This document shows positions 1 to 64,000 of a stretch of 64,000 nt of DNA, piece by piece. Position numbers and translations under genes: made by a program. The notes below the pieces were generated by a model. That model did not search any database. It had not been told where the DNA came from and was given only the letters and a program-made list of their open reading frames with translations. Source of the DNA: Paracoccus amoyensis (GTDB lineage: Bacteria; Pseudomonadota; Alphaproteobacteria; Rhodobacterales; Rhodobacteraceae); the NCBI RefSeq assembly GCF_014490725.1, contig NZ_JACOQL010000005.1, positions 186,001-250,000 of the forward strand. The letters are read 5' to 3'. How positions within the stretch are numbered: position 1 is the first letter of the stretch; each line of letters starts with the position of its first letter.

Positions 1-1
1 G

Positions 2-745
2 CTGACAGCCGAAGGTGCACGGCTTGTCGCCCCCGCCGAATCCGCCGAACAGGCCGCAATTGCGGCTGCTGAGGCGACCCGCCGCGAAGCCGGACTGACG
101 GGCCAGCTTCGCATCGGGGCGCCCGATGGTTGCGCGAACTATCTGTTGCCGCAGATTGCGCGCGATTTGTGCCAGCAGCATTCGGGGTTGGAAATTCAGA
201 TCGTGGCTTTGCCGCGTGTCGTGAACCTGACCAAGCGAGAGGCAGATATGGCGGTCGCGGTTTCCCCGCCCGATACGGGGCGACTGGTGGTGCAGCGGCT
301 GACCGATTATCGCCTGCATCTGGCGGCGCATGAGGATTATCTGAAACAGCGCCCGCCTATTAACGGTCTTCCTGATCTGAGCGGGCACCGTATGATCAGC
401 TATATCCCCGATATGATCTTCGACCGCGAATTGGACTATCTGTCGGAAACGGGCGTGGAAAGCGCCGCAATAACCTCGAATTCGGTTTCGGTTCAGATGC
501 AGGCGATCCGTGCAGGTGCCGGGCTTGGGATCGTCCACGACTTCGCCATTCCTTTTGCGCCGGGCGTGCGGCGCATTCTGCCGGATCGAATCGCCTTGAA
601 GCGCACATTCTGGCTGATCCGCCACGCAGATGACCGTGCATCGCGCCGCCTTACCCTTCTTGCCGAGATTCTGGCACAAGCAATACGTGTTGAAGTTGCG
701 CGATTAGAGGCGCAAGTTTCAGCATCTGAGCATCGTCTTGCTTGA
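2..745 (+). CDS. LysR-family transcriptional regulator, C-terminal part (start outside window)
   Basis: An open frame enters from the left edge and ends at the TGA at 743-745. It encodes about 247 residues. The first 35 or so look like the linker helix after a LysR winged helix. From GQLRIGAP onward it is a periplasmic-binding-protein-like effector domain (LPQIARDL, then READMAVAVS, then AIRAGAGLGIVHDF), as in the LysR substrate-binding fold. The DNA-binding domain lies outside the window. The ligand and targets are unknown; the next gene encodes a CBS-domain protein with no obvious regulatory tie. Confidence 0.88.
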   Translation: MTAEGARLVAPAESAEQAAIAAAEATRREAGLTGQLRIGAPDGCANYLLPQIARDLCQQHSGLEIQIVALPRVVNLTKREADMAVAVSPPDTGRLVVQRLTDYRLHLAAHEDYLKQRPPINGLPDLSGHRMISYIPDMIFDRELDYLSETGVESAAITSNSVSVQMQAIRAGAGLGIVHDFAIPFAPGVRRILPDRIALKRTFWLIRHADDRASRRLTLLAEILAQAIRVEVARLEAQVSASEHRLA

Positions 746-801
746 CGCGACCAAGAAGGCGAAAAATAATCAACTCAACCACATGGTGAGGAGAACGTTA
801 A

Positions 802-1263
802 ATGTTGGTCAATCAGATGCTTTCGATGAAGTCGACTTCCGGCAAGGCTGGAATCGAAGCTCAGACCATCATCACAATCACGCCGGAGGCAACTTTGGCA
901 GAGGCTGCCAAATTGCTGTCCGAGCGACGGATCGGTGCCGTGGTGGTATCAACCGATGGCAAGACACCCGCCGGGATCTTGTCCGAGCGTGATATCGTTC
1001 GGCAGCTGGGGGCACATGGCCCCGAAATCTTGTCGGTGCCGATCAGTCAGGTGATGACAACATCGGTTCAGACCTGCACGACCGGCGAGGATGCATTGGT
1101 CATTCTAGAGCGTATGACCCAGGGACGTTTCCGTCACCTGCCGGTGATCGATGAAGATGGCCATATGCTTGGCGTGATTTCGATTGGCGACGCGGTGAGT
1201 GGCAGATTGAAGGAGCTGGCGGCAGAGAAAGAAGCGCTGACGGGCATGATTATGGGCAGCTAA
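802..1263 (+). CDS. CBS domain-containing protein (tandem CBS pair)
   Basis: The protein has 153 residues and consists almost entirely of two CBS motifs, roughly residues 15-75 and 80-140. Typical CBS features are present: a T/S-TVxxA-like start (ITPEATLAEAAKLL), GAVVVSTDGKTPAGILSERDIVRQ, then FRHLPVIDEDGHMLGVISIGD. Such small stand-alone proteins usually bind adenosine nucleotides and act as energy sensors. The ATG at 802 follows a GAGGAGA ribosome-binding site. The gene lies between the LysR gene and coaD, all on the plus strand. The regulated partner is not apparent. Confidence 0.9.
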   Translation: MLVNQMLSMKSTSGKAGIEAQTIITITPEATLAEAAKLLSERRIGAVVVSTDGKTPAGILSERDIVRQLGAHGPEILSVPISQVMTTSVQTCTTGEDALVILERMTQGRFRHLPVIDEDGHMLGVISIGDAVSGRLKELAAEKEALTGMIMGS

Positions 1264-1350
1264 TCCAACCGAAGTGCCGGCGATCTGCTTGCATTTCCGG
1301 CTCAGTTCAGTTTTGGCTGCGGTAATCGTCTCGCACAAGGACAGGTGACA

Positions 1351-1842
1351 ATGCGCATCGGACTTTATCCCGGCACCTTTGATCCGATCACTCTGGGGCA
1401 TGTTGACATCATCCAGCGTGCGACCGCGCTGGTTGACCGTCTGGTAATTGGCGTTGCCATCAACCGCGACAAGGGGCCGCTGTTTGATCTGGAGGAACGC
1501 GTTGCAATGGTTCAGGCCGAATGCGACGCGATCGCGCTGAACAGTGGAACCGAAATTCTGGTGCATCCGTTCGAAAATTTGCTGATCGATTGCGCCCGAG
1601 ATGTGGGTGCGGGTGTTATTATTCGCGGTCTGCGCGCGGTTGCCGATTTTGAATATGAATTTCAGATGGTTGGCATGAACCGGGCATTGGATTCTGGCGT
1701 TGAGACGGTGTTTCTGATGGCAGACGCAAGACGGCAAGCCATCGCGTCAAAGCTGGTCAAGGAAATTGCCCGTCTGGGTGGTGAGGTAGCGAAATTCGTC
1801 ACGCCGCCGGTGCGCGATGCATTGATCGAGAAATATAAATGA
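1351..1842 (+). CDS. coaD: Pantetheine-phosphate adenylyltransferase (CoaD)
   Basis: This enzyme transfers AMP from ATP to 4'-phosphopantetheine to make dephospho-CoA, the penultimate step of coenzyme A synthesis. The 163-residue protein has the nucleotidyltransferase signature GTFDPITLGH (residues 8-17) and the C-terminal SKLVKEIARLGG segment matching the ISSTxVR-type ATP-binding motif. Length is normal for CoaD. A GTG at 1345 would add two residues, but family members begin with M-x-IGLYPGTF, so the ATG at 1351 is preferred; AAGGACAGG lies upstream. A small reading frame overlaps its stop by ATGA. Confidence 0.97.
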   Translation: MRIGLYPGTFDPITLGHVDIIQRATALVDRLVIGVAINRDKGPLFDLEERVAMVQAECDAIALNSGTEILVHPFENLLIDCARDVGAGVIIRGLRAVADFEYEFQMVGMNRALDSGVETVFLMADARRQAIASKLVKEIARLGGEVAKFVTPPVRDALIEKYK

Positions 1843-1946
1843 CCATTGTCCAAACATCCGGCCCGCGCCCGATACCAGATGTGCCGCCGCAGCCCTTGCC
1901 CAATCCATCCCCTGATCGCCCCGAAGACGACCAGGAACAGGTCTAA
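1839..1946 (+). CDS. Small proline-rich protein translationally coupled to coaD
   Basis: A 35-codon frame starts at an ATG that overlaps the coaD stop (ATGA at 1839-1842) and ends at TAA 1944-1946. The deduced peptide is rich in proline and acidic residues (PRPIPDVPPQPLPNPSPDRPEDDQEQ) with no membrane segment. The ATGA overlap is the same coupling seen for real gene pairs in this window (pyrC-pyrE, hisC-tyrA), which argues that it is translated. It overlaps the convergent SDR gene by 4 bases. I do not recognise the family; it could be spurious. Confidence 0.45.
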   Translation: MTIVQTSGPRPIPDVPPQPLPNPSPDRPEDDQEQV

Positions 1947-2665
1947 CCACGCCCGATAAAGGGCATGTTGGTCGCCATGACCGTCATGAACTGCACATTT
2001 GCGCCGTCCGGCAGGCTTGCCATGTGCAACACCGCATCTGCCACGACCGAAACATCCATCAACGGTTCTGCGGTTGGCGATGAGGCGCTGACCTTGGTCA
2101 GCAGCTCTGTCGCTGCATTTCCAATATCGATCTGACCGCAGGCGATATTAAAGGCTCGGCCATCCAGCGACAGGCTGCGGGTCAGGCCCGTAACGGCGTG
2201 CTTCGAGGTGGTATAGGCGATGGAACCCGCACGCGGCGAATGTGCCGAGATCGAGCCGTTGTTGATGATCCGCCCCCCTTGCGGCGCTTGTGCCCGCATG
2301 ATGCGAAAGGCTGCACTGGCGCAGTGGAACATGCCGATGACGTTGACATTGATGACATCCGCAAAGGACCGAGGTGAAATTTCATCCGGCAAGGCGGGAT
2401 CGGCACCGCGTCCAGCATTGTTGAAGACGACATCAAGCCGTCCCCATGCCTGCACAGTCTTGTTGAACGCTGCATCGACGGCCTGTGCATCAGTCACATC
2501 ACAGGGCAGGATCAGCGCGTCGTTGCCTTGCGTCGTTTCTTGCAGGCTGTCCTTGCGCCGGCCGATCAGTCCGACCTTCCAGCCTGCCTGCTGAAAGCGA
2601 CGGGCAGTTGCCCGCCCAATGCCGCTGCCCGCGCCTGTGATCAGGATGCTGCGCCGATCCGTCAT
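1943..2665 (-). CDS. SDR family NAD(P)-dependent oxidoreductase
   Basis: This is a classical short-chain dehydrogenase/reductase of 240 residues. The Rossmann cofactor loop TGAGSGIG is at residues 10-17, the NNAG motif at about 86-89, the catalytic Ser is in NNGSISA, and the YTTSK motif supplies Tyr/Lys near residues 151-155. The gene lies 5 bp downstream of a fumarylacetoacetate hydrolase-family gene on the same strand. The two probably form a catabolic pair, for example in sugar-acid or aromatic acid degradation, but the substrate cannot be told from sequence. Confidence 0.93.
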   Translation of the reverse strand: MTDRRSILITGAGSGIGRATARRFQQAGWKVGLIGRRKDSLQETTQGNDALILPCDVTDAQAVDAAFNKTVQAWGRLDVVFNNAGRGADPALPDEISPRSFADVINVNVIGMFHCASAAFRIMRAQAPQGGRIINNGSISAHSPRAGSIAYTTSKHAVTGLTRSLSLDGRAFNIACGQIDIGNAATELLTKVSASSPTAEPLMDVSVVADAVLHMASLPDGANVQFMTVMATNMPFIGRG

Positions 2666-2670
2666 TTCAT

Positions 2671-3525
2671 CTACCCCTCGACGACCCGCTGTGTTTGTTC
2701 GCCCAAACCGTCGATGCCCAGCCGCATCACTTGCCCGTCACGCAGATAAACCGGAGGCTTTTGTCCCATGCCCACCCCCGGTGGCGTGCCGGTGGTAATC
2801 ACGTCACCCGGTTTCAGCGTGGTAAAACGAGAGCAATAGGAGACGATTTCGGCGGGGCCAAAGACCATGGTCGCCGTGCTGCCGCTTTGATAGCGGTGGC
2901 CGTCAACTTCCAACCACATCGGCAGTGCGTTCGGATTGGGGATTTCATCCGCCGTTACAAGCCATGGGCCGATCGGACCAAACCCGTCATATCCCTTGCC
3001 CTTGTCCCATGTGCCGCCGCGCTTCAACTGCCAGTCGCGTTCGCTGATATCATTAACCAGACAATAGCCAGCAATGTGGTTCAGGGCATTCGCTTGGGCG
3101 ACGTTGCGGGCCTCGGCGCCGATGACAATGCCCAGCTCGACTTCCCAATCGGTCGATGCGGATCCTGGTGGCAGGCGCAGCTCATCGTCCGGACCGGCGA
3201 TCGAGGTGGTCCATTTCGTAAAAACAACCGGCTCAGACGGCACATCCATTCCGGCTTCTGCCGCGTGGTCGGCATAGTTCAGGCCAATCGCAAGGAACTT
3301 TCCGACGCTGCCGACACATGCGCCAAGGCGTAGGTCGTTTTGCGGCATGCCGTCGACCACTGGCAGCGAAAAGATATCGATTTCGCGCAGCGCCGCCAAG
3401 CCTTGCGGCGTCAGCACGTCGCCCGCGATATCGCTGCAATATCCGCTAAGGTCGCGAACTCTGCCTTGCGTGTCCAATAGACCGGGCTTTTCCGCCCCCG
3501 CAATGCCATAGCGAACCAGTTTCAT
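2671..3525 (-). CDS. Fumarylacetoacetate hydrolase (FAH) family protein
   Basis: The protein has 284 residues: a short N-terminal domain followed by the FAH catalytic fold from about residue 70. The family's metal-binding acidic residues are visible in DWEVELGIVIG and the following VNDISERDWQ, and the C-terminal VITTGTPPGVG is a hallmark. Members hydrolyse C-C bonds or decarboxylate 2-oxo acids, for example acylpyruvases or 2,4-diketo-3-deoxy-sugar acid hydrolases. The ATG at 3525 is chosen over an upstream in-frame start because AAGGGAGG precedes it. It is upstream of the SDR gene in a likely two-gene operon. Confidence 0.93.
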   Translation of the reverse strand: MKLVRYGIAGAEKPGLLDTQGRVRDLSGYCSDIAGDVLTPQGLAALREIDIFSLPVVDGMPQNDLRLGACVGSVGKFLAIGLNYADHAAEAGMDVPSEPVVFTKWTTSIAGPDDELRLPPGSASTDWEVELGIVIGAEARNVAQANALNHIAGYCLVNDISERDWQLKRGGTWDKGKGYDGFGPIGPWLVTADEIPNPNALPMWLEVDGHRYQSGSTATMVFGPAEIVSYCSRFTTLKPGDVITTGTPPGVGMGQKPPVYLRDGQVMRLGIDGLGEQTQRVVEG

Positions 3526-3669
3526 ATGCTTCCCTCCCTTTTGGCGGTGCGATCGCACCGGCGATTAGTTTCACTTTGGGCATGGTAATGGAAGTCAGCA
3601 GTCGGGATTTTCTTTGATTGGATAATGCTGTGGGTTGAAATTATTGGCATAGCCAGCCGTTGAACGAAA

Positions 3670-3696
3670 ACGGCCCGCAGCGAATGTGCGGGCCGT
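3670..3696 (-). terminator. Intrinsic terminator downstream of the bactofilin gene
   Basis: Perfect 10-bp arms (ACGGCCCGCA and TGCGGGCCGT) flank a 7-base loop. Read on the minus strand, the hairpin is followed by TTTTCG. It lies 27 bp past the bactofilin stop and ends the M23-bactofilin unit. Nothing else is recognised between here and the FAH start. Confidence 0.8.
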
Positions 3697-3722
3697 CTGA
3701 ATTCGTATTTCAAAGCTGATAA

Positions 3723-4223
3723 TTAGCCTGCGTTTGGCGGGGCCAGTTTCTTGGTGCCGCCATTTGCCAGCGGATCTTCCTGACGCTGAACCGAGCCTTC
3801 GAAATGGGCGCCGGATTCAATCGCGATGGTCTTGTGGATGATGTCGCCTTCGACACGGGCCGTCGCCGACAGACGGACTTTTAGACCGCGAACGCGACCG
3901 ATCACCCGGCCATGCACGATCACATCGTCACCGACGATCTCACCCTTGATCGTGGCGCTTTCGCCGACGGTCAGTTGATGCGCGCGCACGTCACCTTCGA
4001 CGTTTCCTTCGATCTGGATATCGCCCTGCGTGCGGATGTTGCCGGTCACTGTCAGGTCTGACGACAGAACAGATGGCGTCGAGCGCCCACGCGGTGCGGC
4101 AGCTGCTGCCGCTGTTTCCGGAGTGCGCTCGGCTGCGGCGGGAGCCGGGCTCGGTTCGATATTTTCCACCGGAGCGGAGCCTTGTTGAGGACGATTTTCG
4201 GTCACACGAGTCTTAGAAAACAT
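3723..4223 (-). CDS. Bactofilin family cytoskeletal protein
   Basis: The protein has 166 residues. A disordered Pro/Ala-rich N-terminus (about 1-50) precedes the bactofilin (DUF583) right-handed beta-helix at about residues 55-145, seen as repeating hydrophobic strands (VLSSDLTVTGNIRT, IQIEGNVEGDVRA, TVGESATIKGEIVG, VIVHGRVIGRVRG). Bactofilins polymerise without nucleotide and scaffold cell-wall enzymes at the membrane. The ATG overlaps the end of the upstream M23 peptidase gene by 11 bp, the well-known bactofilin-M23 pairing used for cell-shape control. Confidence 0.95.
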   Translation of the reverse strand: MFSKTRVTENRPQQGSAPVENIEPSPAPAAAERTPETAAAAAAPRGRSTPSVLSSDLTVTGNIRTQGDIQIEGNVEGDVRAHQLTVGESATIKGEIVGDDVIVHGRVIGRVRGLKVRLSATARVEGDIIHKTIAIESGAHFEGSVQRQEDPLANGGTKKLAPPNAG

Positions 4224-5520
4224 TGTCTGCTGCCTTGATGAAGCTCATCGGATCTACGGCCCGACCATTCATGCGCACTTCATAATGCAGGTGCGGCCCG
4301 GTCGAACGCCCAGTATTTCCCATATCACCGATCAACTCGCCTTGCGACACCCTTTGGCCCACTTTTACGCGAATACGCGACAGGTGGCCAAAACGGGTCT
4401 CAACGCCCAGTTCATGCTCGATCTTGATCAGGTTGCCATAGGCACCCTGACGGCTAGCATGGGTGATAACACCATCGCCCGTGGCATAGACCGGAGTGCC
4501 GATCGGGGCGGCCATGTCGATGCCTTCATGGCGGCGGCCCCAACGACGCCCAAAATTAGAGCTGTAGCGAAACGAGCTTTTGACCGGCATCGCCAGGGGC
4601 AGTTTTTCCATGGCGATACGGTAAGTATTCATCTGGTCCAGCGTCACGATGATTTGGTTCGCCTTGGTTTCGCCCTGTGACAGTGCAGCGTCGCCACGGG
4701 TCGAACGCGACACCGGCGTCAGCGGACCACCCTGACCCGAATAACCACTGCGAATGGTCGATAGAACGTCTTCGGGGTTCATGCCGACCGAACGGAAAAC
4801 ATCATCCAAGGGCTCGACCGAGACGGTTACGGCGTTTTCCAGCTGCGTCAGAATTTCATCATTGCGGGCCAGGATTTCATCACGCTCGACCGTCAGATCA
4901 TCGGCGGCCTTCTGCGCTTCTTCGGCTTGCTGAACGGCGGATGCGCGTTCGGTTGCTGCTTGGCGAAGTTCGCCGGACAATATGTCCAGTGCGGTTGAAA
5001 CTTCTTCATCGCGGGCCGGAGTGGCGGCAACATCGGCGCCTTCGGTCGTGGTTGCGGCGATCCGCTGCGCATCGTTACGTTCGGTGATGGCGTCACGCAA
5101 TGTCGACTGAACCGCACCAAGCCCGGTCTCCAATTCGCGGCGACCTTCTTCAGAGGCCAGCAACTTTGACTGCATCTGCGAGACTTGCTCAAGCGCGACG
5201 GCAAAGCGGTTCTGGGCGGCAACAGCTTCGGCGGCGCGGGCGTCACGTTCTTCCGACAGCTGATTCAGACGCTCTTCAAAGGCGGCCTGCGTGCGCTGCA
5301 CCTGATCGCGCGAACTGCCCGAACTGATTGCGTCAATGGCAAGGATCGAACTGGCCACCAAAGTCCAGCCGAACACAAGGGAAATGCCGCCGATGCCGGC
5401 CAATTGAGTGAGGGGGGTCAGTCGAACGAACCGCGTGGCATCTTCAGAGCGCAGGAACATCCGTTTTTCAGGAAGAATGCGTTCCAACGACGCGTTGAGG
5501 CGGTTCAAAGCTTTCGGCAA
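4213..5520 (-). CDS. M23 family peptidoglycan metallopeptidase with membrane anchor and coiled coil
   Basis: The call is about 435 residues from a TTG at 5520, which has GGGGGA upstream; an ATG at 5460 is the alternative. A transmembrane helix (LAGIGGISLVFGWTLVASSILAI) follows residue 35. A long periplasmic coiled coil covers about residues 65-200, and the LytM/M23 domain about 315-420. The zinc ligands are present (HEGID for HxxxD, and HLHYE for HxH), so it should be an active endopeptidase. The same frame continues open upstream to 6078 but lacks homology there and overlaps the next gene. It is co-transcribed with the bactofilin gene and likely directed by it. Confidence 0.92.
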   Translation of the reverse strand: MPKALNRLNASLERILPEKRMFLRSEDATRFVRLTPLTQLAGIGGISLVFGWTLVASSILAIDAISSGSSRDQVQRTQAAFEERLNQLSEERDARAAEAVAAQNRFAVALEQVSQMQSKLLASEEGRRELETGLGAVQSTLRDAITERNDAQRIAATTTEGADVAATPARDEEVSTALDILSGELRQAATERASAVQQAEEAQKAADDLTVERDEILARNDEILTQLENAVTVSVEPLDDVFRSVGMNPEDVLSTIRSGYSGQGGPLTPVSRSTRGDAALSQGETKANQIIVTLDQMNTYRIAMEKLPLAMPVKSSFRYSSNFGRRWGRRHEGIDMAAPIGTPVYATGDGVITHASRQGAYGNLIKIEHELGVETRFGHLSRIRVKVGQRVSQGELIGDMGNTGRSTGPHLHYEVRMNGRAVDPMSFIKAADNVF

Positions 5521-5704
5521 GGCAGGTCCCCCGATGGCGCGTCCCTTGCGGTGATGGTGGGACGATCTGGTTCCATTAGAGTGCGGGTAAACAAGACCTG
5601 TGCTAAGTTGGCAACAAGCCAGCCGCCGAAGGTTCCATAGATGCGCGGATACCCGCCCTGATGGGCGGTAATTTGCCGAAAAATGCTGCGAATGCGAGAT
5701 ATTG

Positions 5705-7102
5705 TCAGGCAATTTCATATGGCAATGGCCCATTTCTGTCTGATGGAATTCGTAATGGTCGGTCAATCGGCGGCACAGACCGTTGGTGACAGTCCGGTCG
5801 CGGACAGATTCGGCAAGAGATTCCGATCGGCTCGAACATGCTGGGGCGGGACAGGTCCAGCCCGTCTGCATAGACCAGATGATCGGCATAGCCGACTTCG
5901 CATCCAAGACCGATGGCAAAGCGGCGGACGGGGGCGTTAAAGGCGCCCGCGTGTTTCGATACATCGCGGGACAGCAGCAGATAGCGCACACCATCTGGTG
6001 TTTCGGCCAGTTGTCGTAAAAACCGGCCGGGCTGTTCGAACGCTTGATGCACATTCCACAGCGGGCAAGCGCCGCCAAAACGGGCGAATTGCAGCCGCGC
6101 GGCCGAGTGGCGTTTGGTAATCGTCCCAGCCTGATCGACGCGCACGAAAAAGAACGGCACGCCCTTGATTCCGGGCCGCTGCAAGGTTGACAGCCGGTGC
6201 GCCACCTGTTCCAGCGACGCGCCGAACAAATGGGACAGGCGTTCCAGATCGTGACGCTCGGCCTGGGCGGCGGCGATGAAGGCGCGATAGGGCATCAATG
6301 CTGCACCCGCAAAGTAATTCGCCAATCCGACCCGGGCGATCTCTCGGGCTGTCTGACTGCGAAATCGCGCCAGATCCAATGTCGCTTCCAAAAGGCCGTT
6401 CTGCTTTTCCAGTGCAACCAGATGTAACAGCTGAAAAACCTGTGTCGCGCGCTCTGCCGCAGCATTCACCAGCACTATATTGCCTTCGCGATGAAAAACC
6501 GCGGTGGCGGGTAATTCGACCTGTTTGACCGTGATTCCGCTAGCGGCCAAAGCCTCGACCGCGATGGTCCAGGGGTCAGCGCGTTTGCCATCCGGGCAGG
6601 CATAACGTTCGGCGGCCCGGTCAACCGCGTCGATATAGTTGTCGCAATAGTGAAAGAAGTCGCGCACTTCTTCCCACGGGGTTGAAACGGTGTTCTGGCC
6701 TGCCGCACCGATAGCCTCATCCAGCGCGGCAAGGCGTTCCTGACTTTGTCGATGCAATTGATAAAGGTCCAAGAACGCGCGGGCCAGGATCGGCGCGTTC
6801 GTCGCGGCAAGCCGCAGATCAGCCAGCGGAGGCGTTGCGTCGAAAACCGGATCTGCCAACGCCTCTTGCATATCAACGACCATCCGCTCGGCGTCGCCGG
6901 CAGACAGGGTGGTCAGGTCGACGCCAAATTCCTGTGCTAGCCGCAGAAGCACCCCGGCGGAGATCGGGCGGTGATTGTTTTCCATCTGCGACAGGTAGGG
7001 CAGCGAAATTCCCAGGCGTTCGGCGAAGTGGCGCTGCGTCAGCCCGCTGCGCGCCCGTGTTTCACGAAGGGAAGTTCCGGCATAGATCTTTTGCGTGGCC
7101 AT
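5705..7102 (-). CDS. Short-chain acyl-CoA-responsive XRE regulator (ScfR/PccR/RamB type)
   Basis: The protein has 465 residues. The N-terminal XRE helix-turn-helix is at about 7-65 (LRETRARSGLTQRHFAERLGISLPY). It is followed by an IrrE/ImmA-like domain and a C-terminal DUF2083-type region ending in a Cys-rich CRICPRPDCHQR. This is the layout of the regulators that control propionyl-CoA, methylmalonyl-CoA or glyoxylate-cycle genes in Rhodobacter and Paracoccus. Which member this is cannot be decided here. The ATG at 7102 starts a normal XRE N-terminus; the open frame upstream is rejected. Two TTTGCAAA boxes sit 18-46 bp upstream, implying autoregulation. Confidence 0.92.
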   Translation of the reverse strand: MATQKIYAGTSLRETRARSGLTQRHFAERLGISLPYLSQMENNHRPISAGVLLRLAQEFGVDLTTLSAGDAERMVVDMQEALADPVFDATPPLADLRLAATNAPILARAFLDLYQLHRQSQERLAALDEAIGAAGQNTVSTPWEEVRDFFHYCDNYIDAVDRAAERYACPDGKRADPWTIAVEALAASGITVKQVELPATAVFHREGNIVLVNAAAERATQVFQLLHLVALEKQNGLLEATLDLARFRSQTAREIARVGLANYFAGAALMPYRAFIAAAQAERHDLERLSHLFGASLEQVAHRLSTLQRPGIKGVPFFFVRVDQAGTITKRHSAARLQFARFGGACPLWNVHQAFEQPGRFLRQLAETPDGVRYLLLSRDVSKHAGAFNAPVRRFAIGLGCEVGYADHLVYADGLDLSRPSMFEPIGISCRICPRPDCHQRSVPPIDRPLRIPSDRNGPLPYEIA

Positions 7103-7119
7103 TTTGCTGCGTCCCGTGT

Positions 7120-7148
7120 TTTGCAAATAATCCAATAGCCTTTGCAAA
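7120..7148 (-). promoter_or_regulatory. Paired TTTGCAAA palindromes, likely ScfR-type operator
   Basis: Two perfect copies of the 8-bp palindrome TTTGCAAA lie at 7120-7127 and 7141-7148, centred 21 bp apart (two helical turns). They are immediately upstream of the ScfR-type gene. TTTGCAAA is, to my knowledge, the core element recognised by this regulator family. Position and phasing support autoregulation; binding is inferred. Confidence 0.7.
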
Positions 7149-7258
7149 TACACTGGCGCAAGCCAGATGAGGGCAACGAAGGACAGGGAGGCGACGCCAC
7201 GGATATTCATTCCGACACGATGCACGCGATTGGTTAAAATCCCGTTGTCGCCTGCGGA

Positions 7259-8455
7259 TCAGTCGCCCATCGACAATTGGCGTTCCCTGCGGAAGACCCA
7301 CGTGATCGCCAGCAGACTGCCGAGGGCAGAGCAGCACATGATGATCAGCAACGGTGTCGCACCAGACCCCGGTGTCAGAAAAACACCAGCAAGTGCTGAC
7401 AATATCGCGCCGCCTGCGACAGCCAGGGCGCCGCCCAAGCCGCTGGCCGTGCCCGCCAGTTCAGGGCGCACATTCATCATCCCGGCATTGGCATTCGGCA
7501 GGACAAGGCCGTTTCCCATGCCCATGACGGCAATTGCGCCAAAGAAAATCCATGGGCTGACAATTCCCATCACGTCGAAAATCAGGGCGATGAACAGCGC
7601 CGTCGCACAAAGAGTCGCGCCAGCCAGAATCATCTGATTAAGGCCCAGCGTCCGCGTGAAACGCGCCGACAGGAAGTTTCCGATCAGATAGCCGATCGAG
7701 GGAGCCATGAAATAATAACCGACCTCTGCCGGGGTCATGTGAAAGACATGCTGACCCACAAAAGGCGCCCCGCCAAGATAGGCGAAGAAGCAGCCCGAAC
7801 TTAGCGTCGCCGCCGCGCAATAGCCCCAGAACCGGACGGAACGCGCAAGAAGCGGATAATTGACCATTTGCTGACGCATCGACAGCCCGCCATAGCGGAC
7901 GGTTTCCCCCATGTTCCACCAGGCGATGACCAGCACCAGAAACCCGATGCCGCCCATCATTGCGAAATTGGCCTGCCAGCCGAATGCCTCATCCAGAAAA
8001 CCGCCGATGACGGGCGCGATCATGGGAACGACCGACATCCCCATCGTCACATAACCAATCATCGAGGCGGCCTCGGCCCCGTCATATTGGTCGCGGATGA
8101 CGGCACGTGGCACCATAATACAGACCGAGATCGCCGACTGGATCAGGCGGAAGAACAGGAACGTTCCTGCGGTCGGCGCCAGCAACGTTCCAACGGTCGC
8201 CAACAGGAAAATGACCAGACCGCCCAGCACAACGGGGCGGCGGCCAAAGCGGTCGCTGATCGGGCCGGCGACAAGCTGCAAAACCGCCGTTGCGCCGATA
8301 TAGGCCGACACTGACAGCTGCATGACGGCGTAATCAACGCCGAAATACTGGGCCATGCCCGGCAGGGATGGCAGGAAAATATTCATGGAAAGCGCGGCGA
8401 TGCCTGACAGCGCCACAAGGGTCAGGATATGTGGCGCTGACCTAGCCGAAGTCAT
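7259..8455 (-). CDS. MFS transporter, Bcr/CflA drug-resistance type
   Basis: About 398 residues form 12 hydrophobic segments. The Bcr/CflA subgroup signature is seen in the first helix (LSMNIFLPSLPGMAQYF), and the MFS loop motif DRFGRRPVVLGG follows helix 2. Such proteins export drugs, or in some cases peptides or sulfonamides, by proton antiport. The ATG at 8455 is chosen; an in-frame TTG at 8476 would lengthen the overlap with the DUF486 gene from 14 to 35 bp. It is downstream of dnaB and the DUF486 gene on the same strand. Confidence 0.9.
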   Translation of the reverse strand: MTSARSAPHILTLVALSGIAALSMNIFLPSLPGMAQYFGVDYAVMQLSVSAYIGATAVLQLVAGPISDRFGRRPVVLGGLVIFLLATVGTLLAPTAGTFLFFRLIQSAISVCIMVPRAVIRDQYDGAEAASMIGYVTMGMSVVPMIAPVIGGFLDEAFGWQANFAMMGGIGFLVLVIAWWNMGETVRYGGLSMRQQMVNYPLLARSVRFWGYCAAATLSSGCFFAYLGGAPFVGQHVFHMTPAEVGYYFMAPSIGYLIGNFLSARFTRTLGLNQMILAGATLCATALFIALIFDVMGIVSPWIFFGAIAVMGMGNGLVLPNANAGMMNVRPELAGTASGLGGALAVAGGAILSALAGVFLTPGSGATPLLIIMCCSALGSLLAITWVFRRERQLSMGD

Positions 8456-8798
8456 GGAAGATGAACCACGCGCCAAGGCAGATCAGACCAAAGCCAACGC
8501 CATGCTGCCAGCCGATTTTCTCGCCCAGATACAGCCACGAAAACAGGGCGAAAATCGACAGGCTGATGACCTCTTGGATGGTCTTCAACTGCGCGGCCGA
8601 GAAATGGCCGTGGCCGATGCGGTTCGCAGGCACCTGCATGATGTATTCAAACAGCGCGATGAACCAGCTGATCAGGATTACCGTCGCCAAAGGAGCGGTT
8701 TTGAACTTCAGATGACCATACCAAGCCACGGTCATGAAGATATTCGAAGCGATCAGAAGCCCGATGGTGATGACCGGAACAGGCAGGCTCATTCCCAT
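8442..8798 (-). CDS. DMT family (DUF486) small membrane protein
   Basis: The protein has 118 residues with four predicted membrane helices (residues about 7-25, 37-55, 75-90 and 97-115). It matches the DUF486 family of small drug/metabolite-type membrane proteins; motifs seen are NIFMTVAWYGHLKF, QVPANRIGHG and LKTIQEVISL. The function is not established. It overlaps the end of dnaB by 10 bp and the next MFS gene by about 14 bp, so the three are probably one transcript. Confidence 0.9.
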   Translation of the reverse strand: MGMSLPVPVITIGLLIASNIFMTVAWYGHLKFKTAPLATVILISWFIALFEYIMQVPANRIGHGHFSAAQLKTIQEVISLSIFALFSWLYLGEKIGWQHGVGFGLICLGAWFIFHDFG

Positions 8799-10276
8799 TG
8801 CGTCTGACGATCCTTTGCCAGATTGCCGAAGCGGGTGAATTGCCCTTCAAAGGAAAGCTCGACCGTGCCGATAGGACCGTGACGCTGCTTGCCCAGGATC
8901 ACCTCGGCCTTGCCATGGACTTGCTCCATGACCTGCTGCCACTTCGCCATGGCGTCCAGATCACTGTCCGAGGGCTTTTCGCGTTCTTTGTAATATTCTT
9001 CGCGATAGACGAACATCACGATATCTGCGTCCTGCTCGATCGAGCCGGATTCGCGAAGGTCTGAAAGCTGCGGACGCTTGTCTTCGCGGTTTTCAACCTG
9101 ACGCGATAACTGCGACAGGGCGATGACCGGGATGTTCAGCTCTTTGGCGACGGCTTTCAGGCCCTGCGTAATTTCACTGACCTCATTCACGCGGCTGTCT
9201 TTGGCGGACGCGGCTTTCAAAAGCTGCAAATAGTCCACCATCAGCACGTCCAGACCATGCGTCCGCTTCAATTTGCGGGCGCGGGCGGCAAGCTGGTTGA
9301 TGGGCAGGGCAGGGGTGTCGTCAATGTAAAGCGGGCAGTTTTGCAGGGCATGGGCTGCCTCGACGAAACGGCGGAATTCGCTTTCGTCCATGTTCCCGCT
9401 ACGGATCCGCTCTGACGGAACCTCGGCGGCCTCCGACAGGATCCGTGCGGCCAACTGCTCTGCCGACATCTCCAGGCTGAAAAAGCCCACGACGCCCCCT
9501 TCGATGGTGCCATGCGTGCCGTCCGCCTTTTCGCCCATCTTGTGGGCCTTGGCGATATTGAAGGCGATGTTGGTCGCAAGCGAGGTCTTCCCCATCGAGG
9601 GTCGACCGGCCAGAATGATAAGGTCCGAATTGTTCAGACCGCCCATCTTGCCGTCCAGATCAATCAGGCCAGAGGAAATCCCCGACAGCTTGCCGTCACG
9701 CTGATAGGCGGCATTGGCCACCTGAACCGCGCCGGTTACAGCCTTCAGAAAGCTTTGGAAGCCACGTTCTGCGACGCCCTGTTCGCCCAGCTTGTAAAGC
9801 GTCTGTTCTGCCGCCTTGATCTGTTCTTCGGCATCATCGCCAACCTCGTGGGTCGAGGCCCGGGCCGCGATATCCTGACCCAACTGCATCAATTCGCGGC
9901 GCAGCGCAAATTCGCGGATCATCTGGGCATAGTCGCGGGCTGCATAGGCCGAGATTGCCGCACTTGCCATCCGGGCCAGATAGGGCGCACCGCCCAGTTC
10001 CTTCAGCCCCTCGTCATTTTCCAGAAAAGCCTTGATCGTGACGGGGCTGGCCAATGCGTTCTTGCGAATCCGTTCGGACGAAATTTCGTAGATGCGGGCA
10101 TGGACGGGGTGATAGAAATGTTCGGCCTTGATGATCTGGCTGACGCGGTCGAACACATCGTTGTTCGTCAGCAAAGCACCCAGCAATTGCTGTTCGGCCT
10201 CGAGCGAAAACGGGATTGCGGTCTTTTCTTCTTCCGTGCCGTCCTGACCCGGAACGATTACGCGCAATCCGCTCAT
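8789..10276 (-). CDS. dnaB: Replicative DNA helicase DnaB
   Basis: DnaB is the hexameric 5'-3' helicase at the replication fork. The 495-residue protein has the N-terminal helical collar domain at about 20-125, a linker, and the RecA-like core at about 195-470. Walker A is GRPSMGKT at 224-231 and Walker B is LMVDYLQLL; the QLSRQVENRED and SGSIEQDADIV motifs are typical. No intein is present. Two DnaA-box-like nonamers lie about 90-110 bp upstream of its start. Confidence 0.98.
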   Translation of the reverse strand: MSGLRVIVPGQDGTEEEKTAIPFSLEAEQQLLGALLTNNDVFDRVSQIIKAEHFYHPVHARIYEISSERIRKNALASPVTIKAFLENDEGLKELGGAPYLARMASAAISAYAARDYAQMIREFALRRELMQLGQDIAARASTHEVGDDAEEQIKAAEQTLYKLGEQGVAERGFQSFLKAVTGAVQVANAAYQRDGKLSGISSGLIDLDGKMGGLNNSDLIILAGRPSMGKTSLATNIAFNIAKAHKMGEKADGTHGTIEGGVVGFFSLEMSAEQLAARILSEAAEVPSERIRSGNMDESEFRRFVEAAHALQNCPLYIDDTPALPINQLAARARKLKRTHGLDVLMVDYLQLLKAASAKDSRVNEVSEITQGLKAVAKELNIPVIALSQLSRQVENREDKRPQLSDLRESGSIEQDADIVMFVYREEYYKEREKPSDSDLDAMAKWQQVMEQVHGKAEVILGKQRHGPIGTVELSFEGQFTRFGNLAKDRQTQWE

Positions 10277-10315
10277 CTGCCTTGTGCCCCCTGTTGTTAT
10301 TCAGCGTAGTCTAAC

Positions 10316-10357
10316 CCAATATCGGGCCGCGCGTAATCCCGTGCGGCCCGATATTGG
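10316..10357. terminator. Strong 15-bp hairpin between pyrE and dnaB
   Basis: Perfect 15-bp arms (10316-10330 and 10343-10357; left arm begins CCAATATCGGGCCGC) flank a 12-base loop. It lies after pyrE and 40 bp before the dnaB start. No T-run follows on either strand, so it may be a Rho-assisted or mRNA-stabilising structure rather than a classic intrinsic terminator. Confidence 0.6.
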
Positions 10358-10367
10358 TGCATCATTC

Positions 10368-10387
10368 TGTGGATAGCCTGTGGATAA
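10368..10387 (-). promoter_or_regulatory. Tandem DnaA-box-like nonamers upstream of dnaB
   Basis: The minus strand has TTATCCACA (10379-10387), a perfect match to the DnaA box consensus TTATNCACA, followed 11 bp on by CTATCCACA (10368-10376). The sites are in the same orientation and one helical turn apart. They could allow DnaA control of dnaB transcription. No DUE-like AT-rich tract is seen, so this is not a full origin. Confidence 0.5.
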
Positions 10388-10396
10388 CCCACAAGA

Positions 10397-11067
10397 TCAG
10401 CTATTCGCCGCCTGCCATTCACGCGGATTGATCAGGAAGGCCTGAACTTCGTTCAGGGTCTTTTCGTCAAAGGCTTCTTGCCGGCGTGCCTCTTCCAGGA
10501 CGTCCCACCAGGTGCAAAGGAAGTGCAGATTGACCCCGTGATCGGCCAGTCGTTAGTCGTTTCCGGGAATATGCCGTAATAAAAGATCACCGCCGTATGC
10601 GCGCAGGTCGCGCCGGTTTCGCGGATCGCATCGACAAAGGACAGCTTGCTGCCACCATCGGTCGTCAGGTCCTCGACCAGCAGGACGCGCTGGCCTTCGG
10701 TCATGACACCTTCGATCCGGGCGTTGCGGCCATAGCCCTTGGGCTTCTTGCGCACATAACTCATCGGCAGGCCAAGACGTTCGGCCACCATGGCGCCAAA
10801 GGGGATACCGGCAGTTTCGCCACCCGCGACATTCTCGAATGCCTCGAACCCGGCGTCACGCATGACGGTCGCGGCCAGGAAATCCATCAGCGTCTGGCGG
10901 ACGCGCGGAAAGCTGATGATGCGCCGACAATCAACATATGTCGGGCCTTTCAGGCCGGACGCGTAGGTGAAGGGGGTTTCAGCATTGAAATCCACCGCCT
11001 TGATTTCCAACAACATCCGGGCAGTCAGGCGGGCGATTTCCTCGCGTGAGGGATAGGGCAGGCTCAT
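10397..11067 (-). pseudogene. pyrE: Orotate phosphoribosyltransferase (PyrE), frameshifted near the C-terminus
   Basis: PyrE makes orotidine 5'-phosphate from orotate and PRPP. Residues 1-170 are normal: [24 protein letters not shown], and the PRPP loop [14 protein letters not shown]. After [11 protein letters not shown] (about 10552-10558) the frame slips, giving an unrelated tail that stops at 10453. One extra base restores a natural ending ([18 protein letters not shown]..., stop 10397-10399) with family-like sequence. So this is a one-base deletion in a repeated ACGACTAACGACT context. It may be a true mutation or a sequencing/assembly error. The start overlaps the pyrC stop (ATGA). Confidence 0.85.
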
Positions 11068-12107
11068 GCGTTCTCCAGATGCCAGTAAAGGGGAAAGCCG
11101 GGATCAAAGACGGTTACTGTCTCATCACCGGCGGAAATGGATGTGGGATAGTCGGCCGGTGTGATGCGCTTGACCATACGGATGTGGTCGTCGCTGGGCG
11201 GCAGGCCATAAAATGCCGCGCCGTTCAGACTGGCAAAGGCCTCCAGCTTGTCCAGTGCGCCGTCCTGTTCAAAAACATGCGCCAGAATCGACATCGTGTT
11301 TGGCGCCGTAAAGCAACCCGCGCAGCCGCAGGGTTGCAGCTTGGCACTGTCAGCATGGGGGGCGCTGTCGGTGCCAAGAAAGAACCGCGCCTCGCCGCTG
11401 GTCGCGGCTTCGCGCAGGGCAAGACGGTGGCTTTCGCGCTTGGCGACTGGCAGGCAATAATAGTGCGGGCGAATTCCGCCTGCCAAAATGGCATTACGGT
11501 TGATGACCAGATGATGCGTGGTGATGGTCGCGCCCAAGGTGTCGCCGCCGCTGCGGGCATAGTCCACGCCATCTGCAGTCGTGATATGTTCCATCACGAC
11601 GCGCAGGCCGGGGGTTGCGCGGCGGACCGGATCCAGCACGCGGTCGATGAACACGGCCTCGCGGTCAAAGATATCAACCGCAGGATCGGTGACCTCGCCG
11701 TGAACACAAAGGGTAATACCTGCTTCGGCCATCGCCTCCAGCACGGGGCGGACACGATCGAAATCGGTCACGCCGCTGGCCGAATTGGTCGTCGCACCTG
11801 CCGGATACAACTTGACCGCGCGAATGATCCCGTCGCGATAGGCCGCAACCAGATCGCCGGGGTCTGTCGTGTCGGTCAGATACAGCGTCATCTGCGGTTT
11901 CAACGCCGCGCCATCGGGCAGGGCGGCCAAGATACGGTCGCGATAGGCGGCTGCCTGCGCGCCGGTGACAACCGGCGGGACCAGATTGGGCATGATGATC
12001 GCACGGCCAAAACCGGCGGAATGCGGGGCTACCGCGACCAACATGGCACCGTCGCGCAGGTGCAGGTGCCAGTCGTCCGGGCGGCGAAGGGTGATGCTGT
12101 CAGTCAT
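11064..12107 (-). CDS. pyrC: Dihydroorotase (PyrC)
   Basis: PyrC interconverts N-carbamoyl-aspartate and dihydroorotate in de novo pyrimidine synthesis. The 347-residue protein is class II. Zn ligands are seen in [10 protein letters not shown] (HxH, about residues 12-21) and downstream His in LCVHGEV and VMEHITT; the carbamylated Lys is expected in [13 protein letters not shown], and the catalytic Asp in FLGTDSAPH. The ATG at 12107 is preferred over upstream starts by homology at [14 protein letters not shown]. It is co-directional with pyrE by a 4-base overlap. The 150 bp to the divergent gene at 12257 should hold both promoters. Confidence 0.97.
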
Positions 12108-12256
12108 ATGCGCCTCTATACACGGCATGTCGGCGTTTCCAAGCCACAGGTTCAGGATTTGTCAACCCTGCCGGAAAGTGTGTCTTGCGCCAACTGTTGT
12201 CTCGGCCCACATTGTCTGAATGTTTATTTTCACGGAGGCTTCCTCCGAAAGGAAAA

Positions 12257-12574
12257 ATGCTGATGTATCCTATTGGAACAATTGGCTCACCAGCCGATGC
12301 GATGCGTGTTTGGGCGCAAGTGACGCGGTTGGCCATTGAATCGCAAATGGTTATCGGCTTGCGAGTCGCTGGTATGATGGGCGTGATTTCCCAATCTCCG
12401 GGAGAGCCGTTTCGCATGGTTGCCGAAAAACACGCCGCCGCGTCCGAGTCGCTGTTCGCGATTGCGCGATCCGCAGGGCGTGGGGACAGCGCCGATCGCA
12501 TGATTTCGGCCGCACTGCGCCCTTATGGTAGGCGCACGCGGGCAAATTCCCGCCGTCTGATCCGGCGTGGCTGA
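12257..12574 (+). CDS. Conserved Rhodobacteraceae small protein ('antifreeze protein' label, phasin-like helices)
   Basis: About 105 residues from ATG 12257, preceded by AAAGGAAAAA. It consists of amphipathic helices (VWAQVTRLAIESQMVIGLRVAGMMGV, then MVAEKHAAASESLFAIARSA) and a basic Arg-rich C-terminus (RRTRANSRRLIRRG). Very similar small proteins in Paracoccus and relatives carry the database label 'antifreeze protein', which has no experimental basis that I know of. The helical pattern resembles phasin-type proteins. The function is unknown. A shared terminator separates it from gap. Confidence 0.75.
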   Translation: MLMYPIGTIGSPADAMRVWAQVTRLAIESQMVIGLRVAGMMGVISQSPGEPFRMVAEKHAAASESLFAIARSAGRGDSADRMISAALRPYGRRTRANSRRLIRRG

Positions 12575-12649
12575 TACAGTTTTATGGTCAAGCGTGCAGC
12601 TGTTGCCATTTTGGCAAGCACGCCTTTGAGGCAGGGTAGCGGAACATGA

Positions 12650-12679
12650 AAAAGGCGGCGAGGAAACTCGCCGCCTTTT
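12650..12679. terminator. Bidirectional terminator between the small phasin-like gene and gap
   Basis: 13-bp arms (12650-12662 and 12667-12679, AAAAGGCGGCGAG and its complement) enclose a GAAA loop. There are runs of A before and T after, so it can terminate both the plus-strand gene and gap on the minus strand. Confidence 0.88.
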
Positions 12680-12699
12680 CAAATTCTTGCCGTGTCAAT

Positions 12700-13701
12700 T
12701 CAGATCAGCTTGCCCATCGCAACGGCGGTATCCGCCATCCGGTTCGAGAAGCCCCATTCGTTGTCATACCAGCTGAGGATACGGCACAGGCGGCCCTCCA
12801 TTACCTTGGTCTGATCCAGATGGAAGATCGAGCTGTGCGGGTCGTGGTTGAAGTCCGACGATACCAGCTTTTCATCCGTATAGCCCAGGATGCCTTTCAG
12901 CGGGCCATCGGCAGCAGCCTTGATCGCATTGTTGATTTCTTCGACTGACGTATCTTTGCCAGCCTCGAACACCAGATCGACGACCGAGACGTTCGGGGTA
13001 GGAACGCGAATCGCAACGCCGTCCAGCTTGCCCTTCAGTTCGGGCAGAACCAGACCCACGGCCTTGGCAGCACCGGTCGACGTCGGGATCATCGACAGCG
13101 CAGCAGCGCGGGCGCGATACAGATCCTTGTGCATCGTATCCAGGGTCGGCTGGTCGCCGGTATAGCTGTGAATCGTGGTCATGAAGCCACGGTCGATGCC
13201 GATGGCGTCGTTCAGAACCTTGGCGACCGGCGACAGGCAATTGGTGGTGCAGCTGGCGTTGGAAACGACGATATCGTCCTTGGTCAGGGTGTCGTCATTG
13301 ACGCCGAAAACGATCGTCTTGTCAGCATCCTCGCCGGGGGCCGAGATCAGGACGCGCTTGGCGCCAGTCGACAGGTGCGGCTTTACCTTTTCTTTCGAGG
13401 TGAAGATGCCGGTGCATTCCAGGATGACGTCAATATCGCCCCAGGGCAGGTCAGCCGGATTGCGGATCGCGGTGACCTTGATCGGGCCGCGGCCAACATC
13501 AATCGTGTCACCGTCAACCGTTACTTTCGCCGGGAAACGACCATGGACCGAATCGTAGCGCAGCAGGTGCGCGTTGGTTTCCACCGGGCCAAGATCGTTG
13601 ATCGCGACGACTTCAATATCGTTACGTCCGGATTCAATGATTGCACGCAAGACATTCCGGCCAATCCGACCAAAACCGTTGATGGCAACTTTGACAGCCA
13701 T
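12700..13701 (-). CDS. gap: Glyceraldehyde-3-phosphate dehydrogenase, type I
   Basis: The enzyme oxidises glyceraldehyde 3-phosphate to 1,3-bisphosphoglycerate with NAD and phosphate. The 333-residue protein has the Rossmann start [16 protein letters not shown] (residues 5-20), the active-site Cys151 in SNASCTTNC, and the C-terminal [12 protein letters not shown] motif. Length and motifs are fully canonical. The ATG follows GGAGAGA. It lies alone between a terminator and a 47-residue membrane protein gene. Confidence 0.98.
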
Positions 13702-13788
13702 GGATCTCTCTCCTGTCCAAATGACGTTGCCTCCCTCTATCGCGGGGATGAGGGCGATGCAAATGCTGACAGGGTAACGATGGCAGAT

Positions 13789-13932
13789 TCAGCGCCAGAA
13801 ACTGACATATTCGATGAAATTATCGAGACCCTTGCCGACAACGACAGGCAGGTTGTTACCAAGCATGAAATGGTCAATCGCAAAGATCGCTACGATCAAA
13901 AGAAACAGGGTGATTGCGATTATGTTGGTCAT
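13789..13932 (-). CDS. Small single-pass membrane protein
   Basis: The call is a 47-residue protein from ATG 13932. The first 22 residues (NIIAITLFLLIVAIFAIDHF) form one transmembrane helix. A short tail follows (MLGNNLPVVVGKGLDNFIEYVSFWR). The pattern is common for conserved small membrane proteins in Rhodobacteraceae, but I do not recognise a function. A longer in-frame start at 14025 would run into fliG and is not favoured. Confidence 0.65.
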   Translation of the reverse strand: MTNIIAITLFLLIVAIFAIDHFMLGNNLPVVVGKGLDNFIEYVSFWR

Positions 13933-14021
13933 GATGGCGCTCCTGCTGCCGGTTATCCGGTCTGGCGCTGGGCATGACAAGCCGTCTTGTCCCAGGTCAC
14001 GCCGCGCCGCAAAGCGCGGCA

Positions 14022-15041
14022 TCAATCGTCACCTTCTTCGTCAGACGGCAGGATCAGTGTCAGTTCCCCGGCATCCGCCATACGGCGAATGACCGCAACG
14101 ACCTCATTCATCGCCTCTTCAACGTCGCGCGCGCGCAATTTGCCCAAAGCGTCGCGTTCCTCGCGCAGGCCATCGGCCATGCGTTGTGACAGGTTGGCCA
14201 GAACAAAGTCGGCGGCGACGGTATCTGCGGGCGTTGTTCCGGCCAGCGCACGAATCAATACCGCCTGATCGACTTCTCGGGTGATGCGAGGGATATCACG
14301 GGGCGCAATGCGGATCGGGATATGGGCAAAGATGAAGATGGCCTTGCGCACACCGCCAGCGAAGCCGATGTCCTGCTCCTCCAATGCGCCCAGAACCTCA
14401 TCCCGCAGATCGGCGGTCGCAAAGTTCAGGATCGCCCCCATGCGTTCCGTCGCCGGGGTCGAAATGGCAGGCCGGGGAATGGCCTCTGCCGCTTGCAGCA
14501 GAATCAGGCCGACCCGCTGCAGGGCTTGCGGACTGACAGCCGATGTCATCGACATGGCCTGCGCCACGGCACGCGCCCGGTCGCGGGGCAGCGCAACAAA
14601 GGTTTCCGAGGCCCGCTCGACCGGCAGTTTTGACAGCATCAGCGCGACCAGTTCCACCGCTTCGGCATGCGCCAGCCGAAGAATTGTGTCGCCCGATAGC
14701 GCAGCGATACGCACCCAAGGATCGCCGTGCCCTGAGGTTGCGGCGATACGGCGCAGGTGATCGGCGCTGATGTCCGACAATCTGCTGCCCAGCATCGCAA
14801 GGGTGCCATCCAGATCGCCAGGAAAGGTCACGCCCACAGCTTCCAAATTGTCGCAGAATTCGGTGATGACGGCGTCGCGGGTTTGCCGATCAATGATTTC
14901 CATACCAGCCATGGCTTCGGCCACCAGCGTCTGATTGTCGGTATTAAGTTGCGACAAACTGGCCGCGTCTTCATCATCCAGCAGCAATCGCACGATTACC
15001 GCCGCTTTTTGGCGCGGGCTCAGCCCGGTTTGCAGCTGCAT
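14022..15041 (-). CDS. FliG-like flagellar motor switch protein, orphan and divergent
   Basis: FliG is the rotor protein that meets the MotA stator. This 339-residue protein matches all three FliG parts: an N-terminal domain (LSPRQKAAVIVRLLLDDEDAASL, about 6-80), a middle armadillo domain (VALMLSKLPVERASETFVALP), and a C-terminal torque domain (IPRITREVDQAVLIRALAG ... ANLSQRMADGLREE ... IRRMADAGELTL). The middle-domain EHPQ motif used to bind FliM is not conserved (HAEAVE instead). No other flagellar gene is in the window. GGGGTTTCA precedes the ATG. It lies between a small membrane protein gene and purB. Motility use is uncertain. Confidence 0.85.
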   Translation of the reverse strand: MQLQTGLSPRQKAAVIVRLLLDDEDAASLSQLNTDNQTLVAEAMAGMEIIDRQTRDAVITEFCDNLEAVGVTFPGDLDGTLAMLGSRLSDISADHLRRIAATSGHGDPWVRIAALSGDTILRLAHAEAVELVALMLSKLPVERASETFVALPRDRARAVAQAMSMTSAVSPQALQRVGLILLQAAEAIPRPAISTPATERMGAILNFATADLRDEVLGALEEQDIGFAGGVRKAIFIFAHIPIRIAPRDIPRITREVDQAVLIRALAGTTPADTVAADFVLANLSQRMADGLREERDALGKLRARDVEEAMNEVVAVIRRMADAGELTLILPSDEEGDD

Positions 15042-15130
15042 TGAAACCCCCAGATTGGCTATCTTCTGGCAGCCAATCTGGCATGTCATGGCTAAGATCG
15101 CGTTACCGAAACCTTAGCGTCACCTTAAGA

Positions 15131-16444
15131 TTACAGAGGATTTGATTCAAATACGCGCTTGAAGATCGTATCGACATGCTTCGTGTGATAGCCAAGGTCG
15201 AATTTTTCTTCGATTTCAGCAGGCGGCAGCGCGGCGGTGACTTCAGGATCGGCCAGCAATTCTTCCTTGAAATCCTTGCCCTGTTCCCACACTTTCATCG
15301 CATTGCGCTGCACCAGACGATAAGCATCCTCACGCGAGACGCCCGCTTGGGTCAAGGCCAGCAGAACCCGCTGGCTCATCACCAGACCTTTGAATTTGTT
15401 CATGTTCGCAAGCATGTTGTCGGGATAGATGACCAGCTTGTCGATGACCCCCGCCAACCGGTTCAGCGCGAAATCCAGCGTGATGGTAGCGTCCGGGCCG
15501 ATGCCGCGTTCGACCGAGGAGTGGCTGATATCGCGTTCGTGCCACAGGGCAACGTTCTCCATCGCGGGCACGACGGTCATGCGGACAAGACGGGCAAGGC
15601 CGGTCAGGTTCTCGGTCAGCACTGGGTTTCGCTTGTGGGGCATTGCGGATGAACCTTTCTGTCCGGCGCTGAAAAATTCCTCGGCCTCCAGCACTTCGGT
15701 CCGCTGCATGTGGCGGATCTCGATGGCGATGTTTTCCATGCTGCTGGCGATAATGCCCAGCGTGGCGAAGAACATGGCATGGCGGTCACGCGGGATCACC
15801 TGTGTGCTGATCGGTTCGGGACGCAGCCCCATTTTCTGGCAGACATATTCTTCGACATAGGGATCGATATTGGCGAAGGTGCCGACTGCGCCGGAAATCG
15901 CGCCAGTCGCGACTTCTGCCCGTGCGGCCTGCAAGCGTGCCTTGCCACGTGCCATTTCCGCATAGAAGCGGGCAAAGGTCAGCCCCATCGTCGTCGGCTC
16001 TGCATGGATGCCGTGGCTGCGGCCGATGCGCACCGTATCCTTGTGTTCATAGGCGCGGCGCTTCAGCGCCTCCAGAACCTTGTCCATATCTGCCAACAGG
16101 ATGTCCGCAGCACGAACAAGCTGGACATTCAGCGTGGTGTCCAGAACGTCGCTGCTGGTCATGCCCTGATGAACGAAACGAGCTTCGTCCGCGCCGATAT
16201 GTTCGGCCAGATGGGTCAGAAATGCGATCACATCATGCTTGGTGACGGCTTCGATTTCATCAATGCGCGCGACATCGAATTCGACATCTTTGGCGCGCCA
16301 GATCGCATCGGCATTCGCTTGCGGGATCACGCCCAGCTCGGCCTGCGCATCGCTTGCATAGGCTTCGATTTCATACCAGATGCGAAACTTGGTCTCTGGC
16401 GACCAGATCGCGGTCATCTCGGGGCGGGAATAGCGGGGGATCAT
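15131..16444 (-). CDS. purB: Adenylosuccinate lyase (PurB)
   Basis: PurB cleaves SAICAR and adenylosuccinate, releasing fumarate, in purine synthesis. The 437-residue protein has the fumarase/aspartase signature GSSAMPHKRNP and the catalytic motifs GMTSSDVLDT and SHGIHAEPTT. The ATG at 16444 follows AAAGGAGC; the open frame upstream is not used. The length is normal for the short bacterial class. The gene is single, with fliG downstream on the same strand. Confidence 0.97.
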   Translation of the reverse strand: MIPRYSRPEMTAIWSPETKFRIWYEIEAYASDAQAELGVIPQANADAIWRAKDVEFDVARIDEIEAVTKHDVIAFLTHLAEHIGADEARFVHQGMTSSDVLDTTLNVQLVRAADILLADMDKVLEALKRRAYEHKDTVRIGRSHGIHAEPTTMGLTFARFYAEMARGKARLQAARAEVATGAISGAVGTFANIDPYVEEYVCQKMGLRPEPISTQVIPRDRHAMFFATLGIIASSMENIAIEIRHMQRTEVLEAEEFFSAGQKGSSAMPHKRNPVLTENLTGLARLVRMTVVPAMENVALWHERDISHSSVERGIGPDATITLDFALNRLAGVIDKLVIYPDNMLANMNKFKGLVMSQRVLLALTQAGVSREDAYRLVQRNAMKVWEQGKDFKEELLADPEVTAALPPAEIEEKFDLGYHTKHVDTIFKRVFESNPL

Positions 16445-16589
16445 GGCGTGCTCCTTTCGGTTCAGCGCGGCATAGCGGGCGATGGCCACGGGGGCAAGTT
16501 TTCCTGCAATGCGCAGGTGCAATCGGGAACATTCGGTGCCCCTGCTTGGTTATGTCACCAAGATATCCGCGATATTCGGAGACAGAACG

Positions 16590-17324
16590 ATGCCCAGCGA
16601 TAAAGATACCTACAGATTGACTGAAGCCGACCGGACCAGCGAAACCCGGTTCGGGCCGCGTCCCGTGCCGCCGGGACACCGCACGGGTGCTGGCTACCCG
16701 TATCAGGATCGCGCGGCGTCCCATGGGCGCTCGGACCATCCGGCAGCCTCGCTGACCAGCAAGATTGTTGTGTGGGGTGGTATCGCGCTTGGCGTTGCAG
16801 GTGCGACCGCCGCGACTGTAATGGCTGCGCGCAAAGTGGGCGATATGATGCGGGACGATGTTTCCGAAAAGCCCGCACGTCCCCGCCCCTATACGCCGCA
16901 GCAGGAACATGTTGCTCCTCGCTTTGCGGCGATGGACGATGATGAGCAAGAGGCGATGCGACGCCGTGTTCGTGCCCGGGCCCGCGCCGATGAGGAAGAT
17001 GCCGCGCGTCTGCGCGTTGCTGCATCACGCCGCCGTCGCAAGCCGAAACGTAACTTCGCGCAAGACCTGACCGAAACGGCCAGCAGTTTGTCGTCGGGGC
17101 TGGATGGGGTGACAAAATCACTTGCCAGTGCCTTTCAGGGCTTTCGCAGTGTGGCGACGCAGGCAACCGGGATCGTCAGCGAATTTGTCCTTGCCGCCGA
17201 GCAGCTTCGTTCGGTGTTGCGCGGGTCTGAGCAGGCGGGCCAGCCGGCCAGACGTGATGATCATCAGAGGGCCGACGCCGATGACGCCGTCACAAGGGAA
17301 CGTCAGCGAACACACCGTCTTTGA
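16590..17324 (+). CDS. Uncharacterised single-pass membrane protein with Arg-rich segment
   Basis: About 244 residues from ATG 16590 (GGAGACAG upstream). A polar N-terminus is followed by one membrane helix near residues 52-75 (KIVVWGGIALGVAGATAATVMAA). A highly basic stretch comes next (AMRRRVRARARADEEDAARLRVAASRRRRKPKR), then a helical Ser/Ala-rich region (LTETASSLSSGLDGVTKSLASAFQGF) that resembles phasin or apolipoprotein-type amphipathic helices. I do not recognise the family. Its 3' end meets the MotB-like gene at a shared terminator. Confidence 0.7.
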   Translation: MPSDKDTYRLTEADRTSETRFGPRPVPPGHRTGAGYPYQDRAASHGRSDHPAASLTSKIVVWGGIALGVAGATAATVMAARKVGDMMRDDVSEKPARPRPYTPQQEHVAPRFAAMDDDEQEAMRRRVRARARADEEDAARLRVAASRRRRKPKRNFAQDLTETASSLSSGLDGVTKSLASAFQGFRSVATQATGIVSEFVLAAEQLRSVLRGSEQAGQPARRDDHQRADADDAVTRERQRTHRL

Positions 17325-17336
17325 ACAGGACACGAG

Positions 17337-17359
17337 AAGGGCGCCGGACGCGCCCTTTT
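17337..17359. terminator. Bidirectional terminator between convergent genes
   Basis: 8-bp arms AAGGGCGC (17337-17344) and GCGCCCTT (17350-17357) flank a 5-base loop, followed by T on the plus strand. It lies between the plus-strand membrane protein gene and the stop of the MotB-like gene. Confidence 0.75.
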
Positions 17360-19035
17360 CAACGCTCGGTCAGTTTCAATTCGATCCGGCGGTTCTGTGC
17401 CAGCGCCTCGGCAGAGCGCCCTTCGGCCACCGGGCGGGTATCGCCAAAGCCCGCTGCGGCGACGCGGTTGGCCGGAAAGCCAAGCTCATCGACCATGTAA
17501 CGCACCACGGCCAAGGCGCGTGCCTGACTAAGTTCCCAGTTGTCGCGATAACGCCCGGTCCCGGACAGCGGCGTGCTGTCGGTATGGCCATCGACACGGA
17601 TGATCCAGTCGATCTCGGACGGGATTTCGTCAGCGATGTCAGTCAGCATTTCCACGACGCCCGCAACCTGATCATGGCCCGCATCGGACAGGGTTGCCGC
17701 GCCCGGCGCGAACAGCACCTCTGACTGGAACACGAAACGGTCGCCCACGACCTGAACGCCCTGACGCCCTTGCAGGATCTGTGACAAGCGGCCGAAGAAT
17801 TCGGACCGGTAGCGTGCCAGATCACGGGCTTCTTCCTCGGCCTTGATCCGAGCTTCTTCTTCAAGCGTCAGTCGGCGGTCTTTTTCTTCGGCCGCACGCA
17901 GAAGGGCCGCATTCAACTGCTGCCCCAGGTCCGAGACGCGCAATTCGGCCTGCTGTTGTTCATCACCTGCCGCGTCCAGCAGTGCCTGCAAACTGCCCAG
18001 TTGCGCCGTCAGGGACGACACCTGTTCATTCAGCAGCGCCACCCGCCGTTCGCCATCGCCAGACAGGTTTTCCTGATCGGCCAGTGCCTCTTCCGCCTTG
18101 GCCAGCAAGGCCGCCTGCCGTTCCGCTTCCGACAAATTCCGTGCGGCCTCATCACTGGCATTATCGCGTGCGGCCTGTGCCGCGGCCAGAAGGGTCAGCG
18201 TTTCTTCGGCCCGCTTGCGGCTTTCCTCAAGCGACAGGGTCATGGCGGTCAGTTCGGAATCAGCTTGCTCTAACCGCTTGCGCAACACGGCTGTCGCTTC
18301 GGAATCCGTCAACCGGGCGGTATCGGCTTCCGTCAGTTGCGATTGCAATCGATCCGTTTGCGCTTCTGCGGCTTCATTGCGGCGGCGCAGGTCGGCGATC
18401 AACTGCTCCATTGCCTCGCGCCGTGCTGCAGCAAGACGCGCCTGTTCCTGTTCGGCGCTGATTTCGTGACGGGCAGCGGCGACCGCCAATTCTGCCACGG
18501 ATGCGCGGTTCTGTTCGGCGGCGATACGGGCCGATAGTGTTTGCCGGTCAGTCGCCGCTTGTGCCAGATCGGCTGCCCGGGCGGCCATCAGCGCGGCAAC
18601 CTGCGCCTCAAAATCGGTCAATTGGGTGCGGGCCTGCGAAAGATCGCCCTGGGCGCTTTGAAGCTGCGTGTTCAGGCGAGTGATGCGCGCGGCCCGTTCC
18701 CGCGCCTCTGCTTCGGCAGTCTGGGCGCGGGTGGTTTGCCCATCAACCTGGCTTTGCAGGTCGGTTTCGCGATCCTCGGACGCCCTTAGTGCCTTCCCAA
18801 GCGAGGCGATCTGCTGACCCAGATCCTGCAACTGCCGGTCCTGTTGCGACAATTGCAGCCCTTGATCGGCAATCGTGTCATCCTGCGTATCCAGTTGATC
18901 GCGCAGCACGAACTGCGCGACCATGAAGATCGTCAGAACGAACATCAAAACCATCAACAGCGTGGTCATGGCATCGACATAGCCGGGCCAGATGCTCGAC
19001 GAAAAACGATTTCCCGATCCCCGTGATAACGCCAT
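17359..19035 (-). CDS. MotB/OmpA-like peptidoglycan-anchored stator protein with long coiled coil
   Basis: The protein has 558 residues. The N-terminal segment WPGYVDAMTTLLMVLMFVLTIFMV has an acidic Asp (D21) at the start of the only membrane helix, in the place of the proton-carrying Asp of MotB. A Glu/Gln/Ala-rich coiled coil runs from about residue 50 to 410. The C-terminal OmpA-like domain (VDGHTDSTPL, LSQARALAVVRYM, AGFGDTRPV) should bind peptidoglycan. It is 3 bp downstream of an ExbB/MotA-like gene, so the two form a proton-driven pair. The process driven is unknown; conserved envelope roles are likely. Confidence 0.88.
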   Translation of the reverse strand: MALSRGSGNRFSSSIWPGYVDAMTTLLMVLMFVLTIFMVAQFVLRDQLDTQDDTIADQGLQLSQQDRQLQDLGQQIASLGKALRASEDRETDLQSQVDGQTTRAQTAEAEARERAARITRLNTQLQSAQGDLSQARTQLTDFEAQVAALMAARAADLAQAATDRQTLSARIAAEQNRASVAELAVAAARHEISAEQEQARLAAARREAMEQLIADLRRRNEAAEAQTDRLQSQLTEADTARLTDSEATAVLRKRLEQADSELTAMTLSLEESRKRAEETLTLLAAAQAARDNASDEAARNLSEAERQAALLAKAEEALADQENLSGDGERRVALLNEQVSSLTAQLGSLQALLDAAGDEQQQAELRVSDLGQQLNAALLRAAEEKDRRLTLEEEARIKAEEEARDLARYRSEFFGRLSQILQGRQGVQVVGDRFVFQSEVLFAPGAATLSDAGHDQVAGVVEMLTDIADEIPSEIDWIIRVDGHTDSTPLSGTGRYRDNWELSQARALAVVRYMVDELGFPANRVAAAGFGDTRPVAEGRSAEALAQNRRIELKLTER

Positions 19036-19038
19036 TGC

Positions 19039-20388
19039 TTAAGACCTTCCCCGTCCGACCGGCGTTTCGGGCAGAAGATCATCGCGGAACGGATCGTTGA
19101 ACCGTGCCGCCCGCACGGCGCGCGTCAGCACCAGCAGGTCGGTGCGCAGGTCCGACAACATCTCATCGCGCCCTTTGCCCAGATCGACGGTCAGGCGGTG
19201 CAGGGCATCCTCGACCCCTGAAAGATCAGGCGGCGCGGGACGGGTTCCTGCCTGCTGTCCCAGTGCGATCATGTGGTTCTGCCCTTCGACAAGCCTGTTC
19301 ATCGTGTCGTTAAGCGCCGCGACTTGAGCCAGCGACGCTTCACGCTCTGCCTGGGTTCGCTGAACCATGGCCTCCAACGCTTCGGCCATGATAATGATAC
19401 GCTCATCCGCCAGCGCGGCTGAATCGTCGCGCGCGGCATCGCGTTCGGCGTGGTATTGTTGCAGCCGCACCATCTGTGCGGCCATCTGTTCCAGAAAACC
19501 TGCCATCGCGGCGTGATCCAGATCGCCGCCGGTTTCATCGGCAAGGCTGACACTGGTAAAGCCGGACATCCACTCTTCCAGTTCGCGGTAAAAGCGGTTC
19601 TGCCCATGCGTCACGAACAGCTCTAGCAGACCCACGACCAGCGATCCTGAAAGACCCAGCAATGACGACGAAAACGCCGTCGCCATGCCGCCAAGCTGCG
19701 ATTCCAACCCACCCATCAGCTTTTCAAAGACCTGCACGCCGGTTTCGCCTTCTTCTGGCGTCAAGGCGCGGATGGTTTCGACGATGGCGGGAATGGTGAC
19801 GGCCAGACCGTAGAACGTCCCCAGAAGGCCAAGAAAAATCAGCAGGTTGGTCAGATATCTTGTGATGTCGCGAAGCTCATCTATCCGCTGCGCGACGGAA
19901 TCCAGGATCGAGCGTGCTGACCCGGTCGAGATTGACCCGCCAACCGGCCCACGCGACCCCAGCATGGCCGCCAGAGGGGCCAGCAGGCGAGGCGCGGCAT
20001 TTCCATCATCCACCTGCGATCGTGGCGAAACGCCACGCTCGATGGCATTTTTCCGATGGGACGCGAAATGTTCGATCCAGCTGACCGAACGGACCAACTG
20101 TGCAACCTGCCAGAAACAGGTCAACACACCGGCGGCAAACACCGCCACGATCAGACCATTCAGCCAGCGGTTCGCCATGAAGATCGGCAGGATGCGCCCA
20201 TAGGCGATCGAGACGCCAATCAACACCATGGCCAACAGCGTCAGCATCATCACGATCTGTCTGACCGGCTGCGAGAAATGCGGCTGCGCGGTCAGTGCTG
20301 TCGGGGGGCGGCTTGCGGTGATGCGTCGTGTTTTTGCCGTGACTGACGGGCGATCACCCGGATCTTGACTGCTGGTTGGATCGGTCAA
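19039..20388 (-). CDS. MotA/TolQ/ExbB-type proton channel protein
   Basis: The protein has 449 residues. Two N-terminal membrane helices (about 45-100) are followed by a cytoplasmic part and two more helices with the family signature LLIFLGLLGTFYGLAVTIPAI and GGMATAFSSSLLGLSGSLVVGLLELF. A C-terminal cytoplasmic helical tail covers about residues 290-430. This is the membrane partner of the MotB/OmpA-like protein encoded immediately downstream. No tolR, tolA or flagellar genes are adjacent, so it is neither the Tol system nor an obvious flagellar stator. Confidence 0.88.
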   Translation of the reverse strand: MTDPTSSQDPGDRPSVTAKTRRITASRPPTALTAQPHFSQPVRQIVMMLTLLAMVLIGVSIAYGRILPIFMANRWLNGLIVAVFAAGVLTCFWQVAQLVRSVSWIEHFASHRKNAIERGVSPRSQVDDGNAAPRLLAPLAAMLGSRGPVGGSISTGSARSILDSVAQRIDELRDITRYLTNLLIFLGLLGTFYGLAVTIPAIVETIRALTPEEGETGVQVFEKLMGGLESQLGGMATAFSSSLLGLSGSLVVGLLELFVTHGQNRFYRELEEWMSGFTSVSLADETGGDLDHAAMAGFLEQMAAQMVRLQQYHAERDAARDDSAALADERIIIMAEALEAMVQRTQAEREASLAQVAALNDTMNRLVEGQNHMIALGQQAGTRPAPPDLSGVEDALHRLTVDLGKGRDEMLSDLRTDLLVLTRAVRAARFNDPFRDDLLPETPVGRGRS

Positions 20389-20467
20389 CTGCTTCGGTCC
20401 CTCTGCCCATCAGGTCTTTTGCGGGCAGAATAGGTGCCAGAAGATCACTTGCCAAGTAACCGAAAGG

Positions 20468-21028
20468 TTAGTCTGCTTGCGGCGCGTTCAAAGCGTCAAG
20501 AAGTCTGCGAACTTCCAATGAAAGCTGATCCATGCCGCTGTCTGCCAGCCCGATTTCGGTCAGATGTTTTGCCGTGTTGAACAGATAGTCAGCATTCGGT
20601 CCGCGTCTGCCCTGCGCCGTTGCGATGATGCGCGCTTGGTCTGCGATGCTGAGATTGCACGCATAATGGTCATGGTCTTTGCGCATGGTATAGGTCAGGG
20701 CTTCAACCTTGCGGCCGTCTTCCAGCGCCAAGGTGACGACTGTTTCGATATATGCCTCGGTCGACATTTCGCGGGCATGCAAATAGGCCATGACCTCATC
20801 GTGTTCGTCCGGGGCGATGCGCATGGCCAGACCGCTGCAGTCAGCATCGCCGTTCTGGTCCAGCCCAAGGACAAGCCCGGGTGTGGTTTCTGTCCCACGG
20901 TAATAGGTCGAGCGAAGGCAGAAGCTGCGGGCATATCCGTGCAGCCGGGCCTTGACCGTTTCCGCCGGTTGAAACCCGGGATCCCACATCAGGGAACCGT
21001 AACCAAAGACCCAGTGAACCGTGTGCAT
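20468..21028 (-). CDS. Gamma-glutamylcyclotransferase (ChaC-like)
   Basis: This enzyme family cleaves glutathione or gamma-glutamyl peptides to 5-oxoproline. The protein has 186 residues with the substrate-binding YGSLMW motif (GYGSLMWDPGF, about residues 9-19), followed by ARLHGYARSFCL and the RGTETTPGLVLGL loop typical of ChaC proteins. The ATG at 21028 is chosen over a TTG at 21037 for spacing from AAAGGG. It stands between the ExbB-like gene and tyrA, on the same strand. Confidence 0.9.
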   Translation of the reverse strand: MHTVHWVFGYGSLMWDPGFQPAETVKARLHGYARSFCLRSTYYRGTETTPGLVLGLDQNGDADCSGLAMRIAPDEHDEVMAYLHAREMSTEAYIETVVTLALEDGRKVEALTYTMRKDHDHYACNLSIADQARIIATAQGRRGPNADYLFNTAKHLTEIGLADSGMDQLSLEVRRLLDALNAPQAD

Positions 21029-21120
21029 TCTGAGCAAACCCTTTCTTCTGCAGAAGTTAGGGCAGGATCGTGGGGGATGAAAGTGCCCCGCGATGCCTGG
21101 CCGCCATAAGGGTCAGGCCG

Positions 21121-22050
21121 TCAGGGTTTTGTGGCACCTTCGGAGACGCGCCCGAAATCGGGGGCGTTGGTATCCTGTCCCGCCTCGATGATGCCACGGC
21201 GAATGGCGCGGGTGCGGGTGAAATAATCGTGCAATTGCTGACCATCGCCCATGCGGATGGCGCGCTGCAGCATGAACAGTTCCTCGGTAAAGCGGCCAAG
21301 GATGTCCAGCGTCGCTTCCTTGTTGTGCAGGAATACATCGCGCCACATGGTCGGGTCGCTGGCCGCGATCCGGGTGAAGTCGCGAAAACCGGCGGCGGAA
21401 TACTGGATCACTTCCTCATCTGTCACGCGGCGCAAGTGATCGGCCACGCCGACCATCGTATAGGCGATCAGGTGCGGGGCGTGACTGGTCACGGCCAGAA
21501 CCAGATCGTGATGGGCAGGCTCCATCCGGTCGGTCTTGGCGCCCATGGCAAGAATCAGATCCGTCAACCGCTGCACTGCCAGTTCGTCCGAGCCGGGCAA
21601 CGGCGTCAGCAGCCACCAGCGGTTGCGGAACAGCGTTGCAAAGCCGGATGTCGGGCCGGAATGTTCGGTGCCCGCAAGCGGGTGTCCGGGGATGAAATGC
21701 ACGCCGTCGGGAATATGGGGCGCGACGGCCTCGATCACGGATTGCTTGACGGACCCCACATCTGTCACCGTTGCGCCCGGTTTCAGAAATGGGGCGATTT
21801 CGGCGGCAACCTGGCCCATGGCGCCCACAGGCACGGCCAGAACGACCAGATCGGTGTCTTTGACGGCATCGGTGACATCATCATAAACGACATCGCACAA
21901 ACCAATGTCACGTGCGGTCTGCCGCGTTTCCGCGCTGCGGGCATAGCCGACGATCTCTCCCGCCAGGCCGTTTTGGCGCATGGCATGCGCCATCGACCCC
22001 GCGATCAGGCCCAGCCCGATCAGGGCCACGCGATCATAGATCACGCTCAT
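21121..22050 (-). CDS. tyrA: Prephenate/arogenate dehydrogenase family protein
   Basis: This enzyme oxidatively decarboxylates prephenate or arogenate on the route to tyrosine. The 309-residue protein has a Rossmann nucleotide loop near the N-terminus (VALIGLGLIAGSMAHAM, residues 8-24), FIPGHPLAGTEHSGP with the conserved catalytic His, and SHAPHLIAY. No chorismate mutase or ACT domain is fused. Cofactor and substrate preference cannot be read safely. Its ATG overlaps the hisC stop by 4 bases, a linkage common in Rhodobacteraceae. Confidence 0.95.
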   Translation of the reverse strand: MSVIYDRVALIGLGLIAGSMAHAMRQNGLAGEIVGYARSAETRQTARDIGLCDVVYDDVTDAVKDTDLVVLAVPVGAMGQVAAEIAPFLKPGATVTDVGSVKQSVIEAVAPHIPDGVHFIPGHPLAGTEHSGPTSGFATLFRNRWWLLTPLPGSDELAVQRLTDLILAMGAKTDRMEPAHHDLVLAVTSHAPHLIAYTMVGVADHLRRVTDEEVIQYSAAGFRDFTRIAASDPTMWRDVFLHNKEATLDILGRFTEELFMLQRAIRMGDGQQLHDYFTRTRAIRRGIIEAGQDTNAPDFGRVSEGATKP

Positions 22051-23138
22051 TGCGATCTCCGGTCCTGCATGAAGCGGCCAAGGCAGTCCAGAACGCGGCT
22101 GACGCCATCTTCATCGCCGACGGTGATCCGTAGCGCCGCCGGAAAGCCATAGCCGGTGACGCGCCGCACCAGAATACCTTCGGCACGCAAGGCGGCATCG
22201 GCGGCAGCGGCCTCATCCGCGTCGGCGAACCGCGCCAGCACGAAGTTGGCGAAACTTTCGTCGCAGGCAATGCCCATCTGGATCAGGGAATTGCGTAACC
22301 GGTCGCGCAGTTGCGCGTTCAACGTGGCGCAATGTTCGGTGAATGCGATGTCGCGGATCGCGGCCGAGGCGGCGGCGATCTGCGCGTTCGACAGGTTGAA
22401 CGGCTGACGCAGGCGATTCAGCACGTCGATAACCTCGCGCTGCGCATAGCCCCAGCCAATGCGCAATCCGCCCAGCCCGTGGATCTTGGAAAACGTCCGG
22501 GTCATCACGACATTCGGATATTGATCGACCAGCGATTTGCCGCCATCGAAGCCCGCTGCAAATTCGGTATAGGCGCCATCATGGACCAGCACGACACGTG
22601 CGGGCAGCCCGCTGGCCAACCGCTGCAACTCATCGCTCGACAACATGGTGCCGGTTGGATTGGCGGGGTTGGCGATAAAGACCACGCGCGTCCGGCCCGT
22701 CACCGCAGCCAGAATGGCATCGACATCAATCCGCCGATCCTTTTCGGCGACGGTGACGGGCACCGCGCCAACCATATGGGCAAGGATCGGATACATGGAA
22801 AAACCATGCTCGGTCGTGATGATCTCGTCGCCCTGACCGGCATAGGCATAGGTCACGAATTGCAAAATCTCATCCGAGCCTACGCCGCAAATGATGCGGT
22901 CGGCGTCAAGGTCATGCACATCCGCGATGGCCCGACGCAGTTCTGCATGATCGGTCGAGGGATAGCGGTGCAAATGACCCGCCGCTTCGGCAAAGGCCCT
23001 GGCAGCAAGGGGGCTGCATCCCAGGGGATTTTCATTCGACGATAGCTTCAAGACGTCATCATGACCCGCCAGCTTGCTTTCGCCGCTGACGTAAAGGTCA
23101 ATTTCCATGATGCCGGGCTTTGGGGTGATCCGTGTCAT
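22047..23138 (-). CDS. hisC: Histidinol-phosphate aminotransferase
   Basis: This is a class II PLP aminotransferase of 363 residues, acting in histidine synthesis and, in some Rhodobacteraceae, also on aromatic 2-oxo acids. Motifs seen: SSNENPLG (33-40), IANPANPTG (155-163), the PLP lysine K218 in RTFSKIHGLGGLRIG. The ATG at 23138 is preceded by AAAGGAATG. Being coupled to tyrA fits a double role in histidine and tyrosine/phenylalanine synthesis; this is inference. Confidence 0.95.
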   Translation of the reverse strand: MTRITPKPGIMEIDLYVSGESKLAGHDDVLKLSSNENPLGCSPLAARAFAEAAGHLHRYPSTDHAELRRAIADVHDLDADRIICGVGSDEILQFVTYAYAGQGDEIITTEHGFSMYPILAHMVGAVPVTVAEKDRRIDVDAILAAVTGRTRVVFIANPANPTGTMLSSDELQRLASGLPARVVLVHDGAYTEFAAGFDGGKSLVDQYPNVVMTRTFSKIHGLGGLRIGWGYAQREVIDVLNRLRQPFNLSNAQIAAASAAIRDIAFTEHCATLNAQLRDRLRNSLIQMGIACDESFANFVLARFADADEAAAADAALRAEGILVRRVTGYGFPAALRITVGDEDGVSRVLDCLGRFMQDRRSQ

Positions 23139-23192
23139 GCGCCATTCCTTTGTTGGCGCTGGTTTATTCCGCTGGGGCAAGCATGGAAAGGG

Positions 23193-24230
23193 TCAAACGA
23201 TGCCTTGCTGGGCAGGCTGCCATTTGAAGCGCGCCAGAATGGCCCCGTGATCGGTGGTGCCGGTGTCCTTGTGGTCGTCCCAGTTCAGGTGATCGTTCAG
23301 CACCAGCATATCGTCAAAGCGCCACAGCCTGCGGCGTGAATTGTCATAGAACTGTTCGCTGACAAGGATGTGGTCCAGGCTTTCCCGCTCATCCTGAAAG
23401 ACGTGGGTGTAATACACGTCGCGGGTGGATCGGTATTCCTGCAACACCTGCGCGGTATACAGCGCGTTATCGCCCCCGCCCGTGGCCAGCGTGGTCAGAT
23501 AGCGCGGCTGTTCGGTCAGGATGTTCAGCGTGTTCGAGTCCTTGCCGTCGTTCATATCGCCAATCAGCACGACGGGGGTTTCGCTGCGCTTGAGGATCTT
23601 GGTCACCATGATGCGCAACGCCGTGGCCTCGGCCGTGCGGCGGATGGTGGACAGGGCGTAGCCCATGGCCGTGCGGTGGTCGGAATGGGTGGCGGCGCTA
23701 TACCACGCCCGCTCGGTCCAGATCTGGGTCGGACGGCGCGATTTGAAATGGCAGACAAAGGCGTGGATGACCGGCGTCCGGGGATCAGGTTGCAATTGCA
23801 CATGCAGGACCGGACGCGAAAAACTGTTCAGCGACACGCTGATATCGGCCTGCTGGGGATCGTCACCCGTTGATCGCAGCTCCAGTTCGGGGGGGAACTC
23901 GACGATCCACTCCGGTTCCCCTACCAGCATCTCACGACGGATCGCACCTGCGCAGGTGATCGAGGTTCCCGCATGTCCGGGCGGTGACAGCAGCAGATGG
24001 CTTTCTTCCATCCCCGCCGCATCCATCGCCTGCTGCAATGCCTCGGGCGCCCATAATTCCTGAAAGCCGAACAGATCTGCGTTCAGGCGCGACAGGATGC
24101 CAGCGGTAAATCCGATCTTGCGGTCATAAACCTCGGGCGGCCAGCCATCGCTGTCAGTATAAACCGGTCGGCCGGGCAGTTGCAGGTTCAGCAGATTGAC
24201 GGACCCGAATGAGATATCGCGCATGGCCAT
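23193..24230 (-). CDS. Endonuclease/exonuclease/phosphatase family protein
   Basis: About 345 residues in the EEP (DNase I-like) superfamily. Visible motifs are VNLLNL with the Asn ligand, FQELW with the Mg-binding Glu, CHFKSRRPT, IGDMND (the D-x-N pair), and the terminal TDHGAI with the catalytic Asp/His. Such enzymes hydrolyse phosphodiesters in nucleic acids, lipids or small molecules; the substrate is not evident. Two close ATGs (24230, 24224) are possible starts; AAGGACA lies upstream. It faces rpsD across about 140 bp. Confidence 0.88.
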   Translation of the reverse strand: MAMRDISFGSVNLLNLQLPGRPVYTDSDGWPPEVYDRKIGFTAGILSRLNADLFGFQELWAPEALQQAMDAAGMEESHLLLSPPGHAGTSITCAGAIRREMLVGEPEWIVEFPPELELRSTGDDPQQADISVSLNSFSRPVLHVQLQPDPRTPVIHAFVCHFKSRRPTQIWTERAWYSAATHSDHRTAMGYALSTIRRTAEATALRIMVTKILKRSETPVVLIGDMNDGKDSNTLNILTEQPRYLTTLATGGGDNALYTAQVLQEYRSTRDVYYTHVFQDERESLDHILVSEQFYDNSRRRLWRFDDMLVLNDHLNWDDHKDTGTTDHGAILARFKWQPAQQGIV

Positions 24231-24322
24231 ACTGTCCTTTGACAAGGGTGGCTGACAAGGGGGGCGTCAGATTTATTGTCAGTCAGCGGGCCGCGCGGCG
24301 CAAGGGATTTGAACGCCCAAAT

Positions 24323-24353
24323 GCAAAAGGCCGCCCCAAGGGACGGCCTTTGC
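24323..24353 (-). terminator. Terminator of rpsD
   Basis: A hairpin with arms GCAAAAGGCCG (24323-24333) and CGGCCTTTGC (24344-24353) lies 18 bp past the rpsD stop. On the minus strand it reads GCAAAGGCCG, loop, CGGCCTTTTGC, giving a short T-run. Confidence 0.75.
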
Positions 24354-24370
24354 GGAATATTCGGCGAAGA

Positions 24371-24991
24371 TCAGTTCTTCGCGTAGAATTCGACAACCAG
24401 GTTCGGTTCCATCACGACCGGGTAGGGCACATCGCCCAAGGTCGGGGTGCGAACGAAAGTCGCGGTCATTTTGTTGTGGTCAACTTCCAGATAATCCGGC
24501 ACGTCGCGCTCGGTCAGGGCGACCGATTCCAGAACGATGGCCAGCTGACGCGAACGCTCGCGGATCGAGATGACATCGCCTTCCTTGACGCGGTAAGATG
24601 CGATGTTCACGCGCTTGCCGTTCACTTCGACATGGCCGTGGTTCACGAACTGACGGGCTGCGAAGATGGTCGGAACGAACTTGGCGCGGTAAACAACGGC
24701 GTCCAGACGGCGCTCCAGCAGACCCACCAGGTTTTCACCGGTATCACCTTTGACACGCTCGGCTTCGGCGTAGATGCGGCGGAACTGTTTTTCGGTCAGG
24801 TCGCCGTAGTAGCCTTTCAGCTTCTGCTTGGCGCGCAACTGGGTGCCGAAGTCCGACAGCTTGCCCTTGCGGCGCTGGCCGTGCTGGCCGGGGCCGTATT
24901 CGCGGCGGTTTACCGGGGATTTGGCGCGGCCCCAGATGTTTTCGCCCATGCGGCGGTCGATTTTGTACTTGGCAGACGTGCGTTTGGTCAC
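24371..24991 (-). CDS. rpsD: 30S ribosomal protein S4
   Basis: The 206-residue protein has the usual S4 layout: a basic N-terminus ([33 protein letters not shown]), then the S4 RNA-binding domain at about residues 95-155 ([38 protein letters not shown] split across it). S4 nucleates 16S rRNA assembly and often controls its own operon. Here it stands alone, as is usual in Rhodobacteraceae. It has its own terminator. Confidence 0.99.
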
Positions 24992-25131
24992 GGCTGATCT
25001 CCTTCTAAAAATTGTCGAAGGGCGTTGTCCTTTGGCTTGCGCCTGACAGGGTTCCCATTGCTGGGGCCACCAACACCAATGAAGTGCGCGCTTATAGACG
25101 GGATGATCTGGGTGTCAAGCGCATTCGGCCC

Positions 25132-26340
25132 TTAGTCCCGCAGATAGCGCATCAGAAACCATGCCAGCGCCGAACAGCACAGCGTTGCGGTAACTACCGG
25201 CAAGGCCGTTCCGTTGTAAAGTTGGCCAACCGGCATGGCGATTGTCATGGCCAGAACCGTCGAAATGGCAGAGACAAGCGAGGCTGTCATGCCGGCATGT
25301 TTGCCCATGTTTTGCAGCGCCAGCGCGTTCAGATTGCCAAAGGTCACACCTGCCATGAAAAAGACGCTGACTGCCCAGATGAAGAAGACCGGGAACTTCA
25401 GCGCATCCGGCAGAATCCCGGTCAGCATCAGGACCAGGACGACCGATGACACGCAGGTCTGCATGATATAGGCCCATTTCGCGATCCTCCGCATGCCGAA
25501 ACGCATGACGAATGTCGCATTCAGCAGCGTGCCAGCGCCCGACAGCAGGGCCATCAGCGCGAACCATGCGGGGAAACTGTCACCTTTGCCATAAGCCTCA
25601 CCAAACAATTGCTGGGCCGAGGACAGAAGCGCGAACATCTGACCAAAACCAAGGGCGAGGATCAGGGTGCACATGATGACCTGCCTATCACGCAGCACCT
25701 CTTTCGCGGCGCTCACCAAGGGGCGCAGGCGCAGCGGGCTGCGCCTTTCGGGCGGCAGGGTCTCGGCCTGCCGGATATTGAGCCAGGCAGAGCCCGCGAT
25801 GGCAAACAGTACGAATGCCATGAACACACCATGCCAGCCTGACAAGGCGATGATGCCGGATCCGATAAGCGGCGCCATGGCCGGCACGATGATGAAAACC
25901 ATCATGACGAAGCTGGTGATCCGCGCCATTTCCCGGCCCGCATAAAGGTCACGCACAAGTGCAAGTGACGCGATGCGAGGGCCAGCAGCGCCAAGGCCCT
26001 GAATGAACCGCGCGATCAGCAGAAATTCCAACGAATCCGCAAATATGGTCGAGGCTGCGGCCAGTCCAAAAATGATGAAGCCGATTGTGATGGTCGGTTT
26101 GCGTCCGATGGCGTCAGAAATCGGCCCGGCAAACAGGGTGCCCACGCCCAAGCCGGATACAAAAGCGGTCAGGATCAGCTGTGCCCGGTTGACGTTATCC
26201 GGGCTCATCCTTGCCGCGATCTCTGGCAACGCCGGTAGCATTGCATCAATCGAAAACGCGACCGAGGCAGACAAAAATGCCAGCAGCGCGATGAATTCAG
26301 GTAACGGCAGCCGTCGCTGCGTTGTCGAAGTTGCGTTCAT
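25132..26340 (-). CDS. MFS multidrug exporter, Bcr/CflA type (second copy in window)
   Basis: The protein has 402 residues with 12 predicted membrane helices. The Bcr/CflA start SIDAMLPALPEIAARM and the MFS loop DAIGRKPTITIGF are clear. It is related to, but clearly different from, the exporter at 7259-8455. It follows the DsbA/FrnE-like gene by 66 bp on the same strand and may be read through from it. The substrate is unknown. Confidence 0.92.
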   Translation of the reverse strand: MNATSTTQRRLPLPEFIALLAFLSASVAFSIDAMLPALPEIAARMSPDNVNRAQLILTAFVSGLGVGTLFAGPISDAIGRKPTITIGFIIFGLAAASTIFADSLEFLLIARFIQGLGAAGPRIASLALVRDLYAGREMARITSFVMMVFIIVPAMAPLIGSGIIALSGWHGVFMAFVLFAIAGSAWLNIRQAETLPPERRSPLRLRPLVSAAKEVLRDRQVIMCTLILALGFGQMFALLSSAQQLFGEAYGKGDSFPAWFALMALLSGAGTLLNATFVMRFGMRRIAKWAYIMQTCVSSVVLVLMLTGILPDALKFPVFFIWAVSVFFMAGVTFGNLNALALQNMGKHAGMTASLVSAISTVLAMTIAMPVGQLYNGTALPVVTATLCCSALAWFLMRYLRD

Positions 26341-26406
26341 GGGGGCACCTATCGGTTATCCGATGCCCTTAGGCCAAACTTGCACTCTATGCAAGAAGAA
26401 GGCGAT

Positions 26407-27033
26407 CTATCCTTTGGTGTCGCCTGACAATTCGTCGATAACGCTTTGCCACAGCATGGCCGGCTGCGCGCCGGTGACCACATGCTGATCCCCCACGATA
26501 AACGTAGGAACCGAGTGGATGCCCCGTTCGCGTGCATGCCTTTCACGACGTAGAATTTCGTCACGGTCGGCATCGCTTGCCAGCAGTTTTCGAACCATGT
26601 CGCCATCCATATCCTCGGCTTGCGCGATCTTGACCAGTTCAGCCGGGTCACTGATGTCGCGGGCCTCTTGCCAATGGGCACGCATCAGACCGGACATCAC
26701 ACGGCTTTGCACGCCTTCCAGTCCTGCCCAATACGTCAGGCGATGGGCGTCGGTGGTATCGGGCTCTCGCGGCGACGGGTTCAGTTCAAGGCCCAGCGTT
26801 GCCGCGCGTTCTGCGACGGCACGGGATGCCTCTTCCGCCTTTGGGCCAAGTTTGGAGTGCAGATAGTCAATCCTGTCCATACCACCGGGTGGCATTTCCG
26901 GATTCAGCCGGAACGGGTGCCAGGTGATCTCGAACGGATGGTTCGGGCGGGTTTCCAACGCACGATCCAATTCAACCTTGCCGATAAGGCACCAGGGACA
27001 AACCGGATCGGCAAAAATATCCAGACGGGTCAT
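26407..27033 (-). CDS. DsbA family oxidoreductase (FrnE-like)
   Basis: A cytoplasmic thioredoxin-fold oxidoreductase of 208 residues with the active site CPWC at residues 12-15 (ADPVCPWCLIGK) and the cis-Pro loop GIHSVPTFIVG. There is no signal peptide, and the long helical insertion is typical of FrnE / 2-hydroxychromene-2-carboxylate isomerase relatives. Its ATG overlaps the stop of the upstream acyl-CoA synthetase-like gene by 4 bases, so the two are co-translated. The redox substrate is unknown. Confidence 0.92.
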   Translation of the reverse strand: MTRLDIFADPVCPWCLIGKVELDRALETRPNHPFEITWHPFRLNPEMPPGGMDRIDYLHSKLGPKAEEASRAVAERAATLGLELNPSPREPDTTDAHRLTYWAGLEGVQSRVMSGLMRAHWQEARDISDPAELVKIAQAEDMDGDMVRKLLASDADRDEILRRERHARERGIHSVPTFIVGDQHVVTGAQPAMLWQSVIDELSGDTKG

Positions 27034-28499
27034 GACGGCTCTTTCATGGAATGTAGGTCACGCAAGGCGCGGCGATTGATTTTGCCGGTCGCGGTGCGGG
27101 GCAGGGTGTCCAGATGAATATATTCACGGGGCTGCTTGTATCGCGCGATTTTGGCATCTGCCAGCTTGCTAAGGTCACTGGCGGGGGCATTGCCCGTCCA
27201 GAAGGCCGCGATGATCGAAATGCCGGGGCCGACCGACAGTTCGGTCACCGCCACATCTCCGGCTTCGGGATGGGTGGCCAACACCTCTTCAACCTCTGAC
27301 GGGGCCACGCGAAAGCCCCCCGCGTTCATGATGTCATCAGCGCGGCCCAGCAAGGTGATTGCCCCCCTCTCATCGGCAATTGCGTGATCGCCCGTCATGA
27401 ACCAGTCGCCCCGCATTCGGGCGGCCGTTTCCTGAGGTTGGTCCAGATAGCCCAGAAACAGACCGGGATCACTGCGGTGCACGGCAAGTGCACCGGAATG
27501 CCCGGGGGGCAGGGGCTGGCCGGTGTCGTCCAAGATGGCGATATTGCGGCCCGGCTGCGGAAAACCGGCCGTTCCGGGTGGGGCCGGGCGATCAGGATTG
27601 CCGGACAGAAACGTCGATATCTCCGACGCACCCATTGCTTCATGCAGGTCGGTGCCGGTGCGGGCCTGCCAGGCTGCACGAAGTCCGGGGTCAAGACGCT
27701 CGCCCGCCGCCAGCCCGTGCCGCAAAGACGCGACGGGCTTCCAATCGCTGCGCAACAACCTGCGAAAAATACCCGGAGCGCCCGCAAGGATGGTTGCACC
27801 ATGGCGCGACGCCAGCAGCGGGATTTGCTCAATCGCGGTGCCCTCGGCCGGGATCAGCGCGGTCGCGCCCACGGTCCACGGGTCCATCAGGCCAGTGCCC
27901 AGCGTAAAGGTCCAGTTAAACGCCCCTGCATGCATCATCCGATCACTGCTTTGCAGCCCATACCAGCCGTCAAACATCATCTGTCGGGCCAGAATCGCGC
28001 GATGGGCGTGCATGACGGCGCGTGGTTGGCCAGAGCTTCCCGACGTATAAATGATATAGGCCAATCGGTCCGGGTCACCCTGATCGAACTCTGCGGGGGG
28101 CAGGTCTGCGAACTCTGCCAGTTCAGCCTCGGTCAGGATCGCCGCCGAATGCCGGGGCAGGGCGATATTCGGTCCGGCTATGATCATCGCCGGATCGGTC
28201 TGCTCCGCCAGCTTGGTGATCTCACTCTCGGTCAGCATGGCCGAGGTTGGGATCGGAATGATCCCTGCCGTGATGGCGCCCAGATAGGCAATCGGAAACG
28301 CGGGCGTATTGCCCAACCGCATCAATAGACGATCACCGGGATTCAGGCCGGCTTGCAGCAATCCTGTCGCCGTCCCGCGCACGGCGGCGATCAATTGCGC
28401 ATAGGACCAGCATTCTGCCTTGGTCGGGCTGAGCACAGACAGGGCAAGTTTGTCGGGATGTGCCTGCCCCGCGCGCAAGACATGTTCAGCCAGGTTCAT
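27030..28499 (-). CDS. AMP-dependent acyl-CoA synthetase/ligase (class I adenylate-forming)
   Basis: The protein has 489 residues. The P-loop-like motif YTSGSSGQPRAVMH is at about residues 146-159, GASEIST supplies the aromatic/acid-binding A5-type motif, the hinge is GDWFMTGDHA, and GRADDIMNAGGFRVAP and the C-terminal Lys in LPRTATGKINRR complete the set. It activates a carboxylic acid as acyl-AMP and transfers it to CoA; benzoate- or acetate-like substrates are possible. CGGAGGATCGCA precedes ATG 28499. It is the first gene of the run to the DsbA and MFS genes. Confidence 0.92.
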   Translation of the reverse strand: MNLAEHVLRAGQAHPDKLALSVLSPTKAECWSYAQLIAAVRGTATGLLQAGLNPGDRLLMRLGNTPAFPIAYLGAITAGIIPIPTSAMLTESEITKLAEQTDPAMIIAGPNIALPRHSAAILTEAELAEFADLPPAEFDQGDPDRLAYIIYTSGSSGQPRAVMHAHRAILARQMMFDGWYGLQSSDRMMHAGAFNWTFTLGTGLMDPWTVGATALIPAEGTAIEQIPLLASRHGATILAGAPGIFRRLLRSDWKPVASLRHGLAAGERLDPGLRAAWQARTGTDLHEAMGASEISTFLSGNPDRPAPPGTAGFPQPGRNIAILDDTGQPLPPGHSGALAVHRSDPGLFLGYLDQPQETAARMRGDWFMTGDHAIADERGAITLLGRADDIMNAGGFRVAPSEVEEVLATHPEAGDVAVTELSVGPGISIIAAFWTGNAPASDLSKLADAKIARYKQPREYIHLDTLPRTATGKINRRALRDLHSMKEPS

Positions 28500-28618
28500 T
28501 GCGATCCTCCGCAACAGATGGTCGAACCATGTATTTCAGAAGCAGAGGGTCGTGCGCAACCGTGCCGGCGCGTCCTGAGGCAGATAATGAATTCGCGCCT
28601 GATTTGGCTGACAGGCAA

Positions 28619-28644
28619 TAAAAAACGGCCCCTGAAAGGGCCGT
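28619..28644 (-). terminator. Terminator of the cold-shock gene
   Basis: Arms ACGGCCC (28625-28631) and GGGCCGT (28638-28644) flank a 6-base loop. On the minus strand the stem is followed directly by TTTTTATT. This is a textbook intrinsic terminator 22 bp past the cold-shock stop. Confidence 0.9.
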
Positions 28645-28665
28645 CTAGAAAGCATTCAAGATTTA

Positions 28666-28872
28666 TCAGAGCAGCTTCAGATCACTGGCCGAAGCGCGAC
28701 CATCACGACCCGACTGCAGTTCGTATTCGATCTTCTGGTTGTCTTTCAAACCCGTCAGCCCGGCGCGTTCAACCGCCGAGATGTGCACGAAGATGTCTTT
28801 TCCACCGTCATCGGGGGCAATAAAGCCAAAGCCTTTGGTGGCGTTGAACCATTTAACCGTTCCGGTCGCCAT
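28666..28872 (-). CDS. Cold-shock protein (CspA family)
   Basis: This 68-residue single cold-shock domain protein binds single-stranded RNA or DNA. It has both nucleic-acid motifs: KGFGFIAPD (RNP1) and KDIFVHIS (RNP2). The start [10 protein letters not shown] is typical. AAGGAGAGAACGG precedes the ATG. The frame is open upstream, but the extra residues are not cold-shock-like. The 207 bp between its start and the end of thrS should hold its promoter and a long leader, in which I see no coding frame. Confidence 0.97.
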
Positions 28873-29079
28873 AACCGTTCTCTCCTTCAAATCATCCCGA
28901 CGCAGGATTGCGCCAAGCCGTGCAGCCAGCTTTCGGTAATCCGGCTGCCCATCGAAAGGGAGGCGGTAGAAAGTCATTCGCTCACGCATTCGAGATGATG
29001 AACGAATCATGCGGAAACGCAAGCGCGAAACGCCCCAAAATCATTTTTGGAGCGTAAGGCATTGCGATGTCGGCGCTTT

Positions 29080-31026
29080 TTAGCGCAGATCGGGTGGCGT
29101 AGCTTCCGCCGTCAAGGAGGCGATAGCTTCGTCCAACGGCACCGTCCGGCTGCCTTGTTGATCAAGGCGACGGATCGAAACAGTCCGTTCTTCAACTTCT
29201 TTCATACCAATCGCCAAAATGGCTGGCACCTTGGTAAGCGAGTGTTCGCGAACTTTATAGTTGATCTTTTCGTTACGTATATCGGCCTCGGCACGTATAC
29301 CGGCCCGTTTCAAAGCTTCAACAATTTCCCGGACGTAATCATCCGCGTCCGACACGATCGAGGCAACGACGACCTGACGCGGCGCCAGCCAGAAGGGCAG
29401 TTTGCCAGCATAGTTTTCGATCAGCATGCCGATGAACCGCTCGAAACTGCCAAGGGTCGCGCGGTGCAGCATGATCGGGCGATGCTTGGCGCCGTCTTCG
29501 CCGATATAATTGGCGTCCAGACGCTCGGGCAGGTTGGGATCGACCTGCAAGGTGCCGCATTGCCAGTCGCGACCGATCGCGTCGGTCAGCACGAATTCCA
29601 GCTTTGGCCCATAGAACGCGCCTTCGCCCTCGAATACCTCGTAGGTATGGCCGGTGGCGGTGACAGCATTGGCCAGCGCGGCTTCTGCGTGGTCCCAGCT
29701 TTCCTCGCTCCCGATCCGCTTTTCAGGGCGCGTGGACAGTTTGATCCGCCAACTGTCGAAACCAAGATCGGAATAGGTGCGCGACAGGAAATCGATGAAG
29801 CGCCGCGATTCCGCCTCGATCTGTGCCTCGGTGCAGAAAATATGGGCGTCATCCTGCGTAAATCCGCGCACACGCATGATGCCATGCAGCGCGCCCGAGG
29901 GTTCATAGCGGTTGCAGGATCCAAACTCGGCCATGCGCAAAGGCAGATCGCGATAGGATTTCAGCCCGACATTGAAGACCTGCACATGGCAGGGGCAGTT
30001 CATCGGCTTCAGGGCATTGACGGTTTTTTCACGTGCATGTTCTTCGTCCACTTCGACAATGAACATGTGTTCCTGATAGTTTTCCCAGTGGCCGGATTCC
30101 TCCCACAATTTGCGGCTGACCACCTGTGGCGTGTTCACTTCGACATAACCCCCCGCACGCTGGCGGCGGCGCATATAGTCCTGCAGGGCGATATAGATGT
30201 TCCAGCCATTCGGGTGCCAGAAGACCTGGCCCGGAGCTTCTTCCTGCATGTGGAACAGATCCATTTCACGGCCCAGCTTGCGGTGGTCGCGCTTGGCAGC
30301 CTCTTCCAGCATGTGCATATGGGCCTTCAGGTCGTCCCGATTGCGGAAGGCCACGCCATAAATCCGTTGCAGCATCGGACGAGAGCTGTCGCCCAGCCAA
30401 TAGGCGCCCGCGACATGCGTCAGCTTGAAGGCGTCCGCGGGCAGCTGACCGGTATTTTGCAGATGTGGACCACGGCAAAGATCCTGCCAGTCGCCATGCC
30501 AATACATCCGCAGGTCTTCGCCTTCGGGAATGCGGTTGATCAACTCTACCTTAAACGGCTCATTTTTTTCGGTGTAAAAGGCGATGGCGCGGTCGCGATC
30601 CCAGACTTCGGTGCGAACGGGATCACGCGCGGCGATGATCTCTTTCATCTGCGCCTCGATTGCGCCCAGATCTTCGGGGGTAAATGGCTCGGCCCGGTCA
30701 AAGTCATAGAACCAGCCCTTGTCGCGAACCGGACCGATGGTGACTTTCACATCGGGCCAGATTTCCTGCACCGCGCGGGCCATGACATGGGCGAAATCGT
30801 GACGGATCAGCTCCAGCGCCGGACCCTCGTCCTTCATCGTATTGATTGCGATGGTCCCGTTGTCATTGATCGGCCATTGCAGGTCGATATGACGACCATC
30901 CAGCGAGGCCGAGATAGCACGCTTGGCAAGGCTGGGGGCAATGCTTTCGGCGACCTCGGCCGCGGTAATGCCGGCGGGATAGTCGCGCGAATTGCCATCG
31001 GGGAAGGTCAAAGAGATCTGGGACAT
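29080..31026 (-). CDS. thrS: Threonyl-tRNA synthetase
   Basis: A class II synthetase of 648 residues that charges tRNA-Thr. The domains in order are an N-terminal TGS domain (about 1-65), the editing/second domain (about 70-225, with [15 protein letters not shown]), the catalytic core with zinc ligands ([10 protein letters not shown], and [18 protein letters not shown] as motif 2), and a C-terminal anticodon-binding domain (about 545-640). The ATG at 31026 is set by homology ([11 protein letters not shown]). It stands alone and divergent from an alpha/beta hydrolase gene. Confidence 0.98.
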
Positions 31027-31175
31027 GAAGTTCTCCTCGTCGGTTTGGCGCCCACGGAACGCCCGGTTGCGGGTTATGTTGGCGGTGACATGGACCCCGA
31101 CGCGAAAACTGTCAAGATAGGGGGCAGCATCTGGCCTGCCAAAGGGCCGCAAGACATATGACGCAGGAGCGGCGA

Positions 31176-31916
31176 ATGAGCGACTATCTGGAAACATCGG
31201 CGGGCAGGCGCATCGCCTTTCACAGCACACCGGGCAAGGGGCCGGGCGTGGTTTTCCTTGGCGGGTTCAAGTCGGACATGACCGGCACCAAGGCACTTTA
31301 TCTGGAGGAATGGGCGCAACGGACAGGCCGCGCCTTTCTGCGCTTTGACTATTCCGGCCATGGCGACAGCAGCGGCCAGTTCGAGGATGGCTGCATCGGC
31401 GACTGGGCTGAAGATGCGCGGGCGATTATCGAAGCGCAGACAGATGGCCCGCAGATTCTGGTCGGATCGTCGATGGGCGGTTGGATCAGTCTGCTGCTGG
31501 CGCGGTCGATGCCGCAGCGGGTCGCCGGGTTGGTGACAATCGCCGCCGCGCCGGACTTTACAGAGCAGGGGTTTTGGCCAAGTTTCAGCGAAGACCAGCG
31601 CAAGACATTGCTTCAGAGCGGCCGTCTTGAATTGCCCAGCGACTATAGTGACGATCCTTATGTCATTACCCGCCAGTTGATCGAGGATGGCCGCGAACAG
31701 CTGGTGATGACGGAACCGTTGCCATTGCCGTTCCCCACGCGGTTTTTGCAGGGAACAGCGGATGACGACGTGCCGATGCAATGGGCGCTGGATCTGTTGG
31801 ATCACGCCACGGGCGATGATATCCGCCTGACCCTTGTCAAAGGGGCGGATCATCGGTTTTCGACGCCTGAATGTCTGGCGCTGATTTCGACGGCTGTCGA
31901 AGATGTTCTGGGGTAG
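31176..31916 (+). CDS. Alpha/beta hydrolase
   Basis: About 246 residues. The nucleophile elbow GSSMGGW and a late His in VKGADHRFS, with an acid in GTADDDVPM, complete the triad. The fold begins with [16 protein letters not shown], similar to the ABHD10-type or palmitoyl-thioesterase-like hydrolases of alphaproteobacteria. The ATG at 31176 follows AGGAGCGGCG; an ATG at 31158 in frame is less well placed. It overlaps the next hydrolase by 14 bp. The substrate is unknown. Confidence 0.9.
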
Positions 31917-32877
31917 AATCGCCCTTGGGTTCATCCTTGTCGCAGGCGCAGTCATTGCCTTGGGACCGCGAGAGCGGGTGCGGCTTGGGCATGTGACGAT
32001 GGATCTGCCGACGACGCCTGATGAATGGCTGGCGCAAAGAGAGCGGGGGATCAGGGCCGAGGTTGCGTCCTATCTGCGATGGGCGGAAGGGCCGGGGAGG
32101 CAGGCAGATGTTGCCATCGTCTATGTTCACGGCTTTTCAGCCAGCCCCGGCGAGTTGCGACCGCTGCCCGAAGATCTGGCACGCAGCTTGGGGGCAAACC
32201 TGCTGGCCATTCGCCTGACCGGGCATGGGCAGGACGGGCAGGCCTTGGCACAAGCGCGGGCACAGGATTGGTGGCGTGATCTGGCGCAGGCGTTGTTTTA
32301 TGCGCGGCAGATGGGGCGCAAGGTTGTCGTTCTGGGCATGTCCACCGGTGCGGCATTGGTGGCCGAAGCCGCGCGAGATCCGCAGCTTTCAACCAAGTTC
32401 GACGCCGCAATCCTGTTGTCGCCGAATTTCAGGATGCGGAACAAGTGGGCATGGGCGCTGCGGCTGCCATGGCTGCGTCAGGTTTTGGCAGTCTTGGGCG
32501 ATCCCGAGCGCTGTTTCAAGCCGCGCAACGATCTGCACGCAGCTTTGTGGACCCATTGTTATCCTGTCGCGGCAACGCTGCCGGTTGCTGCGCTGAACGC
32601 GCAAATCCAGCGCGGTGATTTTATCGACGCCAAGGTGCCAGCGCTGTTTATCTGGTCGGACAGGGACAGGATCGTCGATCATCGCGTCAGCCAGTATATC
32701 GCCGACAGCTGGGGCGGTCAGGTCCAGACGCTGATCGTCGAACCGGGGCCGCGGGATGACCCGGACGCCCATGTCATCGCCGGTGACGCGCTGTCCCCGG
32801 CGATGAATCAGATATTGACGCAGGCGATATCAGACTGGATCAGCAAGACGCCCGCTCAGAACGTCAAAGAAAAATGA
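31903..32877 (+). CDS. Membrane-anchored alpha/beta hydrolase
   Basis: The protein has 324 residues. An N-terminal hydrophobic helix (ALGFILVAGAVIAL) suggests an inner-membrane anchor or uncleaved signal. The hydrolase fold starts at about residue 65 (VAIVYVHGFSASPGELRPL). The nucleophile is in GMSTGAALV, the acid in WSDRDRIVDH, and the His near the end in DAHVIAG. It overlaps the upstream hydrolase by 14 bp and the convergent PNPOx-like gene by 22 bp. The substrate is unknown. Confidence 0.88.
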   Translation: MFWGRIALGFILVAGAVIALGPRERVRLGHVTMDLPTTPDEWLAQRERGIRAEVASYLRWAEGPGRQADVAIVYVHGFSASPGELRPLPEDLARSLGANLLAIRLTGHGQDGQALAQARAQDWWRDLAQALFYARQMGRKVVVLGMSTGAALVAEAARDPQLSTKFDAAILLSPNFRMRNKWAWALRLPWLRQVLAVLGDPERCFKPRNDLHAALWTHCYPVAATLPVAALNAQIQRGDFIDAKVPALFIWSDRDRIVDHRVSQYIADSWGGQVQTLIVEPGPRDDPDAHVIAGDALSPAMNQILTQAISDWISKTPAQNVKEK

Positions 32878-33329
32878 TCGCCCATATCGGGCTTCGATCC
32901 TGTCACCTTTGACTTCGCGATTTCGTACAGGAACGACAGGCTGCCTTCGGTCGCCCAGACCTCGGCATCGGTCAAATCCATGCGGACCAGTTGCACATCG
33001 GGATCTTGCGGCCCGTCTTCGAACCAGCTTGAGGCGACGGTATTCCACAGCTCATCCAGCTGTTCCTTGTCATCGGACAGAGACAATCGGCCCGCGATCC
33101 GGGCGTAAAGCCCCTTCTTTTCGCTGCTGACGATATATGTGCCGTCCTGCGGCCCGCTTTGCAGGGCTTTGACCAAATCGGTTCCCTTGGCGGTGATGAA
33201 CCACAGCGTGTTGGTGTCGTCATCGGCGTAATGCGACATCGGCAGGAAGCGTGCGGTGGCGTTAAGCCCCAGCATCCCGGCATTGATATCTTCAAGCCGA
33301 TCCCAGAACGTTTCTTTATGGTCCGACAT
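32856..33329 (-). CDS. Pyridoxamine 5'-phosphate oxidase-like general stress protein
   Basis: A 157-residue split-barrel flavin-binding-type protein (general stress protein 26 / PNPOx-like family). It has ATARFLPMSHYADDDTNTLWF, ITAKGTDLVKAL and a middle segment GRLSLSDDKEQLDELWN typical of the group. Members bind FMN or F420 or act in stress response; catalysis is not established. GAGGAGAC precedes the ATG. It is convergent with the membrane hydrolase gene. Confidence 0.88.
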   Translation of the reverse strand: MSDHKETFWDRLEDINAGMLGLNATARFLPMSHYADDDTNTLWFITAKGTDLVKALQSGPQDGTYIVSSEKKGLYARIAGRLSLSDDKEQLDELWNTVASSWFEDGPQDPDVQLVRMDLTDAEVWATEGSLSFLYEIAKSKVTGSKPDMGDHFSLTF

Positions 33330-33390
33330 CTAAGTCTCCTCACATTCAAGGGTGTGAGGATCAAACGCGGATCAGGAACCAGAGTTCCGG

Positions 33391-34734
33391 TCAGACGGCG
33401 ATCTTGCCGTTATTTGCCAATGTGTCGTTTGCCACGGCACAGTCGCCGCCACGGGTCCGGCGTTTGCGTGGGGCTTCGGTCTGGGCGGGGCCGGCGTTCT
33501 CATCGATGAAGTCCAGCACCAGCGGGCGGATATTCAACCGCCACGACTTGCCCGCGAAAATGCCATAGTGACCAGCGCCGGGTTCAAGATGCTGAACCTT
33601 CTTTTCCGCAGGCACGCCGCTGCACATTTCCAGTGCCGCAACGCATTGGCCGGGGGCGGAAATGTCATCATTTGCGCCTTCAACGGTCATGACGGCAACA
33701 TCTGTGATCTTGGTGATGTCGACGGGATTGCCATTCACGGTAAAGCGGTTCTGCGCGATTTCGGCATTCTTGAAGATACGCTCGACCGTGGACAGGTAGA
33801 ATTCGGCGGTCATGTCCATGACGGCCAGATATTCATCATAGAACTGATTGTGCTTATCCCCCTCGAACGCATCGCCACGGGCTTCCGCAAAGATCTGGTC
33901 GATAAAGGCGCGGGCATGGGTTTCGGCGTTCATCGCGATAAAGGAACTAAGTTGCGCCAGACCCGGATAGACCATGCGGCCCGCGCCACGGTATTTGAAG
34001 CCGACCGATTGGATAACCAGATGCTCCAGCTCACCCATGGTGACGCGGTTGCCGAAATCGGTGACTTCGGTGGCGGCGGCATCGGGATCAACCGGGCCGC
34101 CGATCAGCGTCAGGGTGCGCGGCTGTGCCGCCGGATCATGTTCTGCCAGGATAGCGGTCGCGGCCAGCGCCAGCGGGGCAGGCTGACAAACCGCAATGAC
34201 GTTGGTGTCAGGGCCAAGGAACTTGATGAAGTCCACCAGATAGCTGGTGTAATCTTCGACATCGAACTTGCCTTCGCTGACCGGGATATCGCGGGCATTG
34301 TTCCAATCCGTCACATAGACGTCGCAATCGGGCAGCAATGACACAACGGTAGAGCGCAGAAGGGTGGCATAATGGCCCGACATCGGTGCGACCAACAACA
34401 CCTTGCGCTGTGACGGTTCGCGACGGGCAACGCGGAAATGCAGCAGATCGCCAAAGGCGCGACGCATGACCGGCTCGATATAGACGATGTGATCCTGACC
34501 GTCGGCTCCGGGGATCGCCGGGATGCGCCAGCCGGGCTTGATAACCATCCGAGCGAAACTGCGTTCGGTCACGCGGCCCCACGCACTCATCAGTTTGAAA
34601 GCCGGGTTAAGGGTAAGGGCGAACGCAGGGTAAGAACCGATGGCGCGCGCCGTTGCACCCAGCCATTCATTGGTATTTCGGACTGTTTCCATGGCGTCAT
34701 AAGAAACAATGCCAGTCAAACCACGTTTACCCAT
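33391..34734 (-). CDS. phaZ: Intracellular polyhydroxyalkanoate depolymerase (PhaZ)
   Basis: PhaZ mobilises stored PHB granules. The protein has about 447 residues. It has the intracellular depolymerase lipase-box-like motif VCQPAPLAL with Cys in place of Ser, an acid in VEGANDDISAPGQ, and the His in GAGHYGIFAGKSW. The start is placed at ATG 34734 (MGKRGLTG), after CGAAAGGCG; the long upstream frame has no homology. It is divergent from phaC across 132 bp, where TGC-rich elements (GCTGCAATGCGG, TGCGCTGCGACC) may bind PhaR. Confidence 0.93.
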   Translation of the reverse strand: MGKRGLTGIVSYDAMETVRNTNEWLGATARAIGSYPAFALTLNPAFKLMSAWGRVTERSFARMVIKPGWRIPAIPGADGQDHIVYIEPVMRRAFGDLLHFRVARREPSQRKVLLVAPMSGHYATLLRSTVVSLLPDCDVYVTDWNNARDIPVSEGKFDVEDYTSYLVDFIKFLGPDTNVIAVCQPAPLALAATAILAEHDPAAQPRTLTLIGGPVDPDAAATEVTDFGNRVTMGELEHLVIQSVGFKYRGAGRMVYPGLAQLSSFIAMNAETHARAFIDQIFAEARGDAFEGDKHNQFYDEYLAVMDMTAEFYLSTVERIFKNAEIAQNRFTVNGNPVDITKITDVAVMTVEGANDDISAPGQCVAALEMCSGVPAEKKVQHLEPGAGHYGIFAGKSWRLNIRPLVLDFIDENAGPAQTEAPRKRRTRGGDCAVANDTLANNGKIAV

Positions 34735-34866
34735 TTGCCCGCGCCTTTCGCTGCAATGCGGCGGTTTTCGTGCGAGTGGGCCTCTCTTATAATTATGAAA
34801 GCCCCATTTGCGCTGCGACCGCCCTGCGCATATCATTTTGGTTGTTAATAGGGGGGAAGCCGGTTC

Positions 34867-37029
34867 ATGGCAAGGACAACACGTGGCGCGCGCACGAAAG
34901 CGCAAGAGAAAGGTGCTTCTGGCGAAACATCTGAAAAGCAGATGAAAGTTGCGCAGACAAAAGCGAAAGCAGCAGGAAAGTCTGCCGCGTCCAAGGCAGA
35001 ATCAGCAAAAACCGAAAGGAAGCCAGCGGCAGCCAAAGCAGCGACGAGTCGCGCGAAAACCACTCCTCGCAAGGCTGCTGCAGCAGCGCCCAAACCAGCC
35101 GCTGCGCCGCAGAAAACGCAGCCGTCAAAGGTTGAGGCACCCGCCGTTCAACTGGAAAAAGCTGCGTCTGTCACCTCGGGGCGGGTGGATTCCTCACACC
35201 CGGAAACGCCCAAGCAACCTGATCCCGCGCAGGTCATGAAAGAGGCGCTGAAGATTGGTGCCTCGGCCCCAACAGCACGCCGTCTTGCGGAAAACATAGA
35301 GCGGATCGAGGCGCTAAGTCAGCGCCTGATGACTGCCTTTTCATCACGCGGCATGCCAAACCCCGGTGTCGAAGGCCCCGGACCCGACTTCATCATGACG
35401 GCCACAAATGCCTGGATGAAGACGATGACGGACCGGCCTAGCCGGGTGATCGAACAGCAGGTGAATTTCTGGGGTGAAACACTGAAAAACTACGCCAACG
35501 CGCAAGTCGCCCTGGCGAAGGGAAAATTTGATCTGCCGGATGTGGCGCAGGACGATGAGCCAAAGGACAAGCGCTTTTCCAACGCCCTGTGGCGCACGCA
35601 TCCTTATTTCAAGTTTGTCAAACGACAGTATCAGATCAATGTCGAAACGCTGCGGGATGCGGCGGATTCGCTGGAGCTGTCGGACGATGTTGCGCGTCGC
35701 CGCATCGACTGGATGACCAACCAGATCATCGACATGATCTCACCCACCAACTTTCTGGCAACCAATCCGGACGCGCTGGAACGTGCCGTGGCGACCGAGG
35801 GCGAAAGCCTTGTGAAGGGGCTGGAAAACCTGGTCCGCGATGTCGAACAAAGCGGCGGCGAAATGGTTGTGTCGCTGGCTGATCGCAATGCCTTTACCGT
35901 AGGCGAGAATATCGGCAATTCCGAGGGGATCGTTGTTCATCGCACCCCCATGTTCGAGCTGATCCAATACAAACCAACGACCGATCAGGTGTATGAATTG
36001 CCCCTGCTGATTTTCCCGCCCTGGATCAATAAATTCTACATTCTGGACCTGAAGCCACAAAACAGCCTGATCCGCTGGATGGTTGACCAAGGTTATACGG
36101 TCTTTGTCGTCAGCTGGAAAAATCCGGATGCCAGCTATTCGGAAGTCGGGATGGAGGAATACGTTGCATCCTATCTTGAGGCGATGGACGTCGTTCTGGA
36201 AAAAACCGACCAGAAAAAGCTGAATGCCGTCGGCTATTGTATCGCAGGCACCACGCTGTCGCTGACCCTTGCCCTGCTGAAACAGCGTGGCGATACGCGG
36301 GTCAATTCGGCGACCTTGTTTACAACGCTGACCGATTTTTCGGATCAGGGTGAGTTTGTGACCTTCCTGCAGGACGATTTTGTGAACGGCATTGCGGAAG
36401 AAGTGTCACGTTATGGTCTGATGCGTGCCCAGCTGATGTCGCGCACGATGAGCTTCTTGCGTGCCAATGATCTGGTCTGGGGGCCAGCGATCCGCAGTTA
36501 CATGATGGGTGAGACACCTCCGGCGTTCGATCTGCTGTTCTGGAACGGCGACAGCACCAACCTGCCGGGGCGTATGGCGATGCAGTATCTGCGCCAGCTA
36601 TGTCAGCAAAATGCCTTTGCCACTGACGGCTTCGAGATATTCGGCCATAAGCTGCGACTGTCCGACGTGACCTTGCCGATGTGTGCGATCGCTTGTGAGA
36701 CCGACCATATCGCACCGTGGAAGGATTGCTGGCGTGGCGTTGCGGCCATGGGGTCACAGGACAAGACCTTCATCTTGTCCGAGTCCGGCCATATCGCCGG
36801 TATCGTTAATCCGCCCTCGAAAAAGAAATACGGTCATTACGTCGGGGGGCTGGATTATGCAAACGGGTTCCAGAAATGGCGCGACGACTCGACCTTTTCC
36901 GAAGGCAGCTGGTGGCCCCATTGGAGCGAATGGCTGGCGAATCGTTCGGGCAGAAAAGTGTCCGCGCGCGACCTGTCAGAGGGGCTTGAGCAGGCGCCGG
37001 GAACATATGTTCACGAACGTGCGGCCTGA
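34867..37029 (+). CDS. phaC: Class I polyhydroxyalkanoate synthase (PhaC) with long Lys/Ala-rich N-terminus
   Basis: PhaC polymerises (R)-3-hydroxyacyl-CoA on the granule surface. The protein has 720 residues. The catalytic Cys458 is in GYCIAGTT, the Asp in ETDHIAPWKDCWRG, and the His in SGHIAGIVNPPSKKKYGHY. The alpha/beta core covers about residues 370-690. The first 120 or so residues are an Ala/Lys/Pro-rich, histone H1-like extension (KAKAAGKSAASKAESAKTER), longer than in most class I enzymes, which are near 600 residues. GGGGGGAAG lies upstream of the start. A terminator and the phaP-phaR genes follow. Confidence 0.96.
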   Translation: MARTTRGARTKAQEKGASGETSEKQMKVAQTKAKAAGKSAASKAESAKTERKPAAAKAATSRAKTTPRKAAAAAPKPAAAPQKTQPSKVEAPAVQLEKAASVTSGRVDSSHPETPKQPDPAQVMKEALKIGASAPTARRLAENIERIEALSQRLMTAFSSRGMPNPGVEGPGPDFIMTATNAWMKTMTDRPSRVIEQQVNFWGETLKNYANAQVALAKGKFDLPDVAQDDEPKDKRFSNALWRTHPYFKFVKRQYQINVETLRDAADSLELSDDVARRRIDWMTNQIIDMISPTNFLATNPDALERAVATEGESLVKGLENLVRDVEQSGGEMVVSLADRNAFTVGENIGNSEGIVVHRTPMFELIQYKPTTDQVYELPLLIFPPWINKFYILDLKPQNSLIRWMVDQGYTVFVVSWKNPDASYSEVGMEEYVASYLEAMDVVLEKTDQKKLNAVGYCIAGTTLSLTLALLKQRGDTRVNSATLFTTLTDFSDQGEFVTFLQDDFVNGIAEEVSRYGLMRAQLMSRTMSFLRANDLVWGPAIRSYMMGETPPAFDLLFWNGDSTNLPGRMAMQYLRQLCQQNAFATDGFEIFGHKLRLSDVTLPMCAIACETDHIAPWKDCWRGVAAMGSQDKTFILSESGHIAGIVNPPSKKKYGHYVGGLDYANGFQKWRDDSTFSEGSWWPHWSEWLANRSGRKVSARDLSEGLEQAPGTYVHERAA

Positions 37030-37064
37030 CGGTGAGGGCCTAACCAGCTGATTTTATTTACTGG

Positions 37065-37096
37065 CGGCGAGGGGGAAGTTCCCTCGCCGTTTGTTT
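37065..37096 (+). terminator. Terminator of phaC
   Basis: 9-bp arms CGGCGAGGG (37065-37073) and CCCTCGCCG (37081-37089) flank a 7-base loop, followed by TTTGTTT. It separates phaC from the phaP promoter. Confidence 0.88.
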
Positions 37097-37103
37097 GTAA
37101 ATA

Positions 37104-37124
37104 TTTTGCTGCAGCGCAGCAAAA
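37104..37124. promoter_or_regulatory. PhaR operator upstream of phaP
   Basis: 9-bp inverted arms TTTTGCTGC (37104-37112) and GCAGCAAAA (37116-37124) enclose a 3-base centre. The core reads CTGC-N3-GCAG, matching the TGC-rich consensus reported for PhaR of Paracoccus. A second TGC/GCA-rich element (ATGCTGCATTGCGGCATGC) follows at 37134-37152. PhaR is expected to repress phaP here. Confidence 0.8.
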
Positions 37125-37236
37125 AGACTTGAAATGCTGCATTGCGGCATGCATATTGTCCTTACGAAATACAAAACGCGACGAATGTCTCTTCCTCCCT
37201 GTCGATCCCATCGTCGCAAGAACTAGGAGCAATACC

Positions 37237-37686
37237 ATGGCTAAGACCCCTGATTTCGCCAAGACCTTCAGCGACATGATGGCTAACTTCCCCGTTGACA
37301 CTTCTTCCTACCAGGAAGCTCTGAAATCGCAGGGCGTTCTGGGCGAAAAGCTGGCAAAAGTCGCTCTGGGCGCTGCTGAGCGTTCGACCGAAATCTCGGC
37401 TCGCTGGGCGCAAGACACCATCACCCGCATGGGTGAGCTGACCGCAGCCAAGGCTGAGCCTTCGGACTACGCCAAAGCCTACACCGATTTCGCTTCGGCT
37501 TCGGCTGAAGTTGCTGCAGAGCACATGGCTGCTTTCGCTGAAATCGCGAAAAAAGTTCAGATGGACACCGTCGACCTGATGCTGACCGCTGGCAAAGACA
37601 TTGCTGCTGATGCTCAGAAAGTTGCTGAAAAAGCAACCAAAGAGACCCAGGCTGCTGTCAAAAAAGCCACCACGGCTTCGAAGTAA
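37237..37686 (+). CDS. phaP: Phasin (PHA granule-associated protein)
   Basis: The 149-residue amphipathic, Ala-rich helical protein coats PHB granules. The core is the phasin_2-type helix set (KLAKVALGAAERSTEISARWAQDTITRMGEL, EVAAEHMAAFAEIAKKVQMDTVDLML split over it), ending in a Lys/Ala-rich tail (KKATTASK). ATG 37237 follows AGGAGC. The gene uses a narrow set of frequent codons, as expected for very high expression. A PhaR operator lies upstream, a strong terminator downstream, and phaR itself next. Confidence 0.95.
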   Translation: MAKTPDFAKTFSDMMANFPVDTSSYQEALKSQGVLGEKLAKVALGAAERSTEISARWAQDTITRMGELTAAKAEPSDYAKAYTDFASASAEVAAEHMAAFAEIAKKVQMDTVDLMLTAGKDIAADAQKVAEKATKETQAAVKKATTASK

Positions 37687-37710
37687 GAGCTGATTTCAGC
37701 TTATCTGGAA

Positions 37711-37735
37711 AAGGGGCGGTTCACCGCCCCTTTTT
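37711..37735 (+). terminator. Terminator of phaP
   Basis: Arms AAGGGGCGGT (37711-37720) and ACCGCCCCTT (37723-37732) form a GC-rich stem with a tight loop, followed by TTTTTC. It is a strong intrinsic terminator 24 bp after phaP. Confidence 0.92.
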
Positions 37736-37837
37736 CTTTGCCCCTGATGCAATTGCAGAAAATCCGCTCGTTAGATTTCCTTTGCCTTTTGCGCGTGCAG
37801 CAATCATCATGCTTCGGAACTGGTTCTGGGAGGAAGC

Positions 37838-38464
37838 ATGGCCGCCGAAACGACGCCACTGCTGATCAAGCGCTACGCAAGTCGGCGACTCTATAACACC
37901 GAAACAAGCGACTATGTGACGCTGGAAGATATCTCGTCCTTTATTCGCGAAGGGCGTGAGGTCAAGATTGTCGATCTGAAATCAGGTGACGATCTGACGC
38001 GTCAGTATCTGCTGCAGATCATCGCCGAACATGAGGGCAGGGGAGAAAATGTTCTGCCCATCGGCGTGCTGACCGATCTGGTGCGCAGCTATACCACCAA
38101 TGCCCAGTCTGTCGTTCCTCAATTCCTTGCCGCCAGTTTCGAAATGCTGCGCGAGAACCAATCGAAGCTGATGGAAAACATGGCGTCGATCCCGAACCCG
38201 ATGGTGCGCGTTCCAGGTTTCGATGCGATGCAGCGGCAGCAACAGATGTTCATCAAGGCGATGATGGGTGGCTGGCCGGGCAACACCAGCCCGATGCCCG
38301 ACGATGGGCAGGCGGAAGCCACGGAAGAGGAAAACACGCCCAAGCCTGCTCGTGGACGTGCCGCAAAACCCGCGACATCGGCCGGTGACGCCGAAGGCGA
38401 CGAAGACATGGCCGAAATTCGGCGCCAATTAGCGGAACTTCAAAAGCGCATCGCCAAGCTCTGA
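37838..38464 (+). CDS. phaR: Polyhydroxyalkanoate synthesis repressor PhaR
   Basis: PhaR senses PHB and represses phasin and its own gene. The protein has 208 residues. The PHB/PHA accumulation DNA-binding domain is at about 8-70 (IKRYASRRLYNTETSDYVTLEDISSFI, split), followed by the PHB-accumulation regulatory repeats (VLTDLVRSYTTNAQSVVPQFL) and an acidic disordered C-terminus ending in a short coiled coil. The region upstream (37740-37837) has TGCAATTGCAG and GCGTGCAGCA elements fitting autoregulation. GGGAGGAAGC precedes the ATG. Confidence 0.95.
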   Translation: MAAETTPLLIKRYASRRLYNTETSDYVTLEDISSFIREGREVKIVDLKSGDDLTRQYLLQIIAEHEGRGENVLPIGVLTDLVRSYTTNAQSVVPQFLAASFEMLRENQSKLMENMASIPNPMVRVPGFDAMQRQQQMFIKAMMGGWPGNTSPMPDDGQAEATEEENTPKPARGRAAKPATSAGDAEGDEDMAEIRRQLAELQKRIAKL

Positions 38465-38479
38465 CTTGCGCCCGACTTC

Positions 38480-38500
38480 AGGGCGGGTTATGCCGCCCTT
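38480..38500 (+). terminator. Hairpin at the end of phaR
   Basis: Arms AGGGCGG (38480-38486) and CCGCCCT (38493-38499) enclose a 6-base loop, 15 bp after the phaR stop and just before the tRNA gene. The T-run is weak, so this is a moderate terminator call. Confidence 0.6.
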
Positions 38501-38503
38501 CAC

Positions 38504-38593
38504 GGACAGTTGGCCGAGTGGTCGAAGGCGCACGCCTGGAAAGTGTGTAGGCGGGGAACCGTCTCGAGGGTTCGAATCCCTCACTGTCCGCCA
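38504..38593 (+). tRNA. tRNA-Ser (anticodon GGA)
   Basis: The 90-nt cloverleaf has acceptor arms GGACAGT and ACTGTCC, a G discriminator and an encoded CCA. The D arm is TGGCCGAGTGG, the anticodon stem is CACGC/GTGTG with loop CTGGAAA giving anticodon GGA, and a long class II variable arm follows. The T arm is GAGGGTTCGAATCCCTC. The accessory region starts right after it, so it is probably an integration site, although I found no second copy of its 3' end in the window. Confidence 0.97.
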
Positions 38594-38966
38594 TTACCCT
38601 TTCTTATCCATCTGGTTTTTCTGCATTTTATGGTCCTTCGGGTCGGTGAGGTAGCATTTCGGGTAGCATTTCACCGGACCGGGTCGGATTTCCTGTGCCG
38701 CGTGTCGAGTATAGGTCACGAGGCGCGGGACGTTAAGGTATGTGCGGATCGGCGCGTGAATAACGGATCAGGCCAGACAAGATTTGCCTCTGAGATGCGA
38801 CACGCAGCGCCGAGTTCAGATATTCGCCATTCGGCATCAATTGGTCAGGCCACGAATGATGAGGACTGTTGGACATGTGACCGCAGTTGCCACAGGGGAC
38901 GGCGGGCAGACGCGCCCAGACCGATCTTGAAACTGCTTCAGAGGTCCTCATGGATTGATGACGACC

Positions 38967-39085
38967 CCAGCGTCCCTTCAACGATTGGCATTCGTTCATC
39001 GACAATCCGGTGATAGCTGATGCTGTTCTCGACCGTCTGTCGCGAGATCGACATCACATTGGTGCCGGTGAAAGCGAAGAGGCGT
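38967..39085 (+). pseudogene. istB (IS21 family helper ATPase) remnant
   Basis: About 40 codons between stop codons read RPQRPFNDWHSFIDNPVIAD and then AVLDRLSRDRHHIGAGESEE. This fits the C-terminal end of IS21 IstB ATPases, which have a PFxxWxxxxxDPxxAxAxLDRLxHxAxxIxxxGES pattern. No Walker motifs, istA or IS ends are seen, so this is debris of an old insertion next to the tRNA. Confidence 0.55.
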
Positions 39086-39176
39086 GGTGCCAAACCGGAA
39101 AACCTTGCCCCTGCCGTCGTCAAGATCACCGGTGGCGACGAGTTCATCGATGCCCGCCTCTGTTCGCCCCGGCAGG

Positions 39177-39389
39177 TTGTGGCGGCTTGACCTCCAATCG
39201 AACGCCGTCAGCCGGTTCGAGCCGCGCCTGCCGAAGCTCAATCGTCTCGACAGCAATCCGGAATATGCGTTGGGCGGGCCGTTCTTTGCGCAGGCCTTCG
39301 GGGATGTCATCTGGGCCGTGGCCGACAAGGACATCTTCCGCTTCGACGGGCAGCAGTGGGAACGGATCAAGCATCCCGATCTGCCATAG
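39177..39389 (+). pseudogene. 3' fragment of an unidentified gene
   Basis: About 70 codons with good codon use, ending at TAG 39387-39389, encode LWRLDLQSNAVSRFEPRLPK ... FGDVIWAVADKDIFRFDGQQWERI. The short IWAVADKDIFRFDGQQW-type repeats look like beta-propeller blades. A second frame just upstream (39019-39188, VVKITGGDEFIDARL) could be the same gene before a frameshift. I do not recognise the family. Confidence 0.4.
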
Positions 39390-40000
39390 ATGCGGGGACT
39401 GAACATATACCAAACCGCATGGACCGGGCTGGATACACAAAGTTTAGGACACTCCCTTCGCTCGCTGCTGTGCGCAATAAAACTGGCCGCGCTTGGATCC
39501 TCACCGCTGCTCCAAGTGTCGCCATCTCCCGTCCCGACGCTTGCACTACTGAAAACCCACCGCCTGATTAACCAAGACAAGCTCACCTCAACGCCACCTC
39601 AACCCTTGGCTGCAGTTTTCGTGCAGGTTGTGCCGCTCAATGCCGCTTGATGCGGTCGAATGGTGGAATGAGAATCGCCAGAAATCAAACCGTTGCCCTG
39701 CCTACCAATTTTGGACCATTTGAGGCCGGAGTTTTCGGCATCTCGGTCTTGGACCTGAACCGAACGGAACGGCGATCCGACCGGGATTAACGTTGGCCCA
39801 CTGGGCAACAACGATGCTGCCGTGCTCGATCCGCAACCCGTTAGGAAGCGGATCAACAAGGACTCAACTAGGGGGCCAGAGCGTAGCAGGTCCGGCGCAA
39901 AAAAAGCCAGCCGCCAGTCATGAATGCGTGCTGGGACGAGGCCCAAGCCGCAGTCGTGTACAAGACATGAACTGCTCGTGGTTCCAGCTGTAAGATCCCA
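39390..40000. other. Non-coding, degenerate accessory DNA
   Basis: About 600 bp with only short frames of poor codon character on both strands. I see no clear promoter, repeat or known protein fragment here. The stretch just after the tRNA (38594-38966) is similar; it contains only a 12-bp-period double copy of GGTAGCATTTC at 38650-38672. Confidence 0.5.
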
Positions 40001-40669
40001 TCAAGCGAGCGCCTCGCGTAAACTTTTTGGAGGTGCGCGATCTTGGAGCAAATTCAGCGCGCTTTCGACATGCTCCAGATGATGCACCATGGCCTGCTTG
40101 GCCGCTTCAAGATCCCGGTTCTTCAGATGTAACAGGATTTGCTCATGCTCGTCGGGGCCGCAGTTGTGCAAATTGGTATCGCGAAAGGCCGCCATGATCA
40201 GTGAAGTCCTGCTCACCAGATCGCGCATGAGACCGCACAGAAACTCAGCCTCGGCCATTTCCGCCAGCATGACGTGAAAACCGCCCGAGAGTTTGATGAT
40301 GTCGCGCTGATTGTTGTTATGGTTGGCGATCCGTTCCTTCGCGACATGTTCGAACATCTCGACCAGCTTGGTTGCATCCAGTTCGGTGAAAAGGCGCTCC
40401 AGAACGCGCTGCTCGACCGCAGCGCGAATGTGAAAAATGTCTTTTGCATCAGCGACACTGGGCTTCGCGACAACAGCACCCTTGTTGCTCTCGATGACCA
40501 CCAACCCTTCGCGCTCCAGCGTGGCCAGAACCTGACGGATCCGCGCGCGACTTACGCCGAACACCTCGGCCAGCTCCGCTTCCTTTAGTCGCGTGCCGGG
40601 CCGCAGTCGACGATCCGCGATCGACAACCAGATCCGCTCTGCGATCTGCTCGACAGTCAGTGTATCCAT
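40001..40669 (-). CDS. GntR family (FadR subgroup) transcriptional regulator
   Basis: About 222 residues from ATG 40669; an in-frame ATG at 40702 is possible. The N-terminal winged helix (LTVEQIAERIWLSIADRRLRPG, VFGVSRARIRQVLATLEREGL) is followed by the all-helical FCD ligand-binding domain from about residue 75 (DIFHIRAAVEQRVLERLF, EHEQILLHLKNRDLEAAKQAMVHHL split). FCD regulators usually bind a carboxylate with a metal and release DNA. It is divergent from the catabolic operon, with a 22-bp operator between them that recurs at 42280. It is the likely repressor of the island. Confidence 0.92.
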   Translation of the reverse strand: MDTLTVEQIAERIWLSIADRRLRPGTRLKEAELAEVFGVSRARIRQVLATLEREGLVVIESNKGAVVAKPSVADAKDIFHIRAAVEQRVLERLFTELDATKLVEMFEHVAKERIANHNNNQRDIIKLSGGFHVMLAEMAEAEFLCGLMRDLVSRTSLIMAAFRDTNLHNCGPDEHEQILLHLKNRDLEAAKQAMVHHLEHVESALNLLQDRAPPKSLREALA

Positions 40670-40752
40670 GCGCCGCACCCGCCCCGAAAATATCCTTGCC
40701 ATCCACATACAGCGACCGAAGCGCGCCGGTCCAGATACAAATGGCCTCAATA

Positions 40753-40774
40753 TTGTTGACAATATAGTCGACAA
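40753..40774. promoter_or_regulatory. GntR-type operator 1 (divergent promoter)
   Basis: The 22-bp site runs from TTGTTGACAA (40753-40762) to GTCGACAA (40767-40774). Read on the minus strand it is TTGTCGAC-N-ATAT-NN-T-NN-ACAA, the same pattern as the site at 42280-42301. It contains a -35-like TTGACA (40757-40762). It lies 33 bp before the flavin reductase-like gene and 84 bp before gntR. Confidence 0.72.
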
Positions 40775-40806
40775 GAATTAGCTGATGAAGGTCAGCGAGG
40801 GATGTC

Positions 40807-41424
40807 ATGGAATTCGATCTTACCTGTCTCGATTCGCAGGACCGCTATCGCCTGCTCACCAATTTTGTCGGACCGCGCCCCGTTGCGCTGGTGACTACGC
40901 GCAACCAATCGGGCGCGAATAACGGGGCACCGATGAGCTTCTTCAACGTCTTCTCGCACGATCCGGCGATCCTTGCGCTTGGCATCCAGCCGCGACTGGA
41001 TGGCCGCGAGAAAGACACCGTGGCCAATATCCGGCGCAGCGGCCAGTTCACCGTCAACATGGTAGATATGCCCCTTTCACGCACCATGCTGGTCTGTGGC
41101 CTAGGGGTCGAGACCGATGTGGATGAACTTGAACTCGCCGGCGAACGGGTTGCTGACGGGGTGCAGGTCGACTGCTGTTGGTTACCGGCCAGCCCGTGCG
41201 CGATGGAATGTCGTGTCGATCGCCTGATCGAGTATCCCCGGCGGGTGATCGTGCTGGGCGAAGTCGTGCATATGCATGTCCGCGGCGACTGTCTGGACCC
41301 GGCGGGTCGCTATGTCGATCCGTCGATTTACCATCCGATCGCGCGCCTCCATGCCGACAATTACATCGTGGCCGATCAGCAGTTCGAGCTGAAAGCGCCG
41401 CAGCTTGACGAACTTCTTTCGTGA
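40807..41424 (+). CDS. Flavin reductase family (FMN-binding split barrel) protein
   Basis: The protein has 205 residues of the flavin reductase-like fold: RPVALVTTRNQSGANNGAPMSFF, split into the typical PRPVALVTT and APMSFFNVFS segments, then GQFTVNMVD and a Cys-rich middle. Stand-alone members supply reduced flavin to monooxygenases or act on small oxidised substrates, but no oxygenase component is in this island. GAGGGATGTC precedes the ATG. It is the first gene of the catabolic island and overlaps the racemase frame if the GTG at 41421 is used. Confidence 0.88.
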   Translation: MEFDLTCLDSQDRYRLLTNFVGPRPVALVTTRNQSGANNGAPMSFFNVFSHDPAILALGIQPRLDGREKDTVANIRRSGQFTVNMVDMPLSRTMLVCGLGVETDVDELELAGERVADGVQVDCCWLPASPCAMECRVDRLIEYPRRVIVLGEVVHMHVRGDCLDPAGRYVDPSIYHPIARLHADNYIVADQQFELKAPQLDELLS

Positions 41425-41435
41425 CCGGAAACCGC

Positions 41436-42200
41436 ATGCGCCTACTTCTTATCAATCCGAACGGGACTTCCTCGATGACGGCCCAAGCCTCGCGATCAGC
41501 GCGGCAAGTCATTCTGAAGTCGACAGATATCATCGAAAAAACGGGAATAGGCGCGCCGTTGAGCATCGAGGGTTATGCAGATGAGGTGATGTCGATACCT
41601 TCGATGCTCGCCCAGATCGCCGAGGCGGAGGCTGACGGAGCCGAGGCGACGGTGATCGCATGCTTCGACGATCCCGGCCTTGATGCCGCGCGCGAGATTG
41701 CCGCCGGTCCGGTCATCGGTATCTGTCAGGCAGGCGTGCAGGCGGCGATGGTACTGGCAAAACGGTTTTCGATCATCACCACCCTGCCGCGATCAGTCCC
41801 CGCGATCGAGGATCTGGTCTACCGCTACGGCGCGGAACGTCATTGCCGCAAGGTGCGCAGCATCAACCTGCCGGTCCTGTCGCTGGAATCCGAGCGCGCG
41901 CACGCCTACTCGGTCCTGCTGGGCGAGATCGCCAAGGCGCGGGATGAGGACGGCGCAGAGGCTGTCGTTCTGGGCTGCGCGGGGATGTCGGATCTGGCAG
42001 GCAAACTGTCCGCCGATACCGGCGTGACCGTGATCGACGGAGTGATTGTCGCAGTCAAGCTGGCCGAGGCGCTGATCGGTGCGGGTCTGAAAACCTCAAA
42101 AACGAATGCCTATGCCTTTCCGCGCGCCAAGGGAAATTCACGCGACGAATCAAAATCGAGGAGCCGCGGTTTCCAAGCTGCTGTCCAAACGAGCATCTAG
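41436..42200 (+). CDS. Asp/Glu/hydantoin racemase family protein
   Basis: About 254 residues. Start MRLLLINPNGTSSMT is typical for hydantoin racemases. The two catalytic Cys of the family are visible in IACFDDPGLDAARE and VLGCAGMSDLAG. These enzymes racemise 5-substituted hydantoins or related acids by two-base chemistry. A GTG at 41421 overlapping the previous stop (GTGA) would add five residues. The Ser/Arg-rich C-terminal tail (RDESKSRSRGF) extends past the usual end. In context it points to a chiral cyclic amide as the substrate class. Confidence 0.88.
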   Translation: MRLLLINPNGTSSMTAQASRSARQVILKSTDIIEKTGIGAPLSIEGYADEVMSIPSMLAQIAEAEADGAEATVIACFDDPGLDAAREIAAGPVIGICQAGVQAAMVLAKRFSIITTLPRSVPAIEDLVYRYGAERHCRKVRSINLPVLSLESERAHAYSVLLGEIAKARDEDGAEAVVLGCAGMSDLAGKLSADTGVTVIDGVIVAVKLAEALIGAGLKTSKTNAYAFPRAKGNSRDESKSRSRGFQAAVQTSI

Positions 42201-42279
42201 TTCGTCTGCTGGGCGAAACATTGTTTCGCAGTCCCGAAAGCGACATTCTGTGCATAGATCAGGTTTTATGACGACAAAA

Positions 42280-42301
42280 TTGTCGACAATATAATTGACA
42301 A
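42280..42301. promoter_or_regulatory. GntR-type operator 2 (transporter operon)
   Basis: The 22-bp site begins with the perfect palindrome core TTGTCGACAA (42280-42289) and ends in ATTGACAA (42294-42301). It matches operator 1 at the conserved TTGTCGAC, ATAT and ACAA positions. A half-site CGACAA lies just upstream (42272-42277). It includes a -35-like TTGACA (42295-42300) and is 110 bp before the first permease gene. Confidence 0.72.
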
Positions 42302-42411
42302 ACAAGGAGATCGATCTCAAGCTTCGTGAAAGAGCGATAGTTTGGGGCAGACAGAAGAACCAACGAGGCAGATGAAAAGCTGCCTGAAAAGAGGGGAGGA
42401 CCGTCAAGGTC

Positions 42412-43379
42412 ATGCTGGTAGTCATCATCAAGAAGCTACTGAACGCCGCGCTCGTCATGCTGGCAGTTTCTTTTCTGGCCTTCCTGATCTTTCAACTCGC
42501 CGGTGATCCGGTGGACATGATGTCCAGCGAGCAATCGACACAGGCGGACCGCGACCTGCTGCGCGAAAGGCTGGGCCTGAACGATAACTTTCTGGTCCAG
42601 TATGCGCGTTTCGTTGCCAATGCCGTGCAAGGCAATTTCGGTATCTCCTATCGCAACGGACAGGAAGTTCTGGGACTGATCGCCGATCGGTTCCCGGCAA
42701 CGATGGAACTGGTCCTAGTGGCGACGGTGCTGTCGCTGCTGATCGGGCTGCCCCTTGGCATTCTGACCGCGATCAAGCGTGGCACATGGTATTCCGAGAT
42801 TCTGCAATTCGGTTCGATCATCGGGGTGTCGCTGCCCAGCTTTGTCGTCGGCATCCTGTTGATCCTCGTCTTCTCGGTCACGCTGGGCCTGCTGCCCGCC
42901 TTCGGCCGGGGCGATGTCGTTGATTTGGGCTGGTGGTCCACCGGCTTTCTGACGCAGTCTGGACTGATGGCGCTGATCCTGCCGTCGATCTCGCTTTCGC
43001 TTTATCAGGTGACGCTGATCATGCGTCTGGTCCGCGCCGAGATGCTGGAGGTCATGCGCTCGGATTACGTTAAATTCGCGCGCGCCCGCGGCATTCCACG
43101 CTATCGCATCTATTTTCGTCACGCGCTACGCAACTGTCTGATGCCGGTGGTCACACTGACCGCGATGAACGTCGGCACGTTGATCGCCTTCGCGCTGATC
43201 ACCGAGACCGTGTTCCAGTGGCCGGGCATGGGCATGCTGTTCATCCAGGCGGTGACATTCATTGATATCCCGGTAATGGCGGCCTATCTGTGCATCGTCG
43301 CCCTGATCTTCGTTTCCTGAACACCATGGTCGACATCACATATGCGGTGATCGACCCCCGTCTGCGCGACGCGAAATAG
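42412..43379 (+). pseudogene. ABC transporter permease (DppB type), frameshifted at the C-terminus
   Basis: This is the first membrane subunit of a peptide/nickel-type importer, with six helices and the BPD loop (EVMRSDYVKFARARGIPRYRIYF split) that contacts the ATPase. The frame stops at 43320 after VALIFVS. Shifting by one base at about 43313-43317 restores a normal end (LNTMVDITYAVIDPRLRD, stop 43377-43379). About 20 residues including the last helix end and the conserved DPR motif are lost in the raw reading. It may be a sequencing error or a real loss of transport. Confidence 0.85.
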
Positions 43380-43390
43380 GGGCATCCTCC

Positions 43391-44332
43391 ATGGCCGATC
43401 TGAATGCAATTCCCGTGCGCACCTCGCGTCTGTCCCGTGCCCGCAAAAGCGATCTTTGGTGGTCCTTCAGCCATTCTCTCTCTGCACGACTGGCCTTCTT
43501 CGTGCTCCTGGTGCTGATCCTGTCGGCCTTTCTGGCTCCGCTGATTGCGCCGCAGAACCCCCACGATCCGGCGCAACTCGACATGTGGAAATCCGAACTG
43601 CCGCCGATATGGCTGGATGGCAGCGAATGGCCCTATCTTCTGGGCACCGACACCCAGGGCCGCGACATGTTGTCGGTAATGCTCTATGGCACGCGAACCT
43701 CGGTGATGATCGGGATCGCATCCGTGGCATTTTCGTTGATCATAGGGCTGAGCCTGGGGCTCGTGGCGGGATATTTCGGCGGCTTCGTGGACAATATCCT
43801 GATGCGGATCGGGGATGTAGTCCTGTCGATCCCGACGATCCTGATCGCCATTCTGGTTTCAGCCGTGGTCCGGCAGATGCTGCCGCCTGATCTGCGCGAG
43901 ATCGGTGCGTCAGCGGTTCTGGTGCTCGCCATCACTATCTCTGGTTGGGTGCAATATGCCCGAACGGTGCGCGCACAGACGATTGTCGAGAAAGGCAAGG
44001 AATATGTAATGGCGGCCCGGCTGCTGAAAGTGCCGGCACGCCGAATCATGGGACGTCATATCCTGCCGAACACGCTCACCCCGGTTCTGGTCGCTGCGAC
44101 GCTCAGCTTCGGCATGGCGATCCTTACCGAAGCGACCCTGTCCTTCCTGGGCATCGGAATGCCGCCGGGGCAACCGTCACTGGGCACGCTTATCCGCGTC
44201 GGCAACCAGTATCTGTTCTCGGGCATGTGGTGGATCGTGATCTTCCCAGTTCTGCAACTGTCGCTGCTCGTCATCTCGGTGAACCTGCTGGGCGACTGGC
44301 TGCGAGACGCCCTGAACCCGAAGCTGAGGTAA
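43391..44332 (+). CDS. ABC transporter permease (DppC/OppC type)
   Basis: The second membrane subunit of the importer, 313 residues. The N-terminal OppC-type helix is LAFFVLLVLILSAFLAPLIAPQ, the domain marker is LLGTDTQGRDMLSVMLYGTRTS, and the ATPase-contact loop is EYVMAARLLKVPARRIMGRHILP. Six helices are predicted, as in DppC. It ends in DWLRDALNPKLR, the usual DPR-like terminus. It lies 11 bp after the frameshifted permease and 2 bp before the first amidohydrolase gene. Confidence 0.94.
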   Translation: MADLNAIPVRTSRLSRARKSDLWWSFSHSLSARLAFFVLLVLILSAFLAPLIAPQNPHDPAQLDMWKSELPPIWLDGSEWPYLLGTDTQGRDMLSVMLYGTRTSVMIGIASVAFSLIIGLSLGLVAGYFGGFVDNILMRIGDVVLSIPTILIAILVSAVVRQMLPPDLREIGASAVLVLAITISGWVQYARTVRAQTIVEKGKEYVMAARLLKVPARRIMGRHILPNTLTPVLVAATLSFGMAILTEATLSFLGIGMPPGQPSLGTLIRVGNQYLFSGMWWIVIFPVLQLSLLVISVNLLGDWLRDALNPKLR

Positions 44333-44334
44333 TC

Positions 44335-45531
44335 ATGTCCGATCTGCTGCTGAAGAACGTCCGCCCCTTCGGAGAAGCGCCCACTGACGTGCTGGTCCGC
44401 GACGGAGTAATTGCCGAAATCGGCCAGAACCTTTCCGCGCCCATGAACATCACGACCGAGGACGGCGGCAATGCGATCCTGTGGCCGGGCCTGATCGACT
44501 CGCACACCCATCTGGACAAGACCACCTGGGGCATGGACTGGCACGAGAACAACCGTGACGCCGTGCTGCGCAGCCGGATCGATTTCGAACGCGACAACCG
44601 GCTGGCGATTGGTATCGACCCGCACCGGCAATCGATGCGCCACGCGATCGGTCTGGCTGCACATGGCGCCAGCCACATTCGCAGCCATGTCGACATCGAC
44701 CCGGTCCACGAGCTGCGTCTGGTGGAGGGCGTGCAGGAAACGCGGCAGAAACTGCGCGGCATCATCGACATTCAGCTAGTCGCCTTCCCGCAATCGGGGG
44801 TGATGGTCATGCCCGGCACTATCGAGCTTCTGGATGAGGCGCTGTCCAACGGGTGCGAAGTTCTGGGCGGCATCGATCCCTGCGGCATCGACCGTGATCC
44901 CAAGGGGCAACTGGACGCTCTCTTCGCACTCGCGGACAGGCACGGCTGCGATGTCGACATCCATCTGCACGAACCGGGTGATCTCGGCGCATTCACGATG
45001 GAACTGATTTTCGAGCGCGTCCGCGCGCATGGCATGAACGGAAAATTCGCGATCAGCCACGCTTTCGCGCTTGGCATCAACGATCATCTTCGTGTCGGCA
45101 GTCTGATCGACCAGATTGCCGAACTGGACATCGCGATCCTGACGACCGGAGCGCCCTCGGCAACGGTGCCTTCCGTCAAACGGTTGGTGGCGGCGGGCGT
45201 GCGGGTCGGCGCGGGCTGCGATGGCATTCGTGACACCTGGGGGCCGTGGGGCCAGCCCGACATGATCCACCGCGCAACGGTAATCGGGATGAAGAACGGC
45301 TTTCGTTCGGACGATGATTTGCGGCTGGCGCTGGAGATCGTGTCGCAGGGCGGCGCCGACGTGATGCGCCTTGAAGGCTATGGCGCCGCGATCGGCTGCA
45401 AGGCTGATTTCACACTGCTCGACGGGCAGACCGTTGCCCATTCCGTCGTCAATCGTGCCGCGCGTCCATTAGTCGTCAAGGGTGGCAAGGTCGTCGCGCG
45501 TCACGGCACCTGCATCGTGGAAGCACCATGA
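44335..45531 (+). CDS. Amidohydrolase, cytosine deaminase (CodA)-like
   Basis: The protein has 398 residues. The metal-dependent barrel starts at LIDSHTHLDK, with the HxH ligands and the CodA-style Lys-containing HLDKT, followed by HIRSHVDIDP, the HEP motif in IHLHEPGD, ISHAFALG and the catalytic Asp in GCDGIRDTWGPWG. This set resembles cytosine deaminase and related cyclic-amide deaminases. ATG 44335 follows GAGGTAATC. The stop overlaps the next gene (ATGA). It probably deaminates or opens a nitrogen heterocycle imported by the transporter. Confidence 0.9.
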   Translation: MSDLLLKNVRPFGEAPTDVLVRDGVIAEIGQNLSAPMNITTEDGGNAILWPGLIDSHTHLDKTTWGMDWHENNRDAVLRSRIDFERDNRLAIGIDPHRQSMRHAIGLAAHGASHIRSHVDIDPVHELRLVEGVQETRQKLRGIIDIQLVAFPQSGVMVMPGTIELLDEALSNGCEVLGGIDPCGIDRDPKGQLDALFALADRHGCDVDIHLHEPGDLGAFTMELIFERVRAHGMNGKFAISHAFALGINDHLRVGSLIDQIAELDIAILTTGAPSATVPSVKRLVAAGVRVGAGCDGIRDTWGPWGQPDMIHRATVIGMKNGFRSDDDLRLALEIVSQGGADVMRLEGYGAAIGCKADFTLLDGQTVAHSVVNRAARPLVVKGGKVVARHGTCIVEAP

Positions 45532-47027
45532 TGACCAGTCACCCCCTCGCAGATCTGGAATTGGGTGCCCGACCACAGGGCCGCAGCCTGCTGACGGCGG
45601 ATTGGGTTCTGGCACAAAGTGATGCAGAACCCGTGTTGTTGAAACATGGTCAGGTGGTGATTGAGGGCGACCGGATCATCTTTGCCGGACATGACTTTCA
45701 GGGCGAGGTCGCGCGCCGAACAGACTTTGGCCACGCACTGATCTCGCCCGGACTGATCGATCTTGACGCACTTTCCGATCTCGACACGACCATACTTGGC
45801 ATCGACCACTACCCGCCCTGGAAGAAGGGCCGCGTCTGGCCGGTATCTTATGTCAACGCCGGTCCCTACGAGATGTATTCACCCGAGGATCTGGCGTTCC
45901 AGAAGCGTTTCGCATTCGGACAGCTGTTGTTGAACGGGATCACCACGGCCGCACCGATCGCCTCGCTGTTCTATCGCGAATGGGGCGAGAGCGTGGCCGA
46001 GTTCGACGCCGCCGCCGATGCCGCAGGTGAGATGGGGTTGCGCGTCTATCTGTCTCCGGCCTTTAGGTCTGGCGGGATGGTGCTGCACGGACCGGGTGAC
46101 ATGCGCGCACATTTCGATGAAGAGCGCGGTTTGTCGGGGCTTGCCGAGGCGGTCGATTACATCGGTCGACAGACGGGCCGCCATGACGGGCTGGTACAGG
46201 GGATGCTCGCGCCCGACCGGGTCGAGACCTCGACCCTTCGGTTGCTGCGCGCGACCATGGACGCAGCCCGGGATCTGGATATGAAGGTGCGCCTGCATAT
46301 GGCGCAGGGCGCGATGGAGGTCGAAACCGTCCGCGCCCTACACGGCACGACCGCGCCCTCGTGGATGGCGGCCGAAGGGCTTCTCTCTGACCGGCTCATC
46401 GCGCCACACGGAACACATGCGACAACGGAAGATCTGGGACATTACGCGCGCAACGGCGTTTCGGTGGTGCATTGCCCGCTAGTCTCGGGCCGGGGCGGCG
46501 GCAGTCTGAACAGTTTTTCTCGGTTGCGTGACATGGGGATCAATATCGCCATGGGCACCGATACAGCACCCGCCGACATGCTGATGAACCTGCTCGTCGG
46601 CCTCATCACCTGCCGGATGAACGACGACGGTCCGGAGCGCATCGCCTGTCGCGATCTGTTCAACGCCGCGACGCTCGGCGGGGCGCGTGCGCTTGGCCGC
46701 GATGATATCGGGCGGATCGCGGCGGGGGCCAAGGCCGATCTGGTCGTATTCCGGCTGGACGACCCGGTCATGGCACCGACAGTCGATCCCGTCACCACGC
46801 TGATCGTCGGTGGTTCGGGCAAGGTGACGGATGCCGTCTTCGTCGATGGCCGTCTCTCCATGCGCGCTGGTGAAGTCGCTGGAATCGACATGGCGACAGC
46901 CCGCGATCGTGCGCAGGAACAATATGACCGGCTGATCGCACAATATCCCGCAAGAACATGGGATCACCCGCCCGTCTCAGAGATTTTCCCTCCTAGCTAT
47001 CCCGTGAAGGAAAGCCAGAATGCTTGA
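45528..47027 (+). CDS. Chlorohydrolase/TrzA-like amidohydrolase lacking the N-terminal HxH motif
   Basis: The protein has 499 residues. It has the amidohydrolase outer beta-sandwich and barrel: ISPGLIDLDALSDLD in the place of the usual GLIDxHxH, RLHMAQGAMEV, LIAPHGTHAT, VVHCPLVSGRG and the late GTDTAPADML Asp. The two N-terminal metal-binding His are replaced by DLDAL. The rest of the His/Asp set is retained. It may use an altered metal site or be a divergent clade within the 'chlorohydrolase family'. It is coupled by ATGA to the previous gene and overlaps the ATPase gene by 8 bp. Confidence 0.85.
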   Translation: MMTSHPLADLELGARPQGRSLLTADWVLAQSDAEPVLLKHGQVVIEGDRIIFAGHDFQGEVARRTDFGHALISPGLIDLDALSDLDTTILGIDHYPPWKKGRVWPVSYVNAGPYEMYSPEDLAFQKRFAFGQLLLNGITTAAPIASLFYREWGESVAEFDAAADAAGEMGLRVYLSPAFRSGGMVLHGPGDMRAHFDEERGLSGLAEAVDYIGRQTGRHDGLVQGMLAPDRVETSTLRLLRATMDAARDLDMKVRLHMAQGAMEVETVRALHGTTAPSWMAAEGLLSDRLIAPHGTHATTEDLGHYARNGVSVVHCPLVSGRGGGSLNSFSRLRDMGINIAMGTDTAPADMLMNLLVGLITCRMNDDGPERIACRDLFNAATLGGARALGRDDIGRIAAGAKADLVVFRLDDPVMAPTVDPVTTLIVGGSGKVTDAVFVDGRLSMRAGEVAGIDMATARDRAQEQYDRLIAQYPARTWDHPPVSEIFPPSYPVKESQNA

Positions 47028-48006
47028 TACAGCCTCACCCTGTCTGGAAGTGCGAAATCTGGTCGTCGAGTTTCCCGGCCGCCACGGAACCCTGACGGCA
47101 TTAAATGATGTCTCCCTTGCGATCCGCAGCGGAGAGATCCTGGGCGTCGTCGGCGAAAGCGGGGCGGGAAAGTCGATGACCGGCGCGGCCATTCTGGGGC
47201 TGCTGGAACGTCCCGGCCAGATCGCAGGAGGCGAAATCCTGCTGTCCGGCCGCCGGATCGACGCATTGAGCGACAGGGAGATGGAAAAGGTCCGTGGTCG
47301 TGAGATCGGAGCGATCTTTCAGGATCCGCTTACCTCACTGAACCCGCTGTTCACGGTCGGCGCGCAACTGTCCGAAACCATTCGCCAGCACATCCCCGGC
47401 AGCAGCCGCACCAAGGCGCGGGCGCGTGCCATCGAGCTTCTGCAAGAAGTCGGTATCCCCGGCCCGCAGGAACGTATCGACCATTTCCCCCACCAGTTTT
47501 CGGGGGGCATGCGGCAGCGCGTCGTCATTGCTCTGGCACTTGCAGCACGCCCCCGCCTGATCATCGCGGACGAACCGACGACTGCGCTAGACGTATCGAT
47601 TCAGGCGCAGATCAGCGGCCTCCTGCGGAAGCTGAGCAAGGAGCACGATACGGCCGTAATGCTGGTCACGCACGACATGGGCGTGATCGCAGAAACCGCT
47701 GATCGCGTTGCGGTGATGTATGCGGGGCGTCTGATCGAGATCGGTCCCGTGGACGAAGTGCTCAAATCCCCGGCGCATCCCTATACTCGCGGGCTGATGG
47801 CTTCGATTCCCGCGCTTGGTGCAAGGGTCGAGCGGTTGCACCAGATTGACGGCTCGATGCCGCGGCTGAACGCCATTCCGCAGGGCTGTGCCTTTAATCC
47901 CCGCTGCAAACAGGCAGGGCCACGCTGTCGGCGCGAGCGCCCGGACCTCATGCCCACCCGAACCGGAGAGGCGGCGTGCTGGCTTTATGAAGGAGGTGTC
48001 GAATGA
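47020..48006 (+). CDS. ABC transporter ATP-binding protein (DppD/OppD type)
   Basis: The protein has 328 residues. Walker A is GESGAGKS, the Q-loop is [13 protein letters not shown], the signature is [15 protein letters not shown], Walker B is [12 protein letters not shown], and the H-loop is [10 protein letters not shown]. The C-terminal oligopeptide-type extension has Cys in [15 protein letters not shown], possibly binding an Fe-S cluster as in DppD. It pairs with the next gene, which it overlaps by 4 bases. Confidence 0.95.
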
Positions 48007-48965
48007 ACGTGACCGGAGCTGCGGCACTGGAGGTTGATCGGCTGGATCGAGTGTTCGATGTCTCGTCTCCGTTCCTGAACCGGGTGCTGTATCGGCAGGG
48101 ACGGCGTTATCTGCATGCCGTCAACGACGTAAGTTTCACCGTACCTAAAGGCGGGTGTCTCAGTCTGGTAGGTGAGTCTGGTTGCGGCAAATCGACGGTC
48201 GCCCGGCTCGTGACCGGCATCTATCGGCCAAGCGCGGGCGAAATTCGCTTTGCGCCCGGTCGATCCGGCCAACCCTTGTCGGCGCAGATGATCTTTCAGG
48301 ATCCCTATGCCTCCTTGAATCCGAGATGGCGCGTGAAAAACATCATCGCCGAGCCATTGCGCGAACTGAAGCTGCGAGACACCGAAGCTGCGATCAGCGA
48401 CCGCGTCGCAGAATTGCTGACCGTCGTCGGACTGAGCGTCGCCGACGGCGAGAAGTTTCCGCATGAGTTCTCGGGTGGGCAGCGCCAGCGTATCTCGATC
48501 GCCCGCGCCTTGGCATCCGAGCCTGAATTTCTGGTCTGTGACGAGCCGACCAGCGCGCTCGACGTATCGGTACAGGCGCAGATCCTGAATCTGATGCGCC
48601 GTCTGCAGGACGAGCTTGGGTTAACCTATCTGTTCATCAGCCATGACCTTTCGGTCGTGCGTCACATGTCGGACCGTATCGCCGTCATGTATCTGGGGCG
48701 CATCGTCGAGCAGGCAGAGACCGAAGTTCTGTTCGCCGATCCCAAGCATCCCTACACGCGCTTGCTGCTGGAAACGATTCCGGACGTCAACAGTCCGAAC
48801 CGCGACCGCCGCACGGTCGCCGGCGAGGTGCCAAGCCCGCTGGCCCCGCCGTCGGGCTGCACATTTCATCCGCGCTGCCCACTGGCGCAGAACCGCTGCA
48901 AGACCGAACGCCCGGCGCTTGACAGCAAATCCGACGGGGCCAGCGTTGCCTGTCACTTCGCGTAA
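48003..48965 (+). CDS. ABC transporter ATP-binding protein (DppF/OppF type)
   Basis: The second ATPase, 320 residues. It has GESGCGKST, MIFQDPYASLNPR, FSGGQRQRISIARAL, LVCDEPTSALD and ISHDLSVVRHM. The C-terminal extension (GCTFHPRCPLAQNRC) carries the conserved Cys. It completes a DppBCDF-like system with the two permeases and the binding protein encoded next. AAGGAGGTG precedes the ATG. Confidence 0.95.
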   Translation: MNVTGAAALEVDRLDRVFDVSSPFLNRVLYRQGRRYLHAVNDVSFTVPKGGCLSLVGESGCGKSTVARLVTGIYRPSAGEIRFAPGRSGQPLSAQMIFQDPYASLNPRWRVKNIIAEPLRELKLRDTEAAISDRVAELLTVVGLSVADGEKFPHEFSGGQRQRISIARALASEPEFLVCDEPTSALDVSVQAQILNLMRRLQDELGLTYLFISHDLSVVRHMSDRIAVMYLGRIVEQAETEVLFADPKHPYTRLLLETIPDVNSPNRDRRTVAGEVPSPLAPPSGCTFHPRCPLAQNRCKTERPALDSKSDGASVACHFA

Positions 48966-49010
48966 CGGCTTCCGCGCAAAACAATAAAACTCAGCCAACA
49001 GGAGACTTTC

Positions 49011-50576
49011 ATGAAACTTCTCAACACGATGGCCGCCGCACTGGCGCTGTCTGTCAGTGCCGTCGCCGTTTATGCGGAGAACACTGTCAAATGGGGCTCA
49101 AGGGCGGATATATATTCGCTCGATCCCAACTCGATCCCGTCGACTGCCAATCTCGCCTTCCTCAATCACATCTACGAGGGGCTGGTTCGCTATGACAAGG
49201 AGTTCGGACTGGAGCCCGCATTGGCGACCGAATGGGAGTTGATCGAAGGCCCCGTATGGCGCTTCAAGCTGCGCGAGGGCGTCAAGTTCCATGACGGATC
49301 GGATCTGACGGCCGATGATGTGGTGGCCTCATTCCAGCGTGCGGCCGACCCGGCCTCGCCGCTGAAAGGCAACATGCCGCTCTTCAAGGATATCCGTAAG
49401 GTCGACGACTTCACCGTCGAGATCGGCGTGACCACGCCCTCGTCGTTGTTCCTCAACGACATCACCAATATCTTCGTGTTCGATCAGGGCTGGCTTCAGG
49501 CCAACAACACCGAAAAGCCGACTGATTTCGGAGCGGGGGTCGAAGGCTATGCGACCAACAATACCAATGGCACCGGCCCGTTCATTCTGGAGAGCCGCGC
49601 GCCCGACAGCAAGACCGTATTGCTGGCGAATGCCGACTGGTGGGACGAACGACAGCACAATATCGATCGGCTGGAATTCGTGCCGATCAGCAGCGCCGCG
49701 ACCCGGATCGCCGCATTGCTGTCAGGTGAGGTCGATCTGATCGACAGCGCGCCCATGCAAGATCTGGAACGGCTGAAGGCGGATCCATCAATTAACGTCC
49801 AAACCCTGACAGAGTTGCGCACCGTCTTTCTGGCGATGAACCGGCGCGAAACCTTGCCCGATGGTCGGCCGAACCCGTTCAACGATTTGAAGGTCCGTCA
49901 GGCGGTGGAAGCGCTGATCGATCGCGAGCTTATCAATCAGCGCGTCATGCGCGGACTGGCGCGGCCGTCCGGCTCGCTCATCGCGCCTGAAGTTGCGGGT
50001 TATGCCGCATCTCTTGATACATTCGAACCCGCGGATCCAGAAAAAGCCGCAGCGCTTCTGCAAGAAGCCGGCGTCGATTCACTGCGCTTCACCTATACCT
50101 GCATGAGCGACGAAAGCATCAACGAGGAAGACTGGTGTCAGGGGATCGCGAATATGCTGGCCCGCGCCGGGATGCAGGTCGATATCGACATGGGACCGCG
50201 TTCGGTCCAGTCGCCCAAACGCTCGCAGGGCAGAACCGAGATGTTCAACCTCAGCTGGGCAAACGAACCCACGCTGGACGCATTCTCGTTGCTGTCGCAG
50301 GTTCTGGCATCGCCGGATGATGCCTACGGCGTCGCCAACTACGGCGGATGGTCCGTGCCGGAACTGGACGCCCTTGTTAAACAAGCGGCCGAAGCAACTG
50401 ACCCTGCCGAGCGGCTCCAGCTTGAGGAGCAGGCGTTGCGTATCGCCAAGGAGCAGGTCTTGCTGATCCCGTTGCACCAACAGCCAATTGCCTGGGCCAG
50501 CCGCGACCGGGTGGAGAAAATCGATCTGCGCGCCGACAACAAGCCGCGTCACTGGTTTACCACCGTCACCGAATGA
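49011..50576 (+). CDS. ABC transporter substrate-binding protein (SBP family 5)
   Basis: The protein has 521 residues. A Sec signal (MKLLNTMAAALALSVSAVAVYA, cleavage near AYA-EN by rough eye) directs it to the periplasm. The family 5 signature is seen in YEGLVRYDKEFGLEPALATEWEL (split), WRFKLREGVKFHDGSDLTADDVV and GTGPFILE. Family 5 proteins bind peptides, nickel, opines or other amides, so the substrate is open. CAGGAGAC precedes the ATG. A hairpin follows the stop. Confidence 0.93.
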   Translation: MKLLNTMAAALALSVSAVAVYAENTVKWGSRADIYSLDPNSIPSTANLAFLNHIYEGLVRYDKEFGLEPALATEWELIEGPVWRFKLREGVKFHDGSDLTADDVVASFQRAADPASPLKGNMPLFKDIRKVDDFTVEIGVTTPSSLFLNDITNIFVFDQGWLQANNTEKPTDFGAGVEGYATNNTNGTGPFILESRAPDSKTVLLANADWWDERQHNIDRLEFVPISSAATRIAALLSGEVDLIDSAPMQDLERLKADPSINVQTLTELRTVFLAMNRRETLPDGRPNPFNDLKVRQAVEALIDRELINQRVMRGLARPSGSLIAPEVAGYAASLDTFEPADPEKAAALLQEAGVDSLRFTYTCMSDESINEEDWCQGIANMLARAGMQVDIDMGPRSVQSPKRSQGRTEMFNLSWANEPTLDAFSLLSQVLASPDDAYGVANYGGWSVPELDALVKQAAEATDPAERLQLEEQALRIAKEQVLLIPLHQQPIAWASRDRVEKIDLRADNKPRHWFTTVTE

Positions 50577-50587
50577 CCATGACCCGT

Positions 50588-50610
50588 ACGGCGCCCCTTT
50601 CGGGCGCCGT
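50588..50610 (+). terminator. Hairpin between the binding-protein gene and the last amidohydrolase
   Basis: 9-bp arms ACGGCGCCC (50588-50596) and GGGCGCCGT (50602-50610) enclose CTTTC. No T-run follows. It lies 12 bp after the binding-protein stop and may protect that message or attenuate the downstream gene, rather than terminate fully. Confidence 0.55.
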
Positions 50611-50634
50611 CAGCTTGACAGCCTCGAGACAGCC

Positions 50635-52098
50635 ATGACCGCTACCATTTTCCGCCACGCGACCGTTATCCCCGTCGATCCCAAGCGGCGCATCATCGAG
50701 AACGGCGCGGTTCGCGTCGTCGGTGATCGCATTGATCGGGTCGGCGCTGACGCCGAGGTCGCAGTAGAACCCGGCGACCGGATCATCGACTGCCGTCACA
50801 AGATCATTATTCCCGGCCTGATCGACGCGCACGGCCATGCAGGTCATTGCCTGATCCGCAGCATCGCATCCGACCTCACGCCGCAGTGGATGAAAATTGT
50901 CACGCCGATCTATTATCACGCGACGACGCGCGAATTCTGGTATGCGGACGGCCTTGTCTCGGGACTCGAACGGCTGCGGGCGGGGGTGACGACAGGTGTC
51001 AGCATCATCTCGTCCATGCCGCGCAGCGACGATCCGGAATTTGCCGTCAATCATGCGCGCGCCTATGCGCAGATCGGCCTGCGCGAGATCATCTGCACCG
51101 GCCCCGCAGGTTTGCCGTGGCCACGTGACGTGACGCGTTGGGAGACCGGCGAACCCATCCGTCGCAGCATAAGTTTTCCCGAAATGATGGAAGGCGCCGA
51201 GGCCGCAATCCAGACCCTCGATGGCAGCGCCGATGGACGGATCCGCGTCTATCTGACACCGTTTACAATCGTGCCCTCGATCGATCCGTCGAATGTCTCG
51301 ACCCCCGATCAGGCAGTTTCGCTGACGGCCGATGACAGAATGCATGCGCGCGCCGTACGGGAACTGGCGCGCAAACATGGTGTCAGGCTGCATTCTGACG
51401 CCTTTGCGGGCCATATCCGGCTGGCATGGCAGGACAAGGAAAACGCTCTGCTCGGCCCCGACATCCATCTCCAACACTGCTGGGGCATCTCACCTGCCGA
51501 GATCGACATTCTCGCCGAAACCGGCACGCATGTGACCCATGCCCCTCCGGGCCGGTCAACGCCGGTGATCGAGATGGTTGCACGCGGCATCAACGTAGCG
51601 GTGACGACCGACGGTACAGCGCCCAGTCGCCATTTCGACATGCTTCAGACTGCACGTCTCTTTCAGTCGGTACAGCACGTCCTTCGCAATCACGATCGCT
51701 TCTTCTTTCCACCCGGAAAAGTGCTGGAAATGATCACAATCGGCGCCGCGCGCGCGCTTGGGCTTGAGGATGAGATCGGTTCGCTAGAGCCAGGTAAGAA
51801 AGCTGACCTCCTCGTCATTGATCTGAACAAGCCACACCTGACCCCTCGCTGGATGCCGGTTCACAGACTGATCCACCAGTCTTCTGGTGCCGATGTTGAA
51901 ATGGTCATGGTAAACGGCAGCATTCTTCTGGATCAGGGCCGCTCCACAAGGATGGACGAAACTGAAGCTCTCATCTTAGCGCAGCATGAGGCTGACAAAC
52001 TGGTCAGACGCGCTGGCGCGGCTTCCTATATGCACGATCCTGGTTGGGGGCAGCTTTATAGGACTCTCGACGAACCGATCACGCCACCGCAGTTCTGA
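50635..52098 (+). CDS. Amidohydrolase (AtzA/TrzN deaminase-like)
   Basis: The protein has 487 residues. The metal motif HGH is in GLIDAHGHAGHCL, followed by VRLHSDAFAGHI, the IHLQHCWGIS His, VTHAPPGRST and the catalytic Asp in VAVTTDGTAPSRHFD. The barrel and C-terminal LGLEDEIGSLEPGKKADLLVID are typical of the AtzA/TrzA/guanine deaminase group. It is the third amidohydrolase of the island, and its metal site is complete, unlike that of the second. It is the last gene before the broken plasmid fragments. Confidence 0.9.
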   Translation: MTATIFRHATVIPVDPKRRIIENGAVRVVGDRIDRVGADAEVAVEPGDRIIDCRHKIIIPGLIDAHGHAGHCLIRSIASDLTPQWMKIVTPIYYHATTREFWYADGLVSGLERLRAGVTTGVSIISSMPRSDDPEFAVNHARAYAQIGLREIICTGPAGLPWPRDVTRWETGEPIRRSISFPEMMEGAEAAIQTLDGSADGRIRVYLTPFTIVPSIDPSNVSTPDQAVSLTADDRMHARAVRELARKHGVRLHSDAFAGHIRLAWQDKENALLGPDIHLQHCWGISPAEIDILAETGTHVTHAPPGRSTPVIEMVARGINVAVTTDGTAPSRHFDMLQTARLFQSVQHVLRNHDRFFFPPGKVLEMITIGAARALGLEDEIGSLEPGKKADLLVIDLNKPHLTPRWMPVHRLIHQSSGADVEMVMVNGSILLDQGRSTRMDETEALILAQHEADKLVRRAGAASYMHDPGWGQLYRTLDEPITPPQF

Positions 52099-52387
52099 CG
52101 AAAGGCTCCTCCTTGTGATCCTTCTTCAAACTCATGGCCGAAAGCGCCGCCTCAGCATGTCGCGTATCCTGCGGCGCCGCCTAAAAACGTGCCTTGTCCC
52201 GCCCCTCAGGCAGCCGCTGAGCCAAGGGCGCTTCGGGGGTGAACGGGAGTCGGCAATCGATGGAATAGGCATCGCCTTCGAGCGAAAGGCCCGGGAACTG
52301 AGCTAAACGCTCTCCACCAAAGCCGGGCAAGTCCACGGCGGGGCAGGGGCGCACCCGACGCTGCCCACCACGAATTGGTCATGGCCG

Positions 52388-52724
52388 CCCGCAGCGCCTG
52401 CTTCAGATCGTTGGACTGCAGCAATACGGCGAAGCCGGTGATGGTGCGTTCGCCGACCGGCGCGGAGGCAAGCGCGGTCCAGATATGTTCCTTGACCTCC
52501 GGCGTGATCTCGACGGCCTCGCGGCGGAGGATGGCGACGATCCAGTCGGCGGCCCAGGCGCGCTCAGCCGTTTCCTGGATGCGAGACAGCGGCTGCAGCG
52601 ATACGGAGGTCTCGGCAGCATCGGTCAGTTCGCCGCCGAGATCGTGCCAGTCGCCGCCCATCGCCAGAGCGGCGGCGCGGATGCTGCCGCCGAAATCGAA
52701 GGCGAAGACCGCCGACTTCTCTGC
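52388..52724 (-). pseudogene. trbE/virB4-like conjugation ATPase fragment
   Basis: About 112 codons match the middle of TrbE-type conjugal transfer ATPases: AVFAFDFGGSIRAAALAMGG, DWHDLGGELTDAAETSVSLQ, ERAWAADWIVAILRREAVEI, TPEVKEHIWTALASA and GFAVLLQSNDLKQALR. The Walker A part, the N-terminus and the C-terminus are missing, and the frame continues into unrelated sequence on both sides. It is a relic of an integrated conjugative element or plasmid. Confidence 0.72.
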
Positions 52725-52727
52725 TGA

Positions 52728-52905
52728 CCGCGCGGGTCTTCGCGAAGGCGAAGTGATTTTTCGGATCGATGGCCAACGCATGACATCCAGGGATCACATC
52801 GTCGGATATCTCGACGCAGCCGAGACGCCGAATATTCTGATCCGCTATGTCCCGAACGGCAGCGTGGAGAGCGCTGTGACGGTTGCGGTCCCAATCGATC
52901 GCTGA
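52728..52905 (+). pseudogene. PDZ-domain protein C-terminal fragment
   Basis: The last 58 codons of a frame ending at TGA 52903-52905 read AGLREGEVIFRIDGQRMTSR then DHIVGYLDAAETPNILIRYV. This is the second half of a PDZ domain, as at the end of trypsin-like or M50-type proteins. It abuts the trbE fragment on the other strand, marking a recombination junction near 52725. Confidence 0.55.
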
Positions 52906-53173
52906 CACCGGTCTGCGTCTTGTATTTGGTTCGGGGACGGGTGCTTTGGCGCCCCCTGACCACTTTTGGCGCGCGAAGCTTCCCGAGGCTGTGTCTTTAC
53001 CTGGAGGTTTTGATCCATGATGGCCTCCTGCTCGGCCCCCAATCCCATCGCCTCCACGTTCTCGGTGCATGATCGGATCGGGCTTAGCGCCGAGCTCCGC
53101 TGTCTCGAAGAGGTGGTGTGATGGTCCGCCGCGGAACGCGAGATCACCGGCAGGCACAGGCCTGCCCCAACCC

Positions 53174-53347
53174 TCAAGCCTTCACTGTCAGGGTCTCGCC
53201 GCGGGTGTCCGCGAGCTCAAGGTCGCGGTTTCCGGAGCCGAACTTACCCAGCGGCAGGGCTTGGAGCGTGGCTTCGGTAATATAGACGGCACCGTTAAGG
53301 ATCTCGCCGCGGGTAGGGTCAAGGAAGAAAGGCCAGTCACGGCTCTT
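53174..53347 (-). pseudogene. C-terminal fragment of a plasmid-type conserved protein
   Basis: About 57 codons between stops encode DWPFFLDPTRGEILNGAVYI then ATLQALPLGKFGSGNRDLEL and end in ADTRGETLTVKA. The regular sequence and codon use suggest the end of a real protein, possibly a plasmid-borne conserved hypothetical. I cannot name the family. The 5' end is cut off at 53347. Confidence 0.4.
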
Positions 53348-53442
53348 CTATGTTCGAGACCGATTTTGGCTCATTTAAGAGTGTCCAGAAAGGGATATTA
53401 TCTCTTTCTATACAAGGACTTCGAGTGAGTGTTGGTCTCGGT

Positions 53443-53462
53443 GGTTGCGGGTCCCCGCAACC
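53443..53462. repeat. Short perfect inverted repeat
   Basis: GGTTGCGGG (53443-53451) and CCCGCAACC (53454-53462) form a near-continuous palindrome, followed by AAAAAA. It may be a terminator relic or an attachment/recombination site. The surrounding 53348-53861 shows no convincing gene. Confidence 0.45.
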
Positions 53463-53861
53463 AAAAAATCCACTAAAATCAAATAGATGTGATTGCGGTA
53501 TCACCATACCACCGGTCAATCGCGCGTCTATATCAACGCCACATCAACACCGAACACCAAAAACTGCAACGGCAGGCATATACCGGAAGCCGGAGGCACT
53601 GGCCGACAAAAATGCCGCGATGAGAGTCGGAGCAACGCTATCGTTCAAACGAATCTCGCGTCGGATCACTCCTCAGATCGGTCCCAGCCACGATAGCACT
53701 CCACCGCGCGATTCGTCGCAGCAACATGCACGAGCGCGCAAAGGCGGGCGCAGGCCAGTGCGTCCCGGCATCGCATGGCGTCCCGGATACTGTTCATCCC
53801 CACCTGAACGCTGTATAAACGACCGCGATTGTAGGTTTTTTGATTTCGAGTCGGAGGCGCG

Positions 53862-56258
53862 ATGAACGCTCCTTTCAAGCAGGCCGAGCGTCTGGGTCGT
53901 CTGACCACGGAGCTTGGCGCCGATGTTCTGGCCCTCTTGCGCTTTGATGGCAGCGATCATCTCAATGACCTTTTCGAGTATCGCGTCGAGGCGCTGGCCA
54001 CCCGTGACGATCTGGATTTTGACGCACTCGTCGGCACCCATGCGACGGTCGAGATTGACGCCCATGACCAGCTGCGGCCCTTCGACGGCATCGTCACAAG
54101 CGCCCGGTGGGCGGGCGTGGGCGAGAACGGGCATCGCTATGATCTGACCCTGCGCCCTTGGTTCTGGCTGGCGGGGCGGCGCAGGAACCAGCGGATTTTC
54201 CACAACAGGACAGTCATCGAGATCCTGCAGGAGCTGCTCTCCGACTATGCGTCCTTGGGCGATCCGGCGCTGGAGATCAGCCTGTCGAAGGACTACCCGA
54301 GCCTCGAATACACGGTGCAATATCGCGAATCTGACCTCGATTTCGCCCGCCGCCAGATGGAGCGGGCCGGGATCAGCTTCCATTTCCGCCACGCCAAGGG
54401 CAGCCACACGCTGGTCCTGACCGATGACGTTCTGGCGCATGAGGAGATCGGGTCGCGCCCGTTCAAGCGCTATGACGGCCATCACCAGTTCGAACAGGAG
54501 CATTTCTGGGACTGGGCGCCCGAGCGCCATGTGACCACAGGTGCGATCCGGCTGGTGGATTACAACTTCAAGAAGCCGACCCAGGCGATGGAGGCCGACC
54601 GGCTGGGCGACGCGGCCCATGCGCAAGGCGCCATCGAGAGCTTCGACTATCCCGGCGATTATCTGGCGCAGGATGTGGGCCGGCTGGTGGCGGGGCTCAG
54701 GACCGAGCAGGAGCGTGGTGCCGACCGCCGCAACCGGGCGGTGGGCGATTGCGTCAGCCTCGGCGCCGGCATGCGGGTGATCTTGTCAGGCGACAAGGTG
54801 CCGGGAACGGGTGAGACCTATCTGTGCCTCTCGGCCAGCCATCACTTTGTCAGCGAGGCCTATGGCTCGGGCGGTCCGGGCAGCGACGGCTACAGCTTCA
54901 CCGGCAGCTACACCCTGATGCCCGACACCGCGCCCATGGCCCCGCCACGCCGCACGCCCGCGGCGGTGGTACAGGGCCCACAAACCGCCGAGGTCGTCGG
55001 CGAGGGCGAGATCGACTGCGACGAATACGGCCGCATCCTGGTGCGCTTTCACTGGGATCTGGCGAACGCCTATTCGATGCGCTGCCGGGTCAGCCAGAAC
55101 TGGGCCGGCGCCGGCTGGGGCGGCATGGTCATCCCAAGGATCGGGATGGAGGTACTGGTCGAATTCCTCGAAGGCGATCCCGACAAGCCGGTGGTCGTGG
55201 GCAATGTGTTCAACGGCAAGAACGATGCGCCGTACCCGCTGCCAGCGCATAAGACCAAGGCCGTCTGGAGGTCAAAGACCCACAAGGGCGAGGGTTTCAA
55301 CGAAATCAGCTTCGAAGATGAGCAAGGGCAGGAGAACATTGCCATCCACGCCCAGAAGGACCAGACGCTGAAGGTCCTCAACAACCGCATGAAGCGGGTG
55401 GACAACGATCAGATCGAAAGCGTGGGTAGCAACAAGTCGATCGAGATCGGCAGCAACCATCAGGAACGCATCGGCGGGTCGATGAACCTGACGGTTGGTG
55501 GCGGCAAGCTGGGCCTCTTCGCCGCACTTGCCGGGATCGCGGGGCAGGCCACGAAGGACGCGCTGAACGTGGCGGAGGAGGTCGGCGATCCCTCGATCCC
55601 AGCCTTTCTGGGCGGGGTTGTGGCGGCGACCGTGGGCGGAGAGGTTGCGTCCAGCCCGCTGATCTCGGCCTTCGACGGGGCCGGTCAGAACAAGGCGGTT
55701 GCGGGGGCTGAACAGGTCGGCACGGGCACCGCGCTTGGCGGTGTCCTCTCGGCGATCATGCCGGTCTCGGGGGTGATGAACACGCTGGTCGAGAAGTTCA
55801 AGGCCGACACGATAGGTCTCGCACGGACCGAGCAGATCGGGCTGTTCAAGAACACCATGGTCGGCGCGGTCCGCAACACCATGGTCGGCCAGAAGGAGTT
55901 CACCAAGGTCGGGGTCGAGCAGCGCCTGCAGGTCGGCAAGACCAAGACCGTCGATGTGGGCGAGGAATACACGACTCATACCGGCCAGCGTTCGGCGCAC
56001 AGTTCCGGCAAGCTTTACCAGATCTCGGCGCAGGAGAAGTTCGAGGGCACGTCGAAGGTCTGGGAGATCAAGGCCGACGATACGCTGCTGCTGTCAGCAC
56101 CGGGCGGTTATGTCGAGATCAACAAATCCGGCGTCCGCATCCGCGGGCTGAAGGTGCTGATCGAGGGCAACGCCATCGACTTCAAGTCCGGCGGCCCCGG
56201 CGAAGGCAGCAAATGCCTCCGCGCCATGGCCAAATCCGCAACGCCGTTCGTGAGGTAG
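53862..56258 (+). CDS. vgrG: Type VI secretion tip protein VgrG with hydrophobic insertion
   Basis: The protein has 798 residues. The gp27-like part covers about 1-370 (FEYRVEALA, YTVQYRESDLDFARRQMERAGISFHF split). The gp5 OB fold is at about 385-455 (DEYGRILVRFHWD, SQNWAGAGWGGMVIPRIGMEVLVEFLEGDPDKP split, VVGNVFNGKNDAPYPLPA). The beta-helix of VG repeats starts at about 500. Residues about 546-645 break this helix with a Gly/Ala-rich hydrophobic stretch (KLGLFAALAGIAGQATKD ... FLGGVVAATVGGEV), after which VG repeats resume. No core T6SS gene is in the window, so this is an orphan vgrG cargo locus. Confidence 0.95.
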   Translation: MNAPFKQAERLGRLTTELGADVLALLRFDGSDHLNDLFEYRVEALATRDDLDFDALVGTHATVEIDAHDQLRPFDGIVTSARWAGVGENGHRYDLTLRPWFWLAGRRRNQRIFHNRTVIEILQELLSDYASLGDPALEISLSKDYPSLEYTVQYRESDLDFARRQMERAGISFHFRHAKGSHTLVLTDDVLAHEEIGSRPFKRYDGHHQFEQEHFWDWAPERHVTTGAIRLVDYNFKKPTQAMEADRLGDAAHAQGAIESFDYPGDYLAQDVGRLVAGLRTEQERGADRRNRAVGDCVSLGAGMRVILSGDKVPGTGETYLCLSASHHFVSEAYGSGGPGSDGYSFTGSYTLMPDTAPMAPPRRTPAAVVQGPQTAEVVGEGEIDCDEYGRILVRFHWDLANAYSMRCRVSQNWAGAGWGGMVIPRIGMEVLVEFLEGDPDKPVVVGNVFNGKNDAPYPLPAHKTKAVWRSKTHKGEGFNEISFEDEQGQENIAIHAQKDQTLKVLNNRMKRVDNDQIESVGSNKSIEIGSNHQERIGGSMNLTVGGGKLGLFAALAGIAGQATKDALNVAEEVGDPSIPAFLGGVVAATVGGEVASSPLISAFDGAGQNKAVAGAEQVGTGTALGGVLSAIMPVSGVMNTLVEKFKADTIGLARTEQIGLFKNTMVGAVRNTMVGQKEFTKVGVEQRLQVGKTKTVDVGEEYTTHTGQRSAHSSGKLYQISAQEKFEGTSKVWEIKADDTLLLSAPGGYVEINKSGVRIRGLKVLIEGNAIDFKSGGPGEGSKCLRAMAKSATPFVR

Positions 56259-56262
56259 GTCG

Positions 56263-57324
56263 ATGCAGCAGGACGATCCTTGGTCGCTGGGCGCGGCGAA
56301 CAAACCCGCGCACGATGAACCGAAAACGGAAGCGCAGGCCCCAGGCTCACTGGAAGAAGCTTTGCTGGCAATGGACCACCAATCCGCCCCGGTCTTCGCG
56401 GTTCTCGACGGTGCGCAGTTCGACAACCTGCCGCAGGAATTGATGATGGGCGATTTTGTCAGCCGCCCGCTCTATCTGGATCGTGGCGACAACAACCCCG
56501 AACAGATCATCACCGCCCCGCATATGGTCTGGCTGGATGAGCGCCCGGAAAAGATCACCGGCCGCCAACCGCAGGAAACCATTCCCGCGCTGATGACCCT
56601 CATCGCCAACCGCCCCGCCGCCGTCTTCTGGCAATGCCCCGCAGGCGCCGAAGCCCTCTACAAGCATCTCAGGGGGATTAATGTGGTGCTCTACCCGAAA
56701 GCGGCGCTGCCGGATTATGAGGAGCCGCAGCCCGCAGAAACCGACGAAATTCGGCGGCTAGAGAAGCCAGATACCCATACCCTCGTCCTGTTTCGCCATG
56801 CAGATGCCAACGTGTTGGCGCAGACACTGGCGGCGATGAGTGCACTGGAGGTTGCGCGCTTCTATGGTCCGGCCACAAGCCTGATCTTCGCGCCAGTATC
56901 CGATTGGGCAAACGGTCAAACCTGGTGGCGTACCGACAGACCGGAGGACTTGCCCGATCCCCACCGCGGTCATCTGAGAATTTCGATGGAGACGGTAGGC
57001 CGAACCGAGGGCATCCGAATTCAACACAACAGAAGGCGCATTACCGCCTATCTGCGCCGTGTGGCTCCCGATCAAACGCGCAGCTTGGACGACGCAACGC
57101 TGGATGCGATGGCTGGGCGCTATATGAGCGAGGCGCACGCGTACGGAGTTCGTAGCGAGGCTGCCATGGGGCGATGGTGCTTTCTGCAAGTTGTCGCCGG
57201 TGGGCGAATGAGCAGCCAGAAGGAAATTGCGGACTATGTTGCGGTGCCGGATGGGAGGAAAACTGCAGACGAACGAGTACGCGATCTGATGGCAATGGTC
57301 GCCTTCAGGGCATCAAGGAGGTAA
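56263..57324 (+). CDS. DUF4123 T6SS adaptor (effector chaperone) protein
   Basis: The protein has 353 residues. DUF4123 (about 35-190) has FAVLDGAQFDNLPQEL, AVFWQCPAGAEALYKHLRGI and LFRHADANVLAQTLAAM. These adaptors load a cargo effector onto VgrG. A C-terminal domain (about 270-353) includes DDATLDAMAGRYMSEAHAYG, a region repeated almost exactly at 58365-58601. The start is 4 bp after vgrG. Its last codons contain AGGAGG, which is the ribosome-binding site of the effector gene. Confidence 0.9.
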   Translation: MQQDDPWSLGAANKPAHDEPKTEAQAPGSLEEALLAMDHQSAPVFAVLDGAQFDNLPQELMMGDFVSRPLYLDRGDNNPEQIITAPHMVWLDERPEKITGRQPQETIPALMTLIANRPAAVFWQCPAGAEALYKHLRGINVVLYPKAALPDYEEPQPAETDEIRRLEKPDTHTLVLFRHADANVLAQTLAAMSALEVARFYGPATSLIFAPVSDWANGQTWWRTDRPEDLPDPHRGHLRISMETVGRTEGIRIQHNRRRITAYLRRVAPDQTRSLDDATLDAMAGRYMSEAHAYGVRSEAAMGRWCFLQVVAGGRMSSQKEIADYVAVPDGRKTADERVRDLMAMVAFRASRR

Positions 57325-57517
57325 AATGGCTGCTATTGCTTTGGCTCCAGTGGGTGCTGCGCTCTGTACAGGCCCTCAGGCGCTCGTTTGTGGCGGTGTT
57401 GCCTTGCTTGCATTAGGTATCGGCGCTCTGATGGTTCAAGGTGCTGACGATGATGCAGAAGAAAATCTATCGGGAGCACAAACCGGCGCAGAAGCTTGCT
57501 CGACATGTGAACCGCCA
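57088..57517 (+). repeat. Direct repeat copy 1 (adaptor tail + effector N-terminus)
   Basis: This 430-bp segment starts GACGACGCAACGC and ends in ACATGTGAACCGCCA. It covers the last 78 codons of the DUF4123 gene and the first 60 or so codons of the effector gene. It is almost identical to 58365-58799; by eye only about 20-25 differences and a 5-bp insertion are seen. Confidence 0.93.
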
Positions 57518-57823
57518 CAATGCGGACCTCTCAATGACGAGATCCGAGGGCTGCGCGATGAAATAGAGAGCCGTTACAGAGATATGGAAATCGACCAATA
57601 TGACCTGTTCAATCGAGCTTACTCTAACCATTCACCGCTTTTCGTGAACGGCGTAAAAATCGGAAGCTGGGAAGGACATTTAATGCAGTACGAACAAAAG
57701 CAGACTCGCCTTCGCAATAAGACCGCTGATGCTCGGGGCCTTGGCTGTTCGATCACGACGCCAGATGCTGACCGCTGGGGAGGTCGGTCGGCACCGCTGC
57801 GCCCGAATCGCATATACCGATAG
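57326..57823 (+). CDS. Putative T6SS cargo effector, copy 1 (intact)
   Basis: The protein has 165 residues. The N-terminal 40 are strongly hydrophobic (LAPVGAALCTGPQALVCGGV and ALLALGIGALMV), fitting a membrane-crossing or adaptor-binding segment. A Cys-rich linker follows (ACSTCEPPQCG). The C-terminal toxin-like domain has an Asp/Glu/Arg-rich helix and the motif GSWEGHLMQYEQKQTRLRNK then GLGC. This GSWxGH...KQxxLR...GC pattern recurs in the second copy and resembles the ends of polymorphic toxins, possibly a nuclease; activity is inferred. AGGAGG is 5 bases before ATG. Confidence 0.72.
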   Translation: MAAIALAPVGAALCTGPQALVCGGVALLALGIGALMVQGADDDAEENLSGAQTGAEACSTCEPPQCGPLNDEIRGLRDEIESRYRDMEIDQYDLFNRAYSNHSPLFVNGVKIGSWEGHLMQYEQKQTRLRNKTADARGLGCSITTPDADRWGGRSAPLRPNRIYR

Positions 57824-57833
57824 GATGATAGAT

Positions 57834-58220
57834 ATGGATTGGAAGAAAATAGGTAAGATTCTTGATCTTGTTGCGAGCGAAGTAAAGCGACAAGACGGCA
57901 CCGTATGGAAGGCGTCGGCCAGCGAGCTGCAATCCCAATACAATGAAATGCCTTTCTGGATTTTGCTCTATGAGGATTCTGACCTTCAGAATGTGCATCG
58001 CGTTTTTCAAAAAATAGTTCGGCCGCATTTTTCTGAGATTAAGCCTGTAAAAATAACTGTTGCCTATCTTATGATGGTTGATGGACAAAAGATCCAAACT
58101 GATTATTTGGAGGGTGAGGGCGAGATAATGAATGATCAGCATTTAATGGGGCGTCGTCCAACGTCAATGGGGATGGGAGATTTCATAGTATTTAAGGGTA
58201 TGAACTCAACGCGCTCATGA
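57834..58220 (+). CDS. Putative immunity protein, copy 1
   Basis: About 128 residues from ATG 57834, 10 bp after the effector stop, with a TAGGA site. No signal or membrane helix is seen, so it is cytoplasmic. It is a clear paralogue of the product of 59089-59487: shared WK-x-SA-x-ELxSQ, PxWILLxEDSD, the VxPxF segment and a DGxxI motif. Position right after a toxin-like gene is the usual immunity arrangement. The second half is rich in Met and Gly. Confidence 0.7.
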   Translation: MDWKKIGKILDLVASEVKRQDGTVWKASASELQSQYNEMPFWILLYEDSDLQNVHRVFQKIVRPHFSEIKPVKITVAYLMMVDGQKIQTDYLEGEGEIMNDQHLMGRRPTSMGMGDFIVFKGMNSTRS

Positions 58221-58364
58221 ATCATTCGGATATGATGCTGGCGTAATTTTTCTGGTACTTTTTAGTTCCTGTCGAGGGGGAGCAGGCCTGATCTCGAGAA
58301 CTGGAGTGGGTATCGCTGCGTGTTCTTAAGGGACAAAGTAATATGAGGCGGGACCTTTAAGAAT

Positions 58365-58601
58365 GACGACGCAACGCTGGATGCGATGGCTGGGCGCTAT
58401 ATGAGCGAGGCGCACGCGTACGGAGTTCGTAGCGAGGCTGCCATGGGGCGATGGTGCTTTCAGCAAGTTGTCGCCGGTGGGCGAATGAGCAGCCAAAAGG
58501 AAATTGCGGACTATGTTGCGGTGCCGGATGGGAAGAAGAGGGCAGACGATCGAGTACGCGATCTGATGGCAATGGTCGCCTTCAGGGCATCGAGGAAGTA
58601 A
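58365..58601 (+). pseudogene. Orphan duplicate of the DUF4123 C-terminal tail
   Basis: About 78 codons (DDATLDAMAGRYMSEAHAYG ... VAFRASRK, stop TAA 58599-58601) repeat the last part of the adaptor at 56263-57324 with few changes (for example KK for RK, DD for DE). It has no 5' adaptor part and no good start. It appears as a homology arm or relic, not as a working protein. Confidence 0.85.
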
Positions 58602-58799
58602 ATGGCTGTTATTGCATTGGCTACAGTGGGTGCTGCGCTCTGTACAGGCCCTCAGGCGCTCGTTTGTGGCGGTGTTGCCTTGCCTTGCTGGCATTAGGCA
58701 TCGGCGCTCTGACGGTTCAGAGTGCTGACGATGATGCAGAAGAAAATCTATCGGGAGCACAAACCGGCGCAGAAGCGTGCTCGACATGTGAACCGCCAA
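58365..58799 (+). repeat. Direct repeat copy 2 (orphan cassette homology arm)
   Basis: This 435-bp near-identical copy of 57088-57517 contains a 5-bp insertion at about 58679-58690 (CCTTGCCTTGCTGG against CCTTGCTTGC) and a lost A between stop and start. It provides homology on the 5' side of a second effector/immunity pair. Confidence 0.93.
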
Positions 58800-59092
58800 C
58801 CGAATGCAAAGATTTAGAAGATACGGCAAAACGGCGAAGGGACAAAATCCAGCAGCGATATCAAGAGTTGCCCGAAGACCAGCATGGATTCGACCGCAAT
58901 CACTATTACAAGTGGCAGGCTCACCCTACCTACGGAAGCTGGGTTGGACATATTGAGTAACTCGAGGGCTGGCAGCGTGGTTTGCGGAACATTCTTGACG
59001 AATCGCGAACTCGTGGATGTCCAGCCATTTCTGGCGATACTAGCCGTGCCGCGACCCGCGATCTTCCAACACAACCGAGGCCAAAATTATGA
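58602..59092 (+). pseudogene. Putative T6SS effector, copy 2 (two disabling mutations)
   Basis: Starting at ATG 58602, the N-terminus (VGAALCTGPQALVCGGVAL) matches copy 1. A 5-bp insertion then ends the frame at 58697. The following frame resumes LLALGIGALTVQSADDDAEEN and a different toxin domain (QQRYQELPEDQHGFDRNHYY, HPTYGSWVGHIE). A TAA at 58958-58960 sits where copy 1 has Gln, and beyond it the frame reads on (LEGWQRGLRNILDESRTRGC) to TGA 59090-59092. The stop overlaps the immunity ATG. The C-terminal domain is diverged while the N-terminus is nearly identical. Confidence 0.82.
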
Positions 59093-59487
59093 ACACTGAA
59101 CTAGAGGTCGCGCTAAGGATCAGGCAGGAAACGCTGGAACAATTGCGCCAACATGATGGTCGCGAATGGAAGGAAGCGGCGGGAGAACTGCATTCGCAAT
59201 TTCATGAGATCCCTTCGTGGATACTGCTATTTGAAGATTCTGATATCAAGAAGTGCCATGAAGCTTTCTTTCATATAGTGTCCCCTTACTTCGACCAATT
59301 GCCGGGATACGATTTCACAGTGAAATACATCAAGATAAATGATGGTGAGGAAATTTTTCTAGATTTTTGTGCCGACAATGAAGAGATACTTAACGCAGTC
59401 AGGCGGCCGGATCGGATCGGGCAACGGCCTATTCGTGAACCGCGCGCCGATTTGGACACTTTCAAAAGTGTCGATTCTAGAAGGTGA
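59089..59487 (+). CDS. Putative immunity protein, copy 2
   Basis: A 132-residue paralogue of the copy 1 immunity protein: EWKEAAGELHSQFHEIPSWI and LLFEDSDIKKCHEAFFHIVS align with copy 1 without gaps. It is clearly diverged (roughly a third of positions conserved by eye), matching the divergence of the effector C-termini. ATG 59089 overlaps the pseudogene's original stop (ATGA), so it was co-translated with its toxin. It stays intact although its toxin is broken. Confidence 0.72.
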   Translation: MNTELEVALRIRQETLEQLRQHDGREWKEAAGELHSQFHEIPSWILLFEDSDIKKCHEAFFHIVSPYFDQLPGYDFTVKYIKINDGEEIFLDFCADNEEILNAVRRPDRIGQRPIREPRADLDTFKSVDSRR

Positions 59488-59726
59488 ATACCCCATGTAT
59501 TGCAGTATGGACACGAGCGGACCTGCCTTCGTGATCAGACGGCTGGTGCTCGGGCCTTGGCTGTTAGATCGCGACGTTAGGCGGGAACAGCCTGGCTGCC
59601 AATCGTTCACCGGCGCTCAAAGCAGCACGTGTATGCGGGATCATTTTAGGATTAACCGTCCTCAAAACGTGCTTATCAGGTAAATCCTTTACTCCGTAAT
59701 CAGAATCAAAGGCCAATGCTTGTAAA
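59488..59726. other. Interval without a supported gene
   Basis: 239 bp. A 62-codon frame at 59494-59682 (MYCSMDTSGPAFVIRRLVLG...) lacks a ribosome-binding site and resembles nothing known to me. No third copy of the cassette repeat is present. Confidence 0.45.
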
Positions 59727-60533
59727 ATGGTAAGCCTGTCGCACCAACAGCTATTGAATATAGAACCTGCTTGGTATTGGATGGTGTCAGACCGTGCCGG
59801 CGAATTTGATGACACTTTATTGCGTCCTATGAAACGGCTTGATGTCGTTCACGCTGCGACGGAGGATTACTTCTCTAAGCAGGAGAATAATGATCCCTCG
59901 GGACCTGACACCCAGACCAGTAATAATGTGCGAGAGATGCTTGAACGGCTGGAGGATGCCGGTGAAGATGTTGATCGTATTTATGAATGGGGGCGCGCGT
60001 TAGACCATCAAATGTGGAGCTATGAAGACTTCGAAGGACGCCCATCTGCTTCGCTTTGGGGCAATACGATTGGCTGGTGGCGACCTGATGAACTCGCTAA
60101 GCTTGGTCGACCCGGCCCCGATGTACGAGATCGGCTGCATGCCTCGTGGAACGAGCAGGTCAATAAGCCCGCGGCTGCGCTGGAGCAACGCGTTAAACTT
60201 GATCGAAAAGCGTGGGAAGAAGATGAATCCCGTCGATCGGACTGGGATAACTTTCTCTGGGACAAGTGGTTCAAGGAGTTTCAATACGATCCCGCTACGG
60301 TGGCCGCGGATGGCTATGCCCAGATGCTGTTTCGGGAATGGTGGCGCAAGATTGGGCCAACGGTCACGCCGGAACAGCGCGTTCAGATGATGCGTTGGCA
60401 TGAAACAGAGGCGCGGGCGCGTGATAAGGATGGTTTTCTTCAGCCGGATGAGATTGGCTGGATTGGAGATGCTGTAATGACCGACGTTTATCCGCCATTT
60501 TTCGAGGCGGCGGCTCGGGTTAAACAATCATAA
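59727..60533 (+). CDS. Uncharacterised protein in the T6SS locus
   Basis: The protein has 268 residues, with many Trp and charged residues (AWYWMVSDRAGEF, WGNTIGWWRPDELAKLG, WDNFLWDKWFKEF, FREWWRKIGPTVTPEQRV split). There is no membrane helix or signal. I do not recognise a domain. It lies between the second immunity gene and the PAAR gene on the same strand. It could be an effector, an immunity protein for a lost toxin, or an accessory. The GC content appears lower than in the core region. Confidence 0.7.
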   Translation: MVSLSHQQLLNIEPAWYWMVSDRAGEFDDTLLRPMKRLDVVHAATEDYFSKQENNDPSGPDTQTSNNVREMLERLEDAGEDVDRIYEWGRALDHQMWSYEDFEGRPSASLWGNTIGWWRPDELAKLGRPGPDVRDRLHASWNEQVNKPAAALEQRVKLDRKAWEEDESRRSDWDNFLWDKWFKEFQYDPATVAADGYAQMLFREWWRKIGPTVTPEQRVQMMRWHETEARARDKDGFLQPDEIGWIGDAVMTDVYPPFFEAAARVKQS

Positions 60534-60547
60534 GGGTGAATAAAGCT

Positions 60548-60829
60548 ATGTCGAAACCAGTTGCCCTTCTCGGCCACGTGCATACCTGCCCGATCCACGG
60601 CGGCGGCCCGGTGATGAATCCCGGTCAGACTCTGGTGAAATTCAATGGGATCCCTCTTGCGGTCGAAGGCGGGCAATGCGGCTGTCCCGGGACGCCTCCG
60701 CTGCCTGACCCGATGGTCAAGGGATCAAACGTGGTGAAGATCAACGGGCGCGGGGTCATGCGGGTCGGTGATCAGACCGCGCATGGCGGAAAGATCGCGA
60801 TGGGCGTTCCGACATTGAATTCCGATTGA
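60548..60829 (+). CDS. PAAR-motif T6SS spike-tip protein
   Basis: About 93 residues. The PAAR fold is seen as HTCPIHGGGPVMNPGQTL, LPDPMVKGSNVVKINGRGVM split, and RVGDQTAHGGKIAMG. His and Cys residues (HVHTCPIHGG, GQCGCPG) can bind the zinc at the cone tip. It sharpens VgrG and may carry effectors, but no extension is fused. ATG 60548 is used; a GTG at 60536 would add four residues. It closes the vgrG locus. Confidence 0.92.
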   Translation: MSKPVALLGHVHTCPIHGGGPVMNPGQTLVKFNGIPLAVEGGQCGCPGTPPLPDPMVKGSNVVKINGRGVMRVGDQTAHGGKIAMGVPTLNSD

Positions 60830-61036
60830 AAGCGCTGTGGCGGTGATGGTGTATCTCCGAACAAGCTGGGTCGGCACCTGCGTTTCATTTTTTGTCGTAG
60901 GAAAGTGGTTATCTATTGCCGCATGCACAATTGTGCCTATTTTCGGGTGGGACAGCCCGCGCCGGTCATGCACTAACAATCAAACTGGACCACCAAAGTG
61001 GGGCCGATCAGGAGGAAGAGCCGCATCCAGCGCCTA
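60830..61036. other. Junction DNA between PAAR gene and IS element
   Basis: 207 bp. A 66-codon frame at 60837-61037 has no homology that I can see and its end overlaps the IS border. It is probably non-coding or a remnant. Confidence 0.45.
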
Positions 61037-61650
61037 GGGTCAGGACCCATTGATTTTTTTGTAGATGCGTGATTCACGGCTCGAAAACCGAGTGGTTAAC
61101 ATGTCTGATCTTTTCTGGCTCACGGATGCGCAGATGGCGCGTCTTGAGCCCTTCTTCCCGAAGTCCCACGGCAAACCCCGCGTCGATGACCGGCGTGTGC
61201 TGAGTGGGACTATCTTCATCAACCGCAATGGTTTACGGTGGCGCGACGCACCCGCGGAGTACGGACCGCACAAGACTTTGTACAACCGTTGGAAGCGGTG
61301 GAGCGACAAAGGTGTGTTCGCTAGGATGATGGCCGGTCTGGCTGCCGAACACAGCGAAGAGAAGACAGTGATGATTGACGCCACCTACCTGAAGGCCCAC
61401 CGCACAGCGACCAGTTTGGGCGTCAAAAAAGGGGGCGTGGACGCCTGATCGGTCGCACCAAAGGCGGCATGAACACCAAGTTGCACGCAATCTGTGACAG
61501 CCAGGGAAGACCAATCGACCTGTTCGTTACCGCCGGGCAGGTGAGCGATTATATCGGCGCACGGGCACTGCTCAGCGGCCTGCCAAACGTCAAATGGCTG
61601 CTCGGGGATCGTGGCTATGACGCTGACTGGTTTCGAGAAGCGTTACAAGA
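61037..61650 (+). mobile_element. Truncated IS5-family (IS427-type) insertion sequence
   Basis: The left end GGGTCAGGACCCATTGATTT at 61037-61056 resembles IS427-group terminal repeats. orfA (61101-61448) and orfB follow. Sequence similarity to the transposase stops at about 61650, where an IS3-type fragment begins. No right terminal repeat is present in the window. Confidence 0.8.
61101..61650 (+). pseudogene. IS5 transposase (orfA + truncated orfB, -1 frameshift type)
   Basis: orfA (61101-61448, 115 residues) has the DUF4096-type N-terminus (LTDAQMARLEPFFPKSHGKP, LSGTIFINRNGLRWRDAP, YGPHKTLYNRWKRW) and the first DDE Asp in VMIDATYLKAH. A slippery AAAAAAG (61425-61431) allows a -1 shift into orfB (GRLIGRTKGGMNTKLHAICD, WLLGDRGYDADWFREAL), which has the second Asp. 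orfB is cut after LQDK, losing the catalytic Glu, so the element should be inactive. Confidence 0.87.
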
Positions 61651-61685
61651 CAAAGCCCCATCCCCTCATGGCGCTCGGCCGCCGC

Positions 61686-62073
61686 GACCACTGCCATAGC
61701 AATCTGCCGACGCTGGCGCTGGTCTGCCCGCTGGAGCGATGGCGGCCTCGACGCGCTGGCAGATCGTTCGCCCCTGCCCAGGTCGGTCTGGAACCGCATT
61801 CCGGACACGGTTCGCGACGATGTTGTCGATTTTGCGCTGGAGCATGAGGACCTGACGCCGAGGGAACTGGCCGTCAAATACACCGACGAGAAACGCTACT
61901 TTGTCTCGAAATCATCGGTGTATCGCATCCTCAGCGCCGAGGATCTGATTACGGCACCGGCCCATGTGGTGATCCGGGCCGCCGATGAGTTCAGGGACAA
62001 GACCACGCGCCCGAACGAGCTCTGGCAAACCGACTTCACGCACCTCTCCCGATGTGCTTGGCATCGGGAGTAA
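61686..62073 (+). pseudogene. IS3-family transposase orfB fragment
   Basis: About 125 codons ending at TAA 62071-62073 read LADRSPLPRSVWNRIPDTVR, LEHEDLTPRELAVKYTDEKR, SSVYRILSAEDLI and finally RPNELWQTDFTHL. The last motif is the first DDE Asp region (WQTDFT) of IS3 transposases. The core after it, with the other catalytic residues, is gone. The 5' part is also missing, joined to the truncated IS5. Confidence 0.82.
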
Positions 62074-62086
62074 TGTTCGCCAGGTT

Positions 62087-62188
62087 CAGAGCCTCTCTCT
62101 CAATCTCACCGGCATCATCCCGCCCGTCAGAAAATCCGCCCAGTCCTGCATCAGGGCGCGGCGCTCCTCCAGCAGATTCTCGCGGAAA
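62087..62188 (-). pseudogene. Possible integrase C-terminal remnant beside the CRISPR array
   Basis: On the minus strand a short frame ending near 62087 reads NLLEERRALMQDWADFLTGG. The pattern ...RRxLMxxWADFL is found at the very end of phage-type tyrosine integrases. Only about 33 codons are present, so this is a weak call. It occupies the place where a CRISPR leader would be expected. Confidence 0.3.
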
Positions 62189-62418
62189 GTCGCCCCCTTC
62201 GCGGGGGCGTGGATCGAAACCATCCCCCACCTTCGCCAGTATCTCGGCGGGGTCGTCGCCCCCTTCGCGGGGGCGTGGATCGAAACTTCGATCACCAGAT
62301 CATCCCTGAAAGCATCGATGTCGCCCCCTTCGCGGGGGCGTGGCTCGAAACCGCGCGTATCCATGTGCGGTGCGCCGTCTCGAAAAGTCGCCCCCTTCGC
62401 GGGGGCGTGGATCGAAAC
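62189..62418 (+). CRISPR. Orphan CRISPR mini-array, type I-C-like repeat, 4 repeats / 3 spacers
   Basis: 32-bp repeats start at 62189, 62255, 62320 and 62387. They begin GTCGCCCCCTTCGCGGGGGC and end GTGGATCGAAAC; the inner GC stem and GAAAC end are type I-C features. Repeats 1, 2 and 4 are identical; repeat 3 has C for A near the end (GGCTCG). Spacers are 62221-62254 (34 bp), 62287-62319 (33) and 62352-62386 (35). A probable fourth spacer begins at 62419 but no further repeat follows. No cas gene is in the window. The GAAAC end suggests plus-strand transcription. Confidence 0.95.
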
Positions 62419-62445
62419 CCATGAGTCTATGATATCCGAGAGGCG

Positions 62446-62590
62446 TGCAGCGGTCGCCGAGGCGTCGGGATGGCAACATCATTCGATTCGTGGCGCCATT
62501 TCCGGATCGCTGAAAAAGAAGCTGGGGCTGACCGTGACGTCCGACAAGGTCGAAGTGCGTGGGCGGGTTTGCAAGCTGCAGAGCGAGTGA
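62446..62590 (+). pseudogene. DUF3489 protein C-terminal remnant
   Basis: The last 48 codons (AAVAEASGWQHHSIRGAISG then SLKKKLGLTVTSDKVEVRGR) match the end of DUF3489 proteins, a small helix-turn-helix-like family common on plasmids and phages of alphaproteobacteria. The 5' part is replaced by the CRISPR array's last spacer, marking a deletion junction. Confidence 0.75.
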
Positions 62591-62628
62591 GGTCTTGGGC
62601 GCTGACCGTACATGCCAGCGCCCCAAAA

Positions 62629-63333
62629 TCACTTCGCGAAGCGTTGTATCACCTCAGAGAGGTCGAGATGATCCTGGCATGCTCCGCTCCCTTGCGCCCG
62701 TTCCCCGTTTTCCAGCGCAGAAGCGTAGGCTACCGCAGGATCTTCTTCCAGTCGCTGCCGGATAGCCGCCAACTTTGGCCAGCGAGACTTTTCTGCGACA
62801 TCGTGAAAATCAAGCCAACGAGCGACACCGATCAGGAAACCATCCGCAAGCGTCGGCCGTTCAGAAACAAGGTAGGGTGTTTTGTCAATCATCTCTTCCA
62901 GGCGATCATGACGCTCGATGACGGCTTCTTTTCCGAGTTTTCTAAGCGCCTCCTTACGGGCTGGATCATCATCCTCCATTTCCAATGCAGTCCATAAAGG
63001 CCCGAAAGCACTTGTGAAGCCGGTGTTAATAAAGGCCATGAACTGGTGCATCCGGTCGGCTTGATCGGACTGCGGTTCGAAGCTGATCCTGTGCCGATCG
63101 TCTCGCACGGCGAGCCACAGTGCAATTGCCATACTCTCGGTCAGCACTTCGCCATCATCCGTGATGAATACAGGCGTCTCTACGCGCGGATTGAGTTTTT
63201 TGTACGCTGGCTCCTGCATCTCTCCGAACATGTCGACGCGGCAGAGCTGATAGGGCTTGCCCAGCCACTCAAGGGCGGCGATGAGGCCCATCGAACTTCC
63301 CGATGGAAAGCCATAGACTAAGATAGGTTCCAC
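62629..63333 (-). CDS. Glutathione S-transferase family protein
   Basis: The protein has 234 residues. The N-terminal thioredoxin fold (about 1-80) has YGFPSGSSMGLIAALEWLG, with Ser-Gly-Ser at the usual catalytic region, the cis-Pro loop VETPVFITDDG and the glutathione-binding VLTESMAIALWL. The C-terminal helical domain covers about 90-215 (ERPTLADGFLIGVARWLDFH). The start is GTG 63333 after GGAGAACC. It is divergent from an HxlR regulator across 108 bp, which likely controls it in response to electrophiles. Confidence 0.92.
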   Translation of the reverse strand: MEPILVYGFPSGSSMGLIAALEWLGKPYQLCRVDMFGEMQEPAYKKLNPRVETPVFITDDGEVLTESMAIALWLAVRDDRHRISFEPQSDQADRMHQFMAFINTGFTSAFGPLWTALEMEDDDPARKEALRKLGKEAVIERHDRLEEMIDKTPYLVSERPTLADGFLIGVARWLDFHDVAEKSRWPKLAAIRQRLEEDPAVAYASALENGERAQGSGACQDHLDLSEVIQRFAK

Positions 63334-63441
63334 TTTCAGGTTCTCCGTGATTGCAATTGATCACGCTGCGCAGCTGAACTGGAACCTAAGCGTTGTCAGT
63401 CTTAAGTAAATTACGCACTTTTTTGTAACCACGAGGCGCAG

Positions 63442-63804
63442 ATGAAGACTCTTGTTTCCCGCTGCCCTATCGAAGAGGTCATGCAAGTTCTTAGCGGACG
63501 CTGGCCCACTTTGTTGATCTACTATCTTAAAGATGGCACGAAGCGTTTTAGCGATTTACGCAGGGATAATCCGACGATTTCGCATAAGATGTTAACGCTG
63601 GAACTTCGCAAACTCGAGGATGCCGGGATCATTTCTAGAACCGAGTTCGAAGGTTATCCGTTGCATGTTGAATATGATCTCACATCCGTTGGCGAACGGT
63701 TGGTTCCGTTGATCGATGCCTTAGGAGACTGGTGGGAGGAGGCCATCGGACCTGATGCGCCACATAATGAGTTCGCGACGCCGAAGAGCAGATCTGTGAC
63801 CTGA
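63442..63804 (+). CDS. HxlR family transcriptional regulator
   Basis: A 120-residue winged helix protein (about 10-95). It has CPIEEVMQVLSGRWPTLLIY, the family Cys near the N-terminus (C8), RFSDLRRDNPTISHKMLTLEL (split) and LRKLEDAGIISR. HxlR regulators with such a Cys sense aldehydes, quinones or other electrophiles. It is divergent from the GST gene, a typical regulator-target pair. The ATG follows GAGGCGCAG. Confidence 0.93.
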   Translation: MKTLVSRCPIEEVMQVLSGRWPTLLIYYLKDGTKRFSDLRRDNPTISHKMLTLELRKLEDAGIISRTEFEGYPLHVEYDLTSVGERLVPLIDALGDWWEEAIGPDAPHNEFATPKSRSVT

Positions 63805-63815
63805 CTCGCGTGGTC

Positions 63816-64000
63816 TCAGCATCGGTTGGCGGTCAGGTCGGTGAAGGTCTTGTCGCTGCCATCCAGCGCCGCCATCCACCCGGTCAGATTCTGCCACCGT
63901 TCGATGGCCACATCGACATAGGCCGGGTTCAGTTCAATCCCGTAGCAGACCCGGCCGGTGGTCTCGGCCGCGATCAGGGTGATGCCGGACCCCATGAAAG
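63816..64000 (-). CDS. DNA methyltransferase, C-terminal part (start outside window)
   Basis: The stop is TGA at 63816-63818 on the minus strand, and the frame is open to the right edge. The visible 61 or so residues read MGSGITLIAAETTGRVCYGI then ELNPAYVDVAIERWQNLTGW. This is the motif I region (FxGxG equivalent) at the end of beta-class N4/N6 DNA methyltransferases, often phage- or plasmid-encoded and fused to a ParB-like domain. Specificity cannot be read. Confidence 0.85.
   Translation of the reverse strand, partial: FMGSGITLIAAETTGRVCYGIELNPAYVDVAIERWQNLTGWMAALDGSDKTFTDLTANRC

Follow-up and report, generated by a model that had tools for sequence, protein, structure and literature searches.

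The window, by which we mean the whole 64,000-nucleotide stretch of DNA analyzed, comes from a 3.73 Mb Paracoccus genome in 17 contigs. It carries a gntR gene whose closest relatives are in Paracoccus species (Table 1). Operon 1 (40807–42200) runs divergently from gntR and has two genes. Operon 2 encodes an oligopeptide-type ABC transporter along with amidohydrolases. From gene spacing, we infer that the genes at 43391–52098 form one operon with the permease gene at 42412. The second ABC ATPase (48003–48965) was identified from its ORF translation and homologues rather than by a domain scan. The longest ORF would start gntR at 40774; we dropped this start, as homology begins at 40669 and the candidate operator would become coding. 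An Rfam search of 39500–42500 gave no match.

Table 1. Genes and candidate operator boxes at the locus, in window coordinates
Feature	Position	Strand	Description
gntR	40001–40669	−	GntR-type regulator with FCD effector domain, 222 aa; Pfam GntR (PF00392) 3.3e-15, FCD (PF07729) 6.8e-15
Site 1 box 1, TTGTTGACAA	40753–40762		8/8 to TTGTNNACAA; holds TTGACA 40756–40761
Site 1 box 2, TAGTCGACAA	40765–40774		7/8 to TTGTNNACAA; 12 bp after box 1
Operon 1 gene 1	40807–41424	+	Flavin-reductase-like FMN protein; Pfam Flavin_Reduct 3.2e-23
Operon 1 gene 2	41421–42200	+	Asp/Glu/hydantoin racemase family; Pfam 1.9e-54
Site 2 outer degenerate box, ATGACGACAA	42268–42277		6/8 to TTGTNNACAA
Site 2 central box, TTGTCGACAA	42280–42289		8/8 to TTGTNNACAA
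Site 2 downstream box, TAATTGACAA	42292–42301		6/8 to TTGTNNACAA, right half good; holds TTGACA 42295–42300, probable −35
Operon 2 gene 1	42412–43320	+	ABC permease; Pfam BPD_transp_1; frameshifted near 3′ end
Remainder of operon 2	43391–52098	+	Permease, two amidohydrolases, two ABC ATPases, solute-binding protein, third amidohydrolase; Pfam, NCBIfam

Among solved structures, the top sequence match of the flavin-reductase-like protein is 2-nitrobenzoate nitroreductase (4z85), and those of the racemase-family protein are a putative hydantoin racemase (3qvj, 3qvk) and allantoin racemase (5lfd). Across the cluster, the top matches comprise hydantoin/allantoin racemase, N-isopropylammelide amidohydrolase, deaminases and nitroreductase. 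These matches hint at nitrogen heterocycles as substrates but name none. The initial annotation called the region an island, for which base composition gives no support. About 1.4 kb separates the end of gntR from a tRNA-Ser gene (38504–38593). The patchy occurrence of close orthologs of the regulator (9 of 125 genomes in the genus) fits an accessory region, while base composition is no different.

Two near-identical 22-bp operators had been proposed from the sequence, one between gntR and the first catabolic gene and one before the transporter operon, each including a −35-like TTGACA. Both are present, at 40753–40774 (site 1) and 42280–42301 (site 2). A common pattern, TTGTCGACNATATNNTNNACAA, fits both exactly, site 1 on the minus strand and site 2 on the plus strand, and each holds its TTGACA. 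Site 1 occupies the gap between these divergent genes, with the likely gntR start (40669) about 84 bp away on one side and the start of the flavin-reductase-like gene 32 bp away on the other. Site 2 lies 110 bp upstream of the first permease gene.

The anatomy of the sites needs correction on two points. The sites were said to stand in opposite orientation, but they share 19/22 positions when read on the same strand, versus 17/22 on opposite strands, and each is near-palindromic (18/22 self-complementary positions in site 1, 16/22 in site 2). Neither is a single 22-bp operator: both break down into 10-bp boxes that follow TTGTNNACAA and recur every 12 bp, with two box starts in this phase at site 1 and three at site 2 (Table 1). 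Box pairs scoring at least 13/16 at spacing 12 occur four times in the whole window, all within the two sites; twenty other spacings from 10 to 30 yield seven such pairs in total. The core of an FCD operator, a GT-N2/3-AC palindrome near the regulator gene, is found in TTGTTGACAA, about 84 bp upstream of gntR.

Allowing up to three mismatches, TTGTCGACNATATNNTNNACAA has six matches in the window, all at 40753, 42268 or 42280, compared with 0.09 in dinucleotide shuffles of the window. A scan of the 3.73 Mb genome, which the initial annotation had suggested as a check, finds the pattern without mismatch at the two sites and nowhere else (reversed control: 0). Three more places appear at two mismatches. 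Two of them are within long reading frames; the third (C9:669206) falls in a gap, and a frame of at least 460 codons begins about 115 bp further on. The single box TTGTYRACAA occurs at 13 places in the genome and its reversed control at 7, which means that a lone box lacks specificity. Classed by a crude GC3 rule, the 11 places other than our two sites divide into 7 inside likely genes and 4 possible gaps. On closer inspection, one of these 4 (C10:300474; L124, 1501–1510) is a TTGTTGACAA box within the final 50 bp of a transposase-like frame of 180 codons, and it directly precedes a solute-binding-protein-like frame, both frames being named by eye. This box is possibly a third target, or chance.

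Other Paracoccus loci conserve both sites in place, site 1 in 8/8 and site 2 in 7/7. One locus (L034) has no permease homologue in its 6.8-kb contig and yields only site 1, and two of the loci (L031 and L033) are from two strains named P. onubensis. At site 1, box 1 reads (A)TTGTYGACAA in 8/9 Paracoccus sequences including the window, with one change in the ninth (L032). Box 2 keeps a GTnnAC core in 8/9, L037 being the one that deviates. At site 2, ATTGTCKACAAnnnnnTTGACA is found in 8/8 Paracoccus sequences including the window. The position of the outer box at site 2 carries an outer TTGT instead in 5/7 relatives. Between gntR and site 1, GTCCA at 40729–40733 is invariant in 9/9 Paracoccus sequences and is followed a few bases later by a partly conserved AAATG-like stretch. 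GTCCA may belong to the gntR promoter or mark where a second factor binds.

At site 2, all 7 Paracoccus relatives have a TAnnnT hexamer 16 bp downstream of TTGACA (TACTGT, TACACT, TAGGGT three times, TAGGAT and TACGCT). The window reads TCAAGC at this −10 position, not TAnnnT, and its site 2 promoter may be weak. We rejected TATAAT at 42290–42295 as the −10 of the transporter operon because TTGACA-N16-TAnnnT is kept in the seven relatives instead; among the eight aligned sequences, only the window and L033 have this TATAAT. The first permease gene of the window is frameshifted at 43300–43320, which cuts the protein short at 302 aa, versus 322 aa in six relatives (the seventh, L038, was read in the wrong frame). 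The frameshifted permease and poor −10 may mean that the operon is decaying in this strain, or may reflect a sequencing error.

These promoters bear on the mode of control, for which the initial annotation took repression with a shared inducer to be the simplest model. Repression is favored at site 2, where TTGACA is conserved in 8/8 sequences with TAnnnT in 7/7 relatives and the downstream box overlaps the −35. At site 1, TTGACA is a less certain −35, since it is not conserved as such (exact in 5/9, TTGACT in 1 and TCGACA in 3).

The adjacent regulator belongs to the GntR superfamily and its FCD (FadR) subfamily, since both Pfam domains score above their cut-offs: the winged helix, starting at residue 6, with 55.9 bits versus 27, and the FCD domain with 56 bits versus 24.3. 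FCD effector domains are described as having 'seven or six helices' (PMC4494728), with six being the VanR arrangement (PMC7797058). An AlphaFold2 monomer model (pLDDT 89.4) has six main effector-domain helices (72–96, 99–117, 121–138, 142–162, 172–183 and 187–203) and a short one at the end (217–221). With six effector helices and no extra FadR-group helix, the predicted fold has the VanR-group arrangement. Good structural matches of the model are McbR/YncC (4p9f, TM 0.77/0.80), the VanR-type AlkR (9isw, 0.77/0.81) and 3ihu (0.76/0.82); the best solved relative by sequence is 3c7j.

Several positions are invariant in 24 aligned regulators. E30, R41, R45 and G64 are the positions that we equate with Glu34, Arg45, Arg49 and Gly66, DNA contacts given for Atu1419 in PMC7797058. 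H132, H175 and H197, the presumed metal ligands, are also invariant, as are the motifs NCGPDEH and LSG-G/A-FH. The presumed Asp/Asn ligand position, assigned from the FH motif, is an invariant serine (Ser128), so the regulators do not show the three His plus Asp/Asn of metal-binding FCD regulators.

To see how boxes are spaced upstream of gntR relatives, we assembled 62 non-redundant regions: regulators were matched in 101 of 118 loci, clustered at 88% identity, and regions shorter than 150 bp were dropped. The set represents the fetched loci, a subset of all regulator matches, and its members are related sequences rather than independent events. Of the 62 regions, 56 have one box or more (mean in shuffles 11.0, maximum 25), and 28 have two boxes spaced by 12 or 13 bp (mean in shuffles 0.008, maximum 1). 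The remaining 34 have no detected 12/13-bp pair, and 6 of the 62 have no box at the cut-off used. Relatives with at least 44% identity favor a spacing of 12 (seen in 10 regions, versus 2 with 13). Those further removed favor 13 (seen in 12 regions, versus 5 with 12) and add spacings of 21–22 and 34–35. Box sequence also varies with regulator subgroup, for example TTGTCTACAA in Ensifer and TTGTTAACAA in many relatives of 33–41% identity.

Similar sites occur beyond the genus. A matrix built from 17 Paracoccus sites, window included (training scores 28.0–38.7), was run on 29 non-Paracoccus loci (L039–L067); of the 39 loci, 8 are Paracoccus and two remote ones (L068 and L069, 27–31% identity) were excluded. 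Judged by record title, the 29 loci come from few groups (5 Pseudochrobactrum-like, 11 Ensifer-like, 11 related to Rhodobacter, 2 others) and are not 29 independent cases. One of them (L042), titled Bacillus subtilis SK6B4, is laid out as in Pseudochrobactrum and is probably a mislabelled or contaminated record. In 29/29 loci, the top match falls outside the mapped homologues of window genes, these homologues being what the mapping covered; an unverified open frame of at least 100 codons on either strand crosses 20 of the 29. The top matches score 17.6 to 35.9 and sit beside a gntR or solute-binding-protein homologue. Matches scoring at least 13 number 134 in the 29 loci, where each strand and each overlapping frame of an array counts separately, and 10 are inside mapped homologues. 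Shuffled sequence gave 3 such matches in 600,372 bases.

A stricter pattern was sought genome-wide in seven distant genomes picked from these 29 loci. Six genomes gave 8 exact matches, every one about 70–600 bp upstream of a solute-binding-protein homologue. The operator thus stays with the transporter in genomes whose gene order is unlike that of the window. At one mismatch, there were 18 further places, most of them not examined (reversed control: 4 at the same limit). The seventh genome had no exact match, and one of its four one-mismatch places is the gap between gntR and the solute-binding-protein gene.

Within the genus, we surveyed 125 genomes including the window's own. A relative of the regulator at E ≤1e-30 is present in 40 genomes, and one with at least 67% identity in 9. 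All 9 of the latter have the paired pattern at the locus with at most one mismatch; eight of them are the genomes of loci L031–L038, so this count is not independent of the Paracoccus alignment. Exact matches number 11 places in 9 genomes. Nine are at the close orthologs; of the other two, one is just upstream of a 47% relative (G494) and one is in a genome with no relative at E 1e-30 (G409). With up to one mismatch, the paired pattern occurs in 32/125 genomes, 14 of which have no GntR relative at E 1e-30. Two genomes (G424 and G483) have a one-mismatch match just upstream of their own 33–36% regulator relative. Strings beginning ATTGTTGACCA occur in 9 genomes of the genus (places not examined).

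In line with the first proposal, the sites look as though they serve the neighboring GntR/FCD regulator, and they take in two promoters of the cluster. In other alphaproteobacteria they track the regulator and transporter genes, also under a different gene order. We consider it likely, from sequence comparison, that they are two repressor operators of this VanR-like regulator, each a short array of phased 10-bp palindromes. The sequences show that the sites are present, that the exact pattern is unique in the genome, and that the sites are conserved and co-occur with regulator and transporter genes; binding, cooperativity, repression and an inducer are the parts of this model that we infer. 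Each array would consist of one full-strength TTGTNNACAA box and one or two weaker boxes at 12-bp center spacing. Regulator dimers would occupy the strong box and then, aided by it, the neighboring box, roughly a helical turn further on. At the transporter operon, regulator bound to the downstream box over the −35 TTGACA would shut out RNA polymerase. In the gap between gntR and the flavin-reductase-like gene, the array would repress both divergent genes, so that gntR would control its own expression. Release of the regulator would come from a compound that the cluster handles as substrate or intermediate, perhaps a cyclic amide or other nitrogen compound.

Alternatively, each site could be one 22-bp operator, with a single dimer (or dimer of dimers) reading the outer TTGT and ACAA and the inner boxes incidental. 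In its favor, TTGT on the outside and ACAA at the end occur at both window sites, and each 22-bp element is close to a palindrome. We nevertheless regard this reading as unlikely: the most conserved element is the first 10-bp box, which fits the known FCD unit GT-N2-AC, while the second box is variable, third boxes appear at the same phase, and several relatives have a single box only at the cut-off used. There is a similarly small chance that the regulator is an activator whose array recruits RNA polymerase to the flavin-reductase and transporter promoters. Some GntR regulators do activate, and the operator here is placed at the −35 or upstream of it. Against activation, a box overlaps the −35 hexamer itself, the usual position of a repressor, and the −10 is only 16 bp further on in relatives. 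Two functionally described FCD regulators, Atu1419 and NanR, are repressors (PMC7797058; PMC8012715).

Two further readings would take the sites away from the regulator altogether. Another transcription factor might use them, with gntR a bystander, and single TTGTYRACAA boxes do occur at 11 other genome places. This is very improbable given that the paired sites track gntR and its own upstream region across families and that box sequence changes with regulator subgroup. That the sites are conserved core promoters with no operator role is harder still to credit. The site 2 TTGACA does look like a −35, with a −10 in 7/7 relatives, but conservation reaches about 16 bp upstream of it, to a palindrome, and at site 1 it is the palindrome that is conserved and not TTGACA.

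The arrays have partial precedents. Suvorova et al. 2015 (PMC4494728), covering 36 FadR-subfamily groups, give a subfamily consensus with GT/AC boxes, and a 2-nt gap in several groups. Weaker additional half-sites lie 7–12 nt from the center in 13 groups, possibly reflecting oligomerization. The sites here share the A/T-rich palindrome, the GT...AC core and a weaker extra box on one or both sides. Unlike those extra half-sites, the second element here can be a nearly full box, as at site 1, in 12-bp phase. At site 1, a TAGTC half falls at 7.5–11.5 nt, within the 7–12 nt range. Site 2 differs in keeping the distal half better: its near half, TAATT, is degenerate and the good far half, GACAA, is at 12.5–16.5 nt. 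The arrays look like a conserved case of the FCD palindromes with extra half-sites that this source describes, with a regular phase; what is probably new is the case of this regulator.

Atu1419, a VanR-group repressor of Agrobacterium fabrum, has a similar 10-bp GT-N2-AC palindrome (ATGTATACAT), a VanR-type effector domain and sites in its own gene's intergenic region (PMC7797058). Its palindromes are 109–190 bp apart, for which looping by a tetramer was proposed and seen by EM, whereas the boxes here are 12 bp apart. Its fourth metal ligand is Asp/Asn where our regulator has Ser. The two proteins are modestly similar (phmmer E 1.9e-4, TM 0.52–0.62). Our initial expectation that Atu1419 would be a hydantoin regulator proved wrong. 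E. coli NanR, also GntR-type, binds closely spaced repeats as several cooperative dimers, but its repeats are GGTATA and it has a 32-residue N-terminal extension (PMC8012715), while the boxes here are palindromic. Neither site contains GGTATA direct repeats. Atu1419 thus provides the structural unit, a 10-bp palindrome, and NanR the precedent for dimers side by side. We searched the literature for tandem or 12-bp FCD operators, the pathway, TTGTCGACAA and a Paracoccus GntR regulon. Titles and the beginnings of abstracts, with few subscription journals and without RegPrecise, gave nothing on this regulator, and among the papers listed for TTGTCGACAA none was about a GntR operator, judging by title.

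A broader generalization is conceivable but doubtful: an alphaproteobacterial VanR-type clade, marked by NCGPDEH, LSG-G/A-FH and Ser in place of Asp/Asn, may read arrays of 10-bp palindromes at 12 bp with cooperative, side-by-side dimers. Several dimers would then sit next to each other on roughly one face of the DNA. In more distant relatives, where the motifs were not checked, the spacing is 12 or 13 bp and additional boxes occur around 21–22 and 34–35 bp. If true, FCD regulators would have a cooperative, palindrome-based way of binding that differs from both NanR repeats and Atu1419 looping. The 12-bp spacing offers a simple handle on side-by-side binding of FCD dimers.

The type of control is ordinary. 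The additions are the corrected anatomy, a regulon that extends across families, and possible impairment of the operon in this strain. The proposed regulon is testable, with one regulator, two operators and two operons, and similar sites accompany homologous transporters in other families. From it one can predict shared inducers for transporters and amidohydrolases whose substrate is unassigned.

Elsewhere in the window, a CRISPR-like array at 62180–62419 (61500–62800 examined) contains GTCGCCCCCTTCGCGGGGGCGTGGATCGAAAC, about 32 nt long, repeated four times at steps of 65–67 bp, with one change in the third copy. Two frames at 57326–58960 share a near-identical stretch around ADDDAEENLSGAQTGAEACSTCEPP, an apparent local duplication, and sit downstream of a frame that looks VgrG-like by eye (53862–56258).
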